Source of the DNA: Myxococcus guangdongensis
GTDB lineage: Bacteria; Myxococcota; Myxococcia; Myxococcales; Myxococcaceae
Length of the DNA stretch: 64,000 nt
Assembly (NCBI RefSeq): GCF_024198255.1
Contig: NZ_JAJVKW010000011.1
Coordinates: forward strand, 186,001 to 250,000
Reading direction: 5' to 3'
Part shown: piece after piece, positions 1 through 64,000 of the stretch
How the letters are laid out: each line of letters starts with the position of its first letter
Numbering within the stretch: position 1 is the stretch's first letter
Position numbers and translations under genes: made by a program
Notes under the pieces: model-generated
Told to the model about the DNA's origin: nothing
Databases searched by the model: none
The model's input: only the letters and a program-made list of their open reading frames with translations

Positions 1-2
1 GC

Positions 3-1517
3 CTGCTGTCCGGGCGCGCGTCGGTGGACAAGGGGCTCAACGTCCACCTCTCCGAGCGTGACGGCGGCAGCCTCCACGACAAGATGCGGCAGGCGTACTG
101 GTGGATCACCAACAACGCCGTCATCTGCCCCTACTACGACATCGAGTTCGGCGGCTCCGCCGCCCTCAAGAGCAGCGCCGGGGACGAGCTCCACCTCCCC
201 GAGGACATGAGCTACAGCTCCTTCGTCCTCATCCCCCTGCTCACCCTCTTCACCTGCCGCCGAGCCCTCCTCATCGGCGGCCCCGGCCGCGGAAAGACCA
301 CCTCCGCCGTCCTCATGGCCCTGCTCTCCGGCATGTCCCGCGAGGACATCCACCGCTCCATCCAACGCGGCCACCCCCAGCTCTCCATCGCCGACCTGCT
401 CGGCGCCCCCCTCCCGTCCGACATGCTCAAGGCGGAGGACCTCTCCGCCGTCAAGGTGAGCTGGCGCAAGTGGATCACCCAACGCGTCAAGATCATCGAC
501 GAGTACAACCGCATCCCCACCAAGACGCAGTCCGCCCTGCTCTCCCTCATGGCCGAGGGCTACGCGGAGATGATGGACCAGTACGTCTACGCGGGCCGCT
601 CGTCCTGGTTCCTCACCGCCAATGACGACCAGGGCGGCGGCACCTTCCAGGTCATCGAGGCCCTCAAGGACCGCCTCGACGTCGTCGTGCGCGCCGTCCC
701 CTTCAACTCGAACTTCATCGACACCCTCCTCCAGCGCATCGAAGCCGACAAGTCCCCGGAGGAGATGCTCCCCAAGGACATCGTCTTCACCCCTGGCGAG
801 CTGGAGCGCGCCTACACGTCCATCCTCGAAGTCGAGGTCCCCCGCGACGTCCTCGAGCGCGTGGCCTTCTTCCTGGGCCAGCTCGACTTCTGCCGCATGG
901 CGTCCCCCCGCTTCGAGTTCAAGCACAAGGACACCCTCAAGCTCGCCGGGCAGACGGTGTCCGCCGTGTGCAACGAGCAGTGCCCGCTCGACAAGAAGGT
1001 GCACCTCTGCACGCAGACGGAGAACGGCGTCAGCGTGCGCGCCTACCAGACCATCCTCCACTACGCGAAGGCGCTCGCCTTCTTCCGCGGCCACTCCGTC
1101 GTGGAGCTGGAGGACTTCCGTCAAATCGCCCCGTGGGTGCTGCACGAGAAGCTGGTCCCCAACACCCGCAGCGCCTTCTTCGAGGTGAAGGGCCACAAGC
1201 TCCTCCTCCAGGACCGCGTCGCGTGGATTCGCCACATGTTCGACATGGCCATGGGCCACCACGACAAGCACGAGCCCATCCGCCGCAAGGTGGGCGTGCT
1301 GCGCGAGCAACTCGACAAGGGCCTGTCAGGCATCGACCTGCCCACCACCGAGAAGCGCCTCACCACCGTCACCGCGCTGATGAACGAGCTGCTCACGAAG
1401 CAGGAGCTCTCCGGCCCCATCTATGAGGACCTCATCCACTTGAAGTCCATGTACAGCCGCTATCGGAACTACGCGACGTGGCTCAAGGAGAACCCGGGCG
1501 GCGGAGGTCGGCCATGA
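3..1517 (+). CDS. MoxR-family AAA+ ATPase (5' end at or beyond window edge)
   Basis: Predicted MoxR-type AAA+ ATPase, a cytoplasmic chaperone-like motor; family members act with VWA-domain partners to remodel or mature client proteins. The frame is open to the window edge (first in-frame residues LLSGRAS), so the true start is probably outside; the first possible start inside is a GTG at 24 with no Shine-Dalgarno. Counting from that GTG, Walker A is GGPGRGKT (85-92), Walker B is IIDE (157-160) followed by the MoxR-typical PTKTQSALL, and the sensor segment is FLTANDD near 196-202. It is first in a block of four genes joined by 1-4 base overlaps, the third of which carries a VWA fold. ATPase assignment is firm; the client is unknown. 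Confidence 0.85.
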   Translation: MLSGRASVDKGLNVHLSERDGGSLHDKMRQAYWWITNNAVICPYYDIEFGGSAALKSSAGDELHLPEDMSYSSFVLIPLLTLFTCRRALLIGGPGRGKTTSAVLMALLSGMSREDIHRSIQRGHPQLSIADLLGAPLPSDMLKAEDLSAVKVSWRKWITQRVKIIDEYNRIPTKTQSALLSLMAEGYAEMMDQYVYAGRSSWFLTANDDQGGGTFQVIEALKDRLDVVVRAVPFNSNFIDTLLQRIEADKSPEEMLPKDIVFTPGELERAYTSILEVEVPRDVLERVAFFLGQLDFCRMASPRFEFKHKDTLKLAGQTVSAVCNEQCPLDKKVHLCTQTENGVSVRAYQTILHYAKALAFFRGHSVVELEDFRQIAPWVLHEKLVPNTRSAFFEVKGHKLLLQDRVAWIRHMFDMAMGHHDKHEPIRRKVGVLREQLDKGLSGIDLPTTEKRLTTVTALMNELLTKQELSGPIYEDLIHLKSMYSRYRNYATWLKENPGGGGRP

Positions 1518-2341
1518 GCAGCTACGCCGACGAGCTCGAGTCCAGCGCCCGCGCCCGCTACGTCCGCTGGGACGCGGACCTGTGGCGCGAGCTGATTCAA
1601 GGCCCCGCCCGGAAGCTCGGTGACGCCCTCACCCAGTCCGGCGCCGCGCCAGAAGAAGCCGAGGAGCTCCTGCGCGCCTACCTGCGCCTGGGCGCCGAGG
1701 CCATCGGCCTGGGCTACCTCTACCCCGCCACCGCGGGACGCCAGAACCTCTTCACCCTCGCGTGGTCCGACCTGGTGCCCCGCCTGCTCACCGGCGTCCC
1801 GGCCTCCGAGCGCGCCGGTGTGCTCGCGCAGCTGTGGAACGTGGGGGAGAACCTGGAGTCCGCGCCGCCGTGGGTGCAGCGCATCTTCTACCGCGTGAGC
1901 CAGCGGCTCGGCTCGCTCGAGGGCATCGAGGAGCGGCTGCGCGAGACCGCCACGCTCGCGATGGAGCCCCCTACCGCCAAGCTGGGCGACAAGGCCCAGC
2001 CCTTCCTCATCGACCTGTCGCGCGAGGACAGCCGCTTCCTCCCCGGCGCGATGCACTTCCTCGCGCCCACCGTGCTGTGCGTGCATGACCGCCACCGACA
2101 CGCGGTGGCCGGACGCGAGGCCGCGACGCAGGGCCTGCTGCTCGCGGACACGCCGATTCCGCTCGGCGCCATGGGCTGTCGCGAGACGCCCGAGGTGACG
2201 CACCAGCACACGCCCCACCTGGGCGCCGTATCGTGGAACGACCCGCGCGTGGACGCGTGGTACGCCACCCTCACCAACGACTGGCGCGCCGCCGGCACGC
2301 TGGACACGTCGCAGCACGTGCTGGTGCTCGTGCCCGCATGA
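1514..2341 (+). CDS. conserved hypothetical protein of the MoxR/VWA operon
   Basis: 275 residues, not recognised. The ATG sits in an ATGA overlap with the ATPase stop codon, which fixes the start and implies translational coupling; a longer in-frame start at 1478 would lie deep inside the upstream gene. The N-terminal two thirds looks mainly helical, with Leu/Ala/Glu-rich segments; the C-terminal third contains several His and Cys residues (for example HDRHRHAV and HQHTPHL). No signal peptide or membrane segment is visible, so it is probably cytoplasmic. Its position between a MoxR ATPase and a metalloprotease-VWA protein suggests an adaptor or substrate of that machine; this is inference from context alone. 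Confidence 0.75.
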   Translation: MSSYADELESSARARYVRWDADLWRELIQGPARKLGDALTQSGAAPEEAEELLRAYLRLGAEAIGLGYLYPATAGRQNLFTLAWSDLVPRLLTGVPASERAGVLAQLWNVGENLESAPPWVQRIFYRVSQRLGSLEGIEERLRETATLAMEPPTAKLGDKAQPFLIDLSREDSRFLPGAMHFLAPTVLCVHDRHRHAVAGREAATQGLLLADTPIPLGAMGCRETPEVTHQHTPHLGAVSWNDPRVDAWYATLTNDWRAAGTLDTSQHVLVLVPA

Positions 2342-3999
2342 GCCCGTCGCGCTTCACGCCCGAGCACATCGAGCAGTGCTGGCATCGAGCGCTGGCGCTG
2401 TGGGACGTGCAGGTGCGGCTGAGCCCTCCGGAGCCCCACGTCCCCTTCCACCCGGACGCGGACCACGCGAACGAGCCGCTCGCGTACATCGACCTCGTCA
2501 AGCGACAGGTCTTCGTACACTTCGAGCTGCTCCAATCCATGGGCGCGGCGGACAGCTTGATGGCGGTGCTCGCGCATGAAATCGGCCACCACGCGAGGTT
2601 CCCTCACACGCTCGGCTGGGACGCGGAGCTGCGCGTCGTGGAGCAGCGGCTCCTCCCCGGGCTGAAGCAGTCGCTCACCAACCTCTTCTACGACTTGCAG
2701 GTAAACGAGGTGGTGGGGCGCACCCACGCGGAGGACCTGTGCCGCGTGTACCGGGGCTTCCAGCGCACGAGTGGCGACGCGCCGACCTCGCCCCTGTTCT
2801 TCTTCTACCTCGCCATCTACGAGGAGCTGTGGGGCCGCGCGCCCGGGGACCTGGTGCCCCCCGCGGCGATGGCGCCGATGGAGGAGCAGTTCCCAGGCCT
2901 GCGCGCGGAGGCGCGGATGTTCGCGCAGACGTTCTACGCGCTGCCGAACCCGCGGCTTCAGTTCCTGTACTTCTGCGCCACCTTCATCCGCTACCTCGGC
3001 AAGCCCGACGAGCTGTCCTACGTCCTGCCGCTGGGCGACGACGTCTCACAGCCGGACGTGGATGACTGGGACGCCGCGCTCCAGAGTGGGGGCCGCTGGG
3101 AGGACGTGCTCGACGAGGCGCGCAAGCGCGGGTGGCTCGACGCGGTGCCCGCCACGGAGGCGCCGGACCTGCTGGACCAGATTCGCCGCATCACCCATCA
3201 CCTGCCCGGCACGGGGGATGGGAGGCTGCGCAGGGCGCTCGTCGCGCGGCACTACCGGCGGCTCGTCGACCAGCACCTGGTGAAGCTGCCGTCCGCGCCG
3301 TCCCGTCCGGAGCCGTACCTGCGCACCACGCCCGAGGCCTGGGAGTATGGCGACGACCCGTCCGCCATCGACTGGACGTTGACGGTGCTCACGCAGGGGC
3401 ATCTGGCCGCGGTGTCGCCGCTCCGCCGTGAGCTGGAGGCCGACGTGCCGCCTCCGTCCGAGCTCGGCGTGCCGTCGGTGGAGATCTACCTGGACACCAG
3501 CGGCTCCATGCCCAACCCCGCGCAGCAGCTCAACTCGATGACGCTGGCGGCGCAGGTGCTGTCCGCCTCCGCGCTGCGCAAGAAGGCGAAGGTGCGCGGC
3601 ATCATCTATTCGCACCACGCGCCCGTCGTCTCGCCGTGGATGTACGACGAGGAGCGGGCGCGCGACTTCCTCCTGGGCTACATCGGCGGAGGCACGCTGT
3701 ATCCCTTCGACATCCTGAGCGGGCTGTCCCAGGAGGAGCCGGACGCGCTGCGGGTCATCATCTCCGACAGCGACTTCCTGGCGAACGTGACGGAGAAGGG
3801 GGCGATGGAGGCGCTGGTGCGCGCGGCGAGGCGCTCGCGGTTGCTCGTGGCGTTCCTCGCGTTGGGGGAGGACGTGCGAGCGCGGCAGGTGCTCGGGCCC
3901 GTGTTGAAGGAGCGCAACTTCCGCCTGGTGGTGGTGAAATGGCTGTCGGACTTCGGCCAGGCCGCCGCGGCCCTGTCCCAGGCTTTGCTGGAGAAGTGA
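2338..3999 (+). CDS. HExxH metallopeptidase-like protein fused to a VWA domain
   Basis: 553 residues, two recognisable parts. The N-terminal part has HEIGHH at residues 80-85, a zincin-type zinc site (HExxH with an extra His), preceded by a helix typical of the family. The C-terminal part is a VWA fold with the metal-ion-dependent adhesion site DTSGSM at about 386-391 and a later SDSDF segment that could supply the acidic MIDAS residue. Such proteins pair with MoxR ATPases, encoded here two genes upstream. The ATG overlaps the previous stop in an ATGA. The middle region (about 200-370) is unassigned. Protease activity is inferred from the motif; the VWA part may be what the ATPase acts on. 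Confidence 0.8.
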   Translation: MSPSRFTPEHIEQCWHRALALWDVQVRLSPPEPHVPFHPDADHANEPLAYIDLVKRQVFVHFELLQSMGAADSLMAVLAHEIGHHARFPHTLGWDAELRVVEQRLLPGLKQSLTNLFYDLQVNEVVGRTHAEDLCRVYRGFQRTSGDAPTSPLFFFYLAIYEELWGRAPGDLVPPAAMAPMEEQFPGLRAEARMFAQTFYALPNPRLQFLYFCATFIRYLGKPDELSYVLPLGDDVSQPDVDDWDAALQSGGRWEDVLDEARKRGWLDAVPATEAPDLLDQIRRITHHLPGTGDGRLRRALVARHYRRLVDQHLVKLPSAPSRPEPYLRTTPEAWEYGDDPSAIDWTLTVLTQGHLAAVSPLRRELEADVPPPSELGVPSVEIYLDTSGSMPNPAQQLNSMTLAAQVLSASALRKKAKVRGIIYSHHAPVVSPWMYDEERARDFLLGYIGGGTLYPFDILSGLSQEEPDALRVIISDSDFLANVTEKGAMEALVRAARRSRLLVAFLALGEDVRARQVLGPVLKERNFRLVVVKWLSDFGQAAAALSQALLEK

Positions 4000-4565
4000 T
4001 GGTCTTCGACGTCAAGGACATCCAGAAGCAGCTCACCGCGGCGCCCATCGTGTCGCCGTATCCGCACGACCTGGCGATGGCCATCGTCTGCGACACCTTC
4101 CGACTCGCGGGCTTGAGGCCGCCCTCCCGTGCGGATTGGGAGGACCTGGAGCGGCGCGCGAAGCAGGGTGCGCTCTTCAGGGAGCAGGTGGTGATGCTCG
4201 CGTACGCGCTGACGTCGTCCTCGCTGCGGGCGGACTCGGTGGCGTCGCTGCGCAAGAACGTCGACACGTCGAGGCTCCTGCGCGGGTTCTTCCTGGAGGT
4301 GGAGCCGCTGACGGCGGAGATGATTCGCTCCAACGCGTTCCGACAGGAGGAGTTCCTGCGCAAGTGGGTGCACGCGGTGGACGGGCAGGTGAAGGACGAG
4401 TCGCCGAAGGAGTCCGCCGCGCGGCTCAACCAGCTCGACTACCGCACCGCGCTGCGGGAGATGGAGCGGGCGGAGGAGGCCCGGAAGAGGGAGGCGGACC
4501 GGCGCGCGAAGGAGCTCCAGGAGGCGGCCCAGCGCGCCACCGACGCACGAGGATGGCGCGAGTGA
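3999..4565 (+). CDS. hypothetical protein with charged C-terminal coiled coil
   Basis: 188 residues, not recognised. The start codon shares one base with the upstream stop (TGATG), so it is coupled to the metallopeptidase-VWA gene. The body (1-140) is predicted helical. The last ~45 residues are almost entirely Glu, Arg, Lys and Ala in heptad-like spacing (EMERAEEARKREADRRAKEL), a likely coiled coil. There is no signal peptide. It completes the four-gene MoxR block and may be a scaffold or partner. The gene overlaps the following CoA-ligase gene by 13 bases. Confidence 0.75.
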   Translation: MVFDVKDIQKQLTAAPIVSPYPHDLAMAIVCDTFRLAGLRPPSRADWEDLERRAKQGALFREQVVMLAYALTSSSLRADSVASLRKNVDTSRLLRGFFLEVEPLTAEMIRSNAFRQEEFLRKWVHAVDGQVKDESPKESAARLNQLDYRTALREMERAEEARKREADRRAKELQEAAQRATDARGWRE

Positions 4566-5866
4566 CGTTGGGGCTCCCGTCGGACGCGCGCGTGGCACCT
4601 CGCGCGAACATCCGCCGGGACACCGCCTCGCAGCGAGTCCATGTCCCCTGGGCGAGGGGCCTCGCCCGCGAGCTGTCGCACTTCGCGTCGCTCGAGGACG
4701 AGGGAGAAGCCCGCGCGGCGCTGGAGTCGCGGTTGGGAGCGCTGCGCGGCACGCTGCTCGCCTCGCCGTACTACACGCGGCGGCTTCGTGAGGCCGGATT
4801 GCATTCGGGAGATTTGCGAACGCTCGCGGACCTGGAGCACTTCCCCACGCTGGAGCGCGGCGTGCTCGCCACGCACTGGGACGAGGTGCCTCGCCCCCTG
4901 GAGCCCGAGGACGAGGGCGTGGTGGTGCGCAGCTCCGGCTCCACGGGGGAGCCGGTGAAGGTGGTGAGGGACAGGCTCGACTGCCTTCACATGTGGGCGG
5001 TGCTGCGGTTCTGGCTGGAGCGTGCGGGTGCGGTATTGCCGCCGCGTCCACGCGTGGTGTTGCTGGACGCGTTGCCTGGAGGGCTGGAGTACTCGGTGCG
5101 GCTGCGCATCCTCGAGGAGGGGGCGCTGCATCGAGTCTCGGTATTGCGGGAGGACGCGCGAGAGCGGCTGTGCCGGGTGCGGCCGACGGTCCTCTTCTCG
5201 GACCCGGAGGGTCTGCGCTGGCTGGCGGAGCAGCGCGAGGTTCCCACGCCCGCGCTGGTGCTCACCTCAGCGCAGCACCTGCCCCAGGACACGCGCGAGG
5301 CACTGGCGCGCGTGGTGCCGGCGCCGGTGCTCAACTACTACGCCTCGACGGAGACAGGCCCGCTCGCGTGGGAGTGCCTGCAGGGCGTGGGGCGCTTCCA
5401 TGTCCTCGCGCCGGATGTGTGGCTGGAGCCGAGGGAGGGCGAGGTCGTGGTGACGCGGCTGCGGCCCAGCGTGTTGCCCCTGTTGCGCTATCGCCCCGGG
5501 GACTCGGGCGCCGTGCGACGGGACACGTGTCCCTGCGGCTTCCACGGCTGGACACTGGAGGGCTTCGGGGGACGAGGCGCATGTCACTTCACGACGCCCT
5601 CGGGTCGACAGGTGGACGCGTGGGCGCTGGCGTGGGTGTTCAAGCACCACACGCTGCGCGCCTTCCGTCTGACGCAGGTGGAGGGCACGCGCTTCGAGCT
5701 GGAGCTGGCCGACGCCCGAGCGCAGGACGTGCCCGCGCTGTGCGAGCGCCTCCTCGCGGCCCTGCGCAACCTCGGCTGGCGCGAGTCTCCGCGGATTGAC
5801 GTGCGCGCCGTGAGCGCCGAGTCCCTGGCCACGGGCACCAAGCCCCTGCCCTTCCGCGTCTTGTGA
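4553..5866 (+). CDS. PaaK-like AMP-forming acyl-CoA ligase
   Basis: 437-residue member of the phenylacetate-CoA ligase / coenzyme F390 synthetase group of adenylate-forming enzymes, which activate a carboxylate with ATP, usually to a CoA thioester. The P-loop-like SSGSTGEPVK lies at 127-136. A later YYASTETG resembles the A5 core, and YRPGDSG with the following DTCPCGFHGW resembles the region where this family often carries paired Cys residues. The start overlaps the preceding gene by 13 bases, so it may be co-transcribed with the MoxR block, though no functional link is obvious. The acyl substrate cannot be read from sequence. The chosen ATG gives the family length. Confidence 0.8.
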   Translation: MARVTLGLPSDARVAPRANIRRDTASQRVHVPWARGLARELSHFASLEDEGEARAALESRLGALRGTLLASPYYTRRLREAGLHSGDLRTLADLEHFPTLERGVLATHWDEVPRPLEPEDEGVVVRSSGSTGEPVKVVRDRLDCLHMWAVLRFWLERAGAVLPPRPRVVLLDALPGGLEYSVRLRILEEGALHRVSVLREDARERLCRVRPTVLFSDPEGLRWLAEQREVPTPALVLTSAQHLPQDTREALARVVPAPVLNYYASTETGPLAWECLQGVGRFHVLAPDVWLEPREGEVVVTRLRPSVLPLLRYRPGDSGAVRRDTCPCGFHGWTLEGFGGRGACHFTTPSGRQVDAWALAWVFKHHTLRAFRLTQVEGTRFELELADARAQDVPALCERLLAALRNLGWRESPRIDVRAVSAESLATGTKPLPFRVL

Positions 5867-6383
5867 GCGGCCCCTGAAGCGCTGTCCGCTTGCCTCGACA
5901 GGACAGGGCAGGCCGTCAGGAATTGCGCCCCCGTGTCAGGGCTTGGTCATCCGCGAGCAGCCACACCCACGCCGCTGTCACCGTGTGCGCAGGTCCGCCA
6001 CACCGCCCACTTGGAGGTACACGCCACGCGTTTGGACATGACAGACGCCCTGGACCTTCGTCGGAGGCGCCGCATGCTGGATGCCCCCATGTATCCTCTC
6101 TGACTCACGCACGGCGCGGCGCCACTCCATACCCAAACAACACACCTGAAAGTCTTCATCACCAGCGTCAGACAACTCCGGGTCAGCGGCGCCCCGTCCG
6201 ACGGACGCGCCGCCATCCATTGAACAGGTTCGTGCGGGAAGCACCTCGGCGAAGCACCGAGCGTGTTCATTCAATCACTTGCATCATCTGGGGGAGCGAA
6301 GGACTCGCGAGTCGTACCATCATGCGTGACCTGCCTCTCACCGCGAGCGCCTCCCCATCGGGCGCCCACGGTGTCACCCCGCC
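5867..6383. other. intergenic region, 517 bp, no gene seen
   Basis: Less GC-biased than its surroundings, with no ORF showing coding bias. It should hold the 3' end of the ligase transcript and the promoter of the histidine kinase. The only clear element is a 12-nt perfect palindrome near its right end. Confidence 0.5.
6302..6313. promoter_or_regulatory. 12-nt perfect palindrome upstream of the histidine kinase
   Basis: GACTCGCGAGTC, perfectly self-complementary, 70 bp before the kinase GTG. It could be a dimeric repressor or activator site; no promoter hexamers are convincing around it. Confidence 0.3.
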
Positions 6384-8567
6384 GTGAGGAGGCCCTTCGC
6401 CTTGCCCACGCCCGCCTCGCATCTGGAACCCTCGCGTCCGTCCGGCGCCATGCGCGCCCTGGCCCCCCTGTCTCCCGACCCCCGGAAGGCCTGGAGCTGG
6501 CTGCAGCGCTCCCGGCTCGGACGCTATGGCGTCGCGCTGCTCTTCTTCTGCTTCGCGCTGCTGCTCCAACTGGAGCTGTGGCCGCTGATGTCCACCAGCC
6601 CCTTCCTCTTCTTCTACGGCGCCGTCATGGTCGCCGGCTGGTGGGGCGGCTGGGGGCCCTCCCTCATCGTGACGACGCTGTCGCTCGTCGCCGTGGACCA
6701 CTACTTCCTCCCCCCGCGGCTCACCCTCCAGATGCGCTCCGCGGACGTGCTCGCCCTGGGCATCTTCGCGCTCCTCGCCATCTTCATCACCAAGCTCAAC
6801 GTGTCGCTCAGCCGCGCGCTGGAGGAGCGCGCCAGCCTGCTCGAGCGCGCGCACCAGGCCCGCGCCGCGTCCGAGGCCGCCAGGACACGCCTGCACACCA
6901 TCTTCATGCAGGCCCCCGCGCAAATCTTCTTCCTGCGCGGCGCCTCGCACGACTTCGACTTCTCCAACGCCCGAAACAGCTCGCTGCTCAAGCAGCGCGA
7001 CGCCCTGGGCAAGCCCTTCCAGCCGGGCGTGGTGAAGGTGGGCGAAGAGGACGCGCGCGACGTGCTGGACCGCGTCTACACCACGGGCGAGCCCTTCGTG
7101 AGCGGCGCCGTCCCGCTGCGCTTCCTCCAGTCCGACGGCATGGAGAAGGAGACCTTCCACAACCTCGTCTACCAGCCCACGCGCGACACCCAGGGACAGG
7201 TGGACGGCATCGCCGGCTTCGGCTTCGACGTCACCGACCTGGTGCACGCCCGCCAGCGCGCCGAGGCCCTGGCCACCGAGCTGCGCCAGGCCGAGTTCCG
7301 CACCCGCGTGCTCGCCGAGGTCAGCACCGTGCTCGCCTCGTCGCTCGACTACGAGGGCACCATGCGCAACCTGGCGCGGCTCGTGGTGCCCGCGCTCGCG
7401 GACTGGTGCTTCGTGGACCTGGCCCAACCCGACGGCACCTTCCGCCGCCTGGAGGTCGCCCACGCCCGCCCCGAGGACGCCCCCACCGCCGCCGAGGTCC
7501 TCCAGTTCAACCTCATGCCCGAGGGCAACCCGCGCCACCCGCCCACCGCCGCGCTGCTGCGGGGCGAGGCCATCCTCCTGGAGGAGATGACGCCCGCGCA
7601 CATCAAGCGCAGCGCGCACAACGAGAACCACGCCCGGGTGATGCTGGCCACGGGGCTGCGCTCGTTCATCGCCGTGCCCCTGGTGGTCCGCGGCCACACC
7701 ATGGGCGTGTTCAGCTTCTTCACCTCGTTCTCCAACCGCCGCTACACCCAGGCGGACCTCGCGTTCGGCTTGGAGTTGGCCTATCGCGCGGCGCTCTCCA
7801 TGGAGAACGCGCGGCTGTACCGCGAGGCCCAGGAGGCCATCCGCCTGCGCGACGAGTTCCTCTCCATCGCGAGCCACGAGCTGAAGACGCCGCTGACGCC
7901 GCTGAGCCTCAAGCTCCAGGCGCTCTCACGCGAGCTGGAGCGGCACCCGGACAACATCCCCTACGCCGTGGTGAAGGGCTACGTGGACACCGGGGCCAGG
8001 CAGGTGAAGAAGCTGGCGGAGCTGGTAGGCGACCTGCTCGACGTGTCGCGCATCGCCGCGGGCAGGCTGGCGCTGGAGCTGGAGGACGTGGACCTGGGGG
8101 CGCTCATCCGCGAGGTGGCGTCGCGCTACGAGGCCCATGCGGCCCGGTCCGGCTCCTCGCTCCAGGTGGAGGGCGGCGATGCGGGGCTCGTGGGGCGATG
8201 GGACCGGCTGCGGCTGGAGCAGGTGGTCACCAACCTCATCGACAACGCGGTGAAGTACGGCGCGGGCAAGCCCATCGTGTTGAGTCTGGAACAGGGCGCG
8301 AGCCGCGCGCGCCTCAAGGTGCGAGACCAGGGCATCGGCATCGCGCCCGAGCACCTGCCGCGCCTGTTCGGCCGCTTCGAGCGCGCCGTGTCCGAGCGCC
8401 ACTACGGCGGGCTGGGACTGGGGCTCTACATCACCCGGACCCTGGTGGAGGCCATGGGGGGACGGGTGCGCGTGGAGAGCGAGCAGGGCCGCGGCTCCAT
8501 CTTCACCGTGGACCTGCCTCGGGAGCGTGTCGTTCCAGTTGACGTGTCGGCGTCCCAGCCGCAGTAA
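6384..8567 (+). CDS. membrane sensor histidine kinase with PAS-like and GAF domains
   Basis: 727-residue hybrid-sensing histidine kinase. Four hydrophobic segments (about 48-69, 73-88, 91-108, 120-138) form a KdpD/DUF4118-like membrane anchor. A PAS-like region (about 165-285), a GAF-like region (about 310-480) and the kinase core follow. The phosphoacceptor is His498 in [12 protein letters not shown]; the ATPase domain shows [12 protein letters not shown] (N box), DQGIGIAP (G1) and GGLGLGLY (G2). It should phosphorylate a response regulator, but none is adjacent. The GTG at 6384 is the longest start; ATG at 6450 is an alternative that keeps all domains. Confidence 0.88.
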
Positions 8568-8617
8568 AGGCCCCCTCAGGTGTAACGGGACGCCGCGCTG
8601 GCGGGAGGGATGTCGAC

Positions 8618-9616
8618 ATGGAGACACGGACACTCGGCAAGCAGGGCCTGAAGGTGTCGGCCCTGGGCCTGGGCTGCATGGGGATGTCGGACTTCTACGC
8701 GGGCCGGGACGACGCGGAGTCGGAGGCCACGCTGCTGCACGCCCTGGACAAGGGCGTCACCTTCTTCGACACGGCGGACATGTACGGCTCCGGCACCAAC
8801 GAGGAGCTGGTGGGCCGGGTGCTCAAGCCGCACCGGGCGAAGGTGGTGCTGGCCACCAAGTTCGGAATCGTCCGCGACCCGAACAACCCCCAGGCCCGCG
8901 GCATCAACGGCAAGCCCGAGTACGTGAAGCAGGCGTGCGAGGCCAGCCTGCGCCGGCTGGGGGTGGACGTCATCGACCTGTACTACCTGCACCGCCTGGA
9001 CGCGACGACGCCCATCGAGGACACGGTGGGCGCCATGGCGCAGCTGGTGCGCGAGGGCAAGGTGCGGCACCTGGGCCTGTCGGAGGTGGACGCGGACACG
9101 CTGAGACGCGCGTCGAAGGTGCACCCCATCGCCGCGCTGCAGAGCGAGTACTCGCTGTGGAGCCGCGAGCCCGAGGACGGCGTGCTCCAGGCGTGCCGCG
9201 AGCTGGGCATCGGCTTCGTGCCGTACAGCCCGCTGGGACGCGGCTTCCTCACGGGGCAGCTCAAGCGCTTCGAGGACCTGGCCGCGGATGACTACCGCCG
9301 CAACTCGCCACGCTTCCAGGAGGAGAACTTCACGCGCAACCTGGAGCTGGTGGCGAAGGTGGAGGCGCTGGCGAAGCAGAAGGGGTGCTCACCGGCGCAG
9401 CTCGCGCTCGCGTGGGTGCTGGCCCAGGGGCAGGACCTGGTCCCCATCCCGGGCACCAAGCGCCGCAAGTACCTGGACGAGAACCTGGGGGCGCTCGCGG
9501 TGAAGCTCTCGGAGAAGGACTTGAAGGACATCGACGCCGTCGCGCCTCCGGGTGTCGCTGCGGGCGCGCGCTACCCGACGGCGATGCAGACCGTGCTGCC
9601 GAAGTCCGGCAAGTAG
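8618..9616 (+). CDS. aldo/keto reductase
   Basis: 332-residue NAD(P)H-dependent aldo/keto reductase, a cytoplasmic (beta/alpha)8-barrel enzyme reducing aldehydes or ketones. The tetrad is visible: Asp51 and Tyr56 in DTADMYG, Lys81 in LATKFG and His125 in YYLHRLD. The N-terminal [12 protein letters not shown] segment and overall length fit the AKR13-like group. A GGAGG sits 8 bases before the ATG. It ends one base away from the convergent radical SAM gene, so the two share no transcript. Substrate not predictable. Confidence 0.9.
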
Positions 9617-9617
9617 C

Positions 9618-10517
9618 TCAGGCGGGGGCGCCCGCGGGCCTCGCGCGAGGGAGCTGCGCGTGGGGCTTCCACGGTCCGCTGGCGCCCAGGCAGTAGCGGC
9701 AGGTGGCCAGGGGCGTGTCCCGCTCCAGCAGGCCGAGCATGCGCTCCAGCAGGTCTGGGGCGTCCAGGCGCACGCCATCCACGTCACCGAGCGCGGGCAT
9801 CTGGGGGTACGTGGGTCCGAGCACCGTGGCCACGTGAGGTGGACGGGTGCACGAGTAGAAGCGGCCCTGGTGGACCAGGTGGCAGCGGACCTTGAGCCAG
9901 CAGCGCGCGTGGACCTCGCGGACCTCGGCGTCCGTCGCGAGGGGTGCGTCCGGGGTGATTTGCTGGAAGGCGTCGATGCGCTTCACGGTGAGGTGGACGC
10001 GGTGACGCTCGCAGCGCTCGGTGATGCGGGACAGGGACGCGTCCGTGAGCGGGGCCGAGGAGTAGACGGACAGGGTCATCCGGTCCAGGCGCTCGTAGAC
10101 GGCGTCCGGAGCGCTCTGGGCGAGCAGGCCGTTGGTGGTGACGGAGAGCTGCTCGGAGATGCCGGAGGCGCGCACGGCGTCGAGGACCCCGGCGAGGTCG
10201 GGATGGAGGAAGGGCTCGCCGCCGGTGAGCTTGAAGACGTTGGGTTTGAGCACCCGGGCGAGGCGGGTGAGGTCGGCGCCGAGGGTGGCCGGGTCCACCG
10301 CCCAGGCGGGCAGGTGCGGCGACATGGGGCAACACTGCACGCAGCGCAGGTTGCAGTGGGTGACGACGTGCGTCTCCAGGGACCAGGTGAGGATTCGGCC
10401 GTCGTGCAGCTCGTAACGCACGGAGGGGACTATAGCGGGGTTGCCGGCCAGGCCCGCGGCTTGCGACAGTCCCAGCGTGTCCGCGTCCCCCGGCGACCCG
10501 AGCGGCCCGCTCGCCAT
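9618..10517 (-). CDS. radical SAM protein with C-terminal Cys-rich region
   Basis: 299-residue radical SAM enzyme. The cluster motif CxxxCxxC is Cys55, Cys59 and Cys62 (with Cys63 adjacent) in THCNLRCVQCC; the SAM-binding GGEP follows in KLTGGEPFLH. The C-terminal third has further Cys (ARCWLKVRC, FYSC, CRYC), suggesting a SPASM- or twitch-like auxiliary cluster, typical of enzymes modifying peptides or sugars. The ATG at 10517 is preceded by GGAGG at 5-nt spacing; a shorter GTG at 10421 has no Shine-Dalgarno. It diverges from the asparagine-synthetase-like gene over 43 bp, so the four genes on either side probably form one pathway. Substrate unknown. Confidence 0.85.
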   Translation of the reverse strand: MASGPLGSPGDADTLGLSQAAGLAGNPAIVPSVRYELHDGRILTWSLETHVVTHCNLRCVQCCPMSPHLPAWAVDPATLGADLTRLARVLKPNVFKLTGGEPFLHPDLAGVLDAVRASGISEQLSVTTNGLLAQSAPDAVYERLDRMTLSVYSSAPLTDASLSRITERCERHRVHLTVKRIDAFQQITPDAPLATDAEVREVHARCWLKVRCHLVHQGRFYSCTRPPHVATVLGPTYPQMPALGDVDGVRLDAPDLLERMLGLLERDTPLATCRYCLGASGPWKPHAQLPRARPAGAPA

Positions 10518-10560
10518 CCTGCCCTCCTACCAGGCCACATCCGAGAGCACGGAGGAGTCC
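10518..10560. promoter_or_regulatory. 43-bp divergent control region
   Basis: Contains the Shine-Dalgarno of the radical SAM gene (GGAGG on the minus strand, 5 nt from ATG) and that of the asparagine-synthetase-like gene (GGAGG at 10551-10555, 5 nt from the GTG at 10561). Promoters for both directions must overlap this space or the coding ends, which would tie the two transcripts together. Confidence 0.5.
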
Positions 10561-12129
10561 GTGTGGAGGTTGCTCGCACGGCCGTGCGCGGACGCTGGGG
10601 AGCAGCCCGGTGACGCGCTCCGGGGGCCTGACTCCGAGACGGACACCCAAGATGCGCCTCGGCGCGATGAAGGAGGGCTGGAGCCCACTGCCGTCGCCGC
10701 GTTCCTGAACCACGCGCTCATGCCGCACCAGAGCCTGTTCGAGGCAGTCCGCCGCGCGGCTCCGCCGCTGCCACGCGTTCATCGGGTTCATCTCCGACAG
10801 GAGGACGATGCACAGGCGACAATGGGGGGGCCACCCCGGTTCACCACGCATCGCGAGGCCCAGCGGCAGAATGACGGACAGGCCCGCCTCGCCGCGCATT
10901 GCACGGCCCACCGACAGGAGGACGGACAGGCGCCTGCCGTTGCTCACGATGACGATGAGCTCGCCCGGACGCTCCTGTCGGCATGCTCCGACGCCGTCGC
11001 CGTGAGACTGCGTGAAGGGGCACGGGACGTCAGCCTGAGTGGCGGCGTGGACAGCGCGGTGCTGTGCATGCTCGCGGCCCGCCACGCGCCGGGGCGGATT
11101 CGAGCCTGGAGCATGGACGTCCACTTCGCCGATGAGACGGAGCGCCGCAACGCGCGCACGGTGGCCCGGCTCGCGGGTGTGGAGCATGTGGACGTGCCGA
11201 TCCCGGATGCCGTGCTGCCCGAGTTGTTCGAGCAAGCCGTCCTCGCCAACGAGAGTCCCATCCTCAACGCCCGAGCCATCGCGAGCTTCGCGTTCTACGC
11301 GGAGGCACGACGACACGGCGCCTCGGTGATGTTGAGCGGCGCCGGCGCGGACGAGGTGTTGATGGGCAATCCCGGCGCGCTCACGGCGGCCATGGCGCGC
11401 ATCGAGGAGGACCGCCGACTCGTTCAAACGGTGCTTCGCCCCTCTGTGGACAAGTTGCGGATGGGCCACTCGCGCCTGTCCGCGCCCGGTTCGGCTGGCG
11501 CAGAGGAGGACCGACGGCGCTCTCTCGACGCTGTGGACAACTTGCGGGCAAGCCCTCCCGCGCGCGTCGCGGAGGCCCTCACTGTGGACAACGTGGGGAC
11601 GGCCCCCTGGTCCTTCTCGGATACCTCCGCTTCCGAAGAGGTCTGTTACGCGGCCTGGGTCCTCCGTGAGCTGGTGCTACCTCCCGAGCTTCGCGGCGCA
11701 CGTGCGCACGGCATCACCGTGCACACACCCTATCTCGACACACGCTGCGCGGACGTGGCGCTCGCGCTCCCCGAGTCCTCGCTCCGGCGCGAGGGCGTGG
11801 GCAAGTGGCTCTTCCGTCACGCGGTCCGCGGGCTCGTCCCCGATGAGGTCCGCCTCGCGCGCAAGACGCCCCGCTACGGACACACCGCGCTCTCCAGCCC
11901 CGTGCGAGCCCGCTGGCTCGAGCTCTATCGTGAATGGCTGTCCCCCGCGCGAATGGAGCCCCTCGGGGTCATCCTCCCGCAAGCTCCACTCACGCTCCTG
12001 GAGCGCTACACCCGCCTGGCCCCCGATGCACCGGAGGCGAGCGTCGTGGACCGCCTGTTGATGCGCTTGTCCTCCCTCGCCATGCTCCACGCGCACGCCG
12101 TGCGACTCCGCTCATGTCCCGAATCCTGA
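10561..12129 (+). CDS. asparagine-synthetase-like ATP-pyrophosphatase lacking the glutaminase Cys domain
   Basis: 522 residues. The PP-loop SGGVDSAV (160-167) and the C-terminal TPYLDTRCADVAL and GVGKWLFRHAV motifs identify the synthetase domain of the AsnB / beta-lactam synthetase / lasso-cyclase superfamily, which adenylates a carboxylate for amide formation. Only the tail of the Ntn-amidotransferase domain remains (AFLNHALMPHQSLFEAVRR, about 48-66); the Cys2 nucleophile is absent, so it cannot hydrolyse glutamine itself. GTG at 10561 is chosen for its GGAGG; an upstream TTG at 10441 would overlap the divergent gene. Two blocks of in-frame repeats interrupt the protein (about 78-130 and 280-347). 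It overlaps the glycosyltransferase gene by 16 bases. Confidence 0.82.
   Translation: MWRLLARPCADAGEQPGDALRGPDSETDTQDAPRRDEGGLEPTAVAAFLNHALMPHQSLFEAVRRAAPPLPRVHRVHLRQEDDAQATMGGPPRFTTHREAQRQNDGQARLAAHCTAHRQEDGQAPAVAHDDDELARTLLSACSDAVAVRLREGARDVSLSGGVDSAVLCMLAARHAPGRIRAWSMDVHFADETERRNARTVARLAGVEHVDVPIPDAVLPELFEQAVLANESPILNARAIASFAFYAEARRHGASVMLSGAGADEVLMGNPGALTAAMARIEEDRRLVQTVLRPSVDKLRMGHSRLSAPGSAGAEEDRRRSLDAVDNLRASPPARVAEALTVDNVGTAPWSFSDTSASEEVCYAAWVLRELVLPPELRGARAHGITVHTPYLDTRCADVALALPESSLRREGVGKWLFRHAVRGLVPDEVRLARKTPRYGHTALSSPVRARWLELYREWLSPARMEPLGVILPQAPLTLLERYTRLAPDAPEASVVDRLLMRLSSLAMLHAHAVRLRSCPES
10795..10940 (+). repeat. in-frame imperfect repeats, ~48-bp period
   Basis: Units begin near 10795, 10864 and 10912 and encode RQEDDAQA, RQNDGQA and RQEDGQA; the last two are roughly 75-80% identical over 48 bp. 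The period is a multiple of three, so the frame is kept. They fall in the linker just before the synthetase domain. Confidence 0.6.
11404..11598 (+). repeat. in-frame reiterated segment in the synthetase domain
   Basis: GTGGACAA followed by a TTGCGG-like end occurs at 11446, 11533 and 11584, giving SVDKLR, AVDNLR and TVDNVG. The first two are each preceded by GAGGAGGACCG (EEDRR). This looks like an old internal duplication that lengthened a loop. Confidence 0.5.
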
Positions 12130-13307
12130 TCGCCACCTCCCCCGAGAAGGGCCACATCAACCCGATGATGGGCATCGCGCAGTGGCTGCGCCGCCTGGGA
12201 CACACCGTGGGTTGGCTCTGCATTCCCGAGCCATCACCCCAGCTCTCGACGCTCGGCGTGGAGGTGCTCCACCTTCCCACCGCCGCGCACGAAGCTCCTG
12301 GCATCGAGACCGGAGGCGAGGCCCTGGCGCGACTGGTGCGTGACGAAGTCGCGCTCGGGAAGTGGATTCGCGGACTGCTGCTGGACGCGGTGCCCGCGCT
12401 GCTCGAGCCCGTGAGCGAGGTCGTCCGAGCCTTCCGTCCGGACGTCATGGCCCTGGATGGGATGCAGTACGCGGCGGTGCTCGCCGCGCATCGCGAAGGC
12501 ATTCCCTGGGCCGGCGTGTCCTCCGCGCTCTCCCTGCTCGAACCGATGGAGGACTACGGCCTGCGCCGAAACGTGCGTGCCCTCGCGTCCGAGCGCGCCG
12601 CACTCTTCGCCCAGCACGGCTTCGACGCGCGCTTCCGCAACTGCGAGTGTCTCTCCCCGCGCCTCAACATCATCTTCGCCACCGAGGACTTCCTGGGGCC
12701 CGACGCGGGCCTCCCACCGTCCACGCAGCTCGTCGGCCCCTCGATTCCACCCGAGCCTCGAGGCGACGAGGTGGACTTCCCCTGGGAGCGGCTGGGCGCC
12801 AGGCCCGTGGTGTACGTGTCCTTCGGCAGCCAGATTTCGTGGCAGCCCACGTTGTTCCGCACCATCGCCGAGGCCGCCGCGCCCCTCGGTGTCACCCTGG
12901 TCCTCAGCGCCGGAGAGCTGGCCGACACGGACTTCTCGCGCGCGCTGCCCGGTGACGTGGTGGCGGTGCCCTATACGCCTCAACGTCAGCTCCTCCCACG
13001 AGCCTCCGCCTTCATCTCGCACGGCGGCGCCAACTCCGTGATGGAAGCGCTCACCGCGGGCGTCCCCCTGTTGCTGCTGCCTGTCTGCAATGACCAGCCC
13101 ATCCAGGCCCACTTCCTCCAGAAGTCCGGCGCGGGACTCGCGCTGTCGCCCGACACCTTGAGCGTCGAGGGCTGTCGCGCCGCGCTCCGTCAGCTCCTCG
13201 ATGCGAGTACACCCCTGCGCGCGAAGGTGTCCGTCATCGCCAAGGCCTACCAGGCGCGCGACGGCGCGAAGGAAGCCGCCGAGCGCATCGCCGCCCTCGT
13301 CGCATGA
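12114..13307 (+). CDS. UGT-type (GT1) glycosyltransferase
   Basis: 397-residue GT-B fold enzyme that should transfer a sugar from an NDP donor to a small-molecule acceptor. The N-terminal acceptor domain begins with ILIATSPEKGHINPMM, where His14 occupies the catalytic-base position. The C-terminal domain has YVSFGSQ and the GT1 signature SHGGANSVMEAL followed by GVPLLLLPVCNDQPIQA. The ATG lies 16 bases inside the upstream gene and the stop overlaps the next start (ATGA), so three genes are coupled. The macrolide-glycosyltransferase type suggests a secondary-metabolite acceptor. No signal peptide. Confidence 0.9.
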   Translation: MSRILIATSPEKGHINPMMGIAQWLRRLGHTVGWLCIPEPSPQLSTLGVEVLHLPTAAHEAPGIETGGEALARLVRDEVALGKWIRGLLLDAVPALLEPVSEVVRAFRPDVMALDGMQYAAVLAAHREGIPWAGVSSALSLLEPMEDYGLRRNVRALASERAALFAQHGFDARFRNCECLSPRLNIIFATEDFLGPDAGLPPSTQLVGPSIPPEPRGDEVDFPWERLGARPVVYVSFGSQISWQPTLFRTIAEAAAPLGVTLVLSAGELADTDFSRALPGDVVAVPYTPQRQLLPRASAFISHGGANSVMEALTAGVPLLLLPVCNDQPIQAHFLQKSGAGLALSPDTLSVEGCRAALRQLLDASTPLRAKVSVIAKAYQARDGAKEAAERIAALVA

Positions 13308-14161
13308 GCGCACCGAAGCAAGGCTGGCGCCCACGCCGATATCACGCCCCCGACGTGAAACCGCTGGAGGTGTGGAACCTCCCGGTGCTCGGCCACGAGC
13401 TGTGGGAGCTGCTCAGCACGCCACGCGTCGAAGCGGACCGAAACGCCGGAGTCCCCGAGCACGAGCTCGCGACACGCTTGATGCCCGCGCTCGCGAGCGC
13501 ACTCGAATCCCTGGTCCATCAGCACGCGGTGGACGCGGTGTGGCTCAGTGGCGGACTCGCGTGCATCGATGGTTTCGAGCAGGCGCTCACCACGGCCACG
13601 ACGAAGCTCGGTCGTCCCGTGGTCCTCGCCGATTCCCCGCGCTTCGCGCCCGTGCATGCGGGCCTCGGGTTGCTGAAGTCCTCAGTCGCCGCACGCGAAG
13701 CGCTGTGCCTCGACGTGGGCCAGACGAGCCTCAAGTGCGCGAGCCGCGAGGCCCTCCAGGTCTTCGAGCGGGACATTACGGCGCTGCCTCGACTCTTCAT
13801 CGGCATGCCTCGCCCCGAAGATGGACACCACATCATCGCGGCGGTGCGCTTCCTCGCGGGAGCACTGCGAGCCCTGGCCCAAGACGCCTCGGTCGACGCA
13901 CTGTGCCTCGCGCTCCCGTGTCCTCTCGATGAGGCACTCGTTCCTGGCGGCTGCACCTACGGCTGGGAGGGACACACGACGCTCGTGGCCGACATCCTGG
14001 CCGAGGCGCGACTGCCAGGAAGCGGAGCGGTGCTCGTGCTCAACGACGCGGAGCTCGCAGCCGAGGCCGCGCGCGGCGCCCCCCGTCTCGCGAGTCATCG
14101 TCGCATCCTGTGCCTCACCCTCGGCTTCGGTCCGGGAGGCGCGCTGCTCCTGCGCGACTGA
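13304..14161 (+). CDS. ROK-like kinase (ASKHA fold), apparently circularly permuted
   Basis: 285 residues. Residues 132-285 match the N-terminal lobe of ROK sugar kinases in order: phosphate-1 motif LDVGQTSLK (136-144), a GxxLP-like strand (LCLALPCPLD), TYGWEGH, the catalytic-Asp segment LNDAELAAEAA (Asp248) and LTLGFGPGGALLL (271-283), where the protein ends. Residues 55-125 resemble the ROK C-terminal lobe: a helix, then DAVWLSGGLA (77-86, adenosine-binding strand) and HAGLGLL. So the two lobes are in reversed order. The ROK zinc motif CxCG is absent. The start is coupled to the glycosyltransferase by ATGA. A sugar or metabolite kinase role is inferred. Confidence 0.65.
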   Translation: MSAPKQGWRPRRYHAPDVKPLEVWNLPVLGHELWELLSTPRVEADRNAGVPEHELATRLMPALASALESLVHQHAVDAVWLSGGLACIDGFEQALTTATTKLGRPVVLADSPRFAPVHAGLGLLKSSVAAREALCLDVGQTSLKCASREALQVFERDITALPRLFIGMPRPEDGHHIIAAVRFLAGALRALAQDASVDALCLALPCPLDEALVPGGCTYGWEGHTTLVADILAEARLPGSGAVLVLNDAELAAEAARGAPRLASHRRILCLTLGFGPGGALLLRD

Positions 14162-14196
14162 CACATCACAACTGCTCCACGGCCCCCTGGAACGAC

Positions 14197-14243
14197 CCGT
14201 CCCTCACGAACGGTCCGTAGTCATCATGATACCGTCCCTCACG
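14197..14243. repeat. 12-bp direct repeat, 35-bp spacing
   Basis: CCGTCCCTCACG occurs at 14197 and 14232, flanking the small palindrome ATCATGAT. It lies in the 177-bp gap before the lipoprotein gene and could be a pair of regulator-binding sites. Confidence 0.35.
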
Positions 14244-14338
14244 CCGTGTTCTCCGAGCACGCCGCATGAGTCCCCGAGCAGACGTCGGCGCTGCCCTTCC
14301 CCGGTCTTCGCCATCCATCCCGCCGCCTGCTCCCAGAC

Positions 14339-15766
14339 ATGAACCTCCCCTCCCCGCTCCGAGTCCTCGCGCTGACGGTCCTCGTCACCGCCTGCGCCAC
14401 GTCGCCCAAGCCCCTCCCCGCGCCCAAGCCGAGCGAGCCTCGCTACGTCGTCGGCTTCCTCTCCCTGCGCCCCGCCACCCCCGAGGCGGCCGAGGAGGCC
14501 CGAGCCCAGGAAGCACGCCTCCTCGCCGCGCTGACCGAGCTGGCCCGGAACACCCCCATCGACGTGGTCCGCCCCACCGTGACGGTGCCAGCCTCGCTCG
14601 AACAGGCACCCGCGCTCGCCCGTGAGGCGAAGGTGAACATGCTGCTCTGGGGTGACGCCACGGTGGACGCGGGCAAGCTCACGGTGAAGCTGAGCGCCTT
14701 CGAGACGCTGCTTTCCCTGCCCTCGTCGTTCTGGCCCATGGAGTACGCCGCCGGCGACGCGAAGCGACCCGAGGCCCTGTCACTGGACGCCCTGCGTCTC
14801 TCGCAGGCGGTGCTCCAGGAGACGCTGCTGCCGATGATGATGCTCGACCAGCCGACGAACACGCGCGCGGTGCTGGACGTGCTCGTGGTGAAGCACCCCA
14901 AGGACTGGGTCGACTGGAACATGGACATCATCCAGCGACGCTGGGGCATGCTGGGCCGGCTCCTGCGTGACGGCGCGCTGACGGAGAAGGGGTACCGGGC
15001 CGCGCTCGACGACGTCCTCGCCTGGCGCAAGGACCACGCGGCCACGCCGAGCTCGGACATCAAGGAAGCCTTCTACAGCGTCGGGCTCGCCCGGGGACTG
15101 TTGTTGCAAGGCAAGCCCCAGGCCGTGGTGGACCTGCTCTCGCCCATCGTCGAGCGCATGCCGAAAGACCTCGAGTCCCGCCTGCTCCTCGGCCGCGCCC
15201 AGCTCGCCCTGGGCCGCACGGAGGACACGGCGAACACCCTGGAGCCGCTCGCGCGCGAGGGCACGTCCGTTGGCGCCACCCGCATCTATGTGGCAGCGGT
15301 GACTGCATTGCCCGCTGGAACGTCCCGCGCGAACATGGCGCTCGACACGCTGGTGGAGAAGAACCCGGAGGACGCCATGGCGCATCTGCTCCGTCACCTC
15401 ACGGCTCCGGGCACTCGGGATGCCTCCGCGCTGAAGTCCTTCACCGCCACTCATCCCGGCGAGGACTGGCCGCTCCCCCTGGCGCGCTACCTCACGGGCG
15501 AGGCCCCGACCTTCGGACCCGACCCGGACGAAGGGGACCCGACAGACCACGGCGTACGCCTGCGCCGCATCCAGCTCCACTCCTACCTGGGCGAGGCCGC
15601 GCTCGCGGGTCGACTCCCAGGCAAGGCAGGTGTCGTCGACCCCAAGGTGGCCCGACAGCACTTCGAGGCCGCCCTGGCCACGCACGCCTTCCACCATCCC
15701 ACCTACGACGTGGCGGACTTCCAGCTCGAGCAGCTCGCTCGGACACCGCCGACCGAGGGGCCCTGA
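14339..15766 (+). CDS. lipoprotein with TPR-like helical repeats
   Basis: 475 residues. The N-terminus is a lipoprotein signal (hydrophobic stretch, lipobox VTAC with Cys20), so the protein should be anchored to the inner or outer membrane. The first domain (about 35-160) has alternating strands and helices (VVGFLSLRP, VNMLLWGDATV) resembling nucleotide- or ligand-binding lipoproteins of TolB N-domain type. From about 240 to 330 Ala/Leu helices of TPR character appear (GLLLQGKPQAVVDLL, LLLGRAQLALGRTEDT). No clear Shine-Dalgarno. Function unknown. Confidence 0.75.
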   Translation: MNLPSPLRVLALTVLVTACATSPKPLPAPKPSEPRYVVGFLSLRPATPEAAEEARAQEARLLAALTELARNTPIDVVRPTVTVPASLEQAPALAREAKVNMLLWGDATVDAGKLTVKLSAFETLLSLPSSFWPMEYAAGDAKRPEALSLDALRLSQAVLQETLLPMMMLDQPTNTRAVLDVLVVKHPKDWVDWNMDIIQRRWGMLGRLLRDGALTEKGYRAALDDVLAWRKDHAATPSSDIKEAFYSVGLARGLLLQGKPQAVVDLLSPIVERMPKDLESRLLLGRAQLALGRTEDTANTLEPLAREGTSVGATRIYVAAVTALPAGTSRANMALDTLVEKNPEDAMAHLLRHLTAPGTRDASALKSFTATHPGEDWPLPLARYLTGEAPTFGPDPDEGDPTDHGVRLRRIQLHSYLGEAALAGRLPGKAGVVDPKVARQHFEAALATHAFHHPTYDVADFQLEQLARTPPTEGP

Positions 15767-15831
15767 GCGCCGTTGCGCAAGAAGCACGACTCCGGGGTGA
15801 TGCCGTGATGTGGGCTGCGAAGGGAGCACGG

Positions 15832-16494
15832 ATGCGGCTGGGACGAATGGCGACGCTCCTCGGGCTGCTCTGTGCCTGTGGCACGGGCCTGCAGAGCTCG
15901 CCTCAGGACGCGGGAGAGGCTCCCCAGGAGGAGACCCTCCCGCCCGTCACCCTGGAGGAAATCACGGTGACGAACCACGAGAACGGCGCCCTCACCGTTC
16001 GCGTGCGTGGCGAGAACTTCAGCGAGGGCAGCCTCATCGTGATGACGCGTCGGACGCTCGCCACCCAGGTGGTGAGCAGCACCGAGCTGCGGGCGACCAT
16101 CCCTCCCGCCTTCCTCGAAGAACGCGAGCACCTCTACCTCGAGGCGCTGACCACCTCGGCCCAATACCCGCATGGCGCCAGGTCCCCGCGCCTCGGGTTC
16201 AACCTCCCCGCGCCCGAGCTGACCTCCGTGGAGCCCGCCAGCGTCCGGATGGGCTCGCCCGACCCCACCACCGTCTTCCTCTACGGAAAGAACTTCGTGA
16301 AGAACAGCACGGTCACCTTTCGTGGGGTGCTGTACCCGTTCCATGTCGTCAGCCCCACCAGCGGCGTGGTGAACCTGCCCGCCAGGCTCACCCTCGGCGA
16401 CGACGAGTTCGAGCCCATCCGCGTCAGTGTCCCCGCTCCGATATCCGCGGACACCAACTCGGGCCTGCTGAGAGTGTCGGTCCCCTTCCCGTGA
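15832..16494 (+). CDS. IPT/TIG-domain lipoprotein
   Basis: 220 residues. Start chosen at the ATG preceded by AGGGAG at 5-nt spacing; GTG 15805 and ATG 15808 are less likely. The signal peptide ends in LLCAC, so Cys is the likely lipidated residue. After a Pro/Glu-rich linker come two immunoglobulin-like segments with the IPT/TIG pattern (VTNHENGALTVRVRGENFSEGS, then ELTSVEPASVRMGS with VFLYGKNFVKNSTVTF). Such domains occur in surface adhesins. Probably cell-envelope; role unknown. Confidence 0.7.
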   Translation: MRLGRMATLLGLLCACGTGLQSSPQDAGEAPQEETLPPVTLEEITVTNHENGALTVRVRGENFSEGSLIVMTRRTLATQVVSSTELRATIPPAFLEEREHLYLEALTTSAQYPHGARSPRLGFNLPAPELTSVEPASVRMGSPDPTTVFLYGKNFVKNSTVTFRGVLYPFHVVSPTSGVVNLPARLTLGDDEFEPIRVSVPAPISADTNSGLLRVSVPFP

Positions 16495-16626
16495 GGTGAA
16501 GGAGCGGCGACGGACTCCTCCGGAAGGAGGGGGGACCTGGCCGAATGGGCAGGTCACCGTCCTGCCCGGTCCGCCGATGTGGCGCGCCTTCGAGGCTTTT
16601 ACCTTCCGCCTCGAAAGGAACACGCC

Positions 16627-17523
16627 ATGTCCACCGACCTCTCCTCCCTCTCCCAATCCCTCGCCTCCGTGGTGGAGCGCACCGCGCCGAGCGTCGTCCG
16701 CGTGGACGCCCGCCGTCGTCGCAGCGCCACCGGCATCGTCTGGAGCGCCGACGGGCTCATCCTCACCACCAGCCAGGTCGCCGAGCACGACAGCCACCTC
16801 CAGGTCAGCCTGGCCGACGGGCGCACCCTCCCCGCCGAGCTCATCGGTCGGGACGGCAGCACCGACATCGCGCTGCTGAAGGTCGACGCGACGGGACTCA
16901 CACCGCTCCCCCCCGCGCCGCTGGACGGCGTGAAGGTGGGGCACCTCGTCGTCACCGTCGCGCGACCTGGGCGCACGGCGCGGGCCACGCTCGGCATGGT
17001 GAGCGCGCACGGCGAGGGCTGGCGCACGCACGCCGGGGGTCGCGTGGACCGCTATCTCGAGACGGACGCGGACCTGCCGCCCGGCTTCTCCGGTGGCGCG
17101 CTGGTGGATGCGGCGGGGCAGCTCGTCGGCGTGCTCTCCGCGGCCTTCTCGCGCACCGCGGCGGTGGTCATCCCGCACGACACGCTGACGCGGGTGACGT
17201 CGTCGCTGCGAGAGGACGGCGGCATCCGCAGGGGTTACCTGGGCGTGGGCGCGTATCCCGTGAAGCTGCCGCAGCACCAGTGGGCGGCGGCCGGGACGGA
17301 GGCGGGGCTCATCTTCCTCTCCGTCGACCCGGAGGGTCCCGCGCAGAAGGCCGGGCTGCTGATTGGCGACGTGCTGGTGAGCCTGGACGGACAGGCGCTC
17401 CACCGCGTGGAGGACCTGCTCGGCTACCTGGGCGACGCGAAGTCGGGCACCTCCATCCAGGCGCGCGTGCTCCGCGCCGGAGAGATGAAGGAAGTGCCCA
17501 TGACGCTGGGCCGGCGCTCCTGA
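16627..17523 (+). CDS. HtrA/Deg-like protein lacking the catalytic His (pseudoprotease)
   Basis: 298 residues with a trypsin-like domain and one PDZ domain (about 215-295, GLIFLSVDPEGPAQKAGLLIGDVLVSLDG). Aligned to the next gene, catalytic Asp (Asp80 in GSTDIALLKV) and Ser (Ser155 in PGFSGGAL) are kept, but the His of TNxHV is Gln50 (LTTSQVAEHD). It should therefore be proteolytically dead or altered. No signal peptide, so cytoplasmic unless exported otherwise. ATG chosen; an upstream in-frame start at 16579 adds 16 residues. It is 16 bp before a canonical paralogue, suggesting an operon and a regulatory heteromer. Confidence 0.85.
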   Translation: MSTDLSSLSQSLASVVERTAPSVVRVDARRRRSATGIVWSADGLILTTSQVAEHDSHLQVSLADGRTLPAELIGRDGSTDIALLKVDATGLTPLPPAPLDGVKVGHLVVTVARPGRTARATLGMVSAHGEGWRTHAGGRVDRYLETDADLPPGFSGGALVDAAGQLVGVLSAAFSRTAAVVIPHDTLTRVTSSLREDGGIRRGYLGVGAYPVKLPQHQWAAAGTEAGLIFLSVDPEGPAQKAGLLIGDVLVSLDGQALHRVEDLLGYLGDAKSGTSIQARVLRAGEMKEVPMTLGRRS

Positions 17524-17539
17524 GGAAGGGACACGCACG

Positions 17540-18454
17540 ATGAAACTCCTGCAACAGTTCTCGGATGACCTGGAGACGCTGGTCTCGCGCGCCTCGCCCG
17601 CGGTGGTGGGCGTGGAGCACGCGCGAGGCCATGGCACGGGGCTCTTCCTCACGCCGGATGGCTACGTCCTCACCAACCGCCACGTCGTCATGCGCGGCTC
17701 ACGCAAGCTGACGGTGCAGTTGTCGAATGGAGAGGAGCTGCGCGGCTCGCTGGTGGGAGGCGACGCGCCCACGGACCTCGCGGTGGTGCGCGCGGAGGGG
17801 ACGGACTTCCCGACGCTGCCACTCGCCGCGCCGGAGACGGTGCGCGTGGGCCAGCTGGTGCTGGCCATCGGCAACCCGTTCCGGTTGGAGCAGTCGGTGG
17901 CGCTCGGCGTGGTGAGCGCGGTGAACCGGAGCGTCACGCTGCCGGACGGCGTCATCCTGGAGGGCATGCTCCAGACGGACGCGGCCATCAATCCGGGCAA
18001 CTCCGGCGGGCCGCTCATCAACACGCGGGGCGAGGTGGTGGGACTCAACACGCTGGTGCTGCCTTACGCGCAGGGCATCGGCTTCGCGGTGAGCGCCACC
18101 ACGGCCGCGTGGGTGGCCAGTCTGCTCATCCAGCGTGGGAAGGTGGAGCGGCGCTTCCTGGGCATCGCGGCGGCGGCGGTGAACCTGGGCGCGGAGCACG
18201 TGCGAGACCTCGGCCAGCCCCGGGCCGTGCGGGTCATCAAGGTGCAGGGTGGGACTCCCGCGGATGACGCGGGGCTCCAGCCGGAGGATCTGCTGCTCGC
18301 CATCAACCGACGGCCGGTGAGCAGCGTGGACGACCTCCAGCGACTGATGGCCCTGGCGACGGATGACGAGGTCTCGCTGGAGGTGCTGCGCAAGGGACGG
18401 CGCAAGACCGTCGCTGCGCGCACGCGGCCCCGCATCGAGCCGGTGGCCGCGTGA
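17540..18454 (+). CDS. HtrA/Deg-family serine protease with PDZ domain
   Basis: 304 residues with an intact triad: His48 in LTNRHVV, Asp79 in APTDLAVV, Ser155 in NPGNSGGPL. A single PDZ domain follows (about 215-290, GGTPADDAGLQPEDLLLAINRRPV). Unlike DegP/DegS there is no signal peptide or membrane anchor, so it is probably a cytoplasmic quality-control protease. AGGAAGGGA precedes the ATG. It lies 16 bp after the His-lacking paralogue; the pair probably arose by tandem duplication. Confidence 0.9.
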   Translation: MKLLQQFSDDLETLVSRASPAVVGVEHARGHGTGLFLTPDGYVLTNRHVVMRGSRKLTVQLSNGEELRGSLVGGDAPTDLAVVRAEGTDFPTLPLAAPETVRVGQLVLAIGNPFRLEQSVALGVVSAVNRSVTLPDGVILEGMLQTDAAINPGNSGGPLINTRGEVVGLNTLVLPYAQGIGFAVSATTAAWVASLLIQRGKVERRFLGIAAAAVNLGAEHVRDLGQPRAVRVIKVQGGTPADDAGLQPEDLLLAINRRPVSSVDDLQRLMALATDDEVSLEVLRKGRRKTVAARTRPRIEPVAA

Positions 18455-18460
18455 GCACGG

Positions 18461-18495
18461 CGTGGCTCCGAGGTCTTGTGCGCCTCGGAGCCACG
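18461..18495 (+). terminator. hairpin terminator after the HtrA pair
   Basis: Perfect 13-bp stem (CGTGGCTCCGAGG and its complement) with a 9-nt loop, 7 bp after the protease stop. There is no T tract, so termination may be partial or Rho-assisted. Confidence 0.6.
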
Positions 18496-18496
18496 G

Positions 18497-18551
18497 CTGT
18501 CATTCCGGCCGATGCGGACCCGTGGCCTTGACGGAATGACAGACATCAAGG
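18497..18551 (+). promoter_or_regulatory. structured leader with two alternative hairpins
   Basis: CTGTCATTCCG (18497-18507) pairs perfectly with 18532-18542. A competing stem pairs CCTTGA (18526-18531) with TCAAGG (18546-18551), and the two cannot form together. It lies 64 bp before the GspG-like gene and could be an attenuator, an RNA processing site or part of a small RNA. Confidence 0.4.
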
Positions 18552-18614
18552 GGCGTGAGTCCGCGGGCTCCAGGGGAGCGCCACCTCGGCACGTGACTTG
18601 AAACGCGGGCGGCG

Positions 18615-19055
18615 ATGACCGAATCCGTCCCTCGTCGCCCGTTGTCACGAGCACTCCGACAAGCTGGCCTCGCGCTGCTGTGGGTCGCGGGGCTCGGCGG
18701 GCTGGTGTTGTTCGCGATGCTCCTGGTCTCCGTGGAGGTCTGCTCCGAGGCCGCACGACGCGACCGCGCGGCAATCGACCTGAGCGCCATCCAAGGGGCG
18801 CTCCTCATCCACCAGGAGCAACACCGCCGTCTCCCCACGGAGGCCGAAGGGCTCAAGCTGCTCGTCGAGCACCAGGCGCTCCAGGCCCTACCGATGGACC
18901 CGTGGCAAAACGCCTACGAGTACACGGTGCGCGACGGACAGGTGCTGCTGCGCAGCCTCGGCGCCGATGGAGACCTCGGCGGCGAAGGAAGCGACGCGGA
19001 CATCGAGCTGAGCTTCCCCGTGGAGACACTCCGCGACGGCGGGCCGACGCCATGA
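18615..19055 (+). CDS. orphan GspG-like pseudopilin-domain membrane protein
   Basis: 146 residues. One membrane helix (about 17-42) precedes a C-terminal domain with GspG hallmarks: AIQGALLIHQEQHRRLPT, LPMDPWQNAYEYTV and SLGADGDLGGEGSDADI, the calcium-loop region of major type II secretion pseudopilins. The prepilin peptidase site (Gly followed by Phe-Thr-Leu-x-Glu) is missing, so it probably stays as a membrane-anchored protein instead of being processed into a pilus. No other type II secretion gene is nearby. Its stop overlaps the start of a 44-residue membrane protein. Confidence 0.75.
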   Translation: MTESVPRRPLSRALRQAGLALLWVAGLGGLVLFAMLLVSVEVCSEAARRDRAAIDLSAIQGALLIHQEQHRRLPTEAEGLKLLVEHQALQALPMDPWQNAYEYTVRDGQVLLRSLGADGDLGGEGSDADIELSFPVETLRDGGPTP

Positions 19056-19186
19056 GCCCCTCCACGCATCAACTCCTCACGGGCCTCTGGCTCCACCTCT
19101 CGGGAGTCCTGGCGGCGCTGCTGCTGGCGATGCTCCTGATGGGCTGCTTCGCCAGCCTATTCCGCGAGGACCGCGACAGGGCCTAG
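19052..19186 (+). CDS. small (44 aa) single-span membrane protein
   Basis: Starts in an ATGA overlap with the GspG-like gene, so translation is coupled. It has one hydrophobic segment (about 13-35, GVLAALLLAMLLMGCFASLF) and a charged tail. It may be a partner of the upstream protein. Its TAG and the TAG of the convergent zinc-finger gene share the same CTAG. Confidence 0.5.
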   Translation: MSPSTHQLLTGLWLHLSGVLAALLLAMLLMGCFASLFREDRDRA

Positions 19187-19476
19187 ACGCGAGAGCCTTC
19201 TTGCTGCTCCGGCCTGTCGTCCATGAAGAGCCGGTCCTCGAAGCACCACACCCACGTCTCACCCGGCTCGAACGACTGCACCACCGGGTGCTTCGTCTGA
19301 TGGAAGTGCTTCGTCGCGTGCTTGTTCGGCGACGAGTCGCAGCACCCCACGTGCCCACACTCCAGGCAGCGACGGAGGTGGACCCACTGGGCATTCATCT
19401 TCAGGCACTCCTCGCAGCCGTTGGTCCGCGGCTCGGGGTTGCCCGCCTGCTCGATGTGCTTGCACTCGGTCGCCAT
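19183..19476 (-). CDS. UBP-type zinc finger protein
   Basis: 97 residues, essentially one ZnF-UBP domain. The ligand pattern is present: CKH near the N-terminus, CEEC, CLECGHVGCC, then HATKHFHQTKHPVV and a Trp-rich end (ETWVWCFED). In eukaryotes this fold binds the free C-terminus of ubiquitin. Bacteria lack ubiquitin, so the role is unknown; binding of a C-terminal peptide tail is a reasonable guess. GGAGA precedes the ATG at 6 nt. Transcribed divergently from the MFS gene. Confidence 0.85.
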   Translation of the reverse strand: MATECKHIEQAGNPEPRTNGCEECLKMNAQWVHLRRCLECGHVGCCDSSPNKHATKHFHQTKHPVVQSFEPGETWVWCFEDRLFMDDRPEQQEGSRV

Positions 19477-19625
19477 CGTTCGTCTCCGTTCGAAACACGT
19501 TGTCCGCGGACAGGGTGTGCACGGGGCCTTCGCCCCACCATGTGCTGGGCATCCGGGCAGACAGGCTCACGGCTCCTCGAAGTCCTCCGTGGCGCGACGG
19601 CGACGCACGTCCCACGCTGAAACGT

Positions 19626-21080
19626 ATGCCTCCCGACACCCCGTCCGTGGCCTACGCCAGCACCCGTGGGCGCGGAGTGCTGCTGGCCAGCGTGCTCGGC
19701 AGCGGCATGGCCTTCCTCGACTCCACGGCGGTCAACGTCGCGTTGCCCGCGCTCGGGCGCGAGCTCCACACGGGGCTCGCTGGCCTCCAATGGGCCGTGG
19801 ATGCGTATCTGCTCACGCTCGGCTCCCTGGTGCTCACCGGCGGCGCGCTCGGCGATGCGTGGGGACAGCGACGCGTCTTCGTGCTCGGCCTGGTGGCCTT
19901 CACGCTCATGTCCGTGCTCTGTGGACTCGCACCCAACGCCTGGACGCTCGCCCTCTTCCGGGCGGCGCAAGGCATGGGCGCGGCGCTGCTGGTGCCCGCG
20001 AGCCTCGCGCTGCTGCGCACCTCCTTCCCGGAAGCGGACCGACAGCGCGCCGTGGCCGCGTGGGCGGGGCTCTCGGGTGTCACCACGGCCTTGGGTCCGC
20101 TGCTCGGTGGCTGGTTGGTGGACGCCGCGTCCTGGCGCTGGGTGTTCTTCCTCAACATCCCCATCGCCGTGCTCGCCGTCTGGGCGGCCCTCCGCTACGT
20201 GCCGGATGACCGGCCCACGCGAGACACCCGGAGACTGGACCTCGCCGGCTCCGTCACCGCCGCGCTCGGTCTGGGCGGCGTCATCTACGCGCTCATCGAA
20301 GGTCCCTCGCGGGGCTGGTCCATCGCGCCCGTGCTCGCCGCCGTGGGAGGCCTCGCGCTCCTGGGAGCGTTCCTTGGCATCGAAGCACGCGCGAAACACC
20401 CGATGCTCCCACTCGGACTGTTCCGCTCGCGGACGTTCTCCGGCGCCAACCTCACCACGCTCGCGGTGTACTTCGCGCTGGGCGGCGTGAGCTTCCTGCT
20501 CATCCTCGCGTTGCAGCAACAACTCGGCTACTCGGCGCTCGCCGCGGGCGCATCCCTGCTGCCCATCACCGTGCTGCTGCTCACCCTGTCTCCGCTGGTG
20601 GGAAGACTCGCGGGACGCATCGGCGCGAGACCGTTGATGACGGTGGGGCCGCTGCTCGCGGGCGTGGGCATGGCGCTGCTCACGCGGCTGCACCGTGGCG
20701 GTGGCTACGTGGACACGGTGCTGCCAGGGGTCCTCGTGTTGGGCCTGGGCTTGAGCCTCACCGTGGGACCGCTGACGGCGGTGGTGCTCGGCGCGGTGGA
20801 GGACCGACACGCGGGCATCGCCTCGGGCGTGAACAACGCGGTGGCGCGCATCGCGGGGCTGCTCGCGGTGGCGCTGTTGCCGTTGCTCGGTGGGCTCGCG
20901 AACAAGACAGGGGACGCGTTCCTCCAGGGAACGCGCGAGGCACTGTGGGTCTCCGCGGGACTGTGTGGAGTGGGAGCGCTGTGCTCCCTGCTCCTGTTGC
21001 CTCGTGACGTCGGTCGGGTGGAGCCAAGGCCACCTCGCTCCGAGCGCCCCTCCGCTCCAGGGAAACCTTTACGCGTGTGA
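19626..21080 (+). CDS. MFS drug/metabolite exporter, DHA2 (EmrB/QacA) type
   Basis: 484 residues with about 14 membrane helices, the DHA2 topology of proton-driven exporters. Family signatures are LDSTAVNVALPAL (helix 1), DAYLLTLGSLVLTGGALGD (motif A region, followed by GQRR), and GPLLGGWLVDAASWRWVFFLN (motif C-like antiporter signature). ATG at 19626 chosen; an upstream in-frame start at 19500 would overlap the divergent promoter. No adjacent TetR or MarR regulator is seen. Confidence 0.9.
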   Translation: MPPDTPSVAYASTRGRGVLLASVLGSGMAFLDSTAVNVALPALGRELHTGLAGLQWAVDAYLLTLGSLVLTGGALGDAWGQRRVFVLGLVAFTLMSVLCGLAPNAWTLALFRAAQGMGAALLVPASLALLRTSFPEADRQRAVAAWAGLSGVTTALGPLLGGWLVDAASWRWVFFLNIPIAVLAVWAALRYVPDDRPTRDTRRLDLAGSVTAALGLGGVIYALIEGPSRGWSIAPVLAAVGGLALLGAFLGIEARAKHPMLPLGLFRSRTFSGANLTTLAVYFALGGVSFLLILALQQQLGYSALAAGASLLPITVLLLTLSPLVGRLAGRIGARPLMTVGPLLAGVGMALLTRLHRGGGYVDTVLPGVLVLGLGLSLTVGPLTAVVLGAVEDRHAGIASGVNNAVARIAGLLAVALLPLLGGLANKTGDAFLQGTREALWVSAGLCGVGALCSLLLLPRDVGRVEPRPPRSERPSAPGKPLRV

Positions 21081-21139
21081 CGGATAGGCGCCCTCGGGAC
21101 GGAGAAGGCGCGCTCCTTCCATCGGGGCTTGTCGCCCAA

Positions 21140-22009
21140 TCAGCTCGCGCGAAGGGCCGAGAGCAGTTCGTTGACGAGCGCCCGACATGACTCGGCGACT
21201 TCATCAGGGTCCATGAGGATGCCGACAGCACGAACCGTCATCTCGACCCCGATGCTCCGCGGCGCCAAGAACTGCTGCTCAAGCAACACAAGTCCGAGTT
21301 GCGTCGTCTCCGAGGACGTTGGGTCGTCGAGCAGCTTCTTGAATCGCTCCACGAGCACATCCACATCCGTGCCCCGCAGAAGCCGGAAGATGTCCAGCGC
21401 GTCCTTGTCGCTCAGTCGATCAGTCCCCTGCCTGTCCTGAATCTTGCGAGCCTTGGCGACGAGCAATGCGGCAGGCCCCGCCACCCGCACGTCGAAGGAG
21501 CGGGAGTCCCTCTCATCGAGCGCGGAGAGTCGCATGACATCCGCATCGACCAATGCCCCGTCGAGACCCTCCACTCTGCGCGCCGCACGGGAGTCGTGTC
21601 CTGGGAGTTTGGCGGAACGGCCCTTTCCTGGACTGACCGATGCGGGAACGAGCAGGTCCACCGCGACCTTTGTTTCAGCACCGGCGCTCGTGGGTTGCGT
21701 CGCAATCCAGATTCCCACCGAGCTCTTGGACTCGGGGAAGAACCCCGCCTTCGTCAAGGCCTCCTCCAAGGGAGGAATCTCCTTGAGGACCTCCGGGTCG
21801 ATGGCCAAGTCACCATCCGTGGTGAAGGGAGCCACGGCGAGGTCTGCCTCACCCACGCGCAGATACACCGCTTGAGCCCCGACCAGCACGACCGCCTCGA
21901 GGTGAGGCCCCAGTGCCTCGAGCGCATCGAGAAGAACCCGCCGCGCCAGGACATACAACTCAGCGGGCTTGTTCACCTGCGCCACTTCTCTTCGTTCTCC
22001 TGCATCCAT
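21140..22009 (-). CDS. AbiEii-like nucleotidyltransferase (toxin candidate)
   Basis: 289 residues. VLVGAQAVYL (41-50) followed by TTDGDLAID (63-71) is the minimal-nucleotidyltransferase pattern (G[GA]xAL, then TxDxD) of AbiEii/MenT-type toxins. The second gene of an AbiE-like pair normally encodes this enzyme, which targets tRNA or other RNAs in known members. The ATG at 22009 has GGGGAGGAA about 9 nt upstream; GTG 21976 forms a GTGA overlap with the antitoxin stop and is an alternative. The C-terminal half is helical. Toxicity is inferred from family and context. Confidence 0.7.
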   Translation of the reverse strand: MDAGERREVAQVNKPAELYVLARRVLLDALEALGPHLEAVVLVGAQAVYLRVGEADLAVAPFTTDGDLAIDPEVLKEIPPLEEALTKAGFFPESKSSVGIWIATQPTSAGAETKVAVDLLVPASVSPGKGRSAKLPGHDSRAARRVEGLDGALVDADVMRLSALDERDSRSFDVRVAGPAALLVAKARKIQDRQGTDRLSDKDALDIFRLLRGTDVDVLVERFKKLLDDPTSSETTQLGLVLLEQQFLAPRSIGVEMTVRAVGILMDPDEVAESCRALVNELLSALRAS

Positions 22010-23022
22010 CGAATCAGTTCCTCCCCCTCGGCGGGCCCGCGGCCAGGACTCGTCAACAAATCCATCGCGGCCTGGCTCGGAGCGACGTACCAGACCCCAT
22101 CGCGCTGAATCGCCCCCTCGAATACGCCTTCATCATCGGGTTCGATGAACAGCACGTTCGCCCCTGACTCCGCGGGGCGGAGCCCCAACCGCTTCGCGGC
22201 CTCAATAACATCCCGGACCCACACCGTCGCAAGCCGCACCGGGGCCGTCGGCGCGAACACCTCGGAAGCGAGTCCTCCCGTCAGGGCATACCGCTCATCC
22301 GACTTCACGAGCCGACCGACCAGCGCGGAGAGCCCTCTTGGTTCGAGGTAGGTCCGCGCTTCGCCACGGGACTCCAGTGGCGCCTGCTGTGCGCAGTACC
22401 TGAGCAGCCCAGGCCAATCCACGCTCTCCATCCGTCCATGACCGACACGCGTGATGAGCGCTTCCTTGTCGAGAAGCGCGAGGACCCGAGAGACGTACCC
22501 CGCATCGACGTGGGTCAGGGTGGCGAGTTCACGCACTCCTGGAGGCACCTTACGGTCGATCAACGCGCGTGCGACCCGACGCGCCTTCGCGCCACGCATG
22601 GAGAGCGCGGGACGTCCCGAACGTTCAGGGTCTTCCCTGGCTCCCTCCGCTTCGATGTAGAGGCCAGGTGTGGAGACGACAAGCCGCACGTTCCCGGTCA
22701 GGTCCAGGTACCCCACCTGAGCTTCTCGCAGGCGCTCTTGGGTGAGTTTGCTCAGATAGGGAGCCAGGAGCACCAAGGTACGGGTTGAGCGCAGGGCCTC
22801 GGTCCGCGACACGAGGGCGGCGACATCCCTCGGTTCGACCCGGGCACGGGCTTCCAGCGCCAACACTCCCGTACGCCCGTCTGGTGCCCGGAGTTCCGCC
22901 AGGGCATCGACGGAAAGAAGCGCCTGTTCAAATGGCAGTTCACCGACCTGCCAACCTGGTGGAAGTCGCGCCCGTAGCCCCCGGACTCCTTCGCGGATGA
23001 GCTTGTTGTCCGAATCGGCCAT
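21973..23022 (-). CDS. AbiEi-like winged-helix antitoxin / autorepressor
   Basis: 349 residues from the ATG at 23022 (ATG 23043 adds 7). An N-terminal restriction-fold-like region (FEQALLSVDALAEL through VGYLDLTGNVRL) precedes a winged helix (about 165-205, VRELATLTHVDAGYVSRVLALLDKEALI). The C-terminal half (about 225-349) includes RYALTGGLASEVFAPTAPV, like AbiEi antitoxin domains. Encoded immediately before the nucleotidyltransferase with a 37-bp overlap, the usual order antitoxin then toxin. An 11-bp-arm palindrome covers the start codon, as expected for autoregulation. Confidence 0.7.
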   Translation of the reverse strand: MADSDNKLIREGVRGLRARLPPGWQVGELPFEQALLSVDALAELRAPDGRTGVLALEARARVEPRDVAALVSRTEALRSTRTLVLLAPYLSKLTQERLREAQVGYLDLTGNVRLVVSTPGLYIEAEGAREDPERSGRPALSMRGAKARRVARALIDRKVPPGVRELATLTHVDAGYVSRVLALLDKEALITRVGHGRMESVDWPGLLRYCAQQAPLESRGEARTYLEPRGLSALVGRLVKSDERYALTGGLASEVFAPTAPVRLATVWVRDVIEAAKRLGLRPAESGANVLFIEPDDEGVFEGAIQRDGVWYVAPSQAAMDLLTSPGRGPAEGEELIRWMQENEEKWRR

Positions 23023-23044
23023 GTTGCGCAATATGCGCAACATG
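23020..23044. promoter_or_regulatory. 25-bp palindrome over the antitoxin start (operator)
   Basis: Perfect 11-bp inverted repeat, CATGTTGCGCA on one side and its exact complement on the other, with ATA in the centre. Both possible ATG starts of the antitoxin fall inside the arms. A TATAGT-like -10 element lies just upstream on the minus strand. Confidence 0.7.
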
Positions 23045-23207
23045 AACAACCCAGGCAACTATACTCACTTGTTGCTGGTCATCCCGGTGGTGCACAACGG
23101 GTACAACTCAGCAGAGTCGAACAACAACCACATTTACCGACATAGGCAGCTAGCAGCCTGAGCAGTATCCCGGCGAAGACAGGGGATTCTGCCCCGGTAG
23201 ACACGAA

Positions 23208-23236
23208 GGCCCTCCTCCCGTGACGGGAAGAGGGCC
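23208..23236 (-). terminator. terminator of the DsbD/thioredoxin operon
   Basis: Stem GGCCCTC-x-TCCCG / CGGGA-x-GAGGGCC with one mismatch and a 3-nt loop, 26 bp past the stop of the thioredoxin-like gene. There is no long T tract. Confidence 0.55.
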
Positions 23237-23262
23237 CAGGGTGCCACACGGTGGCCAGCGTC

Positions 23263-23844
23263 TCAGCTCTTGTACTTCACCGAGCAGCCGTACGGCGTGG
23301 TGGTGGAGGCGGGCACGGGCTTGCCGTTGAGCACCGCGTCCACGGCGGTCTGCACGTGGTTGCTCTTCTTCTCGTTCTTGCCGCGCGGGTCATCGTCGAT
23401 GGCACCCGCGTAGCGGACCACGCCCTCGGCGTCGATGATGTACATGTGCGGCGTCGTCTTGGCGCCGTACGCCTTGCCCGTGGCGCCGCTCGCGTCCTGG
23501 AGCACGGGGTAGCTGAAGCCCTCCGTCTTCTTCCAGGTCGCGGACTTCTCCGGCGTGTTGTGCGCCGTGGAGTCCACCGCCAGCCACACGACCTTCTGGG
23601 CATCGAAGCCCTTGAGCGTGTTGGCCATCGTGTGCGCCTTGTAGTGGCGCTGCACGAAGGGGCACTCGGGGTTGGTCCACTCCAGCACCACCACCTTGCC
23701 CTTGTACTTCGACAGCGCGTGCTCCTTGCCGGCCTCGTCCTTCAGCGTGAAGGCGGGGGCGGGCTTGCCGACCTCGGCATCCGCGAGGGCGGGCATGCCC
23801 ACGAACAACGAACCGAGCGCGAGAGCGGTGAAGACCTGCTTCAT
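23263..23844 (-). CDS. exported thioredoxin-fold (redoxin/AhpC-TSA type) protein
   Basis: 193 residues. A signal peptide (MKQVFTALALGSLFVGMPALADA) directs it to the periplasm. The redoxin domain shows VGKPAPAFTLKDEAGKEH and a single active-site Cys in TNPECPFVQRHY, then KTTPHMYIIDAEG with the cis-Pro region. Having one Cys where CxxC is usual suggests a peroxidase-like or 1-Cys role. GGAGG lies 6 nt before the ATG. The gene follows dsbD by 40 bp, so DsbD may supply its electrons. Confidence 0.85.
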   Translation of the reverse strand: MKQVFTALALGSLFVGMPALADAEVGKPAPAFTLKDEAGKEHALSKYKGKVVVLEWTNPECPFVQRHYKAHTMANTLKGFDAQKVVWLAVDSTAHNTPEKSATWKKTEGFSYPVLQDASGATGKAYGAKTTPHMYIIDAEGVVRYAGAIDDDPRGKNEKKSNHVQTAVDAVLNGKPVPASTTTPYGCSVKYKS

Positions 23845-23884
23845 GGCGTTCCTCCGGGTTGGGGACTGAGGACTGCGGGATGCA

Positions 23885-26194
23885 TCAAGGCCGCGGGAGC
23901 TGCGCGGCGCACAACACCTTCGAGCCGTCCGGACGCGGCGCACACGCCGACGCGCGCTTCACCGAGGCCACCACTGAATCCACCGTGAGCAGCTCCGGCA
24001 GCACCTCCGGCTTGTCCGGCGTGCTCGGGCTCAGCACCAGATACATGGGCACACCCGCGCGCCCATGGTCCGCCAGCCGCGCGGTGATGCGCGCGTCGCG
24101 GCGCGTCCAGTCCGCCACGAAGAAGGCCACCTGGTGCTCGGTGAACGCGGCGCGAACCTCCTCGCGCGACAGCACCGTGCGCTCGTTGAACTTGCAGGTG
24201 AGGCACCAGTCCGCGGTGAAGTCGATGAACACCGGCTGCCCCGCCGCCAGCGCGGAGGCCACGGCCTCATCGCTCCACGGCTGCGCCATCGCCACGGTGG
24301 AGGACGCCTTCGCCGCCGGAGCCGCGGCCTCGTCGAAGCGCAGCGCCGCCACGCCCGAGCCCACCAGCACCACCGCCGCGATGCCCAACGACGCCCAGCG
24401 CCTGCCACCCTCCTGCAGCTGCGACTGGCCGTACACCCACGTGCCCAGGCCCACCGCCACGAGGAACGCGAGCAGCCGCGCCATGCCATCCACGCCGGCA
24501 AGCCCGCCCATCACCCACACCAGCCACACCGTGGTGCCCAGGAGCGCGAAGCCCAGCACCTGCTTGAAGCGCTCCATCCACGCGCCCGGCTTCGGCAGCT
24601 TCTGCACGAGCCCCGGCACCAGCACCAACAGACAGAACGGCAGCGCGAGCCCCAGGCCCAGCGCGGTGAACACCGCGAGCACCGTCAGCGGCCCCGCCGC
24701 GAACGCGAAGCCCACCGCCGTACCGAGCAGCGGCGCCGAGCAGGGCGTGGCCAGCACCACCGCGAGCACACCCTCGCCCGCGCTGTGAAGCAATCCGTGG
24801 CTCTGGTCCACCTTGCCAGCGAGCGCCGTGCCGTCCAGGCCCACGTTGAAGACACCGAAGAGGTTGAGCGCGAACGCCACCAGCACCGCGCTCACCGCCG
24901 CGACGAAGAGCGGCTCCTGGAACTGGAAGCCCCAGCCCACGCCCGCCCCGCCCGCGCGCACCGCCAGCACTGCGCCCGCGAGCGCCAGCATGCTGGCCAC
25001 GATGCCACCCGCGTACGCCGCCGCGTGCGCGCCCACCCGGCCCTGCTCCTGGCGCACCATGCGCGTGAAGCCATACGCCTTGAGCGCCAGCACCGGGAAC
25101 ACACACGGCATCAGGTTGAGCAGCGCGCCACCGAGGAACGCGAACAGCAGCGCCATGCCCAGGCCCATGGAGGCCTCCTGGGGCGCGGCCGGCGCGGCGC
25201 TCGTCACCGGCTTCACCGCCGCGATGGAGTCCTTGATGGAGGGCGCCTTCGCCACCACGGTCGTCGGCACGGAGCCCGGCGGCGCCGCCACGACGGGCGC
25301 CAGGGCCAGGTCCACCTCGAGCGCCTGATAGCCCGTGGCCTTCGTGCCCAGCCGCAGCACGCCCTTGAGGCGCGGCTCGGCCTGGGGCACGTCCGGCTCC
25401 GCCTTGCCCTTGAGCGCATAGCGGCCCGGGGCCGTCTGCGTGAGGGTGACCTTGTCCACGCCAGGGTTGCGCTCGGGGACGAAGAAGTCCTGCTCCGTCG
25501 CGGGCACCGAAGCGCCGCCGCCCGTCAGGGTGACGGTGCCGGAGAACTCCTTACCCGCGGTGAGCTCCTTCGCGTCCAGCGCGAGCACCGCGCTGTGGCC
25601 GGTGTCCTTCGCCGGACGGGGGACCTGCGCCTTCGCCGCGTCGAACGTGGGCGCGGCCTCGGCGTCCGCCATCGTCGCGGGCCCCACCGGGATGGAGCGC
25701 GTGAGCATCAGGTCCGCGGGGATGCAGTGCACCTCGCACACCAGCGCGTTCACCGCGGCCGACAGGTTGAGCGAGCCGGTGGCCTGCTCGGAGGCGCGCG
25801 CCTGGGCGAACAGGAGCACCTCACCCTCGTAGCCATGCGTGGTGATGAAGCCGTCAGGGGTGCGGAAGGTGCTCGGGAACGGCCACTGGAGCGCGCCCAC
25901 GGTGGAGCCGGGCGTGTCCCACGCGATGTCCGTCTCCAGGCCGGAGTCGCCCGGGTTCTTCCAGTAGACATGCCAACCCGGGTCCAGACGGAAGCGCACG
26001 CCCACGCGGAAGGTGTCGCCCGGCTTGACCTGGGTGGCGTCCACCAGCAACGAGGCCTCGATGCGCGGGTCGCCCTCGTCGGGTGCGCCCGTGGCCACCG
26101 CGGAGGGAGGCAGCGCCGCATGCGCCACCGCCGCCGCCAGCCACAGGCCGATACCGCCCACCAGGGCGAACCTCTTGGACACCGAGTGCTTCAT
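23885..26194 (-). CDS. dsbD: DsbD/ScsB-family thiol:disulfide interchange protein
   Basis: 769 residues in three parts: a signal peptide and N-terminal DsbC/DsbD-alpha-like region (about 35-330, with LVCEVHCIPADL carrying the Cys pair), a membrane domain of eight helices (about 345-600, with the CcdA-type GGALLNLMPCVFPVLALK and LATPCSAPLLG), and a C-terminal thioredoxin domain with the active site WCLTCK (about 675). It carries electrons from cytoplasmic thioredoxin to periplasmic thiol proteins. The N-terminal region resembles ScsB as much as classical DsbD. A GGGAGG precedes the ATG. First gene of an operon with the redoxin. Confidence 0.9.
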   Translation of the reverse strand: MKHSVSKRFALVGGIGLWLAAAVAHAALPPSAVATGAPDEGDPRIEASLLVDATQVKPGDTFRVGVRFRLDPGWHVYWKNPGDSGLETDIAWDTPGSTVGALQWPFPSTFRTPDGFITTHGYEGEVLLFAQARASEQATGSLNLSAAVNALVCEVHCIPADLMLTRSIPVGPATMADAEAAPTFDAAKAQVPRPAKDTGHSAVLALDAKELTAGKEFSGTVTLTGGGASVPATEQDFFVPERNPGVDKVTLTQTAPGRYALKGKAEPDVPQAEPRLKGVLRLGTKATGYQALEVDLALAPVVAAPPGSVPTTVVAKAPSIKDSIAAVKPVTSAAPAAPQEASMGLGMALLFAFLGGALLNLMPCVFPVLALKAYGFTRMVRQEQGRVGAHAAAYAGGIVASMLALAGAVLAVRAGGAGVGWGFQFQEPLFVAAVSAVLVAFALNLFGVFNVGLDGTALAGKVDQSHGLLHSAGEGVLAVVLATPCSAPLLGTAVGFAFAAGPLTVLAVFTALGLGLALPFCLLVLVPGLVQKLPKPGAWMERFKQVLGFALLGTTVWLVWVMGGLAGVDGMARLLAFLVAVGLGTWVYGQSQLQEGGRRWASLGIAAVVLVGSGVAALRFDEAAAPAAKASSTVAMAQPWSDEAVASALAAGQPVFIDFTADWCLTCKFNERTVLSREEVRAAFTEHQVAFFVADWTRRDARITARLADHGRAGVPMYLVLSPSTPDKPEVLPELLTVDSVVASVKRASACAPRPDGSKVLCAAQLPRP

Positions 26195-26377
26195 GCGCCT
26201 CCCGTTAACCCAGCCGCGACGGGCCCGCCAGCATCCGCGTGCGGACCACGTCCGTGCCAGAACCTCCCAGGCAGGCGGACATTCCCCGCGCCCGGCCGTG
26301 GCCAGGGGAGGTCACGAGACACACACACCGGCGCCAACAAGAGGGTGGCCCACCCGGGAGGGGCAGGCGGCCGAGCC

Positions 26378-27631
26378 TCAGTCCTCCGACTTCCAGGGCG
26401 CCAGGGCGGGCAGGGGCAGCGCCGGACCGATGCGGCTCAGGGTGATGCGGGACGCCTCCGAGTGCGCGCGGCGCATCACCAGCGCCTGCGGCTGGGCCGC
26501 GCGACGCTCGACGATGCGGCGCAGGTCCGCCAGCCGCTCCAGGTGGCGCTGTGGGGGCACCTCGGGCGCGCCCAGTCGCGCGAGCTTGTAGAGGGCCAGG
26601 TCCGCGGACTCCAGCGCCTGCTCCGCGGCGGACTGCTGCTTGCGTCCCAGCGACTTCCAGGCGGCGGCCTCGGCGGCGACCAGCTCCAGCTCCGCGGACA
26701 CCGCGCGCACGAAGCGGCCCTGGTCGCTGTCGGTCTCCACGCGCGTGACGAACACGGGTCCCCGGCGCGTGTCACTGCCCTCCACGAAGGACGTCGTCAC
26801 GCCCAGGCTCCACTCGGTGGACACCGGACGTCCCGCGAAGAGCACGCGGCGAGGGAAGGACTGGGACACCGAGCCGAGCGACGCGCTCATCGCGTCCCCC
26901 TCCACCCGCGCGGGGTAGCGGTGCCGGCAGCGCAGCTCCAGGAAGCCGGAGGGGAGCACGTACACGCGAGCGTCCGAGCCCACCTCGCCGAACAGCTCCG
27001 CGGACAGCGAGCCCACGGCGTCGGGCAGCCCCTCCGGGTCATCCACGTGCACGAAGCCCGTGCCGGACGGACCGGTGAGCGCCTCCAGGATGTCGGGCAG
27101 GTAGTGGCGCCCCAGGCCCAGCGCGTGGAGGGCGACGCCGGACTCGACGACGCGCGCGCCCAGCGTCTTGAACTCGGAGAGGTTCGACTGTCCGACGGAC
27201 GGCTCGCCGTCGGTGAGCAGCAGCACTTGCGGACGCGCGCCGGGGACGAGCACGCGGCGCACGGCGTCCGCGCCCCGCTCCACGGCCTCGTGCAGCGCGG
27301 TGCCCTCGCCGGACTCCAGCCGGGAGAGCGCCTTGAGCAGCGCCGCCTTGGCGGGCGCGTCCATCGCGCGCACCGGCAGCACCTGCTCCGGCTCCGCGTC
27401 GAAGGTGAGCAGGCCCAGGTAGTCACGGGGACTGGAGCGCTCCACCAGCGCCTGGGCCGCCTGCACCGCCGCGAGCAGGGGGATGCCGCGCATGGAGGCG
27501 CTGCGATCCAACACCAGGTTCACCGCCACGGGCGCGCGAGGCGTGTCGACGTTCGCCTCCAGCGTGACGAGCAGCAGCACTTCCCGGCCGTGCTCCGCGT
27601 CCCGCTCCACTGCCAAGGCCGTCTGCTTCAT
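26378..27631 (-). CDS. VWA-domain protein
   Basis: 417 residues. A VWA domain spans about 28-220 with an intact MIDAS: LDRSASM, a central Thr (GEGTALHEAV) and LLTDGEPS. The rest is a beta-rich region (about 230-330) and a helical tail. It resembles bacterial YfbK/inter-alpha-trypsin-inhibitor-like VWA proteins, but no signal peptide is seen from the chosen ATG, which has GGGAG 7 nt upstream. An in-frame extension to 27823 lacks coding character. No MoxR ATPase is adjacent, unlike the VWA gene at the left end of the window. Confidence 0.8.
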   Translation of the reverse strand: MKQTALAVERDAEHGREVLLLVTLEANVDTPRAPVAVNLVLDRSASMRGIPLLAAVQAAQALVERSSPRDYLGLLTFDAEPEQVLPVRAMDAPAKAALLKALSRLESGEGTALHEAVERGADAVRRVLVPGARPQVLLLTDGEPSVGQSNLSEFKTLGARVVESGVALHALGLGRHYLPDILEALTGPSGTGFVHVDDPEGLPDAVGSLSAELFGEVGSDARVYVLPSGFLELRCRHRYPARVEGDAMSASLGSVSQSFPRRVLFAGRPVSTEWSLGVTTSFVEGSDTRRGPVFVTRVETDSDQGRFVRAVSAELELVAAEAAAWKSLGRKQQSAAEQALESADLALYKLARLGAPEVPPQRHLERLADLRRIVERRAAQPQALVMRRAHSEASRITLSRIGPALPLPALAPWKSED

Positions 27632-27953
27632 CCGCGCTCCCGTGCGAGCCCACGACCCATTTTGCCGCGAACTGCCCCAGGGAGACGGCGTCTCCCAAGG
27701 CCGGAAGTCTCGTGGACCACACAGGGGGCGCCTCGCGGGGGTGAGGCCAGCACCGTCGAGGATGTCGGCAGTCACACCCCGGACGCAAGAGGGGCCGTCC
27801 GCACCCCACGCGGCTGACGACACACACCGTCGCGATTCATGTCTTGTCCGGGAAATCCCACCGGCCCGGGAGCCACCACGAAGGGGCCACCGCGCGAGCC
27901 TTCCGACGTCTCAGCAATGCCCCCGCGCGTCCACGAGCCGCGGGGGCCGCGTG
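27632..27953. other. intergenic region, 322 bp
   Basis: Lies between the start of the VWA gene and the stop of the small acidic gene, all on the minus strand. It should hold the VWA promoter. No ORF with coding bias, repeat or strong hairpin was seen. Confidence 0.4.
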
Positions 27954-28118
27954 TCACTCCGCCGCGTTCCACCCCCCCCACGACTCCTCGGCGTAGCCCC
28001 ACCTGCGGCCACCGGCGGAGCCATCCACGGGCGTCACGCTCTCGCACTCGCCATCTTCCGCGAGGTCCACATACGGCAGCCCCTCATCGTCCATGTACGT
28101 GGTGTCATCGTGAACCAT
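27954..28118 (-). CDS. small acidic protein, 54 aa
   Basis: Not recognised. The ATG has an excellent GGAGGAG about 7 nt upstream, which fixes the start and argues for a real gene although it is short; a longer in-frame reading (to 28235) would be Arg-rich and non-coding in character. The peptide is strongly acidic (about 12 Asp/Glu to 3 Arg), has one Cys (GECESV) and a C-terminal aromatic segment GYAEESWGGWNAAE. No membrane helix or signal peptide. It could be a small regulator, an inhibitor or a peptide precursor. Confidence 0.55.
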   Translation of the reverse strand: MVHDDTTYMDDEGLPYVDLAEDGECESVTPVDGSAGGRRWGYAEESWGGWNAAE

Positions 28119-28590
28119 GTCCGGCTCCTCCACCGGGCGCTCCGCTCGACGAGGGTGAACGGCCTTCCGGCTCGCCTCCCCGCGGACGCCCCTTTTTCGG
28201 TCCTCGTGGGCCCGCCCCATGCGGTACCCCGTCACAACTCGTTGACCGATTTACATGCCATGGTGACCATGTCGCTTCGCGTTGTAAAGCCCTTGGGACG
28301 TCAAAGTTTCGGGCCCTCCCTCGCTCCGCTGCTCCCCTGCCTGCCCTCCAGCCATGGACCCAACAAATACAGCCAGTTGGAGCAACATCCGGTGGCGGAC
28401 AGTCTAGGGAGCCATCGTACAAGGTAGGGCCTACCCCCGCCGGATGGAAGCACACACCTGTCAACACTCGGCCGTTTTCAAGCCGGTGAGCGCTGAGTGC
28501 GGGTGTTGGTAAATCGGTGTAGCGAGCCAGCTTGCTCGCCCAGGGCATCGCGCCGTGCTTCAGTCCCAAACACCCTGCCCGCTCGATGCT

Positions 28591-28604
28591 TGATTCGAGA
28601 ATCA
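28591..28604. promoter_or_regulatory. inverted repeat TGATTC-GA-GAATCA
   Basis: 6-bp arms with a 2-nt centre, about 90 bp before the Fe-S oxidoreductase start. Typical size for a dimeric repressor site. Confidence 0.35.
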
Positions 28605-28634
28605 CCCCTGTTAGGGTTGACGGGCACTCAAGTT

Positions 28635-28651
28635 TTGCCGCATCGCGGCAA
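28635..28651. promoter_or_regulatory. inverted repeat TTGCCGC-ATC-GCGGCAA
   Basis: Perfect 7-bp arms with a 3-nt centre, 42 bp before the ATG, where a promoter or early transcript would be. It may be an operator or a 5' UTR hairpin. Confidence 0.4.
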
Positions 28652-28693
28652 CGGGCCTACCGCAACATCCCCTGAGAGGTCCCCCGAGTCCCA

Positions 28694-30904
28694 ATGAGCC
28701 CCATCATCACCGGCCTTTTGCTCGCCATTGCCATCCCCATCTTCGTGATGACCATGTCCGGTCGCGTGGGCGTGCTGCTCGCGATGAAGAAGGAGGGGCG
28801 GCTCGACAACATCCCCCTGCGCATCAAGCGGCTCGTGCTCTTCGGGCTCGGGCAGAAGCGCATGGTGGACCCGGAGGAGTTCACGCCCGGGTTGATGCAC
28901 GTGCTCATCTACGCGGCGTTCATGGTGCTGCAGGTGCGCACCCTGATGATGTTCGCGATGGGCTTCTCCACGGGCGCGCTGGAGCTCTTCACGGATTTGA
29001 ACCACCCGTTCTGGCTGGAGAACGCCGGGGTGGGGATGCTCTACCGCGTCTACCTGCTGGTGAAGGACGTGGTGGCGGCGCTCGCGCTGGTGGGCTGCGG
29101 CTACTACGTGTGGACGCGCTGGAAGGTGAAGCCGGACCGCATGTCCCAGTCGTGGGAGGCGTACCTCATCCTGGGCTTCATCTCCGGGCTGATGGTGTCC
29201 GAGTTCATGTTCGGCGGCAGCCACATGGTGGCCGCGAACGCCGCGGCGCAGGTGGCGGTGGGTGCCACGCAGGTGCCCGCGTCCCCGGCCGCGCTGGTGT
29301 GGTGGGAGCCGTTCACCAGCCTGACGGGCCTGGCGATGATGCCCCTGGGCGCCACCGCGGCGCACGTGCTGGGCACGGCGGGGTTCTGGATCCACCTGGT
29401 CATCGTGCTGGCGTTCCTGAACTTCCTGCCCATCGGCAAGCACTTCCACATCATCACCGGCCTGCCCAACGTCTTCTTCCAGCGCACCCACTCCACCGGG
29501 AAGCTGTCCACGCCCAACCTCGAGAAGGAGGAGTTCGGCGCGGCGACGGTGACGGACCTGACGTGGAAGCAGGGCCTGGACCTGTACTCCTGCACCGAGT
29601 GCGGTCGCTGCCAGACGCACTGCCCCACGTACATCACGGGCAAGCCGCTCACGCACAAGGCCGTCAACCAGGACCTGAAGCACTGGCTCTGGGACAACGA
29701 GCAGTGGGTGGAGGAGGGCTACGGCCCCAACCACATGAAGGAGGCCCTGCCGGAGATCGTCGGCAGCGCGCTCAAGTCGGAGACGGTCTGGGCCTGTACC
29801 AGCTGCGGCTGGTGCGAGCAGGCGTGTCCGGTCTTCATCGAGAACGTTCCGCGCCTCATCGACATGCGCCGCTACCAGGTGCAGGTGAAGGCGGACTTCC
29901 CGCCCGAAATCCAGCGCGTGTTCGAGGGCATCGAGCGCCAGGGCAACCCCTGGGGCCTGGGCCAGGACCGTCGCGACGAGTGGGCGGAGGACCTGGCGCT
30001 GCCCACGTGGGGTGACGACGGCGGCCCGTACGAGTACCTGTTCTTCGTGGGCTGCGCGGGCAGCTACGACGACAAGCAGAAGAAGGTCAGCCGCTCGCTG
30101 GTCAAAATCATGCGGGAGGCGGGCGTGAGCTTCGCCACGCTGTCCAAGCAGGAGATGTGCAACGGCGACTCCGCGCGCCGCATGGGCAACGAGTACCTGT
30201 ACCAGACGATGGCGAAGACGAACGTCGAGTCGTGGAACTCGATGGGCGTCAAGGCGGTCATCACCCAGTGTCCGCACTGCTTCAACACCATCAAGAACGA
30301 GTACCCGGAGTTCGGCGGCGAGTACCGCGTCATCAATCACACGGAGCTCATCAACGAGCTCTTGCGTGAGAAGCGCATCAAGCTCTCCGCGGTGATGAAC
30401 ACGAAGCTCACCTACCACGACCCCTGCTACCTGGGCCGGCACAACGGCGTGTACGACGCGCCCCGCGAAGTGCTCAAGGCCATCCCCGGCCTCGAAGTGG
30501 TGGAGATGCAGCGCAGCAAGCGCGAGGGCTTCTGCTGCGGCGCCGGTGGCGGCCGCATGTGGATGGAGGAGCACATCGGCACGCGCATCAACCACAACCG
30601 GTTGAACGAGGCGGCGCTGACGCTCAAGCACGCGGAGGACCCGACCACGCCGTTCCCGGACGCCGCGGACCGGAAGAAGCCCGGCCAGGTGGGTGACTAC
30701 AAGGAGAAGGGCGGCACGGGCATCGTCGCCGTCGCGTGCCCCTTCTGCTCCACGATGCTCGGCGACGCGGTCAACGACACGGGCCGCGAGGAGAACATCA
30801 AGGTCAAGGACATCACCGAGCTGGTCGCCGACGCGATGGAGACGCGCGGTGGCCCGGCCGGCGGTGTCACGCCCGGCGCCACGCTGAGCGCCAAGCCGGA
30901 GTAG
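28694..30904 (+). CDS. membrane-bound Fe-S oxidoreductase (FadF/HdrCD-like)
   Basis: 736 residues. An N-terminal membrane part of about five helices resembles NarI-like haem/quinone domains. Two 4Fe-4S sites follow (CTECGRCQTHCP about 299-310, CTSCGWCEQACP about 369-380) and two CCG domains (FFVGCAG, QCPHCF, then FCCGAGGGR and ACPFCS) as in heterodisulfide reductase HdrD. Relatives such as FadF are thought to pass electrons from electron-transfer flavoprotein (beta-oxidation) to the quinone pool. No etf genes are within the window. A hairpin terminator follows. Confidence 0.85.
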   Translation: MSPIITGLLLAIAIPIFVMTMSGRVGVLLAMKKEGRLDNIPLRIKRLVLFGLGQKRMVDPEEFTPGLMHVLIYAAFMVLQVRTLMMFAMGFSTGALELFTDLNHPFWLENAGVGMLYRVYLLVKDVVAALALVGCGYYVWTRWKVKPDRMSQSWEAYLILGFISGLMVSEFMFGGSHMVAANAAAQVAVGATQVPASPAALVWWEPFTSLTGLAMMPLGATAAHVLGTAGFWIHLVIVLAFLNFLPIGKHFHIITGLPNVFFQRTHSTGKLSTPNLEKEEFGAATVTDLTWKQGLDLYSCTECGRCQTHCPTYITGKPLTHKAVNQDLKHWLWDNEQWVEEGYGPNHMKEALPEIVGSALKSETVWACTSCGWCEQACPVFIENVPRLIDMRRYQVQVKADFPPEIQRVFEGIERQGNPWGLGQDRRDEWAEDLALPTWGDDGGPYEYLFFVGCAGSYDDKQKKVSRSLVKIMREAGVSFATLSKQEMCNGDSARRMGNEYLYQTMAKTNVESWNSMGVKAVITQCPHCFNTIKNEYPEFGGEYRVINHTELINELLREKRIKLSAVMNTKLTYHDPCYLGRHNGVYDAPREVLKAIPGLEVVEMQRSKREGFCCGAGGGRMWMEEHIGTRINHNRLNEAALTLKHAEDPTTPFPDAADRKKPGQVGDYKEKGGTGIVAVACPFCSTMLGDAVNDTGREENIKVKDITELVADAMETRGGPAGGVTPGATLSAKPE

Positions 30905-30929
30905 TCCCGCCGCAATCGCCTCGAGCGAG

Positions 30930-30962
30930 GGCCCGGAGGCTTCCTTCAAGGAGCCCCGGGCC
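30930..30962. terminator. bidirectional terminator hairpin
   Basis: GGCCCGG-x-GGCT-x-CCTT pairs with AAGGAGCC-CCGGGCC, then TTCGTCGTTT on the plus strand. It sits between the convergent Fe-S oxidoreductase and DUF2378 genes and can serve both. Confidence 0.65.
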
Positions 30963-30971
30963 TTCGTCGTT

Positions 30972-31526
30972 TCAGGGCGCCCACTCCAGGAGGTACGTGC
31001 AGGACGGGCCCTCGCGGTGGAGGATGGCGACGCGGGGCATCCGCGCGCCGGAGAGCGTGAGCACCGACTCCAGCACGCCCACGTAGTAGTCAGGCCGTCC
31101 GTTGATGTCGCTGAGCCACAGCTCCACGCGGCCCGGTGCGCTCGCCTTCACCTGGGACGTCACGTAGTTGTCCGCGCCGCGAAACCCGCGGTTGAGCTGG
31201 AACAACATGAACTGGGGACCCAGCGCGCGCGCCCCCACGCCGAGCATCCGCCCCACCACCGTGCCCAGCATCCCCTGCATCACGGTGTGGCCCAGCTGGC
31301 GCCACGCCTCGTCCTCGGGGAGGTCCGGCCACACATCCACCAGCACGATGCGCTGCCAGCGCAGCCACTGGGACAGCGGATAGGTGGGCAGCAGGGGTTT
31401 GGACAGGTCCAGGCCCGCCTCGCGCAGCGCCTCCCAGCCGGCGGCGGAGAGCCGGTCCTTCAGCGCGAGCTGGAACAGTCCGTGGACCGTCCCGCCCTGG
31501 ACGCGCTTCGGTTCAGGGGTCTCCAT
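30972..31526 (-). CDS. DUF2378 (TIGR02265) family protein
   Basis: 184 residues. Length and pattern match the TIGR02265 family, a paralogous group largely confined to Myxococcales: an N-terminal TVHGLFQLAL segment, DLSKPLLPTYPLSQW, a Gly/Leu-rich VMQGMLGTVVGRMLG in the middle and a C-terminal beta-rich half ending in CTYLLEWAP. No biochemical role is established. Soluble, without signal peptide. The ATG at 31526 gives the family length; the longer frame to 31595 is not conserved-looking. Confidence 0.8.
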   Translation of the reverse strand: METPEPKRVQGGTVHGLFQLALKDRLSAAGWEALREAGLDLSKPLLPTYPLSQWLRWQRIVLVDVWPDLPEDEAWRQLGHTVMQGMLGTVVGRMLGVGARALGPQFMLFQLNRGFRGADNYVTSQVKASAPGRVELWLSDINGRPDYYVGVLESVLTLSGARMPRVAILHREGPSCTYLLEWAP

Positions 31527-31642
31527 AGGGTCTCGCTTCACACTTCCAGACCACCGTATGTCCCGCGGGCGGAGTCGGTGACCGCTTCCACGCACGCGTG
31601 GCGGGTGGTGAACGGCGCGACTGTCGCCGTGCCGACGCGCGC

Positions 31643-32104
31643 TCAGGGCTTGCGTTGCTTTTGCGAACGCAGCGCCCGCTCCAGCCGCGCGGTGGGGCCG
31701 TCATCGCCCAGCTTGCCGGCCACGTACGCACCGGCCGACGCGAGCTTGTGACCGAACCCCTCGGGTCGAGCGGGCGCGGAGGAGGTGCCCATCCGCCCGG
31801 TGGCCATGTGCGCGCGGGCCATGTCCTGGTCGGCCTGGGAGCCCGAGTCCCACAGCAGGCGGACGCTCTCCGAGTTGCCATAGGTGGCGGCCAGCACCAG
31901 GGCCGTCTCGCCCAGGGCGTTGGTGAGGATGGGGTCGCCGCCCGCCTCCATCAGCAACGCCACCAACTCGGAGTGGCCCTCGCGCGCCGCCACCATCAGC
32001 GGCGTGAGCCCCTCGTCGTCGAAGGGGTTGGGGTCGGCGCCCGCGGCGAGCTGGGCGCTCAGGGACTTGCGGTCATTGGCGAGCACGGCGTCGAAGAGGG
32101 ACAT
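31643..32104 (-). CDS. ankyrin-repeat protein
   Basis: 153 residues. About three ankyrin repeats span residues 1-95: LFDAVLANDRKSLSAQLAAGADPN, then DEGLTPLMVAAREGHSEL and LGETALVLAATYGNSESV. The basic C-terminal third (ARPEGFGHKLASAG onward) is outside the repeats. Probably a small cytoplasmic protein-binding module; the partner is unknown. GGAGG precedes the ATG at 7 nt. Confidence 0.88.
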   Translation of the reverse strand: MSLFDAVLANDRKSLSAQLAAGADPNPFDDEGLTPLMVAAREGHSELVALLMEAGGDPILTNALGETALVLAATYGNSESVRLLWDSGSQADQDMARAHMATGRMGTSSAPARPEGFGHKLASAGAYVAGKLGDDGPTARLERALRSQKQRKP

Positions 32105-32166
32105 TTTCAGCCTCCGTGCTCGCGAGCATCGCGCCTTTGGGGGCGCGGATGCCACCCGCCGTGGGA

Positions 32167-33144
32167 CTACAGGGGGCCGTACGAGGGCTCGGCGGCGCTG
32201 GGCACCGCCAGCGTGACGGAGTTGGACGGCGCCGCGGCCACCGTGGCGCGGTAGATGCCCGGGTCGCTGCCCGCCGAGTCAGCGAAGAGGAAGCCCACCT
32301 GGCTGGCGCCCGTCCACATGGGCCACGTCTCCTGCGCGCTCGCGCCGCCGTAGCTCGTCACGCGCCGCAGCGCGCCCAGCCGCCCGTTCGACAGCGGGGC
32401 CACGTAGGTGCGCACGCTGCCCGAGCCCCCGCGCCCATCCAGCGCCACCTGCGTGCCGTCCGGCGACACCGCGACGCGGTTGGCCACCGCGACCACGTCG
32501 CCCAGGGACGAGGTGTACTGGATGGAGCCAGCCGTCAGCGGCACGTACGCCACCTGGGTCAACTGCTGCAGGCCGCTGCCCGCGGGCGCCACCACCGCGC
32601 TCCCGTTGGGCACGAACGACGGCGCCCCGTAGGCGATGGTGGTGTTGGGGGTGAGCTCCTGGAAGCCGCTGCCGTCGGTGTTCACCCGGCCCAGCGACGT
32701 GAGGGAGCTGTTGCTCGGGGAGAAGACGAAGACGACGCTGCGGCCGTCCGGGCTGAAGGTGGGCGTGCGGAAGTTGGAGCAGCCGCGCGCGCACGCCGGG
32801 TCATTGGAGGCGAACAACGTGGCCACCGTGCCGCCCGTGGTGGGCACCGTCTGCAGGGCGGTGGCGCCATTGGCGGCGCGCGCCACGAAGACGACGCCGC
32901 GGCCATCCCGCGACACGGAGGGCCAGTACGCCCCGCCGGAGCTCGTCAGCCGCTGCGGACTGTTGGGGTCCCCCGCGTCATCCACCACGTAGACATTGCG
33001 GTCGGCCTCCCGCACGAAGGCGAAGCCCCGGCGGAAGTCGACGTCACCGATGCCGCCGCCGCCACCCGCGTCGTCGAGCGCCTCGCACCCACCCAACAGC
33101 CCCACCGCCAACACGCCACCGACGAAAACCCGCATGCCCGTCAT
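32167..33144 (-). CDS. TolB-like beta-propeller lipoprotein
   Basis: 325 residues. Signal peptide with lipobox LLGGC and a Gly-rich linker, then PD40/WD40-like blades: AYWPSVSRDGRGVVFVA, TPTFSPDGRSVVFVF, and NRVAVSPDGTQVAL, each with the SPDG turn of the TolB C-terminal propeller. It is a membrane-anchored periplasmic or outer-membrane lipoprotein. ATG at 33144 chosen over a TTG three bases earlier. There is no tol-pal context, so it is probably not TolB itself. Confidence 0.8.
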   Translation of the reverse strand: MTGMRVFVGGVLAVGLLGGCEALDDAGGGGGIGDVDFRRGFAFVREADRNVYVVDDAGDPNSPQRLTSSGGAYWPSVSRDGRGVVFVARAANGATALQTVPTTGGTVATLFASNDPACARGCSNFRTPTFSPDGRSVVFVFSPSNSSLTSLGRVNTDGSGFQELTPNTTIAYGAPSFVPNGSAVVAPAGSGLQQLTQVAYVPLTAGSIQYTSSLGDVVAVANRVAVSPDGTQVALDGRGGSGSVRTYVAPLSNGRLGALRRVTSYGGASAQETWPMWTGASQVGFLFADSAGSDPGIYRATVAAAPSNSVTLAVPSAAEPSYGPL

Positions 33145-33263
33145 CAAAGTCGTCGCTCCACGTTGCCCGGCCCGGTCCAGAGCCCCGCACTACAGGGCGC
33201 ACGGGGGCGGACGTCAACGCATCCGACGGCATTCACGGGCAGGCGGGCGAGGGCGCCGCGGTC

Positions 33264-33791
33264 TCACCGGTTGAGCTTGTTGAGCTCGTTGCGACACTGG
33301 TTGCAGAGCGACAGCTGCTTGCGGTCGCAGTCCTGCGGCGTCTGCGCGAAGAACATCACGCACCGGGGGTCCTCACAGTAGGACAGCCCGAGCAGGTGAC
33401 CCGCCTGGTGGATGGCCTCCACCTGGAGGCGCCGTCGCAGGTGCTCGCCGTCCGCGCCCTGCCGCAGCCGGAACAGGCTCACCACCGCCGTGCGCGACTC
33501 CCGGTCCGCCTCACCGAAGACGAACGGCGAGTCCGGCACGAAGAGGTCCACGTCCGTCACCCCCAGCACCAGCTGCTGCCCCGGCTCCATCATCGGCGTG
33601 AGCCGCTTCATGATGGCGTTGCAGTGGTACTGCGACCGGTCCTTGTTGAACGCGTAGGCGGGCGTGGTGAGGACGACCTTCGACACCACCGAGGCGGTCC
33701 CCATCTGGGTCGCCAACGGGTCCTGGAGGTCTTTCAACAGGGAAGCAGTCTGGCTTCCCACGGAGACCAGCAGGAGTGTCTTCTGCGGCAT
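33264..33791 (-). CDS. archaemetzincin-family protein with Gln replacing the catalytic Glu
   Basis: 175 residues. The archaemetzincin signature is nearly complete: the HxxxHxxGxxxC zinc site reads HQAGHLLGLSYC (His128, His132), then C-x4-C-V-M and a distal CNQC, as in the CX4CXM-X17-CXXC pattern. The general base Glu of HExxH is Gln129 (CAG codon), so peptidase activity should be lost or strongly reduced. ATG at 33791 chosen (GGTGG 5 nt upstream); 33809 is an alternative. No signal peptide. Confidence 0.85.
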   Translation of the reverse strand: MPQKTLLLVSVGSQTASLLKDLQDPLATQMGTASVVSKVVLTTPAYAFNKDRSQYHCNAIMKRLTPMMEPGQQLVLGVTDVDLFVPDSPFVFGEADRESRTAVVSLFRLRQGADGEHLRRRLQVEAIHQAGHLLGLSYCEDPRCVMFFAQTPQDCDRKQLSLCNQCRNELNKLNR

Positions 33792-33857
33792 CGGGCCACC
33801 GTCCTTCATGCACGCGGACGGACGCGCTGGCTACCGCGTCCCCCCGGAGCGGATTGA

Positions 33858-33928
33858 CTGGGGCGCAAGGATTCGAACCTTGATACTCAGAGTCAAAGTC
33901 TGATGTCCTGCCATTAGACGACGCCCCA
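33858..33928 (-). tRNA. tRNA-Gln(UUG)
   Basis: 71-nt cloverleaf. The acceptor stem pairs TGGGGCG with CGCCCCA; the anticodon loop is CTTTGAC between TCAGA and TCTGA, giving anticodon TTG (UUG, Gln). The T-arm contains GGTTCGAATCC. The 3' CCA is not encoded (TCA follows). A weak TAGAAT -10 element lies about 31 nt upstream on the minus strand. Confidence 0.95.
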
Positions 33929-34148
33929 GCAGGTTCGCACGTGTACTTCTGGCGGCCGATTCTACGGCATCTGGACGGGCTCGGGAACCCACTCTGACGT
34001 CAGGTTCGGCGCGGAAGTGGATCAACCCCGGAAAGAGCCGTCCCCAGGCGCCGAATTCCACCTGGGGTGAATACAATGCTCTGGCTGTATCGGCGGAGCC
34101 CGGCGCTGGCCTGCCGCCGGGCCCCGTTTCAAGGTGATGCAGGGTGTT

Positions 34149-35306
34149 TCAGCCCTTGAGGACGGCGATGGGCGTCAGCCGGCGGACCGGGGTGACGAGG
34201 TCGGCCTCGTCCTCGAGCACCTCGGCGATGTCCCGGTAGACGGCGGGAGCCTCCTCCACCAGGGTCTCCGCCTTGCTGGCGTCGTGCACCACCCGGCGCA
34301 GGGCGTGCGCCAGGGCGGCGGGCCGGATGCGTGCCCGTGCCTCCGTCCGGGAGAGGACCCGTCCGGCGCCGTGGGAGCAGGAGCGGAACGAGCGAGGCTC
34401 GCCCAGCCCCTCCACCATATAGGAGGCGGTGCCCATGGAGCCGGGGATGAGGCCCCGCTGTCCGGCCTCCAGGCCCACCGCGCCCTTGCGGTGGACCCAG
34501 AGCGTGCGGCCGAAGTGCTCCTCCAGGGCCACGTGGTTGTGGTGGACGTCCACCGTCGCGTCGGCGTCGGGGGTGAGGCCGAGCACGTCGGACAGCACCT
34601 CCAGCGCGCGGGCCGCGAGCGCGTCGCGGTTGGCCCGGGCGAAGCGGCAGGCCAGCTGCGTGTCCGCGAGGCACGCGGCGCCCTCGGGGGTGTGCAGGCT
34701 CAGGCCCGGCAGCGTGCCCTCCCCGAGCGCCGTGGCGACGCGGAGGTGGTGGTCGGCGATGGCGGAGCCCACGCCCCGGGAGCCGGAGTGCAGGAGCAGC
34801 CAGAGGTCTCCGCCCGCGTCCCGGTCCAGTTCGACGAAGTGGTTGCCTCCGCCGAGCGTGCCCAGGTGCCGGGGCGCCAGTCGCTCCCACTCGCGGCACA
34901 GCCGTTGGGTGGAGAGGGGGGGTGACTCCAGCTCGACAGGCAGCGCGAGTCCCCGGCCCCGGTGCGTGGCGTCTCCCACCGGGATGACCCGGGACAGACG
35001 CGCGAGCAACGACTCCAGCAGGTCTCGACCGAGCAACGCGGCGGGATGCGCGAAGCGGTACGCGCGCACGCCGCAGCCCAGGTCTCCTCCGAGCGCGCCG
35101 GGCACGATGTGATGCCCGGTGGCGAACACGGAGCCCACCGCGACGCGCCGCGCGACGTGGAGGTCCGGCATGGCGGCCACGTGCTCGACGACATAGGGCT
35201 GGGAGGCGATGAGGCGCAGCTGCTCCTCCGCGCCCGGTGGCAGACGACGTGTCCACGCGAGGATGGGGATGCTCCCAGGCTCGGAGGGGAGGACGCGCGG
35301 GCTCAT
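34149..35306 (-). CDS. rtcB: RtcB-family RNA ligase
   Basis: 385 residues, the compact RtcB form. RtcB joins RNA 2',3'-cyclic phosphate or 3'-phosphate ends to 5'-OH ends using GTP and Mn2+. Visible motifs are HHIVPGALGGDLGCGV (metal-binding Asp and Cys), HLGTLGGGNHFVE, LLLHSGSRGVG, VDVHHNHV and the guanylylated His in SCSHGAGR. Its start overlaps the stop of the RbfA-like gene (ATGA), so the two are coupled; tRNA-Gln lies 220 bp downstream on the same strand. No archease gene is adjacent. Confidence 0.92.
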   Translation of the reverse strand: MSPRVLPSEPGSIPILAWTRRLPPGAEEQLRLIASQPYVVEHVAAMPDLHVARRVAVGSVFATGHHIVPGALGGDLGCGVRAYRFAHPAALLGRDLLESLLARLSRVIPVGDATHRGRGLALPVELESPPLSTQRLCREWERLAPRHLGTLGGGNHFVELDRDAGGDLWLLLHSGSRGVGSAIADHHLRVATALGEGTLPGLSLHTPEGAACLADTQLACRFARANRDALAARALEVLSDVLGLTPDADATVDVHHNHVALEEHFGRTLWVHRKGAVGLEAGQRGLIPGSMGTASYMVEGLGEPRSFRSCSHGAGRVLSRTEARARIRPAALAHALRRVVHDASKAETLVEEAPAVYRDIAEVLEDEADLVTPVRRLTPIAVLKG

Positions 35307-35692
35307 CGCGCACCTCCAGGCTCGGTGACTCCGATGAACGTGAAGCGCAGCCGCGGGATGCGCTTGAGGTTCAGGTGCTCGGCGAGCAGGGAGCGCAGGT
35401 AGCCGTGTGACCTGGCCAGCGCGTCCTGCACCTCGCGGGGACTGGACTCGGATTCGGGCGTGAGGGTGTAGCCGATGTGGATGAGGCGACCGTCCGGTGT
35501 CAGCTCGAACGACGCGAGCTGGAGCCCCTCGAAGCAGGGGTCCGACAGCTCCGAGCGGAAGAGGTGCGCCACCTCCTGGGACAGCGAGGACTGCACGCGC
35601 AGGTGGTGCGCGGAGAAGGTTTCAGAGGACGACGAGGAAGCACCCTCACGCCGACGCGGCGCGCGGGAACGACGGTTCCAGGAAGAAGACAT
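35303..35692 (-). CDS. RbfA-like protein coupled to rtcB
   Basis: 129 residues. After a basic Ser/Arg tail the sequence follows ribosome-binding factor A: SSLSQEVAHLFRSELSDP at the start of the KH fold, TPDGRLIHIGYTL, and LLAEHLNLKRIPRLRFTFIG at the end. RbfA assists 30S subunit maturation near the 3' end of 16S rRNA. Canonical rbfA normally sits with infB/truB, absent here, so this is probably a paralogue. Translational coupling to rtcB hints at rRNA or ribosome repair. Confidence 0.7.
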   Translation of the reverse strand: MSSSWNRRSRAPRRREGASSSSSETFSAHHLRVQSSLSQEVAHLFRSELSDPCFEGLQLASFELTPDGRLIHIGYTLTPESESSPREVQDALARSHGYLRSLLAEHLNLKRIPRLRFTFIGVTEPGGAR

Positions 35693-36272
35693 GAGTGGAC
35701 GCAAGGATTTCCAGCCGAGCCACGTGCGACGGGGTGTCGGGGCTCACGCGCCCGAGCACACCCGTGTCACGTCGTCGGATTGCACGGTGACAATGGCTTC
35801 ACGCCCTGCCCTGCCGTCCGGAAACCGTCCCGCTTCGTCCCACCCAGCATCGATGGCGGATGAGGAAGCGGTGCTCAGTCTCCGAGGGAGGCGCACGACG
35901 CGAAGCGACCCGAGACACCGTTGAGCGCAGTCCCCATGGCACACCTCCCGCCGCGCACGGACACATCCGCCACGGACCTGACTGGATTCACGTCTCACGC
36001 GAGGAGGCGCTCATCGCCTGCCCGCGTTCCACTCCGGACGCGGACGATGAATCGGACGCCGTCCTGACAGCGGTGCTCGAGCGCGTCGCGCCCTCCTCGT
36101 GGGAGGGGCTGTCGTCTCCTGGCGGACAGCTCACGGCGTCGTCTTCACGAGCGAGCCGCGCGGATGTCCGCTGGTGGCCACCACTTCTTTCCACCATCCG
36201 ACGAGGAGCCCCCAGTGGGATTGGCCCGCCCGCACCTTGCTGCCTACGCAGCAGGAGCGCGAGGGCGAACAC
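35693..36272. other. 580-bp intergenic region
   Basis: Lies between divergent rbfA-like and flavoprotein genes. A 77-codon reading frame (35691-35924, plus) has Arg/Ser/Pro composition like out-of-frame DNA and is not called. No hairpin or repeat stands out; promoters for both genes are expected here. Confidence 0.4.
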
Positions 36273-37664
36273 ATGGCGGAAGTCTTCGATGTGGTGGTGA
36301 TTGGTGGCGGGCCCACGGGAGAGAACGCGGGAGCGCGAGCCGCCGCGGCCGGGTTGTCGGTGGCCCTGGTGGAGCACGAGCTGCTCGGTGGTGAGTGCTC
36401 GTACTGGGCCTGCATCCCGAGCAAGGCGCTCCTGCGTCCGGGCGACGCGCTGTGGATGGCGAAGCAGGTGCCCGGCGCGAGGGAGACCCTCAAGGGGCCG
36501 CTGGTGGCGAGCGCGGTGCTCGAGCACCGCGACGCGATGGTCAGCCATTACAAGGACGACTCGCAGTTGAAGTGGGCGGAGGGCGCGAAGCTGAAGGTGG
36601 TGCGTGGCCACGGCAAGCTCGCCGGTCCGCGCAAGGTGCGCGTGGAGGCCAGGGACGGCGGCGTGAGCGAGTTGGAGGCCCGACGCGCCGTGGTGCTGGC
36701 CACGGGCAGCCGGCCTCGCATCCCAGACATCCCGGGCCTGAAGGAGGCGCGGCCCTGGGACAACCGCGAGGGCACGGCGGCCAAGCAGGTCCCCCGGCGA
36801 CTGTTGGTGCTGGGAGGCGGCGCGGTCGCGGTGGAGCTGGCGCAGGCGTGGCGCTCGCTGGGCTCCGAGGTGACGCTGGTGGAGCGCGGCAAGGCGCTCC
36901 TGTCCCGCTTCGAGCCCTTCGTGGGAGAGCAGGTGGTCCAGGCGCTGCGCGAGGACGGCGTGAAGGTGGTGATGGGCGCCACCGTCACCCACGTGAGCCG
37001 GCCCGGAGGCCAGGGCGAGGTGACGGTGAAGCTGTCGACGGGCGAGGAGCTCCGCGCGGACGCGCTGCTGGTGGGCATGGGCCGCGTGCCCCGCACGGAC
37101 GCGCTGGGCCTGGAGACGGTGGGCCTGAAGCCCGGCGAGACGGTGCAGGTGGATGACCAGCTTCGCGCGAAGGGTGTGGAGGGCGGGTGGCTCTATGCCT
37201 GCGGGGACGTGAACGGACGGAATCTGCTGACGCACATGGGCAAGTACCAGGCGCGCCTGGTGGGCGACGTCATCGCGGGGAAGAAGGCGAGCGCGTGGGC
37301 CGACACCAAGGCCACACCGCAGGTCATCTTCACGCACCCTCAGGTGGCCAGCGTGGGGCTCACCGAAGCGAAGGCGCGCGAGCAGGGGCTGCCCGTGCGC
37401 ACGGTGCAGTACGACTTGGGCAAGGTGTCGGGCACGTCGCTCCTCGGGGAGAAGCTGGGCGGCACCGCGAAGCTGGTGGTGGACGAGAAGCGCCGCGTCG
37501 TCCTGGGCGCCACCTTCACCGGCCCGGAGGTGGGCGAGATGCTGCACGCGGCCACCATCGCCGTCGCGGGCGAGGTGTCGCTCGACACGCTCTGGCACGC
37601 GGTGCCGTCGTTCCCCACCATGAGCGAGGTGTGGCTGCGACTGCTCGAGACGTACGGGCTGTAA
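36273..37664 (+). CDS. dihydrolipoamide-dehydrogenase-like flavoprotein disulfide reductase
   Basis: 463 residues, class I pyridine-nucleotide disulfide oxidoreductase. The FAD-binding GGGPTGENAG (11-20) is followed by the redox disulfide Cys42 and Cys47 in GGECSYWACIPSK. NAD(P)H binding is at LLVLGGGAVAVELAQ, the second FAD contact at LYACGDVNG, and the C-terminal dimerisation domain carries the active-site His in HAVPSFPTMSE. It may be a dihydrolipoyl dehydrogenase or a mercuric-reductase-like enzyme without the metal-binding domain. No 2-oxoacid dehydrogenase genes are adjacent. GAGGG precedes the ATG. Confidence 0.88.
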   Translation: MAEVFDVVVIGGGPTGENAGARAAAAGLSVALVEHELLGGECSYWACIPSKALLRPGDALWMAKQVPGARETLKGPLVASAVLEHRDAMVSHYKDDSQLKWAEGAKLKVVRGHGKLAGPRKVRVEARDGGVSELEARRAVVLATGSRPRIPDIPGLKEARPWDNREGTAAKQVPRRLLVLGGGAVAVELAQAWRSLGSEVTLVERGKALLSRFEPFVGEQVVQALREDGVKVVMGATVTHVSRPGGQGEVTVKLSTGEELRADALLVGMGRVPRTDALGLETVGLKPGETVQVDDQLRAKGVEGGWLYACGDVNGRNLLTHMGKYQARLVGDVIAGKKASAWADTKATPQVIFTHPQVASVGLTEAKAREQGLPVRTVQYDLGKVSGTSLLGEKLGGTAKLVVDEKRRVVLGATFTGPEVGEMLHAATIAVAGEVSLDTLWHAVPSFPTMSEVWLRLLETYGL

Positions 37665-38057
37665 CCCATCGCCACCGGCGTCACGCCGGCGAGCCAGCCC
37701 GCATGCATGTCTGACTTTGCGTCCGGGCGCACAATCCCAGACACCCCCGCGCGCCACGGTCGCGCGGGCGGGCCCGTCATCGCCCGTGAGACATGACGTC
37801 GAGCGCCCGCACGCTCCCTGGCCAGGCCCGTGTGCCCCCAGGTCCGTGAAACACCCTCTCCGCGCCAGGCCCACACCGCCGGACACCCTGTCCTGGCTGG
37901 AGCGCCCCGGCACCCGGAGCCCGCCCCTCCGTCCACACACAGGCCGTTGCCCGGCAGGGCCCCGGCGTGAAATGGTGAACACCTCCCCCGCCCTTCATTC
38001 CCCCGCGATGAACGTCGATGTCCTGGGGCCGTGCCGACACCACGGCCTTCCCCGCCC
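37665..38057. other. 393-bp intergenic region
   Basis: GC-rich, with no ORF of coding character. It probably holds the 3' end of the flavoprotein transcript and the promoter of the membrane glycosyltransferase. Nothing else seen. Confidence 0.35.
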
Positions 38058-39374
38058 ATGGCCCTCACTCCACGTGATTGGGCCCGTCCACCCGCCCAGG
38101 AGCCTGGCCCCGTGACGACCTCGTCCCAGTCCGCGAGTGCGCTCAGCGAGCCCTCCAGCCCGACGACCTACACCTCCACGAAGTGGGCCCGCTGGCTGTG
38201 GTGGCTGGTCCTCGCCGTGCTCCTCGTCGCCGCCGTCGCCGTGGGTCAGCACCCTCGCCGGGGCGTGGACTTCCGCGTCTACCTCACCGCGGCCGAGCGC
38301 TTCATGGAGGGCACCGACCTCTACCGCGTCTCCGACGGCACCATGCCGTTCAAGTACGCGCCCATCACCGCGCCCCTCTTCATCCCCTTCTCCCTCATGC
38401 CCTCGCGCATGGCCGTGGCCCTGTGGAACGTGGGCTCCATCCTCGCGCTCATCGCCGTGGCCCGGCTCACCCGCCGCGCGCCCCATGGCGCGGGCGAAGC
38501 GCCTCCCTGGTCCTGGGGCCCCGCGCTCGCCACCATCGCCCTGCTGCCCGCCTTCACCTTCGAGCTGTTCTACGGACAGGTCGACGTCGTCATGCTGCTG
38601 CTCGTGGTCGTCTCGGCCCTGGGCGCCGAGCGCGGACAGGTGTGGCGCCCCGGCGCGGCCTTCGCCGTGGCCTTCCTGCTCAAGCCGCCCGCGGCCCTCA
38701 TCGGCCTGTTCTTCCTCTGGCGCCGGCACTGGAAGGTCATCGGCGCCACCGCCGTGTTCGGCGTGCTCCTGTGCCTGCCCACCCTGGCGCGCTACGGCTG
38801 GGACGGCACGCTCGCCCAGTTCCAGATGTGGAGCGAGACGCTCGCGCGCACCACCCCACCCTGGGTGCTCAGCACCAACGCGCAGGGCCTGCCCACGCTG
38901 TTCATCTCCCTGTTCTACCCGGGCTCGCTCGAGACGCCGCCCGGCTCCACCATCACCCTGGCGCAGCTGGTCGCCCTCACCGTGTTCCTGGTGGGCGTGG
39001 CCTGGGCCCGGCCCGGTCCCGCGGACCTGTTGGCCCTGTGCTGCCTGGGCGTGACGCTCCTGTCACCCTTGGCGTGGCGGGCCAACTACGTGCTCGCGTG
39101 GCCCCTGGTGCGCGCGGCCATCGAGGGGCGTGTGCGCGGCAACCTCACCCTCATCGGGGTGATCGCCTTCATCGGCACCGTGTTCTCCGACAAGGGGCTG
39201 GGGTTCGACTGGTCGCAGGATGTGATGCTGATGCGCCCCTTCGCCCTCATCTACTCCGCGTTGCTGATCGCCACGTTGTGGCAGGTGCGCAAGCAGGGCT
39301 CGCTGTCGGCCATGACGCTCGGTGACACCCTGGCCCGTCTGCCGCGCACCCTGCGTGGCATGCGGGCGTCGTGA
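38058..39374 (+). CDS. GT87-like (DUF2029) polyprenyl-phosphate mannosyltransferase-type membrane protein
   Basis: 438 residues with 9-10 membrane helices. The first loop contains VDFRVYLTAAERFMEGTDLY and FKYAPITAPLFIPF, the hallmark of GT87/DUF2029 GT-C enzymes, where the Asp of VDF is the presumed catalytic base. Such enzymes transfer mannose or related sugars from a lipid-phosphate donor on the periplasmic face. GTG 38112, with AGGAG 9 nt upstream, is an equally possible start; GTG 38031 is less so. The acceptor is unknown and the next gene starts a separate TonB operon. Confidence 0.82.
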   Translation: MALTPRDWARPPAQEPGPVTTSSQSASALSEPSSPTTYTSTKWARWLWWLVLAVLLVAAVAVGQHPRRGVDFRVYLTAAERFMEGTDLYRVSDGTMPFKYAPITAPLFIPFSLMPSRMAVALWNVGSILALIAVARLTRRAPHGAGEAPPWSWGPALATIALLPAFTFELFYGQVDVVMLLLVVVSALGAERGQVWRPGAAFAVAFLLKPPAALIGLFFLWRRHWKVIGATAVFGVLLCLPTLARYGWDGTLAQFQMWSETLARTTPPWVLSTNAQGLPTLFISLFYPGSLETPPGSTITLAQLVALTVFLVGVAWARPGPADLLALCCLGVTLLSPLAWRANYVLAWPLVRAAIEGRVRGNLTLIGVIAFIGTVFSDKGLGFDWSQDVMLMRPFALIYSALLIATLWQVRKQGSLSAMTLGDTLARLPRTLRGMRAS

Positions 39375-39456
39375 CGCTTCCGTCATCTTCCTGGCCTGAA
39401 AGTGTCACGGGGGCCGGACACCCCTGAAACATGGCGTCGCTATATGCGCGTCAGCC

Positions 39457-40230
39457 ATGTTCGAAACGTTCGACAGCGCCTCCGATGTCGCCTCGGCGCG
39501 CAGGTTCGCGCTCTCCACCTCGGCATCCGTCGCCGTCTTCGTGCTCATCGGCGTCGTGGTCGTCACCGCCGCCGACAAGGTCCGTGATGTCATCAAGGAG
39601 CAGAAGGGCACGGACGTCGTCTTCCGTCCGCCCCCGCCTCCCGTCGTCGAGGTGAAGCCGCCTCCGCCGCCGCCTCCCGCGCCGCCCAAGCCCAAGCTGC
39701 CGCCCAAGGCCGCCCCGCCCGCGCTCGCCAAGGCGCCGCCTCCCACCGCGCCGCTCGTCGCGCCCGCCGCCATCGTCGCCCCGCAGGCCGTGCCGCTCGA
39801 GAAGCCGCCCGAGGCCGCCACGGAGACGGTGGCCGCCGCGCCCATCGCCGTCGGTGGCACCGGCGCGCTGGTGCCCGGCGGCGTGGCGGGTGGCACGGGC
39901 TCCGGCCAGGCGCTCGTCGGCGGTGGCGGCCGCGCGGCCCCCATCAACCTGCCCGAGTCGGCCACGCCGCCCGAGCCGCTCGAGTCCAACCTCATCCCCG
40001 AATACCCCTCCGACGCCCGCTCTCGCGGTCAGGAGGGCATGGTCATCCTCAAGGGCGTCGTCGAGGTGGATGGCCGCGTCACCCAGCTCAAGGTCATGCG
40101 CGGTGACGAGCCGTTCGCCAGCGCGGCGATGTCCGCGGTGCGCACGTGGCGCTTCAAGCCCGCCGTCGTCGAGGGCCGCCCCACGGCGGTCTTCCGCATC
40201 TTCAAGGTTCCTTTCCGTCTCAAGTCGTAG
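39457..40230 (+). CDS. tonB: TonB energy-transducing protein
   Basis: 257 residues. A single N-terminal membrane helix (about 15-37), a Pro-rich periplasmic spacer (PPPPPVVEVKPPPPPPPAPP with Lys-Pro and Ala-Pro repeats, about 55-120), a Gly-rich stretch and the TonB C-terminal domain (about 175-257: YPSDARSRGQEGMVILKGVVEVDG and AMSAVRTWRFKPA). It transmits proton-motive energy from ExbB/ExbD to the outer-membrane receptor encoded four genes downstream. First gene of the operon. Confidence 0.92.
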   Translation: MFETFDSASDVASARRFALSTSASVAVFVLIGVVVVTAADKVRDVIKEQKGTDVVFRPPPPPVVEVKPPPPPPPAPPKPKLPPKAAPPALAKAPPPTAPLVAPAAIVAPQAVPLEKPPEAATETVAAAPIAVGGTGALVPGGVAGGTGSGQALVGGGGRAAPINLPESATPPEPLESNLIPEYPSDARSRGQEGMVILKGVVEVDGRVTQLKVMRGDEPFASAAMSAVRTWRFKPAVVEGRPTAVFRIFKVPFRLKS

Positions 40231-40274
40231 GTCGTCTGTCTCATCCCGCACCTGCCCCCCAGGAGCACCTCGTC

Positions 40275-41027
40275 ATGAATTTCAATCTTCGGGACATCTA
40301 CAACCACATGGGCGTGTTCGCCCTGGGCATCGCCTGGACGCTGATGCTCTTCGCCGTCGCGTCCCTGGCGGTGTTCTTCGAGCGTCTGTTCGTCTTCTTC
40401 CGCTCCCGCAGCAAGTCACGCGTCTTCGCCGCCCGCGCAGGTCAGCTCCTCATGCAGCAGCAGCACGAGGCGCTGGTGAAGGAGGCGGAGGGCACCAAGG
40501 GCAGCCACCTGGCCATGTTGCTCGGCGGTGGCATGAAGACCTTCCTCGCCAAGTCCAAGCTGCCCGCGGGCAAGCTGGGCCCGGTGGAGCTCACCCGCCG
40601 TGAGCTGGTGCGCATCAACGAGCGCGTCAGCGCGGACGTGCGGCGCGGGATGTCCGTGCTCGCCACGGTGGGCTCGGTGGCGCCGTTCGTCGGTCTGCTC
40701 GGCACGGTGGTCGGCATCATCGAGGCCTTCTCCGGCATCGCCAAGGAGGGCTCCGGCGGCCTGGGCGCGGTGTCCGCGGGTATCGCCGAGGCGCTCGTCG
40801 TCACGGCGCTGGGCCTGCTCGTCGCCATCCCCGCGGTGCTGATGTTCAACTTCCTGTCCACGCGCGCCGACTCGCTCCAGCTGTCGCTGGACGCGGCGCG
40901 CAGCGAGCTGATGGACCACCTGGAGGACATGTCGCCGGACAAGCGCCCGGGCACGAACAACGGCGCCGTGGCCACGGGCCCGGAGACGGTGGCGCGCCGG
41001 GAGGGGCTCGATGTCCGCCCGGCGTAG
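40275..41027 (+). CDS. exbB: ExbB/TolQ-family proton channel protein
   Basis: 250 residues with three membrane helices: near 12-35, then in ADVRRGMSVLATVGSVAPFVGLLGTVVGIIEAF and ALVVTALGLLVAIPAVLMFNFL. The conserved Glu of IAEALVVTALGL is present. With ExbD it forms the proton-driven motor energising TonB. AGGAG lies 9 nt before the ATG. It overlaps exbD by 17 bases. Confidence 0.92.
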   Translation: MNFNLRDIYNHMGVFALGIAWTLMLFAVASLAVFFERLFVFFRSRSKSRVFAARAGQLLMQQQHEALVKEAEGTKGSHLAMLLGGGMKTFLAKSKLPAGKLGPVELTRRELVRINERVSADVRRGMSVLATVGSVAPFVGLLGTVVGIIEAFSGIAKEGSGGLGAVSAGIAEALVVTALGLLVAIPAVLMFNFLSTRADSLQLSLDAARSELMDHLEDMSPDKRPGTNNGAVATGPETVARREGLDVRPA

Positions 41028-41415
41028 TCTCACCCCGGAGATGAACGTCACGCCGCTGGTCGACGTGGTGCTCGTGCTCCTCATCATCTTCATGGTGGTG
41101 ACGCCGCAAATCGAGTCGGGCGCGTCCGTGGAGCTGCCCGCCGCGACGAATCCGGACAAGGAGAACAAGGAGCTGGAGCCCACCACGGTGAGCCTGGCCT
41201 CCAACGGGTTCTTCTACCTGGACCGCAAGGAGCTCAAGAAGGACGCGCTCATGGTGGAGCTCAAGGCGCTGCGCGAGAAGAAGCCGGACTCGCCCGTGGT
41301 GCTCAAGGCGGACCGCGGCGTGCGCTACTCCGAGGTGCGCGGGCTCTTCAAGAGCATGCAGGAGATGGGCTTTCCGGGCATCAACCTCCAGGTCGTCGAG
41401 AAGAAGGGCCCGTAG
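41011..41415 (+). CDS. exbD: ExbD/TolR-family protein (first copy)
   Basis: 134 residues. A short cytoplasmic N-terminus with MNVTPLVDVVLVLLIIFMVVTP, in which the Asp of LVDVVLVLL is the proton-conducting residue, then a periplasmic domain. Overlaps exbB by 17 bases and precedes a second ExbD, so the motor may contain two ExbD types, as in several proteobacterial systems. Confidence 0.92.
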   Translation: MSARRSLTPEMNVTPLVDVVLVLLIIFMVVTPQIESGASVELPAATNPDKENKELEPTTVSLASNGFFYLDRKELKKDALMVELKALREKKPDSPVVLKADRGVRYSEVRGLFKSMQEMGFPGINLQVVEKKGP

Positions 41416-41424
41416 GAACACGCC

Positions 41425-41850
41425 ATGGCATTCGACCTCGGAGGAGGAAAGGGCGGCCTTCGCCCTTCGATGAACGTGACGCCGCTGGTGGACGTGGTGC
41501 TCGTCCTCCTCATCATCTTCATGGTCGTCACGCCGTTGATGACCAAGCAGATGTGGATGACGGTGCCCGCCAAGCCGGACAAGGAGGACACCACGCCTCC
41601 GCCTCCGGACGCGCTGCCGCCAGTGGTGCTCACGGTGGACCGCTCGGGCATCTTGCGCATCAACCGGGAGGAAGTGCCGAGGGACCAGGTGGTCACGCGG
41701 CTGCAGCGCATGCTCAACGCGCGCCCGGACAAAATCGTGTTCTTCGACGCGGGCGACGACGTGCCCTACGGCGCCGCCATGGAAGTGCTGGACCTCGCCC
41801 GGGGAGGCAATCTCACCGTGGGCGTGCTGCCTGACAAACTCGCGGACTGA
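41425..41850 (+). CDS. exbD: ExbD/TolR-family protein (second copy)
   Basis: 141 residues. Same architecture as the preceding gene (SMNVTPLVDVVLVLLIIFMVV with the key Asp), but the periplasmic part differs (TKQMWMTVPAKPDKED; RSGILRINREEVP). The two copies share the membrane segment almost exactly and diverge elsewhere, suggesting distinct partner contacts. AGGAAC precedes the ATG, 9 bp after the first exbD stop. Confidence 0.9.
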   Translation: MAFDLGGGKGGLRPSMNVTPLVDVVLVLLIIFMVVTPLMTKQMWMTVPAKPDKEDTTPPPPDALPPVVLTVDRSGILRINREEVPRDQVVTRLQRMLNARPDKIVFFDAGDDVPYGAAMEVLDLARGGNLTVGVLPDKLAD

Positions 41851-41861
41851 GTCTTCCGCGC

Positions 41862-41899
41862 GGCGGCGGGTCGTGACCTCGAGTTTGCGATCCGCCGCC
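41862..41899 (+). promoter_or_regulatory. hairpin between exbD2 and the receptor
   Basis: 11-bp stem (GGCGGCGGGTC with its complement, one G-U pair) and a 16-nt loop, 11 bp after the exbD stop. It may reduce readthrough or stabilise the upstream mRNA so that motor and receptor are made in different amounts. Confidence 0.4.
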
Positions 41900-41975
41900 T
41901 GAATCGTCACAAGCCATCCATTCCAATGCCATCCGTATCGCGTTCTTTACGGCGCGACCGTTGGCAAGGAGAGTC

Positions 41976-44900
41976 GTGTTGTCTCCCGCAAGCTTTTCGC
42001 GCGCCCTCGTGGCTGCGCTCACCCTCATCACCACCCCCGCGTTGTCGCGGATGAACGGCCAGGAGCCCGTCGCTCCCGCCATGGTGGCCCTCGGTCAAAC
42101 CCCTTCCACCCCCGGCGGGGAGAGCACGCCGTCCGGGACGGAGACGCAGGTCGTCCCGCCCGTGACGGACCCCAACGCGCCCCCGTCCGAGGAGCTGCGC
42201 CCCTCGGCGCCCGGCATGGCGCCCGCGCCCGACGGGACGAAGCAATCACAGACACCTCCGCCCTCACCCGCGCCGAACGCGCCCCAGTCCGGCGCCGTGC
42301 AGCCGGATGGCTCGCAGCCGGGCGCCACGCAGGCTCCCGCCGCCGTGCAGCCGGATGGCTCGCAGCCGGGCGCCACGCAGGCTCCCGGTACGGTGCAGCC
42401 GGATGGCTCGCAGGCCCCCGCCACGGTGCAGACGCCGGGCGCCGAGGAGACTCCTGCCGAGGGCACCGTGGCCGATGAGGCCGTGACGGCCGAGGACGAG
42501 GCGATGATGGCCGAGGCCTCCGAGCCGCCCGCGGGCTTCACGGGCGTCTACGGCAAGGTCGTCGACGAGACGAACCAGGAGGGCCTCATCGAGGCCACCG
42601 TGAAGGTCGTCACGGGCGCGCAGAAGCAGGCGCTCACGGACCTGGACGGCAACTACCGGCTGGCGCTGCCGCCCGGCAAGTACGACCTGCGCGTCTTCTA
42701 CGACGTGTACCAGGGCCGCCGAATCACGGGCGTCATCGTCACCCAGGGCAAGGCCACCAAGCTCGACGTCGCGCTCAGCGCCGACGTGGGCGCCGTGCAG
42801 GAGGTCGTCGTCGAGGCCCGCGCGGACCGCCGCGCCGAGGGCGCCCTGCTCCAGGAGCGCAAGAAGGCCGCCGCCGTCTCCGACGCCATCAGCGCCCAGG
42901 AAATCGCCCGCACCCCCGACTCCAGCGCCTCCGACGCCGTCAAGCGCGTGGTCAGCGCCACCGTCGTGGACGGCCGCTACGTCCTCCTGCGCGGCCTGGG
43001 CGGCCGCTACACCACCACCCTGCTCAACGGCGCGCTCCTGCCCAGCCCTGAGCCCGACGAGCCCAGCGTCCCGCTGGACCTCTTCCCCACGTCGCTGCTC
43101 GCCAACCTCAACGTGGTGAAGAGCTACACCGCGGACCTGCCCGGCTCCTTCGGCGGCGGCACGCTGCTCATCGAGACCAACACCTACCCCAGCCAGTTCG
43201 AGTTCAAGCCGCGCATCACCTTCGGCGGCGACACCGAGTCCACCTTCCAGGGCCGCAACGCCCAGCGCGGCGGCGGCGCCATGGAGTTCCTCGGCTTCCC
43301 CGGCGACTCCCGCCGGCTGCCCGACGCCATCCCCACCGACCACTCCCTGGGCAACGGGGGCGAGTCGCGCGAGGAGCTGACCAACCAGTGGAAGAGCTTC
43401 AACAACGTGTGGAACGCGCGCCGCTCCACGGCCCTGCCGAACATGGGCCTGAGCGCGTCGCTGGGCGACACGCTGCGCTTCGAGAACAAGCGCCTGGGCT
43501 ACCTGGCCACCGTCAACTACGGCCACCGCGAGAACACCCAGCGCACCCAGTACACCAAGGCCGCGTACGACATCCGCGGTGACTTCGTCAGCTACGACGA
43601 CGCCCAGACGCAGCTGGGCACCGAGGTCGCCAACCTGAGCGGCCTGGCCAGCGTGGGCTACCAGCTGAACCGCGACAACGAGCTGACGCTCTTCAGCCTC
43701 TACACCCGCGGCACCGAGACGCGCACCACCACCAGCGACGGCGTGGACTCGCTCAAGGGCGACCTCTACCAGGGCAGCCGCCTGCAGTTCATCGTCCGGC
43801 AGCTGTCCTTCAACCAGCTGCGCGGCTTCCACCGCATCGGCCTGTTCGGCGACTCGGAGGTGGACTGGCAGGCGAACTTCTCCCGCGTGGACCGCGACGA
43901 GCCGGACACCCGCGACTCGCTCTACAGCGACAACCTGGGCAACCCCTCCGGCGGCATGTCCTTCCCCAACCAGGCCAACAGCGGCGAGCGCTTCTTCGCC
44001 GACCTGGGTGAGACGTCCTTCGGCGGCAGCCTCAACGTCACCGTGCCCTTCAGCGACGTGCGCGTGAAGCTGGGCGGCCTCACGCAGCTGTCCTTCCGCG
44101 ACTTCCGCGCCCGCCGCTTCCGCTACAGCATCAGCCCCAACTCCGACGTGGACCGCTTCCTGCCGCCCGAGGTGCTCTTCAGCGCCGACTACCTGGGCAA
44201 CGGCATGCGCATCCAGGAGAGCACCCGTCCGGATTCGGACGCGTATGACGCGTCGCTGGGCATCTTCGCCGGCTATGTCACCGCGGACGTCACCCCCACC
44301 GAGTCGCTGCGCCTGGTGGGCGGCGTGCGCCTGGAGAGCTCGCGCCAGGAGCTGGTCGCGCTCAACCAGTTCACCGACGTGGAGGCCTCTCGCAACAACG
44401 TCAACTACCTGGACTGGCTGCCCTCGCTCAACGCCATCTACGCGCTCACCCCCACGGTGAACCTGCGCGCCGGCTACAGCTACACACTGGCGCGGCCGTC
44501 CTTCCGGGAGCTGGCGCCCTTCACGTTCTACGACTTCGTGCGCCGCCGGAACGTCTCTGGCAATCCGATCCTGGTCCAGACGCGCATCCACAACGTGGAC
44601 GCCCGCGTCGAGTGGTTCGCCGGGGAGAACGAGGTCCTGGCCGCCAGCGCCTTCTACAAGCGCTTCCAGAACCCCATCGAGCGCGTCATCAACTCGGTGG
44701 GCGCTGGCGACATGAACTTCGAGAACACGCCGGCCGCGAACACCTACGGCATCGAGCTGGAGGCGCGCACCTCCCTGGGGCGCATCACCCCCGCGCTGCA
44801 GCCGCTGAAGGTGGGCGCCAACCTCACGCTCATCCAGTCGGAAATCGACCTGGGCAACGTGCAGGGCCTGCAGACCAACTCCAAGCGCCCGCTGCAGGGC

Positions 44901-45212
44901 CAGTCGCCCTACGTCATCAACGTCAACCTCGGGTACGAGCGGCAGCAGAGCGGCACGGAAGTGGCGCTGCTCTACAACGTGTACGGCCGCCGCATCGCCG
45001 AGGTGGGCACGGACAACCTGCCGGACGTCTACGAGCAGCCCTTCCACCGCGTGGACCTGGCCGTCACACAGAAGCTCACCGAGGCGACGCAGCTGAAGCT
45101 GACCGCGTCCAACCTCCTCAACTCCCGCATCAAGTTGCAGCAGGGCGACATCGCCCTCGTCGAGTTCCGCCCGGGCCTCGCGTTCTCCGCGTCGCTGGGC
45201 CTGTCCCTGTAG
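41976..45212 (+). CDS. TonB-dependent outer-membrane receptor with carboxypeptidase-regulatory-like domain
   Basis: 1078 residues. The start at GTG 41976 (or TTG 41979) is set by AAGGAG at 41966. A signal peptide (LVAALTLITTPALS) is followed by a long Pro/Gln/Gly linker with tandem repeats, a CarboxypepD_reg-like domain (about 175-265, GVYGKVVDETNQEG and LTDLDGNYRLALPPG), a plug (about 290-400, ARTPDSSASDAVKRVV, RYVLLRGLGGRY) and a 22-strand barrel ending in FSASLGLSL with the terminal aromatic-less consensus. It imports an unidentified large ligand. Encoded in the same operon as its TonB motor. Confidence 0.9.
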   Translation: MLSPASFSRALVAALTLITTPALSRMNGQEPVAPAMVALGQTPSTPGGESTPSGTETQVVPPVTDPNAPPSEELRPSAPGMAPAPDGTKQSQTPPPSPAPNAPQSGAVQPDGSQPGATQAPAAVQPDGSQPGATQAPGTVQPDGSQAPATVQTPGAEETPAEGTVADEAVTAEDEAMMAEASEPPAGFTGVYGKVVDETNQEGLIEATVKVVTGAQKQALTDLDGNYRLALPPGKYDLRVFYDVYQGRRITGVIVTQGKATKLDVALSADVGAVQEVVVEARADRRAEGALLQERKKAAAVSDAISAQEIARTPDSSASDAVKRVVSATVVDGRYVLLRGLGGRYTTTLLNGALLPSPEPDEPSVPLDLFPTSLLANLNVVKSYTADLPGSFGGGTLLIETNTYPSQFEFKPRITFGGDTESTFQGRNAQRGGGAMEFLGFPGDSRRLPDAIPTDHSLGNGGESREELTNQWKSFNNVWNARRSTALPNMGLSASLGDTLRFENKRLGYLATVNYGHRENTQRTQYTKAAYDIRGDFVSYDDAQTQLGTEVANLSGLASVGYQLNRDNELTLFSLYTRGTETRTTTSDGVDSLKGDLYQGSRLQFIVRQLSFNQLRGFHRIGLFGDSEVDWQANFSRVDRDEPDTRDSLYSDNLGNPSGGMSFPNQANSGERFFADLGETSFGGSLNVTVPFSDVRVKLGGLTQLSFRDFRARRFRYSISPNSDVDRFLPPEVLFSADYLGNGMRIQESTRPDSDAYDASLGIFAGYVTADVTPTESLRLVGGVRLESSRQELVALNQFTDVEASRNNVNYLDWLPSLNAIYALTPTVNLRAGYSYTLARPSFRELAPFTFYDFVRRRNVSGNPILVQTRIHNVDARVEWFAGENEVLAASAFYKRFQNPIERVINSVGAGDMNFENTPAANTYGIELEARTSLGRITPALQPLKVGANLTLIQSEIDLGNVQGLQTNSKRPLQGQSPYVINVNLGYERQQSGTEVALLYNVYGRRIAEVGTDNLPDVYEQPFHRVDLAVTQKLTEATQLKLTASNLLNSRIKLQQGDIALVEFRPGLAFSASLGLSL
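42297..42425 (+). repeat. 48-bp in-frame tandem repeat in receptor linker
   Basis: Two near-identical 48-bp units (42297, 42345) and a truncated third (42393) encode VQPDGSQPGATQAPxx. The repeat lies in the periplasmic linker before the folded domains and could vary in copy number between strains. Confidence 0.85.
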
Positions 45213-45237
45213 TTCCCTCCCGAAAGGAAGTCTCGTC

Positions 45238-46617
45238 ATGAAGCGCTTGTTCGCATCCCTCTTCATCATGTCCAGCCTGGCTGTTGGCGCGTACGGCTGC
45301 GGCGACGACGACAAGAAGGAGCCGCCCACCACCAACCCGGAGCCGACCAATCCCGAGACGGTGGAGGTCTCCCAGGACATCACCGCGGACACCACCTGGA
45401 AGGCGGGCAACACCTACATCCTGAAGAAGTACGTCTTCGTCAACAGCGGCACGCTCAACATCGAGGCGGGCGCCACGGTCAAGGGCGAGGTCGGCAGCGC
45501 GCTCATCATCACCCGCAACGCGCGCATCAACGCGGTGGGCACGGCGGAGAAGCCCATCGTCTTCACGTCCTCGAAGGCGGCCGGTGAGCGCGAGGCGGGC
45601 GACTGGGGCGGCGTGGTGCTGCTGGGCAAGGCTCGGCTGAACGTCTCTGGCGGCGAGACCACCATCGAGGGCTTCTTCGCCAGCAGCGGCAACGACCAGA
45701 CGAAGTACGGCGGTCAGGACGACGCGCACAACTGCGGCACGCTGAAGTACGCGCGCATCGAGTTCGCCGGCTTCGAGCTGGCGCCGAACAACGAGCTCAA
45801 CGGACTGACGGTGGGCGGCTGCGGCTCGACGACGAACATCGACTACGTGCAGGTCCACCTGGGCCTGGACGACGGCATCGAGATGTTCGGTGGCACCGCG
45901 CCCCTCAAGCACATCGTCATCTCGCAGGCGGACGACGACGGTCTGGACTACGACCTGGGCTACTCGGGCAAGGTGCAGTTCCTGGTGGTGCAGCAGAGCG
46001 CGCGCGTGGGCGACCGCGGCATCGAGGCGTCCAGCCACAAGACGACGCCGACGCAGGAGCCCATCAGCATCCCGGAGATCTGGAACGCGACGTTCATCGG
46101 CTCCAACGCGGACCCGGGTGGCAACCCCTCGCAGGAGGGCCTGGTGTTCAACACCGGCGCCGGCATCCGCCTGCGCAACGCGGTGGTCGCGTACTTCAAG
46201 GACCAGGCGGTGGACGTGGACGGCGAGGCCTCCGCGGCGCTCTTCAACGAGCCGGGTGACTCGCGGCTGTCCATCCGCAACACCTTCTTCTGGGACAACG
46301 CCAACCTGACGGACACCATCCCGTTCGCGCCGAACCCGAAGGTCGAGGGTGGCGTGACGGTGGACCCGGACGTGAGCCGCTTCAACGAGGCGGAGAAGAT
46401 CATCGTCGCCGCCAACGGCGTGAAGGTGCAGGACCCGCAGCTGACGGACGCGACGAACCTGACGGCGCCGAGCTTCATGCCGAAGACGGGCTCGCCGCTG
46501 CTCAACCCGGACAACGCCGCCACGCCGGGCGCGGGCTTCGACACGTCGGCTCGGTTCGTGGGCGCGTTCGGCACCACCAACTGGATGGCCGGCTGGACGT
46601 CCTTCCCGACGAACTAA
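45238..46617 (+). CDS. beta-helix-like lipoprotein partner of the TonB receptor
   Basis: 459 residues. The lipoprotein signal ends at YGC (Cys21); an acidic, Pro/Asn-rich tether follows. From about 55 onward short strands with Gly/Asn turns repeat (VFVNSGTLNIEAGATVKG, INAVGTAEKPIVFTSS, GGVVLLGKARLNVSGG), the pattern of a right-handed beta helix. Similar lipoproteins occur next to TonB receptors with regulatory-like domains and may bind the ligand at the surface. AAGGAAG precedes the ATG, 25 bp after the receptor stop. Substrate unknown. Confidence 0.8.
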   Translation: MKRLFASLFIMSSLAVGAYGCGDDDKKEPPTTNPEPTNPETVEVSQDITADTTWKAGNTYILKKYVFVNSGTLNIEAGATVKGEVGSALIITRNARINAVGTAEKPIVFTSSKAAGEREAGDWGGVVLLGKARLNVSGGETTIEGFFASSGNDQTKYGGQDDAHNCGTLKYARIEFAGFELAPNNELNGLTVGGCGSTTNIDYVQVHLGLDDGIEMFGGTAPLKHIVISQADDDGLDYDLGYSGKVQFLVVQQSARVGDRGIEASSHKTTPTQEPISIPEIWNATFIGSNADPGGNPSQEGLVFNTGAGIRLRNAVVAYFKDQAVDVDGEASAALFNEPGDSRLSIRNTFFWDNANLTDTIPFAPNPKVEGGVTVDPDVSRFNEAEKIIVAANGVKVQDPQLTDATNLTAPSFMPKTGSPLLNPDNAATPGAGFDTSARFVGAFGTTNWMAGWTSFPTN

Positions 46618-46675
46618 GCCGTCTCGGGTGTACCCGTCCGGCGTCCGCGGCCTGAATGCGGAAGCCGGGCGGTCT

Positions 46676-46742
46676 CGTGGCCCGGTCGCGGGTCTTTCCG
46701 GAGGGGGGCTCCGGGAGACTTCGCGTCCGGGCCGCGGTTTTT
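46676..46742 (+). terminator. Rho-independent terminator of the tonB operon
   Basis: Long hairpin: CGTGGCCCGG pairs with CCGGGCCGCG, with nested stems (CGCGGGTCT / AGACTTCGCG and CCGGAG / CTCCGG), followed directly by TTTTT. The best intrinsic terminator in the window. Confidence 0.85.
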
Positions 46743-46789
46743 CCAGGCAGCAGGTGCTGCCCTCACGTCGTGACGCGACTTCCCTCGCG

Positions 46790-47308
46790 CTACGCGGAGG
46801 GCAGCACGCCGTTGCCCTCGTGGGCGATGGCCAGCGACTCGGCCGTGGCGCCCTCGGAGAACAGGGACGCGCCCTGCGCGGGACGCGCCTTGGGCGGACG
46901 GCCCCGGCGCTTCGGCGCGTTCTCCTCGTTGCCGTTCGCCGCGGCCACCGGCTCCGCCGCAGTGCTCTCCGCCTTCGGCCCCTTGCGCATCGGACGCGGC
47001 AGGTGGATGGCGTCCAGCTTCGTGGCCAGCTCCGGGTTCTCCTCGGAGAACACCCGCGCGTAGGCCAGCGCGCGCTGGCCCTTCTGGAGCAGCGCGTCCT
47101 GGCTCTCCTGCAGCCCCTGGCGCGCCGCCTCCAGCGCCGCCTGCGCCTGGGCCACCGCCTCCGCCTTCGCTCGCACCTGCGCCGCGGCGTCGTCCAGCAC
47201 GTCCCCGCTCATGTCCGGGAAGCGCACCTCCGCCAGCTCCGTGGTGAACAGCTCGAGCAGCGCACGCAGCGCCGGGGAAATGGGGTCGTTCTCGTTCGAA
47301 TCGAACAT
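46790..47308 (-). CDS. acidic coiled-coil protein with AT-hook-like motif
   Basis: 172 residues, family not recognised. The N-terminal 45 residues are acidic. Residues 45-90 are Ala/Gln/Glu-rich with heptad spacing (AQVRAKAEAVAQAQAALEAA), a likely coiled coil. The C-terminal part contains KRRGRPPKARP (about 135-145), the AT-hook core GRP flanked by basic residues, which binds the minor groove of AT-rich DNA. AGGAGG lies 7 nt before the ATG. Probably a small nucleoid-associated or regulatory protein. Confidence 0.75.
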   Translation of the reverse strand: MFDSNENDPISPALRALLELFTTELAEVRFPDMSGDVLDDAAAQVRAKAEAVAQAQAALEAARQGLQESQDALLQKGQRALAYARVFSEENPELATKLDAIHLPRPMRKGPKAESTAAEPVAAANGNEENAPKRRGRPPKARPAQGASLFSEGATAESLAIAHEGNGVLPSA

Positions 47309-47463
47309 GGCGGGCCTCCTGGCTCCTCGCGGTAGGGCCGCCATCTGCTCACGTGTTCAGTGTCAGATCAAGAGGGTACGCTGCGAGGCCGGATTGTCGG
47401 CCCCGCACGCGTTTGCTCCCACACACCGCCGGCTGACGCTTCGTTCAGTGCCAGCGTCCGGCG

Positions 47464-48570
47464 TCAGTCCACACGCACCAGGGCCGCTTCGCGCAACCCC
47501 TCGTTCGCGCCGACGTCCACCGAGAGGTAGTGACGGCCCACCCCGTCGAAGGTCTCCGGAATCGCGCCGCCGCCCCCGGAGATGAACGCCGGGATGCCCG
47601 CGTTGGTGAACGAGTAGTACGAGTGGATGTGTCCGTAGAGCGTGAGGTCCACGCCCTCGCGCGCGAGCTTTCCCACCAGGCCCGCGGACTCGCCCCGGTT
47701 CGCGAAGCCGCCGCCGCGCAGGCCCACCGGGTCTTGCGGCGGCACGTGCATCGACACCACGTGCGTGCCATGTCGCGACGACGCGAGCCACCCGTCGAGC
47801 TGCTCCTCCACGATGGGGTCCAGCGTGCCGCTGCTCGAGTCCACCACCGTGAAGCGCACGTTCTGGAAGACGAAGCTCTGGTTGCCGCGGCCCACGAGCG
47901 ACGTGTACTCCTCCGCGTCCTTCGAGAAGGTCTCGTGGTTGCCCAGCGTCGCATACAGCGGGATGGGGGAGCCTGCTTCGAGGCGCTCCTGGAACTCCAG
48001 CAGCTGCTCGCGGGTGCCGTTCTCGGTCAGGTCTCCGGAGAAGAGGATGAAGCGCAGCGTGGGGTCCTTGGACAGGCGCGCGTAGATGTCTCCCACGCGA
48101 GGCAGCGCCTCCTGCACGTCCGCCAGCGCCGCGAAGCGGAACGGCTCCGAGGAGTCCCAGCCCGGCGGGGCCACGTGCAGCTTCGCCACCGCGCCCGCGC
48201 GCAAGCCCACGCGCCAGGCCTTCACCGTGCGAATCGACTGGGGCACGGGCTCCACCGCGAGCAGCTCGCCGTCCTCCAGCTCCGCGACGAGCTCCGCGTC
48301 CGGCATCGCGTTGCGCACGGTGAAGAGCCAGTTCGTCGGCGCGCTCGCGTCCAGCGTGACGCGCGCGGAGAAGACCGGGGCGTTGCCCCACAACGTCACG
48401 CCTCCGGACTCCACGCCGCGCACCGCCGCGAGCCCGTCGGCCACCACGAGCGAGAGCCCGCTGCCCTCGGCCTGCCCGACCTTCAGGTCGCGCATCGCGC
48501 GGTTCTCCGCCGGACGCAGACACCCAGCCAACAACAGCGCCGACACCACGCCCACGCTTCCGAGCCGCAT
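47464..48570 (-). CDS. calcineurin-like metallophosphoesterase lipoprotein
   Basis: 368 residues. Signal with lipobox LLAGC. After a beta-rich N-terminal domain (about 35-140) comes the metallophosphoesterase core: FAALADVQ (variant of DxH), LFSGDLTENG (GDxxxxG), LYATLGNHE (GNHE), VVSMHVPP and YGHIHSYYS (GHxH). The first motif has Asp-Val-Gln in place of Asp-x-His, so one metal ligand may differ. Likely periplasmic. GGAGGAG lies 7 nt before the ATG; longer in-frame readings lack coding character. Confidence 0.85.
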   Translation of the reverse strand: MRLGSVGVVSALLLAGCLRPAENRAMRDLKVGQAEGSGLSLVVADGLAAVRGVESGGVTLWGNAPVFSARVTLDASAPTNWLFTVRNAMPDAELVAELEDGELLAVEPVPQSIRTVKAWRVGLRAGAVAKLHVAPPGWDSSEPFRFAALADVQEALPRVGDIYARLSKDPTLRFILFSGDLTENGTREQLLEFQERLEAGSPIPLYATLGNHETFSKDAEEYTSLVGRGNQSFVFQNVRFTVVDSSSGTLDPIVEEQLDGWLASSRHGTHVVSMHVPPQDPVGLRGGGFANRGESAGLVGKLAREGVDLTLYGHIHSYYSFTNAGIPAFISGGGGAIPETFDGVGRHYLSVDVGANEGLREAALVRVD

Positions 48571-48674
48571 CACAGCGCTCCTCCCGACAACGGCCGATGA
48601 CTCGGCACGCCGCGCGTCCGCGCACCCTGCTTCGCGGCGCGACGCTCGATGCTGCATCGATGCGCCCTTCAGCA

Positions 48675-48830
48675 TCCGCTCGCGCATCACAGGTCACCGC
48701 CAGGCGCGGAGATGAGCGACGGGCGCCCCGCCCCGTCGGTCCGCTCACGACGTCCCGTCGTGGAGTCGGTCCACGTCCGCTCGCGCATCACAGGTCACCT
48801 CCGAACGCGTAGATGAGCGACAGGCGCCCG
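48675..48830. repeat. imperfect ~55-bp direct repeat, 101-bp spacing
   Basis: Copies at 48675-48729 and 48776-48830. The first 24 bases (from TCCGCTCGCGCATCACAGG) are identical, then about seven mismatches. The second copy contains the 3' end and stop of the outer-membrane protein gene; the first is a non-coding remnant. A CACGACG-TCC-CGTCGTG hairpin lies between them (48746-48762). Confidence 0.7.
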
Positions 48831-50164
48831 ACGAGCGCGCCACCGGCCTGCGCCTCCGCGGCCACGCCCCACGAGTCCGTCAGCAGCACGCGCCCGCGCA
48901 GACCGAAGTTGCCCACCACGCCTCCACCCAACGAGCGCACTCCGCCCGCGAAGTCATCCTTGCGGTGGTCGTAATAGAGCATCGCCTCGCCCCGGAACGG
49001 CCCGCCGCCGCGCCCCAACCACACGCCGTAGCCGAAGGTGAAGAGCAGCTGCGTGTGCAGGTTCCCGTCATCCACCGGGCCGAAGTAGCTGTAGCCCTGC
49101 AGCGACATGCCCAGGCTCACCTCGGCGAACGAACCCGCCAGCGCCGGGCTCACCCGCGACATCGCGTAGCGGCCTCGCAGCCCCAGGTCCGCACCGATGA
49201 CGGCGAAGCCCTCCGTCGGAAAGCGGTGGAACAGCCCGACCAGCTCCGCGTCCAGCGACGACCCATCCGAGCCCTCGAGCCGACGCTCCGGAACCCCGAG
49301 CAACCGATACGCCCCACCCACCCGCACCTGCGTGTTGCCCTCGTCCGGCGCCAGCCTCGCGGTGGCCCGCAGCTTCACCTCGTCGAAGCGCGCCACCGCG
49401 CCCAACGACACGAAGTGGTCGTAGTCGAACGACGTGTCGCTCACGTACTGGTAGCCCATCTCCAGCTCCAGCGGCGGCAACGACGGCGGAGGCACCCCCG
49501 GGTCGAACGTGGGCGACACCACCGAGTACAGATTCGCGAGCGCGGAGATGCCGAACACGCTGAAGCCCGCCAACGTCACCGCGTACAGCGGCGCGATGGT
49601 CTTCCGCGATGCCCCCGTGAGCACGATGGGCACGCCACCCGCCGCGATGAGCCCCAGCCCCGCGCCCTCCAGCGCGAACAGCCGCTTCGCCGTGTGACCA
49701 TCCCCCGCCACCGCCGGCGCCAACCCGTGGAACAAGAGCCCCGGCACCACCGCCACCACCGCGGGCAGCACCTGGAACTCCCGCGGCTCGCTCGACGACG
49801 ACGCGGGCATCAGCGTCAACGCACCTTCGCGCGCCGCCGGCGCCGCCGTGGATCCACTCTCCAGGTCCCCATCGGTCACGACCCTCAACGGGAAGTCCGA
49901 CTCGGGCTTGCGCTCCTCCTGGGAGGACGTCTCCGCATCGAGCGGCTCCACCGTCGGCCGCATCGCGGGGCCCACCGTGACGCGACCCGGCAGGTCTCTG
50001 GGGATGTCCGACCCGCCCAGCTCCGGACTCCGGGCGAGCAGATCGAACGCGGAGGGTCTCACCGCCTCCAGCTCCTGTGCCCGGCCGCGCATCGGCAGCG
50101 CGAGCAACGCGCCCATCACCACCAGGGCAAGGGGCCTCGAGCGGGAGGACAGCTCGGACAACAT
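48788..50164 (-). CDS. outer-membrane beta-barrel protein
   Basis: 458 residues. A signal peptide (PLALVVMGALLALPMRGRAQ) precedes a low-complexity acidic region (about 30-130), then a hydrophobic middle part (about 135-225: VLPAVVAVVPGLLFHGLAPAV and AGLGLIAAGGVPIVLTG), and a C-terminal half with alternating amphipathic strands (LELEMGYQYVS, VKLRATARLAPDE, VRVGGAYRLL) as in porin-like barrels. Function unknown. ATG at 50164 is chosen because the signal peptide starts there. The 3' end is partly duplicated downstream. Confidence 0.75.
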   Translation of the reverse strand: MLSELSSRSRPLALVVMGALLALPMRGRAQELEAVRPSAFDLLARSPELGGSDIPRDLPGRVTVGPAMRPTVEPLDAETSSQEERKPESDFPLRVVTDGDLESGSTAAPAAREGALTLMPASSSSEPREFQVLPAVVAVVPGLLFHGLAPAVAGDGHTAKRLFALEGAGLGLIAAGGVPIVLTGASRKTIAPLYAVTLAGFSVFGISALANLYSVVSPTFDPGVPPPSLPPLELEMGYQYVSDTSFDYDHFVSLGAVARFDEVKLRATARLAPDEGNTQVRVGGAYRLLGVPERRLEGSDGSSLDAELVGLFHRFPTEGFAVIGADLGLRGRYAMSRVSPALAGSFAEVSLGMSLQGYSYFGPVDDGNLHTQLLFTFGYGVWLGRGGGPFRGEAMLYYDHRKDDFAGGVRSLGGGVVGNFGLRGRVLLTDSWGVAAEAQAGGALVGRLSLIYAFGGDL

Positions 50165-50623
50165 CGGCGTCGCCTCGTTTCTCCGGAAGAAGGCCGACCG
50201 CCCTCCACCACCGGCCCGTGGCCGCGCCCGCCTACATAACCGCCCTTGCCCCGCGCGCGCCGGACACGTCCGTGAAGAAATGTGAAGCGACCCGACAGTC
50301 TCGCGCGTCGCGCCCACAACCCTCTGGAATCACGGCGACTCTTCGCAACAATCCCCCGGACCCCGGATTATCCCCCGACCACGACGAATCATTCTGAGAC
50401 GCCGCGCCCCCTCAGTCCGAGAGCTGTCACCCCCCCGAGACACGCCACCCGGACGAGGTGAGGGATGACTCAGGTCTCGGTTTTCCACGCGCTTTTCCAC
50501 CACGTCCCGAGGCATGGCACACCCCCGTGACGCCTTCGCATGCGACTTGAGCCCGTTCCGGGACTTTCAATGGAACAAGAGTATGCTTGGTGTTTCACAA
50601 CGACCTGACCTGGCCTTGTCAAC
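50165..50623. other. 459-bp divergent intergenic region
   Basis: Separates the outer-membrane protein and kinase genes and must hold both promoters. The right third (50560-50620) is AT-richer. No convincing hairpin, and no small gene is supported. Confidence 0.4.
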
Positions 50624-53449
50624 GTGGCGGAATCCCCCCCTCAGCAGTTCGGCAAGTACGTCCTTCTTTCGAAGATTGCCGCGGGCGGCATGGCCGTCAC
50701 CTACCGCGCCCGGATGACGGGAGCCGCGGGCGTCACGAAGCCTTGCGTCATCAAGCAGATCCTCCCCCACTTCGTGGACGAGGCGGACTTCGTCGAGATG
50801 TTCATCGGCGAGGCGCGGCTGGTGGCCAGCATGAGCCACAGCAACATCGCGCAGGTCTTCGACTTCGGCGAGGTGGACGGCCAGTACTTCATCGCCATGG
50901 AGCTGGTGCAGGGCCAGCCCCTGTCCAAGGTGCTGCGCCGGGCGCAGCGCGCGGGCATGGGGTTCTTCCCGGAGCCGCTCGCGCTGCACGTGGCCAGCAA
51001 GCTGTGTGACGGCCTGGACTACGCGCACCGCCACGTGGGCGAGGACGGCGTGGAGATGGGCCTGGTCCACCGGGACGTCTCGCCCGACAACGTCCTCATC
51101 TCCTACGAGGGCGAGGTCAAGGTCATCGACTTCGGCATCGCCAAGGCCACCAGCGCCGTGGAGGCGAAGACGTCTCCGGGCACGCTCAAGGGCAAGTACC
51201 CGTACTTCTCTCCGGAGCAGGCGCAGGGCCGACAGGATTTGGACGCCCGCACGGATGTGTACGCGGCGGGTGTGGTGCTCTACGAGATGGTGTGCGGCAA
51301 GCGTCCCTACGAGGGCGAGTTCGTCACCGTCCTGCCGCGCATCCTCACGGGGGATTGTCTGCCGCCGTCGGCGAACAACCCGACGGTGAGCCCGGAGCTG
51401 GAGACGGTCATCGGCAACGCGATGGCCATGGACCGGGAGGCGCGCTACCAGACGGCGAAGGAGCTGAGCGAGTCGCTGGTGCAGCTGCTCTACCGCGACA
51501 ACTCGCGCTTCACGCCGACGATGCTGTCGCAGCTGATGGCCTACCTCTTCGCCGAGGAGTTGATGGCGGAGGGGCGCAAGGCGGAGGTGTCGCCCGCCTT
51601 CAAGGAGCAGGTCGCGCTGTGGCAGGCGGGCATCGTGGAGCCGTCGCAGGGCCGTGCGCGGCCCCTGTCCTCGGGGAGCGTGTCGCGGCCCTCGAGCCCC
51701 GGCGTGCGCGTGAGGCCCGGCAGCGAGGGCGGCGCGCGCCCCCCGAGTGACGGCGCGCGACGCTCCTCCCCGGGCAGCAACCCCGACATGCGCAAGGTGT
51801 CGAGCGCGGGCGGACGCCGCGCGACGAACACGGGCATCCCTCGCGCGGAGGGCACCGGCCCGGGCCGCAAGTCCGGCTCCTACGAGCGCCCCGGTCCGCC
51901 CGTCCCGGAGCTTCCGGACGAGCCCGCCACGGACGCGGGCATCGACATCCTCAAGACGTACGTCCCCACCGTCGTCCCCGCCGCCGTGGCCTCGATGGCC
52001 GACGACCCTCGGGACACGCCGGTGGAGAGCCCCGTCGTCACCGCGCAGTCGGTGGCGCCGCAGCCGGCGCGCACGTTCACGGGGACGGGCTTCCGCACCG
52101 CGGCGGACGAGGCTCGCGAGAAGCTGGCCCGCGAGGAGGCCGAGCGCGGGGCGAAGCGTCAGAAGGACATGCGGACGATGACCCTCTACATGTTCGGGTC
52201 GGCCATCGTCCTGCTGTTCGTCGCGCTCTTCTATCACTTCGTCATCAAGTCCGACCCGCCCCCGGAGGCGGTGGCCGCCCACACCACCACGCTGCGAATC
52301 ACGTCCACGCCCTCGGGCGCCAGCGTGAACCTCAACGGCAAGGATGTGCCGGGCAAGACGCCCGTGACGCTGGACGGCGTGCGCGTGGGCGAGGCCAACA
52401 CCCTGGCGCTCACGATGCCCGGGTACTCGACGTGGATCCGCCGCTTCACCCCGGCGTCGGTGTTGCTGGAGCCGATGAACGCGGAGATGGAGGCGCTCAA
52501 GCCTCCGGAGCCCGCGCCCGTCGCGGCGGCGCCCGTGGAGGACAAGGCGGATGACGACGTGGTGCCCCTCGTCACCGCCGCGCAGGATGACGGTGGCGTG
52601 GCGGAGGGTGACGCGGGCACGGTCGCCGTGGCCGCGGCGGTGGAGGAGAAGCCCGCAGAGCAGCAGCAGGGCGCACTCGAGAAGATGAGCGCGTCGCGAA
52701 GGGCGCTCCACGAGGTGGACTACCCCACGCGGCTCCTGGTGCTGCGGCCCCAGTACAACGCGGCGCCCATCCCCGAGTACTCGACGGCCTCCATCGACCT
52801 GAACCCCTCGCTGTCCTATTCGGTGTGGACGCAGGGCAGCGCGTCGCTGGCCGAGGGCCGGAGTACGGCGTCGGGGACGCTGGTGTACTTCATCGAGGGC
52901 GAGGGCCCGGCGGACTCGAGCTTCGGCCTGCTGAGCGCGTCCACGCGGACCATCAAGAACGCGCGCAAGCTGCATGTGTTCGCGGTGGATGACAACGGGC
53001 CGGAGGACAACAGCGGCACCGTGCGCGTGAACATCCGGCAGTCCGCGTATGTGCCTCCGCGCTCGTTCACGTTCGACGCGAAGGAGCACGCCGTGCAGCT
53101 CAAGCCCGAGCACCAGGTGATGCTGCGCGGCCTGAATCCGCGCGCGACGTACCTGTTCACGGTGCGCGACGACTTCGCGGAGGTGCGCCCCGGGGTCAAT
53201 GGACGCATCCAGCAGATGCTGTGCGTCGAGCGGGGCACGGAGCCGGCCTCGGTGCGCGCCACGCACCGCATCCTCGAGACGGGCAAGCGCTACCAGATTA
53301 CCGACACCGAGGACCTGCGCTGCTTCTTCCCGGACATGAAGCGCGAGGACAACCAGGGCGCGCTCGAGGTGGACATCGTCGATGCCACCGCGATGACTCG
53401 CAAGGAGCGGGCCGCCGCGCTCAAGGGCTCGCGTCGCTCGGAGCGGTAG
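50624..53449 (+). CDS. eukaryotic-like Ser/Thr protein kinase with PEGA domain
   Basis: 941 residues from a GTG. The kinase domain (about 9-290) has the G-loop KIAAGGMAVTY, VIKQ (Lys of VAIK), HRDVSPDN (catalytic loop), VIDFGIAK (DFG) and SPEQ. A long Ser/Pro/Gly/Arg-rich juxtamembrane region is followed by one membrane helix (about 522-540, MFGSAIVLLFVALFYHFV), a PEGA domain (about 555-610, ITSTPSGASVNLNGKDVPGKTPV) and a C-terminal periplasmic region of about 240 residues that is not recognised. A transmembrane signalling kinase of the type abundant in myxobacteria. Confidence 0.9.
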   Translation: MAESPPQQFGKYVLLSKIAAGGMAVTYRARMTGAAGVTKPCVIKQILPHFVDEADFVEMFIGEARLVASMSHSNIAQVFDFGEVDGQYFIAMELVQGQPLSKVLRRAQRAGMGFFPEPLALHVASKLCDGLDYAHRHVGEDGVEMGLVHRDVSPDNVLISYEGEVKVIDFGIAKATSAVEAKTSPGTLKGKYPYFSPEQAQGRQDLDARTDVYAAGVVLYEMVCGKRPYEGEFVTVLPRILTGDCLPPSANNPTVSPELETVIGNAMAMDREARYQTAKELSESLVQLLYRDNSRFTPTMLSQLMAYLFAEELMAEGRKAEVSPAFKEQVALWQAGIVEPSQGRARPLSSGSVSRPSSPGVRVRPGSEGGARPPSDGARRSSPGSNPDMRKVSSAGGRRATNTGIPRAEGTGPGRKSGSYERPGPPVPELPDEPATDAGIDILKTYVPTVVPAAVASMADDPRDTPVESPVVTAQSVAPQPARTFTGTGFRTAADEAREKLAREEAERGAKRQKDMRTMTLYMFGSAIVLLFVALFYHFVIKSDPPPEAVAAHTTTLRITSTPSGASVNLNGKDVPGKTPVTLDGVRVGEANTLALTMPGYSTWIRRFTPASVLLEPMNAEMEALKPPEPAPVAAAPVEDKADDDVVPLVTAAQDDGGVAEGDAGTVAVAAAVEEKPAEQQQGALEKMSASRRALHEVDYPTRLLVLRPQYNAAPIPEYSTASIDLNPSLSYSVWTQGSASLAEGRSTASGTLVYFIEGEGPADSSFGLLSASTRTIKNARKLHVFAVDDNGPEDNSGTVRVNIRQSAYVPPRSFTFDAKEHAVQLKPEHQVMLRGLNPRATYLFTVRDDFAEVRPGVNGRIQQMLCVERGTEPASVRATHRILETGKRYQITDTEDLRCFFPDMKREDNQGALEVDIVDATAMTRKERAAALKGSRRSER

Positions 53450-53646
53450 TCCGTCAGTGTCGACGTAGCAGGCGACAAGGCGAGCCCTCCGCGCTCCTCC
53501 CGGGCGGCGAGCATGAGCCGGAGCCATTCATCGGGGGCTCGGCGGCATGCGTTCCCGGGCCTCGGCGCGGTGGCTAACCTGTTTCTGGTCGCGCCCGCAT
53601 CGAACGGGCACGAGGCGATGACAGCTTCCCGCCGTAAGGGCTATCG

Positions 53647-53725
53647 GGGCCCGGTGGTACTCGTGGCCCGGCTCGACAAGACGGGAAAGGCACGTGGGCG
53701 CGGAGCCGAGGAGGGCACCGGGCCC
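53647..53725. terminator. 10-bp perfect inverted repeat between convergent genes
   Basis: GGGCCCGGTG (53647) and its exact complement (53716), 59 nt apart; an intervening CTCGTGGCCCGG can compete for the right arm. Between the kinase and PaiB-like genes it may help terminate both transcripts, though the loop is long. Confidence 0.35.
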
Positions 53726-53731
53726 ACGAGT

Positions 53732-54361
53732 CTATCCAGGCTCCTCGCGTGAGCGCATCAGCGCCGCCAGCTCGCCGTCCCCTGGGAACGGGCTCTGCTC
53801 CAGCGCCGAGATGACGGCCTTGCGGTCCGCCTCGCCCTTGTTCTGGCTGAGCTTGAACTTGCCCTCCAGCCGCGTCACCCGGAGCTCGAACGCGACGATG
53901 CCGCCGAGCAGCCGGTTCACGTACTCCTGGGATTGCTCCATCGTCCACGGCTGGGCGTTGCCGGACTCGTAGCGCGCCGCCGTGTCTCGCAGGATGCGCA
54001 GCACCTCGTCACGCGACTCGAGGATGCGCGGCCGACCGTACGCGTGCACCGTGGCGTAGTTCCACGTGGGGACCTGAGAGCCCGTCGTGTACCAGGTGGG
54101 GGACACGTAGGCATGCGGCCCCTGGAAGATGACCAGCGCGTCGCGCTCGGCGGGGAACGTGCGCCACTGCGGGTTCGGCAACGCCATGTGCGCGAGCAAT
54201 CGCAGCGCACCCGCCGCGTCCCGCTCGACGAGCAATGGCAGGTGCGTGGCGATGGGTGCGCCGTCCTCGCCCATCGTCACCATCACGGCGAAGGCGTGCC
54301 GCGTCATCAGCGACAGGAGACGCTCCGCGTCCCGTTCCTCGAAGTGGCGGGGGATGTACAT
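53732..54361 (-). CDS. PaiB-family FMN-binding negative regulator
   Basis: 209 residues, full PaiB length. Family features: N-terminal MYIPRHFEERD, ATHLPLLVERD, HMALPNPQWRTF, the split-barrel segment VIFQGPHAYVSPTWY and PTWNYATVHAYG, and the C-terminal LEGKFKLSQNKGEADR. PaiB proteins are flavin-reductase-like and regulate sporulation/protease genes in Bacillus; the target here is unknown. Starts divergently from the lipoprotein gene. Confidence 0.92.
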   Translation of the reverse strand: MYIPRHFEERDAERLLSLMTRHAFAVMVTMGEDGAPIATHLPLLVERDAAGALRLLAHMALPNPQWRTFPAERDALVIFQGPHAYVSPTWYTTGSQVPTWNYATVHAYGRPRILESRDEVLRILRDTAARYESGNAQPWTMEQSQEYVNRLLGGIVAFELRVTRLEGKFKLSQNKGEADRKAVISALEQSPFPGDGELAALMRSREEPG

Positions 54362-54491
54362 GCCCCATTGCGTCCCTCGGGAGGGGCCTCGCCGTCAACC
54401 CGGGCTTAAGAACTGCGCAAGGTTTGTCCCCTACCTTGGGTTGTGTGCGCGGGGCCGGCGCGCGCTTCGACGTGTGTTGCGGGGAGACACC

Positions 54492-55502
54492 ATGAAGCTC
54501 AAGGCAGGCATGCTGGCGGTCGCGCTGGTTGGCGCGGGTTGTGGCGCGGAGAAGACGCAGGACACCACCGAGCAGCAGTCCGTGGTCGCCGTCGCGGGAG
54601 CCATCAACGAGGCACAGTCGGCGGACGTCCCCCTCGGCTCCCGGTTCCTGGAGGGGTTGCCGCTGGAAGTCCGTCGCTGGGAGCACGAGGGCTTCCAGTG
54701 CGACGCCGAGCCGGAGACCGCCGAGGTGGAGGTCTGCGGACAGAGTTTCCCCTCCGAGCTCCACCTGTCCTGGACCGACTGCGAGGCGCGCGCTCGTGGC
54801 CCCCGGGGCGGAGGTTGCGGCTGGGAGCGACCGCCCGCGCCCGGTGGCGGCCCCCGGCCCGAGGACTCCGAGCGCGGCGAGGCCACGGGTGTGGTCTCCT
54901 CCGGCACGGTGGATGTGGTGACGGCCATCGCCCCGGCCGAGGCCTGTGGTGAGGACGCGCCGCTGCGCTTCGAGCAGCAGTCCACGCACGACATCACCCA
55001 CGCCATGGAGGATGGCCGGAGCGCGAAGATGGCGGGCAGCATCGCCTCCACCTCGGTGCGGGTGCCCGGTGCTCGCCAGACGCTCAGCCGCTCCGTCACC
55101 GTCGACACGACGCGCACGCACCTGGACGCGGAGGGCGTGGTGCTCGACAGCCTGCACCTCACGGGCTCGCTGGAGGAGCACTTCGACGCGGAGGCGGAGA
55201 CGCCCACGCGCACCAGCAACGGCACGCTCACCGCGACGCTCGCGGATGGCAGCTCGTCGTCGGTGACACTGACGGGCATCGTCCGGGTGCCGCCGTCCGT
55301 CTGCGCGTGGCCCATCGCGGGCACGCAGGCGCGGACGAACGCGGAGGGCACCACGAACACGCTGGTGTTCGGACCGGAGTGCGGACAGGCCACGCTCGAT
55401 GGCGAGGCCCTCACCCTGCCCGCGCGTCCGCTCGGCCCGCGTGACGGCGGCTTCGGTGGCAAGCCTCCCCGGGGCGGTGGACCTCGCGGCGGCGGGCGCT
55501 GA
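54492..55502 (+). CDS. lipoprotein, unrecognised family
   Basis: 336 residues. Signal with lipobox VGAGC (Cys17). The mature protein has a Cys-containing N-terminal part (FQCDAEPETAEVEVCGQS, WTDCEARARG), a Gly/Pro/Arg linker, then Thr/Ser-rich beta structure (about 140-300, many alternating strands such as SSVTLTGIVRVPPS) and a Gly/Arg/Pro-rich tail (FGGKPPRGGGPRGGGR). The basic disordered end is unusual for a lipoprotein. GGGGAG is 6 nt before the ATG. Confidence 0.7.
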   Translation: MKLKAGMLAVALVGAGCGAEKTQDTTEQQSVVAVAGAINEAQSADVPLGSRFLEGLPLEVRRWEHEGFQCDAEPETAEVEVCGQSFPSELHLSWTDCEARARGPRGGGCGWERPPAPGGGPRPEDSERGEATGVVSSGTVDVVTAIAPAEACGEDAPLRFEQQSTHDITHAMEDGRSAKMAGSIASTSVRVPGARQTLSRSVTVDTTRTHLDAEGVVLDSLHLTGSLEEHFDAEAETPTRTSNGTLTATLADGSSSSVTLTGIVRVPPSVCAWPIAGTQARTNAEGTTNTLVFGPECGQATLDGEALTLPARPLGPRDGGFGGKPPRGGGPRGGGR

Positions 55503-55566
55503 AGCCTCGACGCACGGCGAGTCGGGCCAAGGCGCGCGCTCCCACCACTGGGCCCTGAAACGACAC

Positions 55567-55598
55567 GGGGCGCGGCGCCTGCTCCGGCACCGCGCCCC
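55567..55598. terminator. bidirectional terminator between lipoprotein gene and gyrB
   Basis: Perfect 9-bp stem GGGGCGCGG / CCGCGCCCC with a 14-nt loop, midway between the convergent stops. A second small hairpin (CCCGGC-TTCAC-GCCGGG) lies at 55614-55630. Confidence 0.6.
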
Positions 55599-55640
55599 AT
55601 GAGTACGCGCATCCCCGGCTTCACGCCGGGCAACGCCGCA

Positions 55641-58145
<2,505 letters not shown>

Positions 58146-58213
58146 TTAGAGGCACACTGAACAAGAGTAACGAGCCCGCGCAAAGCTGCGTAAATATTCG
58201 TGAAAATCGCTTG

Positions 58214-58231
58214 GCCGCCCCCTCGGGCGGC
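58214..58231 (-). terminator. short hairpin after the small membrane protein gene
   Basis: GCCGCCC-CCTC-GGGCGGC, a perfect 7-bp stem with a 4-nt loop 20 bp past the stop of the small membrane protein, followed on the minus strand by an AT-rich stretch containing ATTTT. It could separate that gene from gyrB. Confidence 0.5.
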
Positions 58232-58251
58232 GGCGCCCCGGAAGCGGGGGT

Positions 58252-58710
58252 TCAGGCGTCGAACCGCGGCGGTGGGAGGCGCTCCTCCAGCGCGGAGATC
58301 AACTCTTCGAAAACAGCTTTGCGGGCGAAGAGATGCCGGGTGACGAGCACCCTTCCCTCTTCCTTGAGGAACAGACCGAGCACGTTCCCCCTGCGGCCGA
58401 GCCGGCGCACCGAATCAATCTGGCCCCAATGCAAGTCCAGCTCGCTGGCGCTGAAGGGGCGGGCCACGCGCACACCGCGCGCGTCCAGCGTGACGCCCCA
58501 GCCGGTGCGAGGCCGCAGCCGGTGGAGGGCCACGAGGAAGGCGAGCATCAGCCCCGCGCTCACCCCCGCGCGGGCCATCTCCTGCACGCCGCCGCCTTCC
58601 TGGGCGTTGGCCAGGGCCCACGCCGTCAATACCGCCAGCACGCAGGCGCCCAGGAAGAGCGCGATACGGGGGACGCGAGGGTCGAAGGCGTAGAAGCGCT
58701 GGCTCGTCAT
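58252..58710 (-). CDS. two-helix membrane protein with PH-like domain
   Basis: 152 residues. Two membrane helices (about 15-33 and 48-65) precede a beta-rich segment (WGVTLDARGVRVARPFSASELDLHWGQIDSVRRLG) ending in an amphipathic helix, the arrangement of bacterial PH-domain (YcxB/PhoP-like) membrane proteins. Orientation and role are unknown. Upstream of gyrB on the same strand. Confidence 0.65.
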   Translation of the reverse strand: MTSQRFYAFDPRVPRIALFLGACVLAVLTAWALANAQEGGGVQEMARAGVSAGLMLAFLVALHRLRPRTGWGVTLDARGVRVARPFSASELDLHWGQIDSVRRLGRRGNVLGLFLKEEGRVLVTRHLFARKAVFEELISALEERLPPPRFDA

Positions 58711-58810
58711 GAGTGCGGGCGCACCCTACCCGTCCTGGAGGACGGGCGCGCGCTTTTGCGCGGTGCGATGTTCGCCGTCCGGCGCGGAGCCCCTAGGCTC
58801 GGGGCATCCC

Positions 58811-59566
58811 ATGACCGATGCCGAACTGAACGACCGCCTGCGCGCCAACGTCATCGCCTTCAAACACCTGCAACGGGAGCGGGGCATGCTGCGCCACTTC
58901 GGCGCCCCGGGCCTGGACGCCTTCTGCCTGCCGGCGTACCCCGCCGAGTCCCACTTCCAGCAGGCCTACTTCCAGACGCCCCAGGCGCTCGCCGAGGGAC
59001 TGCCCGCCCTGGAGGACTTCTACCGGCGCCAGGGCATCCAGGGCTGGCGCGTGGCGGTGCTGCCCGGCCAGGACGAAGGGGCGCGGCTGCTGGGCGCGCA
59101 CGGCTATCGCCCCGACAACCGGCTGCCCGGCATGGGGCTGGCGCTGGCGGACATCCCGGACGAGCCCCCCACCTTCCCGCTCGTGGAGACCGACTCCCAG
59201 GAGGAGATGGTGGCGCTCAACGTCCGCGTCTGGGGCAAGTGGGACGACATCCTCTCCGTGTGGAACCAGCCGCCCCGGCTGCCCGTGCGCACCCTGGTGG
59301 CGCGCGAGGAGGGCCGCGCCCTGGCGTGCGGCTTCAGCCTGGACGTGGACGACACCGCGGGCGTGTACATGGTCGTCACGCTGCCGGAGGCGCGGGGCCG
59401 GGGGCTGGCCGCGGAGGTGATGAGGGGCCTCTTGTCCGGCGCCCGCGCCCGGGGCATGGCGGCCTCCGTGCTCCAGGCCACCGAGCAGGGCCGGGGCGTG
59501 TACCGCAAGCTCGGCTACCGCGAGCTGGGGGACTGGGTGAACTGGGCGCGCCGCGCGGAGGATTAG
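58811..59566 (+). CDS. GNAT-family N-acetyltransferase
   Basis: 251 residues. The C-terminal GNAT fold includes the acetyl-CoA loop in PEARGRGLAAEVMRGLL (R/QxxGxG/A type) and QATEQGRGVYRKLGYRELGDW, the usual motif B end. The N-terminal half (1-120) looks like a second, degenerate GNAT-type domain (YRRQGIQGWRVAVLPGQDEGARLLGAHGY). Substrate unknown. ATG chosen after a GC-rich leader without a strong Shine-Dalgarno. Confidence 0.85.
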   Translation: MTDAELNDRLRANVIAFKHLQRERGMLRHFGAPGLDAFCLPAYPAESHFQQAYFQTPQALAEGLPALEDFYRRQGIQGWRVAVLPGQDEGARLLGAHGYRPDNRLPGMGLALADIPDEPPTFPLVETDSQEEMVALNVRVWGKWDDILSVWNQPPRLPVRTLVAREEGRALACGFSLDVDDTAGVYMVVTLPEARGRGLAAEVMRGLLSGARARGMAASVLQATEQGRGVYRKLGYRELGDWVNWARRAED

Positions 59567-59576
59567 CAGCCCCGCT

Positions 59577-60395
59577 TCAGCGAAGCGCCTCCAGCTCCTC
59601 CAGGACGGAGAGCACCTGCGCGGGCTGGCGCGCCTCGCTCAGCCGCGCGGACAGCCCTCGCGCGGCCAGCCGGGCCACATGCGCCATGCGCACCAGCCGC
59701 ACGCGCCCCAGTTCACCATCCACCGCCGCCACCACCAGCCGCAGCGGACGGCCATCGGGCGTGTCCACCGCCAGCCCCTTGGCCAGCGTCACCAGGGCCG
59801 CCACGGGGGCCGCGCCCGGCACGAAGACGTGGGGCACGGCCACCTCGCCGCCCACCGCGCACGAGGACGTGATGTCCCGCCGGCGCAGGCTCTCCGCCAG
59901 GCGCGGCGCGTCCACGCCGGGCAGCTCCACCGCCAGCCGCCCCGCCACCACGTCCAGCACGTCCTCCCACCCCTCGCAGGACAGCTGGAGCACCATCCGC
60001 TCGGGCGCCAGCAGCGGCGCCAGCGCCGGCACCGGCGCGTCCGAGGGCCCCCGGCGCACCGGGAACTCCGCGTCCAGGAAGTCGCGCACCCGGGCCAGCT
60101 GCGCCCCCGACAGCCGGCGCCGCGCCAGCTCCAGGAAGAGCGTCCCGGAGCCCGGCACGTCCTCCAGGTACTCCGTCACGTAGGGGCTGACCCGGTTGGC
60201 CACGTCCATCAACAACCCGGGAGGCACGTCCAGCTCCCGGGCAATCGCCGTGAGCCGCTCCACCGTGGGCGGCGCGTCCACGCCATTCTCCACCCGGCTG
60301 AGGTACGCGCTCGACACACCGATGCGCCGGGCCAGGTCCCTCAGGGACAGGCCCGCGTCCACCCGCAACAGCCGCAGCGTCGCACCCAGGTGCAT
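59577..60395 (-). CDS. XRE-family regulator fused to a PTS EIIA-like domain
   Basis: 272 residues. An XRE helix-turn-helix (about 5-60: LSLRDLARRIGVSSAYLSRVENGVD) is joined to a C-terminal PTS EIIA type-2 domain (about 125-265) with SSCAVGGEVAVPHVFVPGA, where the His of VPH is the usual phosphorylation site. Phosphate from the nitrogen PTS could thus control DNA binding. Its gene follows the antiporter gene by 10 bp on the same strand, so it probably regulates that operon. Confidence 0.85.
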   Translation of the reverse strand: MHLGATLRLLRVDAGLSLRDLARRIGVSSAYLSRVENGVDAPPTVERLTAIARELDVPPGLLMDVANRVSPYVTEYLEDVPGSGTLFLELARRRLSGAQLARVRDFLDAEFPVRRGPSDAPVPALAPLLAPERMVLQLSCEGWEDVLDVVAGRLAVELPGVDAPRLAESLRRRDITSSCAVGGEVAVPHVFVPGAAPVAALVTLAKGLAVDTPDGRPLRLVVAAVDGELGRVRLVRMAHVARLAARGLSARLSEARQPAQVLSVLEELEALR

Positions 60396-60405
60396 GGCGG
60401 TGTGC

Positions 60406-62556
60406 TCAGCTCCTCGAGGCCACCGTCTGCGGGGAGACGGGCTGCCCGGCGGCGACCGCGTCCGCGACCGGCTCCGACTCGTGCACCACCAGCAGCGAGC
60501 CCGGCGCGTCCCGGATGATGCGCTCGCGGTGCAGCCCGAAGACGCGGTCCTCCAGGCCCCACTGCGCGCCCATGCCCACCACCATCAGGTCATAGCCCCC
60601 CTGACGAATCTCCTCGAGCACCGCGTCCTCGGGGGACTCGTGCCGCACCACCTTCAGCCGCACGCCGGAGCCCTCCGCCGAGGGGAACAGCTCCTCCACC
60701 TGCGCGCGCGCGTGGGTGTTCTCGTGGGACGTCACGTGCAGCACGGTGATGTCCGCGCCCGCCTGCTTCATCAGCCGCCGCGCCAGCTTCAGCGCCGCCC
60801 GGTCATGCCGGCTGCCGATGAAGGGCACCAGCACCCGCTTCACGTCGGCCAGGCCCCGGTCCACCAGCACCGCCACCGTGCCGCCGGCCGCGTCCTTCAT
60901 CACCTCGTGCACCGTGCCGCCCAGCACCGTCTGGCTGAACAGCGGCTTGTGCCAGCCCAGCAGCACCAGGTCCGCGCGCTTGGCCTCCGCCGTGCGGCGG
61001 ATGTCCTGCGCGGGCTCCGTGGACACGAAGGACAACGGCCGCACCGACAGGCCCAGGCCCCTCGCCCGTCCGAGCAGCGGCGCCAGCGCGCCCTCGCCCT
61101 CGACCGACTCCTCGGACGCCCCAGCGCGCGGCTCGGCCTCGCGCAGGGACACCCGCTCCGGATGCACCAGGTGGAGGGCATGCAGCTGCGTGGCCTCCGT
61201 GCCGGAGAGCGCCTTGGCCAGCGTGGCCATGCTCGGCCCGGCCTGCTGATGGGAGACGCACATCAGCATCGTGTAGGGCGTCAGGCCCGGGGCCGTGGCC
61301 GGCGCCAGCTCCACCTTGTCCCGCGCCATCTCCTCCATCGGGTAGATGAGGCGCAAGAGCGGCGTGGTCATGAACGTGGTCACCAGCGCCATGATGACCA
61401 TCATGGTGAAGAGCGTGGGCGAGATGACGCCCAGGTCCAGGCCCAGGTTGAGGACGATGAGCTCCATCAACCCGCGCGTGTTCATCAGGACGCCGACGGC
61501 GCCCGCCTCGCGCCAGCGCATGCCCGTCAGCCGCGCCGCCACCGCGCTGCCGCCGAACTTGCCCAGGCAGGCCAGCAGGATGATGACACCGCAGGTCATC
61601 CAGGCCTCGGGCGTGTTGAGCAGGCCAATCTGCGTGCGCAGGCCGCTGAAGGCGAAGAACAGGGGCAGGAGCAGCACCACCGCCGTGTCCTCCAGCTTCT
61701 CCACCAGCGCCTCGGCCAGCCCGCCCTCCTTGGGGATGACGGCGCCGAAGAGGAACGCGCCGAAGAGCGCGTGGATGCCAATGAGCTCCGTGGCGAGCGA
61801 GGACGCGAGCAAGAGCAGCAGCGTGCCCGCCACCACGTTCTGCGTCAGCCCCTCGCGGCTGGCCACCCGCGCGCCCAGCCGGGCGAGGAACGGCCGCACC
61901 GCCAGCAGCATGAAGGCGATGTAGCCCACCGCGAACGCCGTGGTGAGCGCCGCCTCCGCCAGGCTCGCCGCGCGGACGATGGACACCACGAAGGCCAGCA
62001 GGCACCACGCCGTGACGTCATCCACCGCGGCGCACGTAATCGCGATGGCGCCGATGCGCGACTGCAAGAGCCCGCGCTCCGTGAGGATGCGCGCGAGCAC
62101 CGGGAAGGCCGTGATGCTCATCGACACGCCCATGAAGAGCACGAACGAGGAGAACGGCACGCTCGGGTCCGACAGCGACTTGTAGAGCCACAGCGCGCCC
62201 GCCACCGCGCCCAGGATGAAGGGCACGACGATGCTCGTGTGGCTGATGGCCACCGACGCGTGCCCGCGCCCCTTGAGCATCCTCGGGTCCAGCTCCAGGC
62301 CGATGAGGAACATGAACAGCACCAGGCCCACCTGGCTCAACATCTTGAGCACGGGCATGGAGCTGGCCGGGAACAGCGAGTTCATCAGGTCCGGCGCCAG
62401 CCACCCCAACAGCGACGGCCCCAACACGATGCCCGCCACCACCTCCGCGATGACCAGCGGCTGCCCCAACCAGCGCGCTCCGCGGCCGATCAACCTCGAC
62501 ACGCCGATGATGACAATGAGCTGCGTGATGAGCAGCGTGAGCGGGTTGAAATGCAT
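60406..62556 (-). CDS. CPA2-type cation/proton antiporter with C-terminal universal-stress domains
   Basis: 716 residues. Twelve to thirteen membrane helices (about 5-405) belong to the KefB/CPA2 type: FMFLIGLELDP, CAAVDDVTAWCLLA (the double-Asp ion site) and FGAFLFGAVIPK. From about 440 the cytoplasmic tail holds two USP-like domains, the second ending in YDLMVVGMGAQWG and GSLLVVHESEP (ATP-binding GxxG type). It exchanges Na+ or K+ for H+. GGAGG is 5 nt before the ATG. First gene of the operon with the XRE-EIIA regulator. Confidence 0.9.
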   Translation of the reverse strand: MHFNPLTLLITQLIVIIGVSRLIGRGARWLGQPLVIAEVVAGIVLGPSLLGWLAPDLMNSLFPASSMPVLKMLSQVGLVLFMFLIGLELDPRMLKGRGHASVAISHTSIVVPFILGAVAGALWLYKSLSDPSVPFSSFVLFMGVSMSITAFPVLARILTERGLLQSRIGAIAITCAAVDDVTAWCLLAFVVSIVRAASLAEAALTTAFAVGYIAFMLLAVRPFLARLGARVASREGLTQNVVAGTLLLLLASSLATELIGIHALFGAFLFGAVIPKEGGLAEALVEKLEDTAVVLLLPLFFAFSGLRTQIGLLNTPEAWMTCGVIILLACLGKFGGSAVAARLTGMRWREAGAVGVLMNTRGLMELIVLNLGLDLGVISPTLFTMMVIMALVTTFMTTPLLRLIYPMEEMARDKVELAPATAPGLTPYTMLMCVSHQQAGPSMATLAKALSGTEATQLHALHLVHPERVSLREAEPRAGASEESVEGEGALAPLLGRARGLGLSVRPLSFVSTEPAQDIRRTAEAKRADLVLLGWHKPLFSQTVLGGTVHEVMKDAAGGTVAVLVDRGLADVKRVLVPFIGSRHDRAALKLARRLMKQAGADITVLHVTSHENTHARAQVEELFPSAEGSGVRLKVVRHESPEDAVLEEIRQGGYDLMVVGMGAQWGLEDRVFGLHRERIIRDAPGSLLVVHESEPVADAVAAGQPVSPQTVASRS

Positions 62557-62583
62557 CCGGCCTCCTTCGGGAAATGCGCCTGT

Positions 62584-62597
62584 TAAGTGAGCACTTA
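62584..62597. promoter_or_regulatory. operator-like palindrome of the antiporter operon
   Basis: TAAGTG-AG-CACTTA, perfect 6-bp arms, 28 bp before the antiporter start in an otherwise GC-rich gap. A likely site for the operon-encoded XRE-EIIA protein or a TetR-type repressor. Confidence 0.5.
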
Positions 62598-62696
62598 CCA
62601 GCCCACCTCGCGAAGCGTCAAACGCGCATTGCCCCCGGGTACGAGAGGCCCCGCTCCGCTGGAGCGGGCAGGCGGACGACACACACCGGAGCGGCG

Positions 62697-63065
62697 TCAG
62701 GCCGCCTGGTGTCTGCGAACGGCGTCCAGCAGCGTGTCCACGTCCACCGGCTTGCGCAGATGTCCACACGCGCCAATCTCCTCGGCCACCTGGCGGGCGT
62801 TGGCGGACGCGGAGAAGACGAGCACGGGGATGTCCCGCCATGCGGGCACCTGGCGCATGGCCCGCGCGAAGCCCGCGCCATCCAGCACGGGCATCATCAT
62901 GTCGAGCAGCACGAGCGCGGGCAGCGCCGACATGTCACCGAGGACGTCGAGCGCGTGCTTGCCATTGATGGCCCCCGTCACCGAATAGCCCGCGTCGCGC
63001 AGCACCTCCTCCAGTGCCTCGCGCAGGTCCGCGTCGTCGTCCACCACCAGCAACGGCCCAGTCAC
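62697..63065 (-). CDS. single-domain response regulator (CheY-like)
   Basis: 122 residues, one receiver domain without output. Acidic pocket VVDDDADL, phosphoacceptor Asp in VLLDMMMP, Thr/Ser switch in LVFSASAN and conserved Lys in HLRKPVD. It may relay phosphate or bind a partner, as CheY-like proteins do in myxobacterial pathways. GTG start with GGAGG 7 nt upstream. No kinase gene is adjacent. Confidence 0.92.
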   Translation of the reverse strand: MTGPLLVVDDDADLREALEEVLRDAGYSVTGAINGKHALDVLGDMSALPALVLLDMMMPVLDGAGFARAMRQVPAWRDIPVLVFSASANARQVAEEIGACGHLRKPVDVDTLLDAVRRHQAA

Positions 63066-63509
63066 GCACTCGCCTCCTTCTCACGACCCCACCACCCACC
63101 GGCCTCGAGAGTATCTCCCGCCACCGACGCATACGTCATATGTCTCGACGGGAGGCGGTCGCTCCGTCCCAAGCTCGTGTCGTGTCGTCGGCGCGGTGTT
63201 GAGCATTGGCCACTCCACGGCGACGTGCACGTGTGCATCTAAGGATTCCTCGTGAAGCCGTGAAGCACGCTGGGTGACGAGCGACCGCGTGGGCTCTCGG
63301 GTGCTGGGAGTCGATACGCGTCCTGGGGCGAACGGGGCCTCGCCCTGGCGACCTAAGGGTGCGACACCCTCTGTCTCGGAGACACCGTCGCCGTGTTTCA
63401 CGACGTGCGCGCGAGCGGGCCCGCCCCCATCTCCTTGCCTTGCTCGCGCGGAGCCGAGGGGCCATGGAGGCCCGCTGTCACCCGCGCGGGCAGAGCCGGG
63501 GGACGCGCC
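63066..63509. other. 444-bp divergent intergenic region
   Basis: Between the response regulator and the ferritin-like gene. Contains CATATG near 63139 and two adjacent palindromes at 63356-63384. No small ORF with coding bias. Confidence 0.4.
63356..63384. promoter_or_regulatory. two adjacent palindromes
   Basis: AGGGTG-CGA-CACCCT (63356-63370) and TGTCTC-G-GAGACA (63372-63384), one base apart, about 125 bp before the ferritin-like gene. Possible paired regulator sites or an mRNA hairpin pair. Confidence 0.35.
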
Positions 63510-64000
63510 ATGACCGAAGCACTCTCACGCCGTGCCGCGTTCGGGCACGCCGCCGCCGTCGCGGGGCTGGGCCTGCTCACGGCCGCCTCGCGCGCCCACG
63601 CCCAGCGCAGCCTCAAGGAGGACCTGGCGGTGCTGCGCGCGCTGCTCGTCGCCGAGCGTGACGCCGTCGCGACACATGACGCCCTGGCCGGCGTGCTCGC
63701 GGCCGCGCCCGCCACCGACGCGCTGTTCGCCTTCCGGGGCCTCTTCGAGGCGCTCCGCTCGCGCTTCCGCCAGCAGCACGCGGAGCACGCCGAGCGGCTG
63801 GTGGGCGCGCTCGTCCAGCAGCGGGGCGCCGACGACGTGGGCGCGGGCACGGCGCGGCTGCCCGAGGACTTCGCGCCCTGCCTCCAGAACGCGCTCGATT
63901 TGCTGACCAACCTGGAGAAGGCGTGCGCCATCGGCTGCGTCCAGGCGCAGACGACCCTGAGACTCGACGCCAACGGGGGGCTCGCCGCCGGCATCGGCGC
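63510..64000 (+). CDS. Tat-exported ferritin-like protein (3' truncated by window)
   Basis: Open from the ATG to the window edge, 163 residues so far. The N-terminus SRRAAFGHAAAVAGLGLL followed by AHA resembles a twin-arginine signal. The mature part is a helical bundle of ferritin-like type: LRALLVAERDAVATHDAL, FRGLFEALRSRFRQQHAEHAERL and LQNALDLLTNLEKACAIGC, with Glu and His spaced as possible metal ligands. It resembles DUF4439/DUF305-like ferritin folds in exported proteins; the exact family is not settled. C-terminus not seen. Confidence 0.65.
   Translation, partial: MTEALSRRAAFGHAAAVAGLGLLTAASRAHAQRSLKEDLAVLRALLVAERDAVATHDALAGVLAAAPATDALFAFRGLFEALRSRFRQQHAEHAERLVGALVQQRGADDVGAGTARLPEDFAPCLQNALDLLTNLEKACAIGCVQAQTTLRLDANGGLAAGIG

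Follow-up and report, generated by a model that had tools for sequence, protein, structure and literature searches.

A conserved two-module biosynthetic-type gene cluster of Myxococcus guangdongensis with a probable circularly permuted ROK-like kinase

Genes and proteins of the locus

The window, a 64,000-nucleotide stretch of Myxococcus guangdongensis DNA, carries nine genes arranged in two modules (Table 1). Module A consists of five overlapping genes at 24-5866, which encode a putative MoxR-type ATPase, p275, a HExxH/VWA protein, x189 and a PaaK-like ligase. Module B, at 9618-14161, consists of four overlapping or adjacent genes for a radical SAM enzyme, an AsnB-like synthetase, a glycosyltransferase (UGT) and a ROK-like kinase designated pROK. 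An earlier note on this DNA had grouped the last four genes around a 43-bp divergent control region, and that interpretation is borne out in part. The four open reading frames exist with the overlaps it described (AsnB/UGT at 12114-12129, UGT/pROK at 13304-13307), but they make up the far half of a set of nine genes starting at window base 24, and the spacing of 43 bp is valid only if the AsnB-like gene starts at GTG 10561 and the radical SAM gene at 10517. The candidate starts of these two genes differ between relatives; the AsnB-like frame is open from 10441.

Table 1. Genes of the two modules and of the interval between them, in window coordinates
Feature	Position	Strand	Main evidence
Putative MoxR-type AAA+ ATPase, 497 aa, module A gene 1	24..1517	+	Pfam AAA_lid_2 2.9e-10, AAA_3 3.1e-07
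p275, module A gene 2	1514..2341	+	4-bp overlap with MoxR gene; without Pfam or NCBIfam family
HExxH metallopeptidase-like and VWA-like protein, 553 aa, module A gene 3	2338..3999	+	Peptidase_M48 3.5e-05
x189, module A gene 4	3996..4565	+	No family at threshold
PaaK-like AMP-binding, acyl-CoA-ligase-type enzyme, module A gene 5	4553..5866 (predicted start)	+	AMP-binding 5e-07
Histidine kinase, between modules	6384-8567		
Aldo-keto reductase, between modules	8618-9616		
Radical SAM enzyme, module B	9618..10517 (predicted start)	-	Pfam PF04055 5.7e-07
AsnB-type synthetase, module B	10561..12129 (predicted start)	+	Pfam PF00733 2.6e-43; PP-loop SGGVDS
GT1/MGT-type UDP-sugar glycosyltransferase (UGT), module B	12114..13307	+	Pfam UDPGT 7.7e-20
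Probable circularly permuted ROK-like kinase (pROK), module B	13304..14161	+	Motif order, PDB profile matches, structure models and alignments

The histidine kinase and aldo-keto reductase are not counted as cluster genes because neither was detected at L041 and L095, where the ligase gene adjoins the radical SAM gene. An HtrA pair downstream of the cluster had no match in the examined Planctomycetota stretches.

In module A, the assignment of the first protein to the MoxR type derives from the AAA_3/lid match. Its orthologue lies directly 5' of the cluster in the Planctomycetota genomes G195 and G196 (73-74% identity) and in G037 (76%). No family was found for p275 in the Pfam and NCBIfam scans, and none at the cut-off for x189; homologues of p275 occupy the same position at L153 (40%) and L212 (44%), and those of x189 occur at L153, L157 and L158 (46-49% identity). 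The HExxH protein, whose VWA_2 match (0.15) is below the cut-off, is present in all 46 same-family genomes with the kinase and in G037 and was not found in G042 and G186. For the PaaK-like ligase, both the Pfam AMP-binding match (narrowly) and the NCBIfam match to a DVU_1553-type CoA ligase (5.8e-21) fall below the cut-offs. In G195 and G037, homologues with 48-57% identity adjoin the radical SAM gene.

The radical SAM and AsnB-type motifs of module B are intact. The CxxxCxxC cysteines of the radical SAM enzyme (C55, C59 and C62) are invariant in the 12 aligned sequences, as are C206, C212, C223, C273 and C276, which confirms the extra C-terminal cysteines noticed earlier. Enzymes of the SPASM/twitch type combine the CxxxCxxC core with cysteines for auxiliary clusters, and these five are candidates for that role, but the SPASM Pfam model gave no match to the protein at E up to 1. 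Its cross-family conservation starts about 30 residues into the predicted protein. AsnB, beta-lactam synthetase and lasso cyclase are PP-loop synthetase kin, and the window protein has in common with them a synthetase domain with SGGxDS and the conserved Lys, as seen in the alignment. PF00733 begins at residue 182 of the long open reading frame; the NCBIfam AsnB and lasso models match below their cut-offs. Unlike the AsnB type, the window synthetase is devoid of an N-terminal glutaminase (Cys2) domain, as had been proposed: Pfam gave no GATase match, and by alignment the domain is also missing from the AsnB-like proteins of L153, L157 and L159. It is present in the L060 synthetase (5584-7317), and full-length glutamine-type enzymes stand at this position in L059 and L210. 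The UGT matches the NCBIfam MGT model at 4.3e-45, yet below that model's cut-off, and has homologues of about 52% identity in L153, L158 and L159.

Conservation in Myxococcota and Planctomycetota

By its own test, the earlier note would be refuted if the four module B genes were not conserved jointly. They do stay together: the order radical SAM-AsnB-UGT-pROK is kept in all 27 genomes of the genus, taken to be Myxococcus (the window and the loci of 26 relatives). The record of Myxococcus xanthus strain AM003 carries the cluster as well. In the phylum of the window, pROK and the radical SAM enzyme (both at E<1e-30) occur in the identical 49 of 195 genomes; this count leaves out 4 of 53 genomes with weak partial pROK matches. 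A conserved cluster of biosynthetic type, as had been suggested, is supported.

Gene content and order are also conserved in a second phylum. Modules A and B are contiguous and in the same order in the Planctomycetota genomes G195 (locus L211) and G196 (L158). Among 392 genomes of this phylum, pROK was found in 9 at E<1e-30, leaving out 217 of 226 genomes with weak matches, mostly half-profile among the matches listed. Strong radical SAM matches (E<1e-100; G251 and G431, at 1e-59 to 1e-70, are left out) occur in five genomes and MoxR matches of at least 63% identity (those of 47-59% in eight genomes are left out) in six, all within the nine pROK carriers, of which four are without a strong radical SAM match and three without a strong MoxR match. 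The modules are separable, since the genomes of L060, L097, L152 and L156 (G042, G186, G199 and G200) lack a close MoxR, and diverged MoxR/VWA sets exist in genomes without pROK. At L156, pROK stands without any other detected cluster gene, on a contig with only about 1.9 kb upstream.

A PIG-L deacetylase gene follows pROK in all nine pROK-bearing Planctomycetota, and PIG-L also follows pROK at L059, L060, L152 and L157. It is missing from the cluster of the window and of the 26 other genus loci, and was not found at L097 and L156, as far as the short contigs of these two loci reach. The L158 protein matches the BshB1 model weakly (20 bits, cut-off 182). In the window genome the nearest PIG-L (L203, 34% identity) is unlinked, and it is not claimed as the missing tenth gene because its neighbours resemble another pathway. 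A literature search, with most subscription papers beyond its reach, returned no account of this cluster, and none of a ROK kinase in permuted form.

The ROK-like kinase pROK

ROK kinases carry the motifs PHOSPHATE 1, PHOSPHATE 2 and ADENOSINE in this order along the chain. All are present in pROK (PHOSPHATE 1 DxGxT, NDA, PHOSPHATE 2 GxGxG, ADENOSINE GG), but the conventional order is not: GG lies at 83-84, PHOSPHATE 1 at 137 and PHOSPHATE 2 at 272-278. The motif names are those used in PMC1079889. G83, G84, D137, G139, T141, K144, N247, D248, G274, G276 and G278 are invariant in all 13 divergent members, and the ATP-site motifs are intact. The ROK family also carries a zinc motif, CxCGxxGC, and ExGH; visual inspection of the 13 aligned divergent pROK sequences showed neither. 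The protein is probably a natural circular permutant of the ROK fold with its halves swapped, judging from sequence comparison and structure models, and the permuted kinase of the earlier note is upheld by motif order, PDB profile matches and structure alignment.

The case is strongest for the C-terminal half. In the structure model the last 157 residues of pROK, which hold DxGxT, NDA and GxGxG, adopt the fold seen in the N-terminal halves of hexokinases and ROK kinases (Z about 10). The modelled segment 129-285 by itself aligns full length with residues 3-142 of the ROK glucokinase 3vgk (Z 10.1, rmsd 2.7, 131 aligned); N-lobes of hexokinases score equally well, and the top Foldseek matches are 3lm2 and N-acetylmannosamine kinases. 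NDA and TLGxGxG come after DxGQTxxK, as in ROK N-halves. In a PDB profile search with 20 native sequences, residues 134-283 match 16-158 of the glucomannokinase 1woq at E 9.3e-4. The actin-type fold is common to pROK and to the ROK kinases, including the GlcNAc/ManNAc kinases. Unlike them, pROK has the ADENOSINE-type GG before PHOSPHATE 1 and is without a Pfam ROK match (none at E up to 1 for the native sequence, and up to 10 for native and rotated sequences).

An unpermuted, divergent actin-fold protein with two look-alike lobes is the less likely account of pROK, roughly a one-in-five prospect in our judgement. Both lobes are RNase H-like, and the whole model aligns sequentially with many kinases at Z about 9 over residues 14-264; TM-scores of sequential alignment to ROK kinases are 0.3-0.4. 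In-silico rotation of the window and L059 proteins produced no Pfam ROK match and did not improve the PDB search (1woq at E 0.0015 with 8 sequences, as compared with 9.3e-4 with 20 native ones). In hhalign against ROK profiles built from 18 ROK proteins of relatives, only the C-terminal half was aligned, with a probability of 14% for the single profile and 8% for the doubled one, the latter covering residues 133-285. The assignment of the first half to a C-lobe also rests on matches at E 0.03-0.6, the level of evident chance matches to Argonaute and Sec66; sub-threshold Pfam matches pair this half with C-terminal regions of Salactin (0.061) and PilM (0.35). Against the unpermuted fold stand the placement of the 1woq match, the full-length fit of 129-285 to 3vgk and the motif order after DxGQTxxK, and the PDB profile matches of residues 42-137 to 301-401 of the Hsp70-type SSB1 (E 0.035) and of 54-125 to 258-326 of MreB (E 0.06).

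Proposed pathway and alternative readings

The preferred reading, with a probability of about 0.6, is a cluster dedicated to biosynthesis, with nine genes in the window and a tenth, for PIG-L, in relatives, whose two modules would make a small glycoconjugate or cofactor and not a ribosomal peptide. An amidated, glycosylated product is plausible from the protein families, and an amidated aminosugar is the best reading of its type. The glycosyltransferase would transfer a sugar to an acceptor, probably an N-acetylhexosamine because PIG-L accompanies the glycosyltransferase in relatives. The pROK kinase could phosphorylate the sugar or the acceptor, the PaaK-like ligase and the AsnB-type enzyme may activate a carboxylate and form the amide, and the radical SAM enzyme might form one difficult bond. 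MoxR/VWA could be the chaperone that remodels one of the cluster enzymes or inserts a metal into it. The families behind these steps were in several cases matched only below curated cut-offs.

The pathways of mycothiol and bacillithiol use a glycosyltransferase, a PIG-L deacetylase and an amino-acid ligase. The cluster would follow a similar logic, in which a sugar is transferred, de-N-acetylated and joined through an amide, but it has GT1 instead of GT4 and adds genes for a radical SAM enzyme, a kinase, a PaaK-like ligase and MoxR/VWA. Mycofactocin-type clusters combine radical SAM with a glycosyltransferase, as here; in contrast to that type, no precursor peptide was found in the inspected gaps.

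In an alternative, the radical SAM and AsnB-type enzymes would modify a peptide encoded elsewhere, which MoxR/VWA/HExxH would handle or cleave. The extra conserved cysteines and the HExxH protein within module A agree with this, as do metallopeptidase and radical SAM genes flanking some MoxR-vWA systems in PMC7159879. No conserved short open reading frame was seen in the selected gaps, in agreement with the earlier finding of no precursor nearby, and the sugar deacetylase, glycosyltransferase and sugar-kinase-like fold fit a small molecule better; a peptide substrate, which had been entertained, gained no support and is improbable. A 205-aa protein fills the gap in L153, L158 and L212, and its homologue was not found in the window. 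The synthesis or decoration of an envelope glycolipid or polysaccharide, in place of a free metabolite, is held to be just as improbable. GT1 would suit it, as would the extra GT2 at L060, L097, L152 and L209 (with PIG-L in three of the four) and the AsnB-type amidotransferases known in polysaccharide loci (XrtA-system NCBIfam model at 1.3e-13, below cut-off), but no polymerase, flippase or transporter family appeared among the conserved proteins scanned, and MoxR and PaaK-like genes are unexpected there.

The adjacency of a MoxR-type ATPase and a VWA-like protein recalls the MoxR-vWA ternary conflict systems of PMC7159879, in which VMAP, iSTAND or FtsH is the third component, with the difference that here the VWA-like part is fused to HExxH and tied to fixed biosynthetic enzymes. 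A defence system with the enzymes as effectors would accord with MoxR and VWA in multicellular bacteria (PMC7159879) and with the resemblance of the radical SAM enzyme to prokaryotic viperin models (PADLOC 2.3e-11; NCBIfam 44 bits, cut-off 180). However, none of the remaining eight cluster proteins has a PADLOC match (E up to 0.001), the enzyme set is kept in all 27 genus genomes, and a defence role is very unlikely.

Returning to the biosynthetic cluster, a bolder version of it can be put forward only tentatively: a new MoxR/VWA-dependent class of pathway in Myxococcota and Planctomycetota, leading to an undescribed aminosugar cofactor or signal and using a circularly permuted family of ROK kinases. 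Because one particular set of enzymes accompanies the AAA+/VWA pair, it may be possible to find the client of this pair. The presence of the genes in all 27 sampled genus genomes offers a tractable operon for knock-out, and pROK, an ASKHA-fold kinase that probably underwent natural circular permutation, would be useful for enzymology and for the study of fold evolution.

Conservation of the four-gene module

The four open reading frames (ORFs) of module B, for a radical SAM enzyme (rSAM), an AsnB-type synthetase, a glycosyltransferase (UGT) and a ROK-like kinase (pROK), were all found where the earlier note had placed them, on contig C11 of an 11.2 Mb genome. Three of them match the Pfam families radical SAM, Asn_synthase and UDPGT. 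pROK has no match to Pfam ROK, and its N-terminal part weakly matches the C-terminal parts of actin-like proteins in Pfam. The additional C-terminal cysteines ascribed to rSAM (C206, C212, C223, C273 and C276) are kept in 12/12 aligned sequences, as are C55, C59, C62 and C63. The synthetase carries SGGVDS and lacks a glutaminase domain, as had been read.

Coordinates of features in the window and in fetched loci (the names HtrA-like, isomerase-like and GT4-like are assigned here)
Sequence	Feature	Positions	Strand
Window	MoxR-type ATPase	24-1517	
Window	MoxR/p275 overlap, head to tail	1514-1517	
Window	p275/VWA overlap, head to tail	2338-2341	
Window	VWA/x189 overlap, head to tail	3996-3999	
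Window	x189/ligase overlap, head to tail	4553-4565	
Window	rSAM	9618-10517	-
Window	AsnB-type synthetase	10561-12129	+
Window	Three CTGTGGACAACNTGCG matches	11444-11597	
Window	UGT	12114-13307	+
Window	pROK	13304-14161	+
Window	Two tandem HtrA-like protease genes	16579-18454	
L153	205-aa protein	3039-3656	
L158	205-aa protein	3039-3656	
L212	205-aa protein	7850-8464	
L213	Consecutive isomerase-like, GT4-like and PIG-L genes	4731-7650	
L227 (G022)	Second, diverged MoxR-p275-VWA-x200 set	6679-13061	

The proposal that the four genes co-occur in relatives was borne out. pROK was first sought in 61 genomes: it was present in 27/27 of the genus, in 0/10 of the family's other genera and, among the rest, in G037 and G042. 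When 195 genomes of the phylum (taken as Myxococcota) were searched with a profile, 53 gave a pROK match at E up to 1e-3; the match was strong (E below 1e-40) in 49, and the other four, weak and partial, were set aside. The rSAM protein (E up to 1e-30) occurs in the identical 49 genomes: 27 of the window's genus (g1, taken as Myxococcus with Pyxidicoccus), 16 of g31 (taken as Corallococcus), two of g30, one of g34, and G037, G042 and G186. Neither gene was found in any genome of the same-family genera g8, g29, g32 and g33 in this sample.

The order rSAM-AsnB-UGT-pROK is kept in 27/27 genus genomes (26 fetched loci and the window). AsnB-UGT-pROK is contiguous in all ten loci from other genera of the family; rSAM lies within the fetched stretch in seven, 2-4 kb from AsnB in four of these, and on the same contig just beyond the stretch in three. 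The rSAM-AsnB insert of L092 holds a protease-like and a RecQ-like protein, so labelled from sequence. In 46/46 same-family genomes having both, rSAM and pROK share a contig, within about 16 kb. Since these genomes are related to each other, they are not independent events; more independent support comes from G037, G042, G186 and Planctomycetota.

The HtrA-like pair lies downstream of the cluster in the window and in most genus loci read. Record BNCN01000009.1 (L150), deposited under the name Comamonas sp. KCTC 72670, carries the cluster kinase and is equal in length (427423) to contig C9 of G024, which belongs to the window's genus; the record is probably misnamed.

The glutaminase domain is also missing, by alignment, from the synthetases of L153, L157 and L159, while at this position L059 and L210 encode one of glutamine type. 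In L060 and L152 a full-length enzyme is accompanied by a short one whose PP-loop is altered (GGGLDA, GGGVDA). The alternation of short and glutamine-type enzymes at one place suggests a single amide step that may be fed by glutamine or another amine source. Within the AsnB-like gene, CTGTGGACAACNTGCG (up to two mismatches) matches three times within 154 bases, with no match elsewhere in the window (expected 0.19). Counted over whole fetched loci, TGTGGACAA occurs in three or four copies in each of L091-L094, L096, L098 and L099, and once each in 21 of 26 genus loci. The pattern resembles a repeat that is expanding inside the gene, in a variable loop.

Module A and the relatives in Planctomycetota

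The locus had been described as a four-gene unit; this description gives way to a larger cluster, as homologues of the window-start genes adjoin it in Planctomycetota. When named genomes were scanned, divergent relatives turned up in metagenome-assembled genomes (MAGs): one of Polyangiaceae (L152), two of Myxococcales (L156, L157) and three of Planctomycetota (L153, L158, L159). L153 and L158 encode p210, the HExxH/VWA protein, x200, a PaaK-like ligase, rSAM on the opposite strand, AsnB, UGT, pROK and the deacetylase PIG-L, the first proteins being homologous to the window-start genes at 40-52% identity. L159 starts partway through the ligase gene, and from there its gene order is unchanged; L157 runs from rSAM, AsnB, UGT, pROK and PIG-L to x189 and the ligase. 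A MoxR orthologue of 73-74% identity lies directly upstream of the cluster in G195 and G196 and on a separate contig in G197 (source of L159) and G198 (source of L157), the G198 gene having one internal stop codon. The 205-aa protein between x200/x189 and the ligase has no homologue found within the window.

The VWA protein is present in 46/46 same-family genomes with pROK, on the same contig in 42, and in G037, where the genes from MoxR to rSAM share one contig and a second carries AsnB-UGT-pROK-PIG-L. It was not found in G042 or G186. G029 (86% complete) has it and yielded neither pROK nor rSAM; more distant relatives occur in six further genomes lacking both. In G042, G186, G199 and G200, the genomes of L060, L097, L152 and L156, the only relatives of MoxR are distant (E 8e-6 to 3e-6 or weaker).

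Among 392 Planctomycetota genomes, 226 matched pROK at E up to 1e-3 and only nine strongly (E below 1e-30). All five genomes with rSAM (E below 1e-100) and all six with MoxR (at least 63% identity) belong to these nine; thus four lack a strong rSAM and three a strong MoxR. PIG-L follows pROK in 9/9. Among the queries tested, L205 and L206 have only the pROK-PIG-L pair; L207 and L208 have UGT, pROK and PIG-L; L209 has rSAM, two AsnB-type genes, UGT, GT2, pROK and PIG-L; and L210 combines a divergent MoxR with rSAM, full-length AsnB, UGT, pROK and PIG-L. Module B, or its UGT-pROK-PIG-L portion, can therefore occur with no module A close by. Sets of diverged MoxR and VWA genes are also found in other loci: those of L219 and L222 include a PaaK-like gene, and that of L227 has relatives of p275, of x200 and, weakly, of the 205-aa protein, as well as a nearby ORF whose CxxxCxxC motif resembles that of radical SAM enzymes. 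Module A probably represents a more widespread theme. L213, from elsewhere in the window's genome, has a PIG-L gene of its own.

Chain order of the kinase pROK

In kinases of this kind, the ATP-site motifs customarily follow the chain as PHOSPHATE 1, PHOSPHATE 2 and ADENOSINE. In pROK, an ADENOSINE-type GG precedes PHOSPHATE 1, and NDA and PHOSPHATE 2 stand at the extreme C-terminus. The motif names are those of PMC1079889. Thirteen divergent members share G83, G84, D137, G139, Q140, T141, K144, N247, D248, G274, G276 and G278.

Two separate parts of a profile of 20 pROK sequences matched proteins in the PDB. The first, residues 134-283, aligns with 1woq 16-158 (E 9e-4). The second, N-terminal part weakly matches Hsp70-type SSB1 (42-137 on 301-401, E 0.035), MreB (54-125 on 258-326, E 0.06) and ManNAc kinase (44-101 on 202-259, E 0.55); it is suggestive only, because Argonaute (0.014) and Sec66 (0.07), presumably chance matches, reach the same level.

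The AlphaFold2 model of pROK is confident (pLDDT 91.3, pTM 0.90). Its whole chain aligns sequentially with many ASKHA kinases at Z of about 9, a score that can be accounted for by the pseudo-symmetry between its two lobes. When segment 129-285 is predicted by itself (pLDDT 84.1, pTM 0.77), it aligns over its length with the N-terminal half of both ROK kinases and hexokinases, at scores that count as tied: rat hexokinase 1bg3 76-242 (Z 10.2), 3vgk 3-142 (Z 10.1, rmsd 2.7, 131 residues), GlcNAc kinase 4db3 (Z 9.9) and 1woq 11-160 (Z 9.7, rmsd 2.5, 134 residues). Foldseek ranks 3lm2 (E 3e-5, TMq 0.59) highest for this segment, together with ManNAc kinases. Sequence rotation and doubled-profile tests of pROK gave no support for permutation. 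Motif order and models strongly suggest that pROK is a natural circular permutant of a ROK-type kinase; confidence goes no higher because matches to the C-lobe are no better than chance.

Proposed pathway

Gene content, linkage, conservation and the intact motifs of three enzymes are established. Judged by family, the proteins would provide acid activation, amide formation, a radical step, glycosyl transfer, phosphorylation and, in relatives, de-N-acetylation, with MoxR/VWA assistance. Modules A and B are likely to serve one pathway, an estimate lowered because four genomes with parts of module B have no close MoxR. A specific aminosugar reading of the product is tentative and rather doubtful. 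The literature search found no description of the cluster or of a circularly permuted ROK kinase, which may still exist in print; the enzymes themselves belong to known kinds. As a whole, the locus would represent a dedicated biosynthetic cluster of two modules, with a probability of about 0.6.
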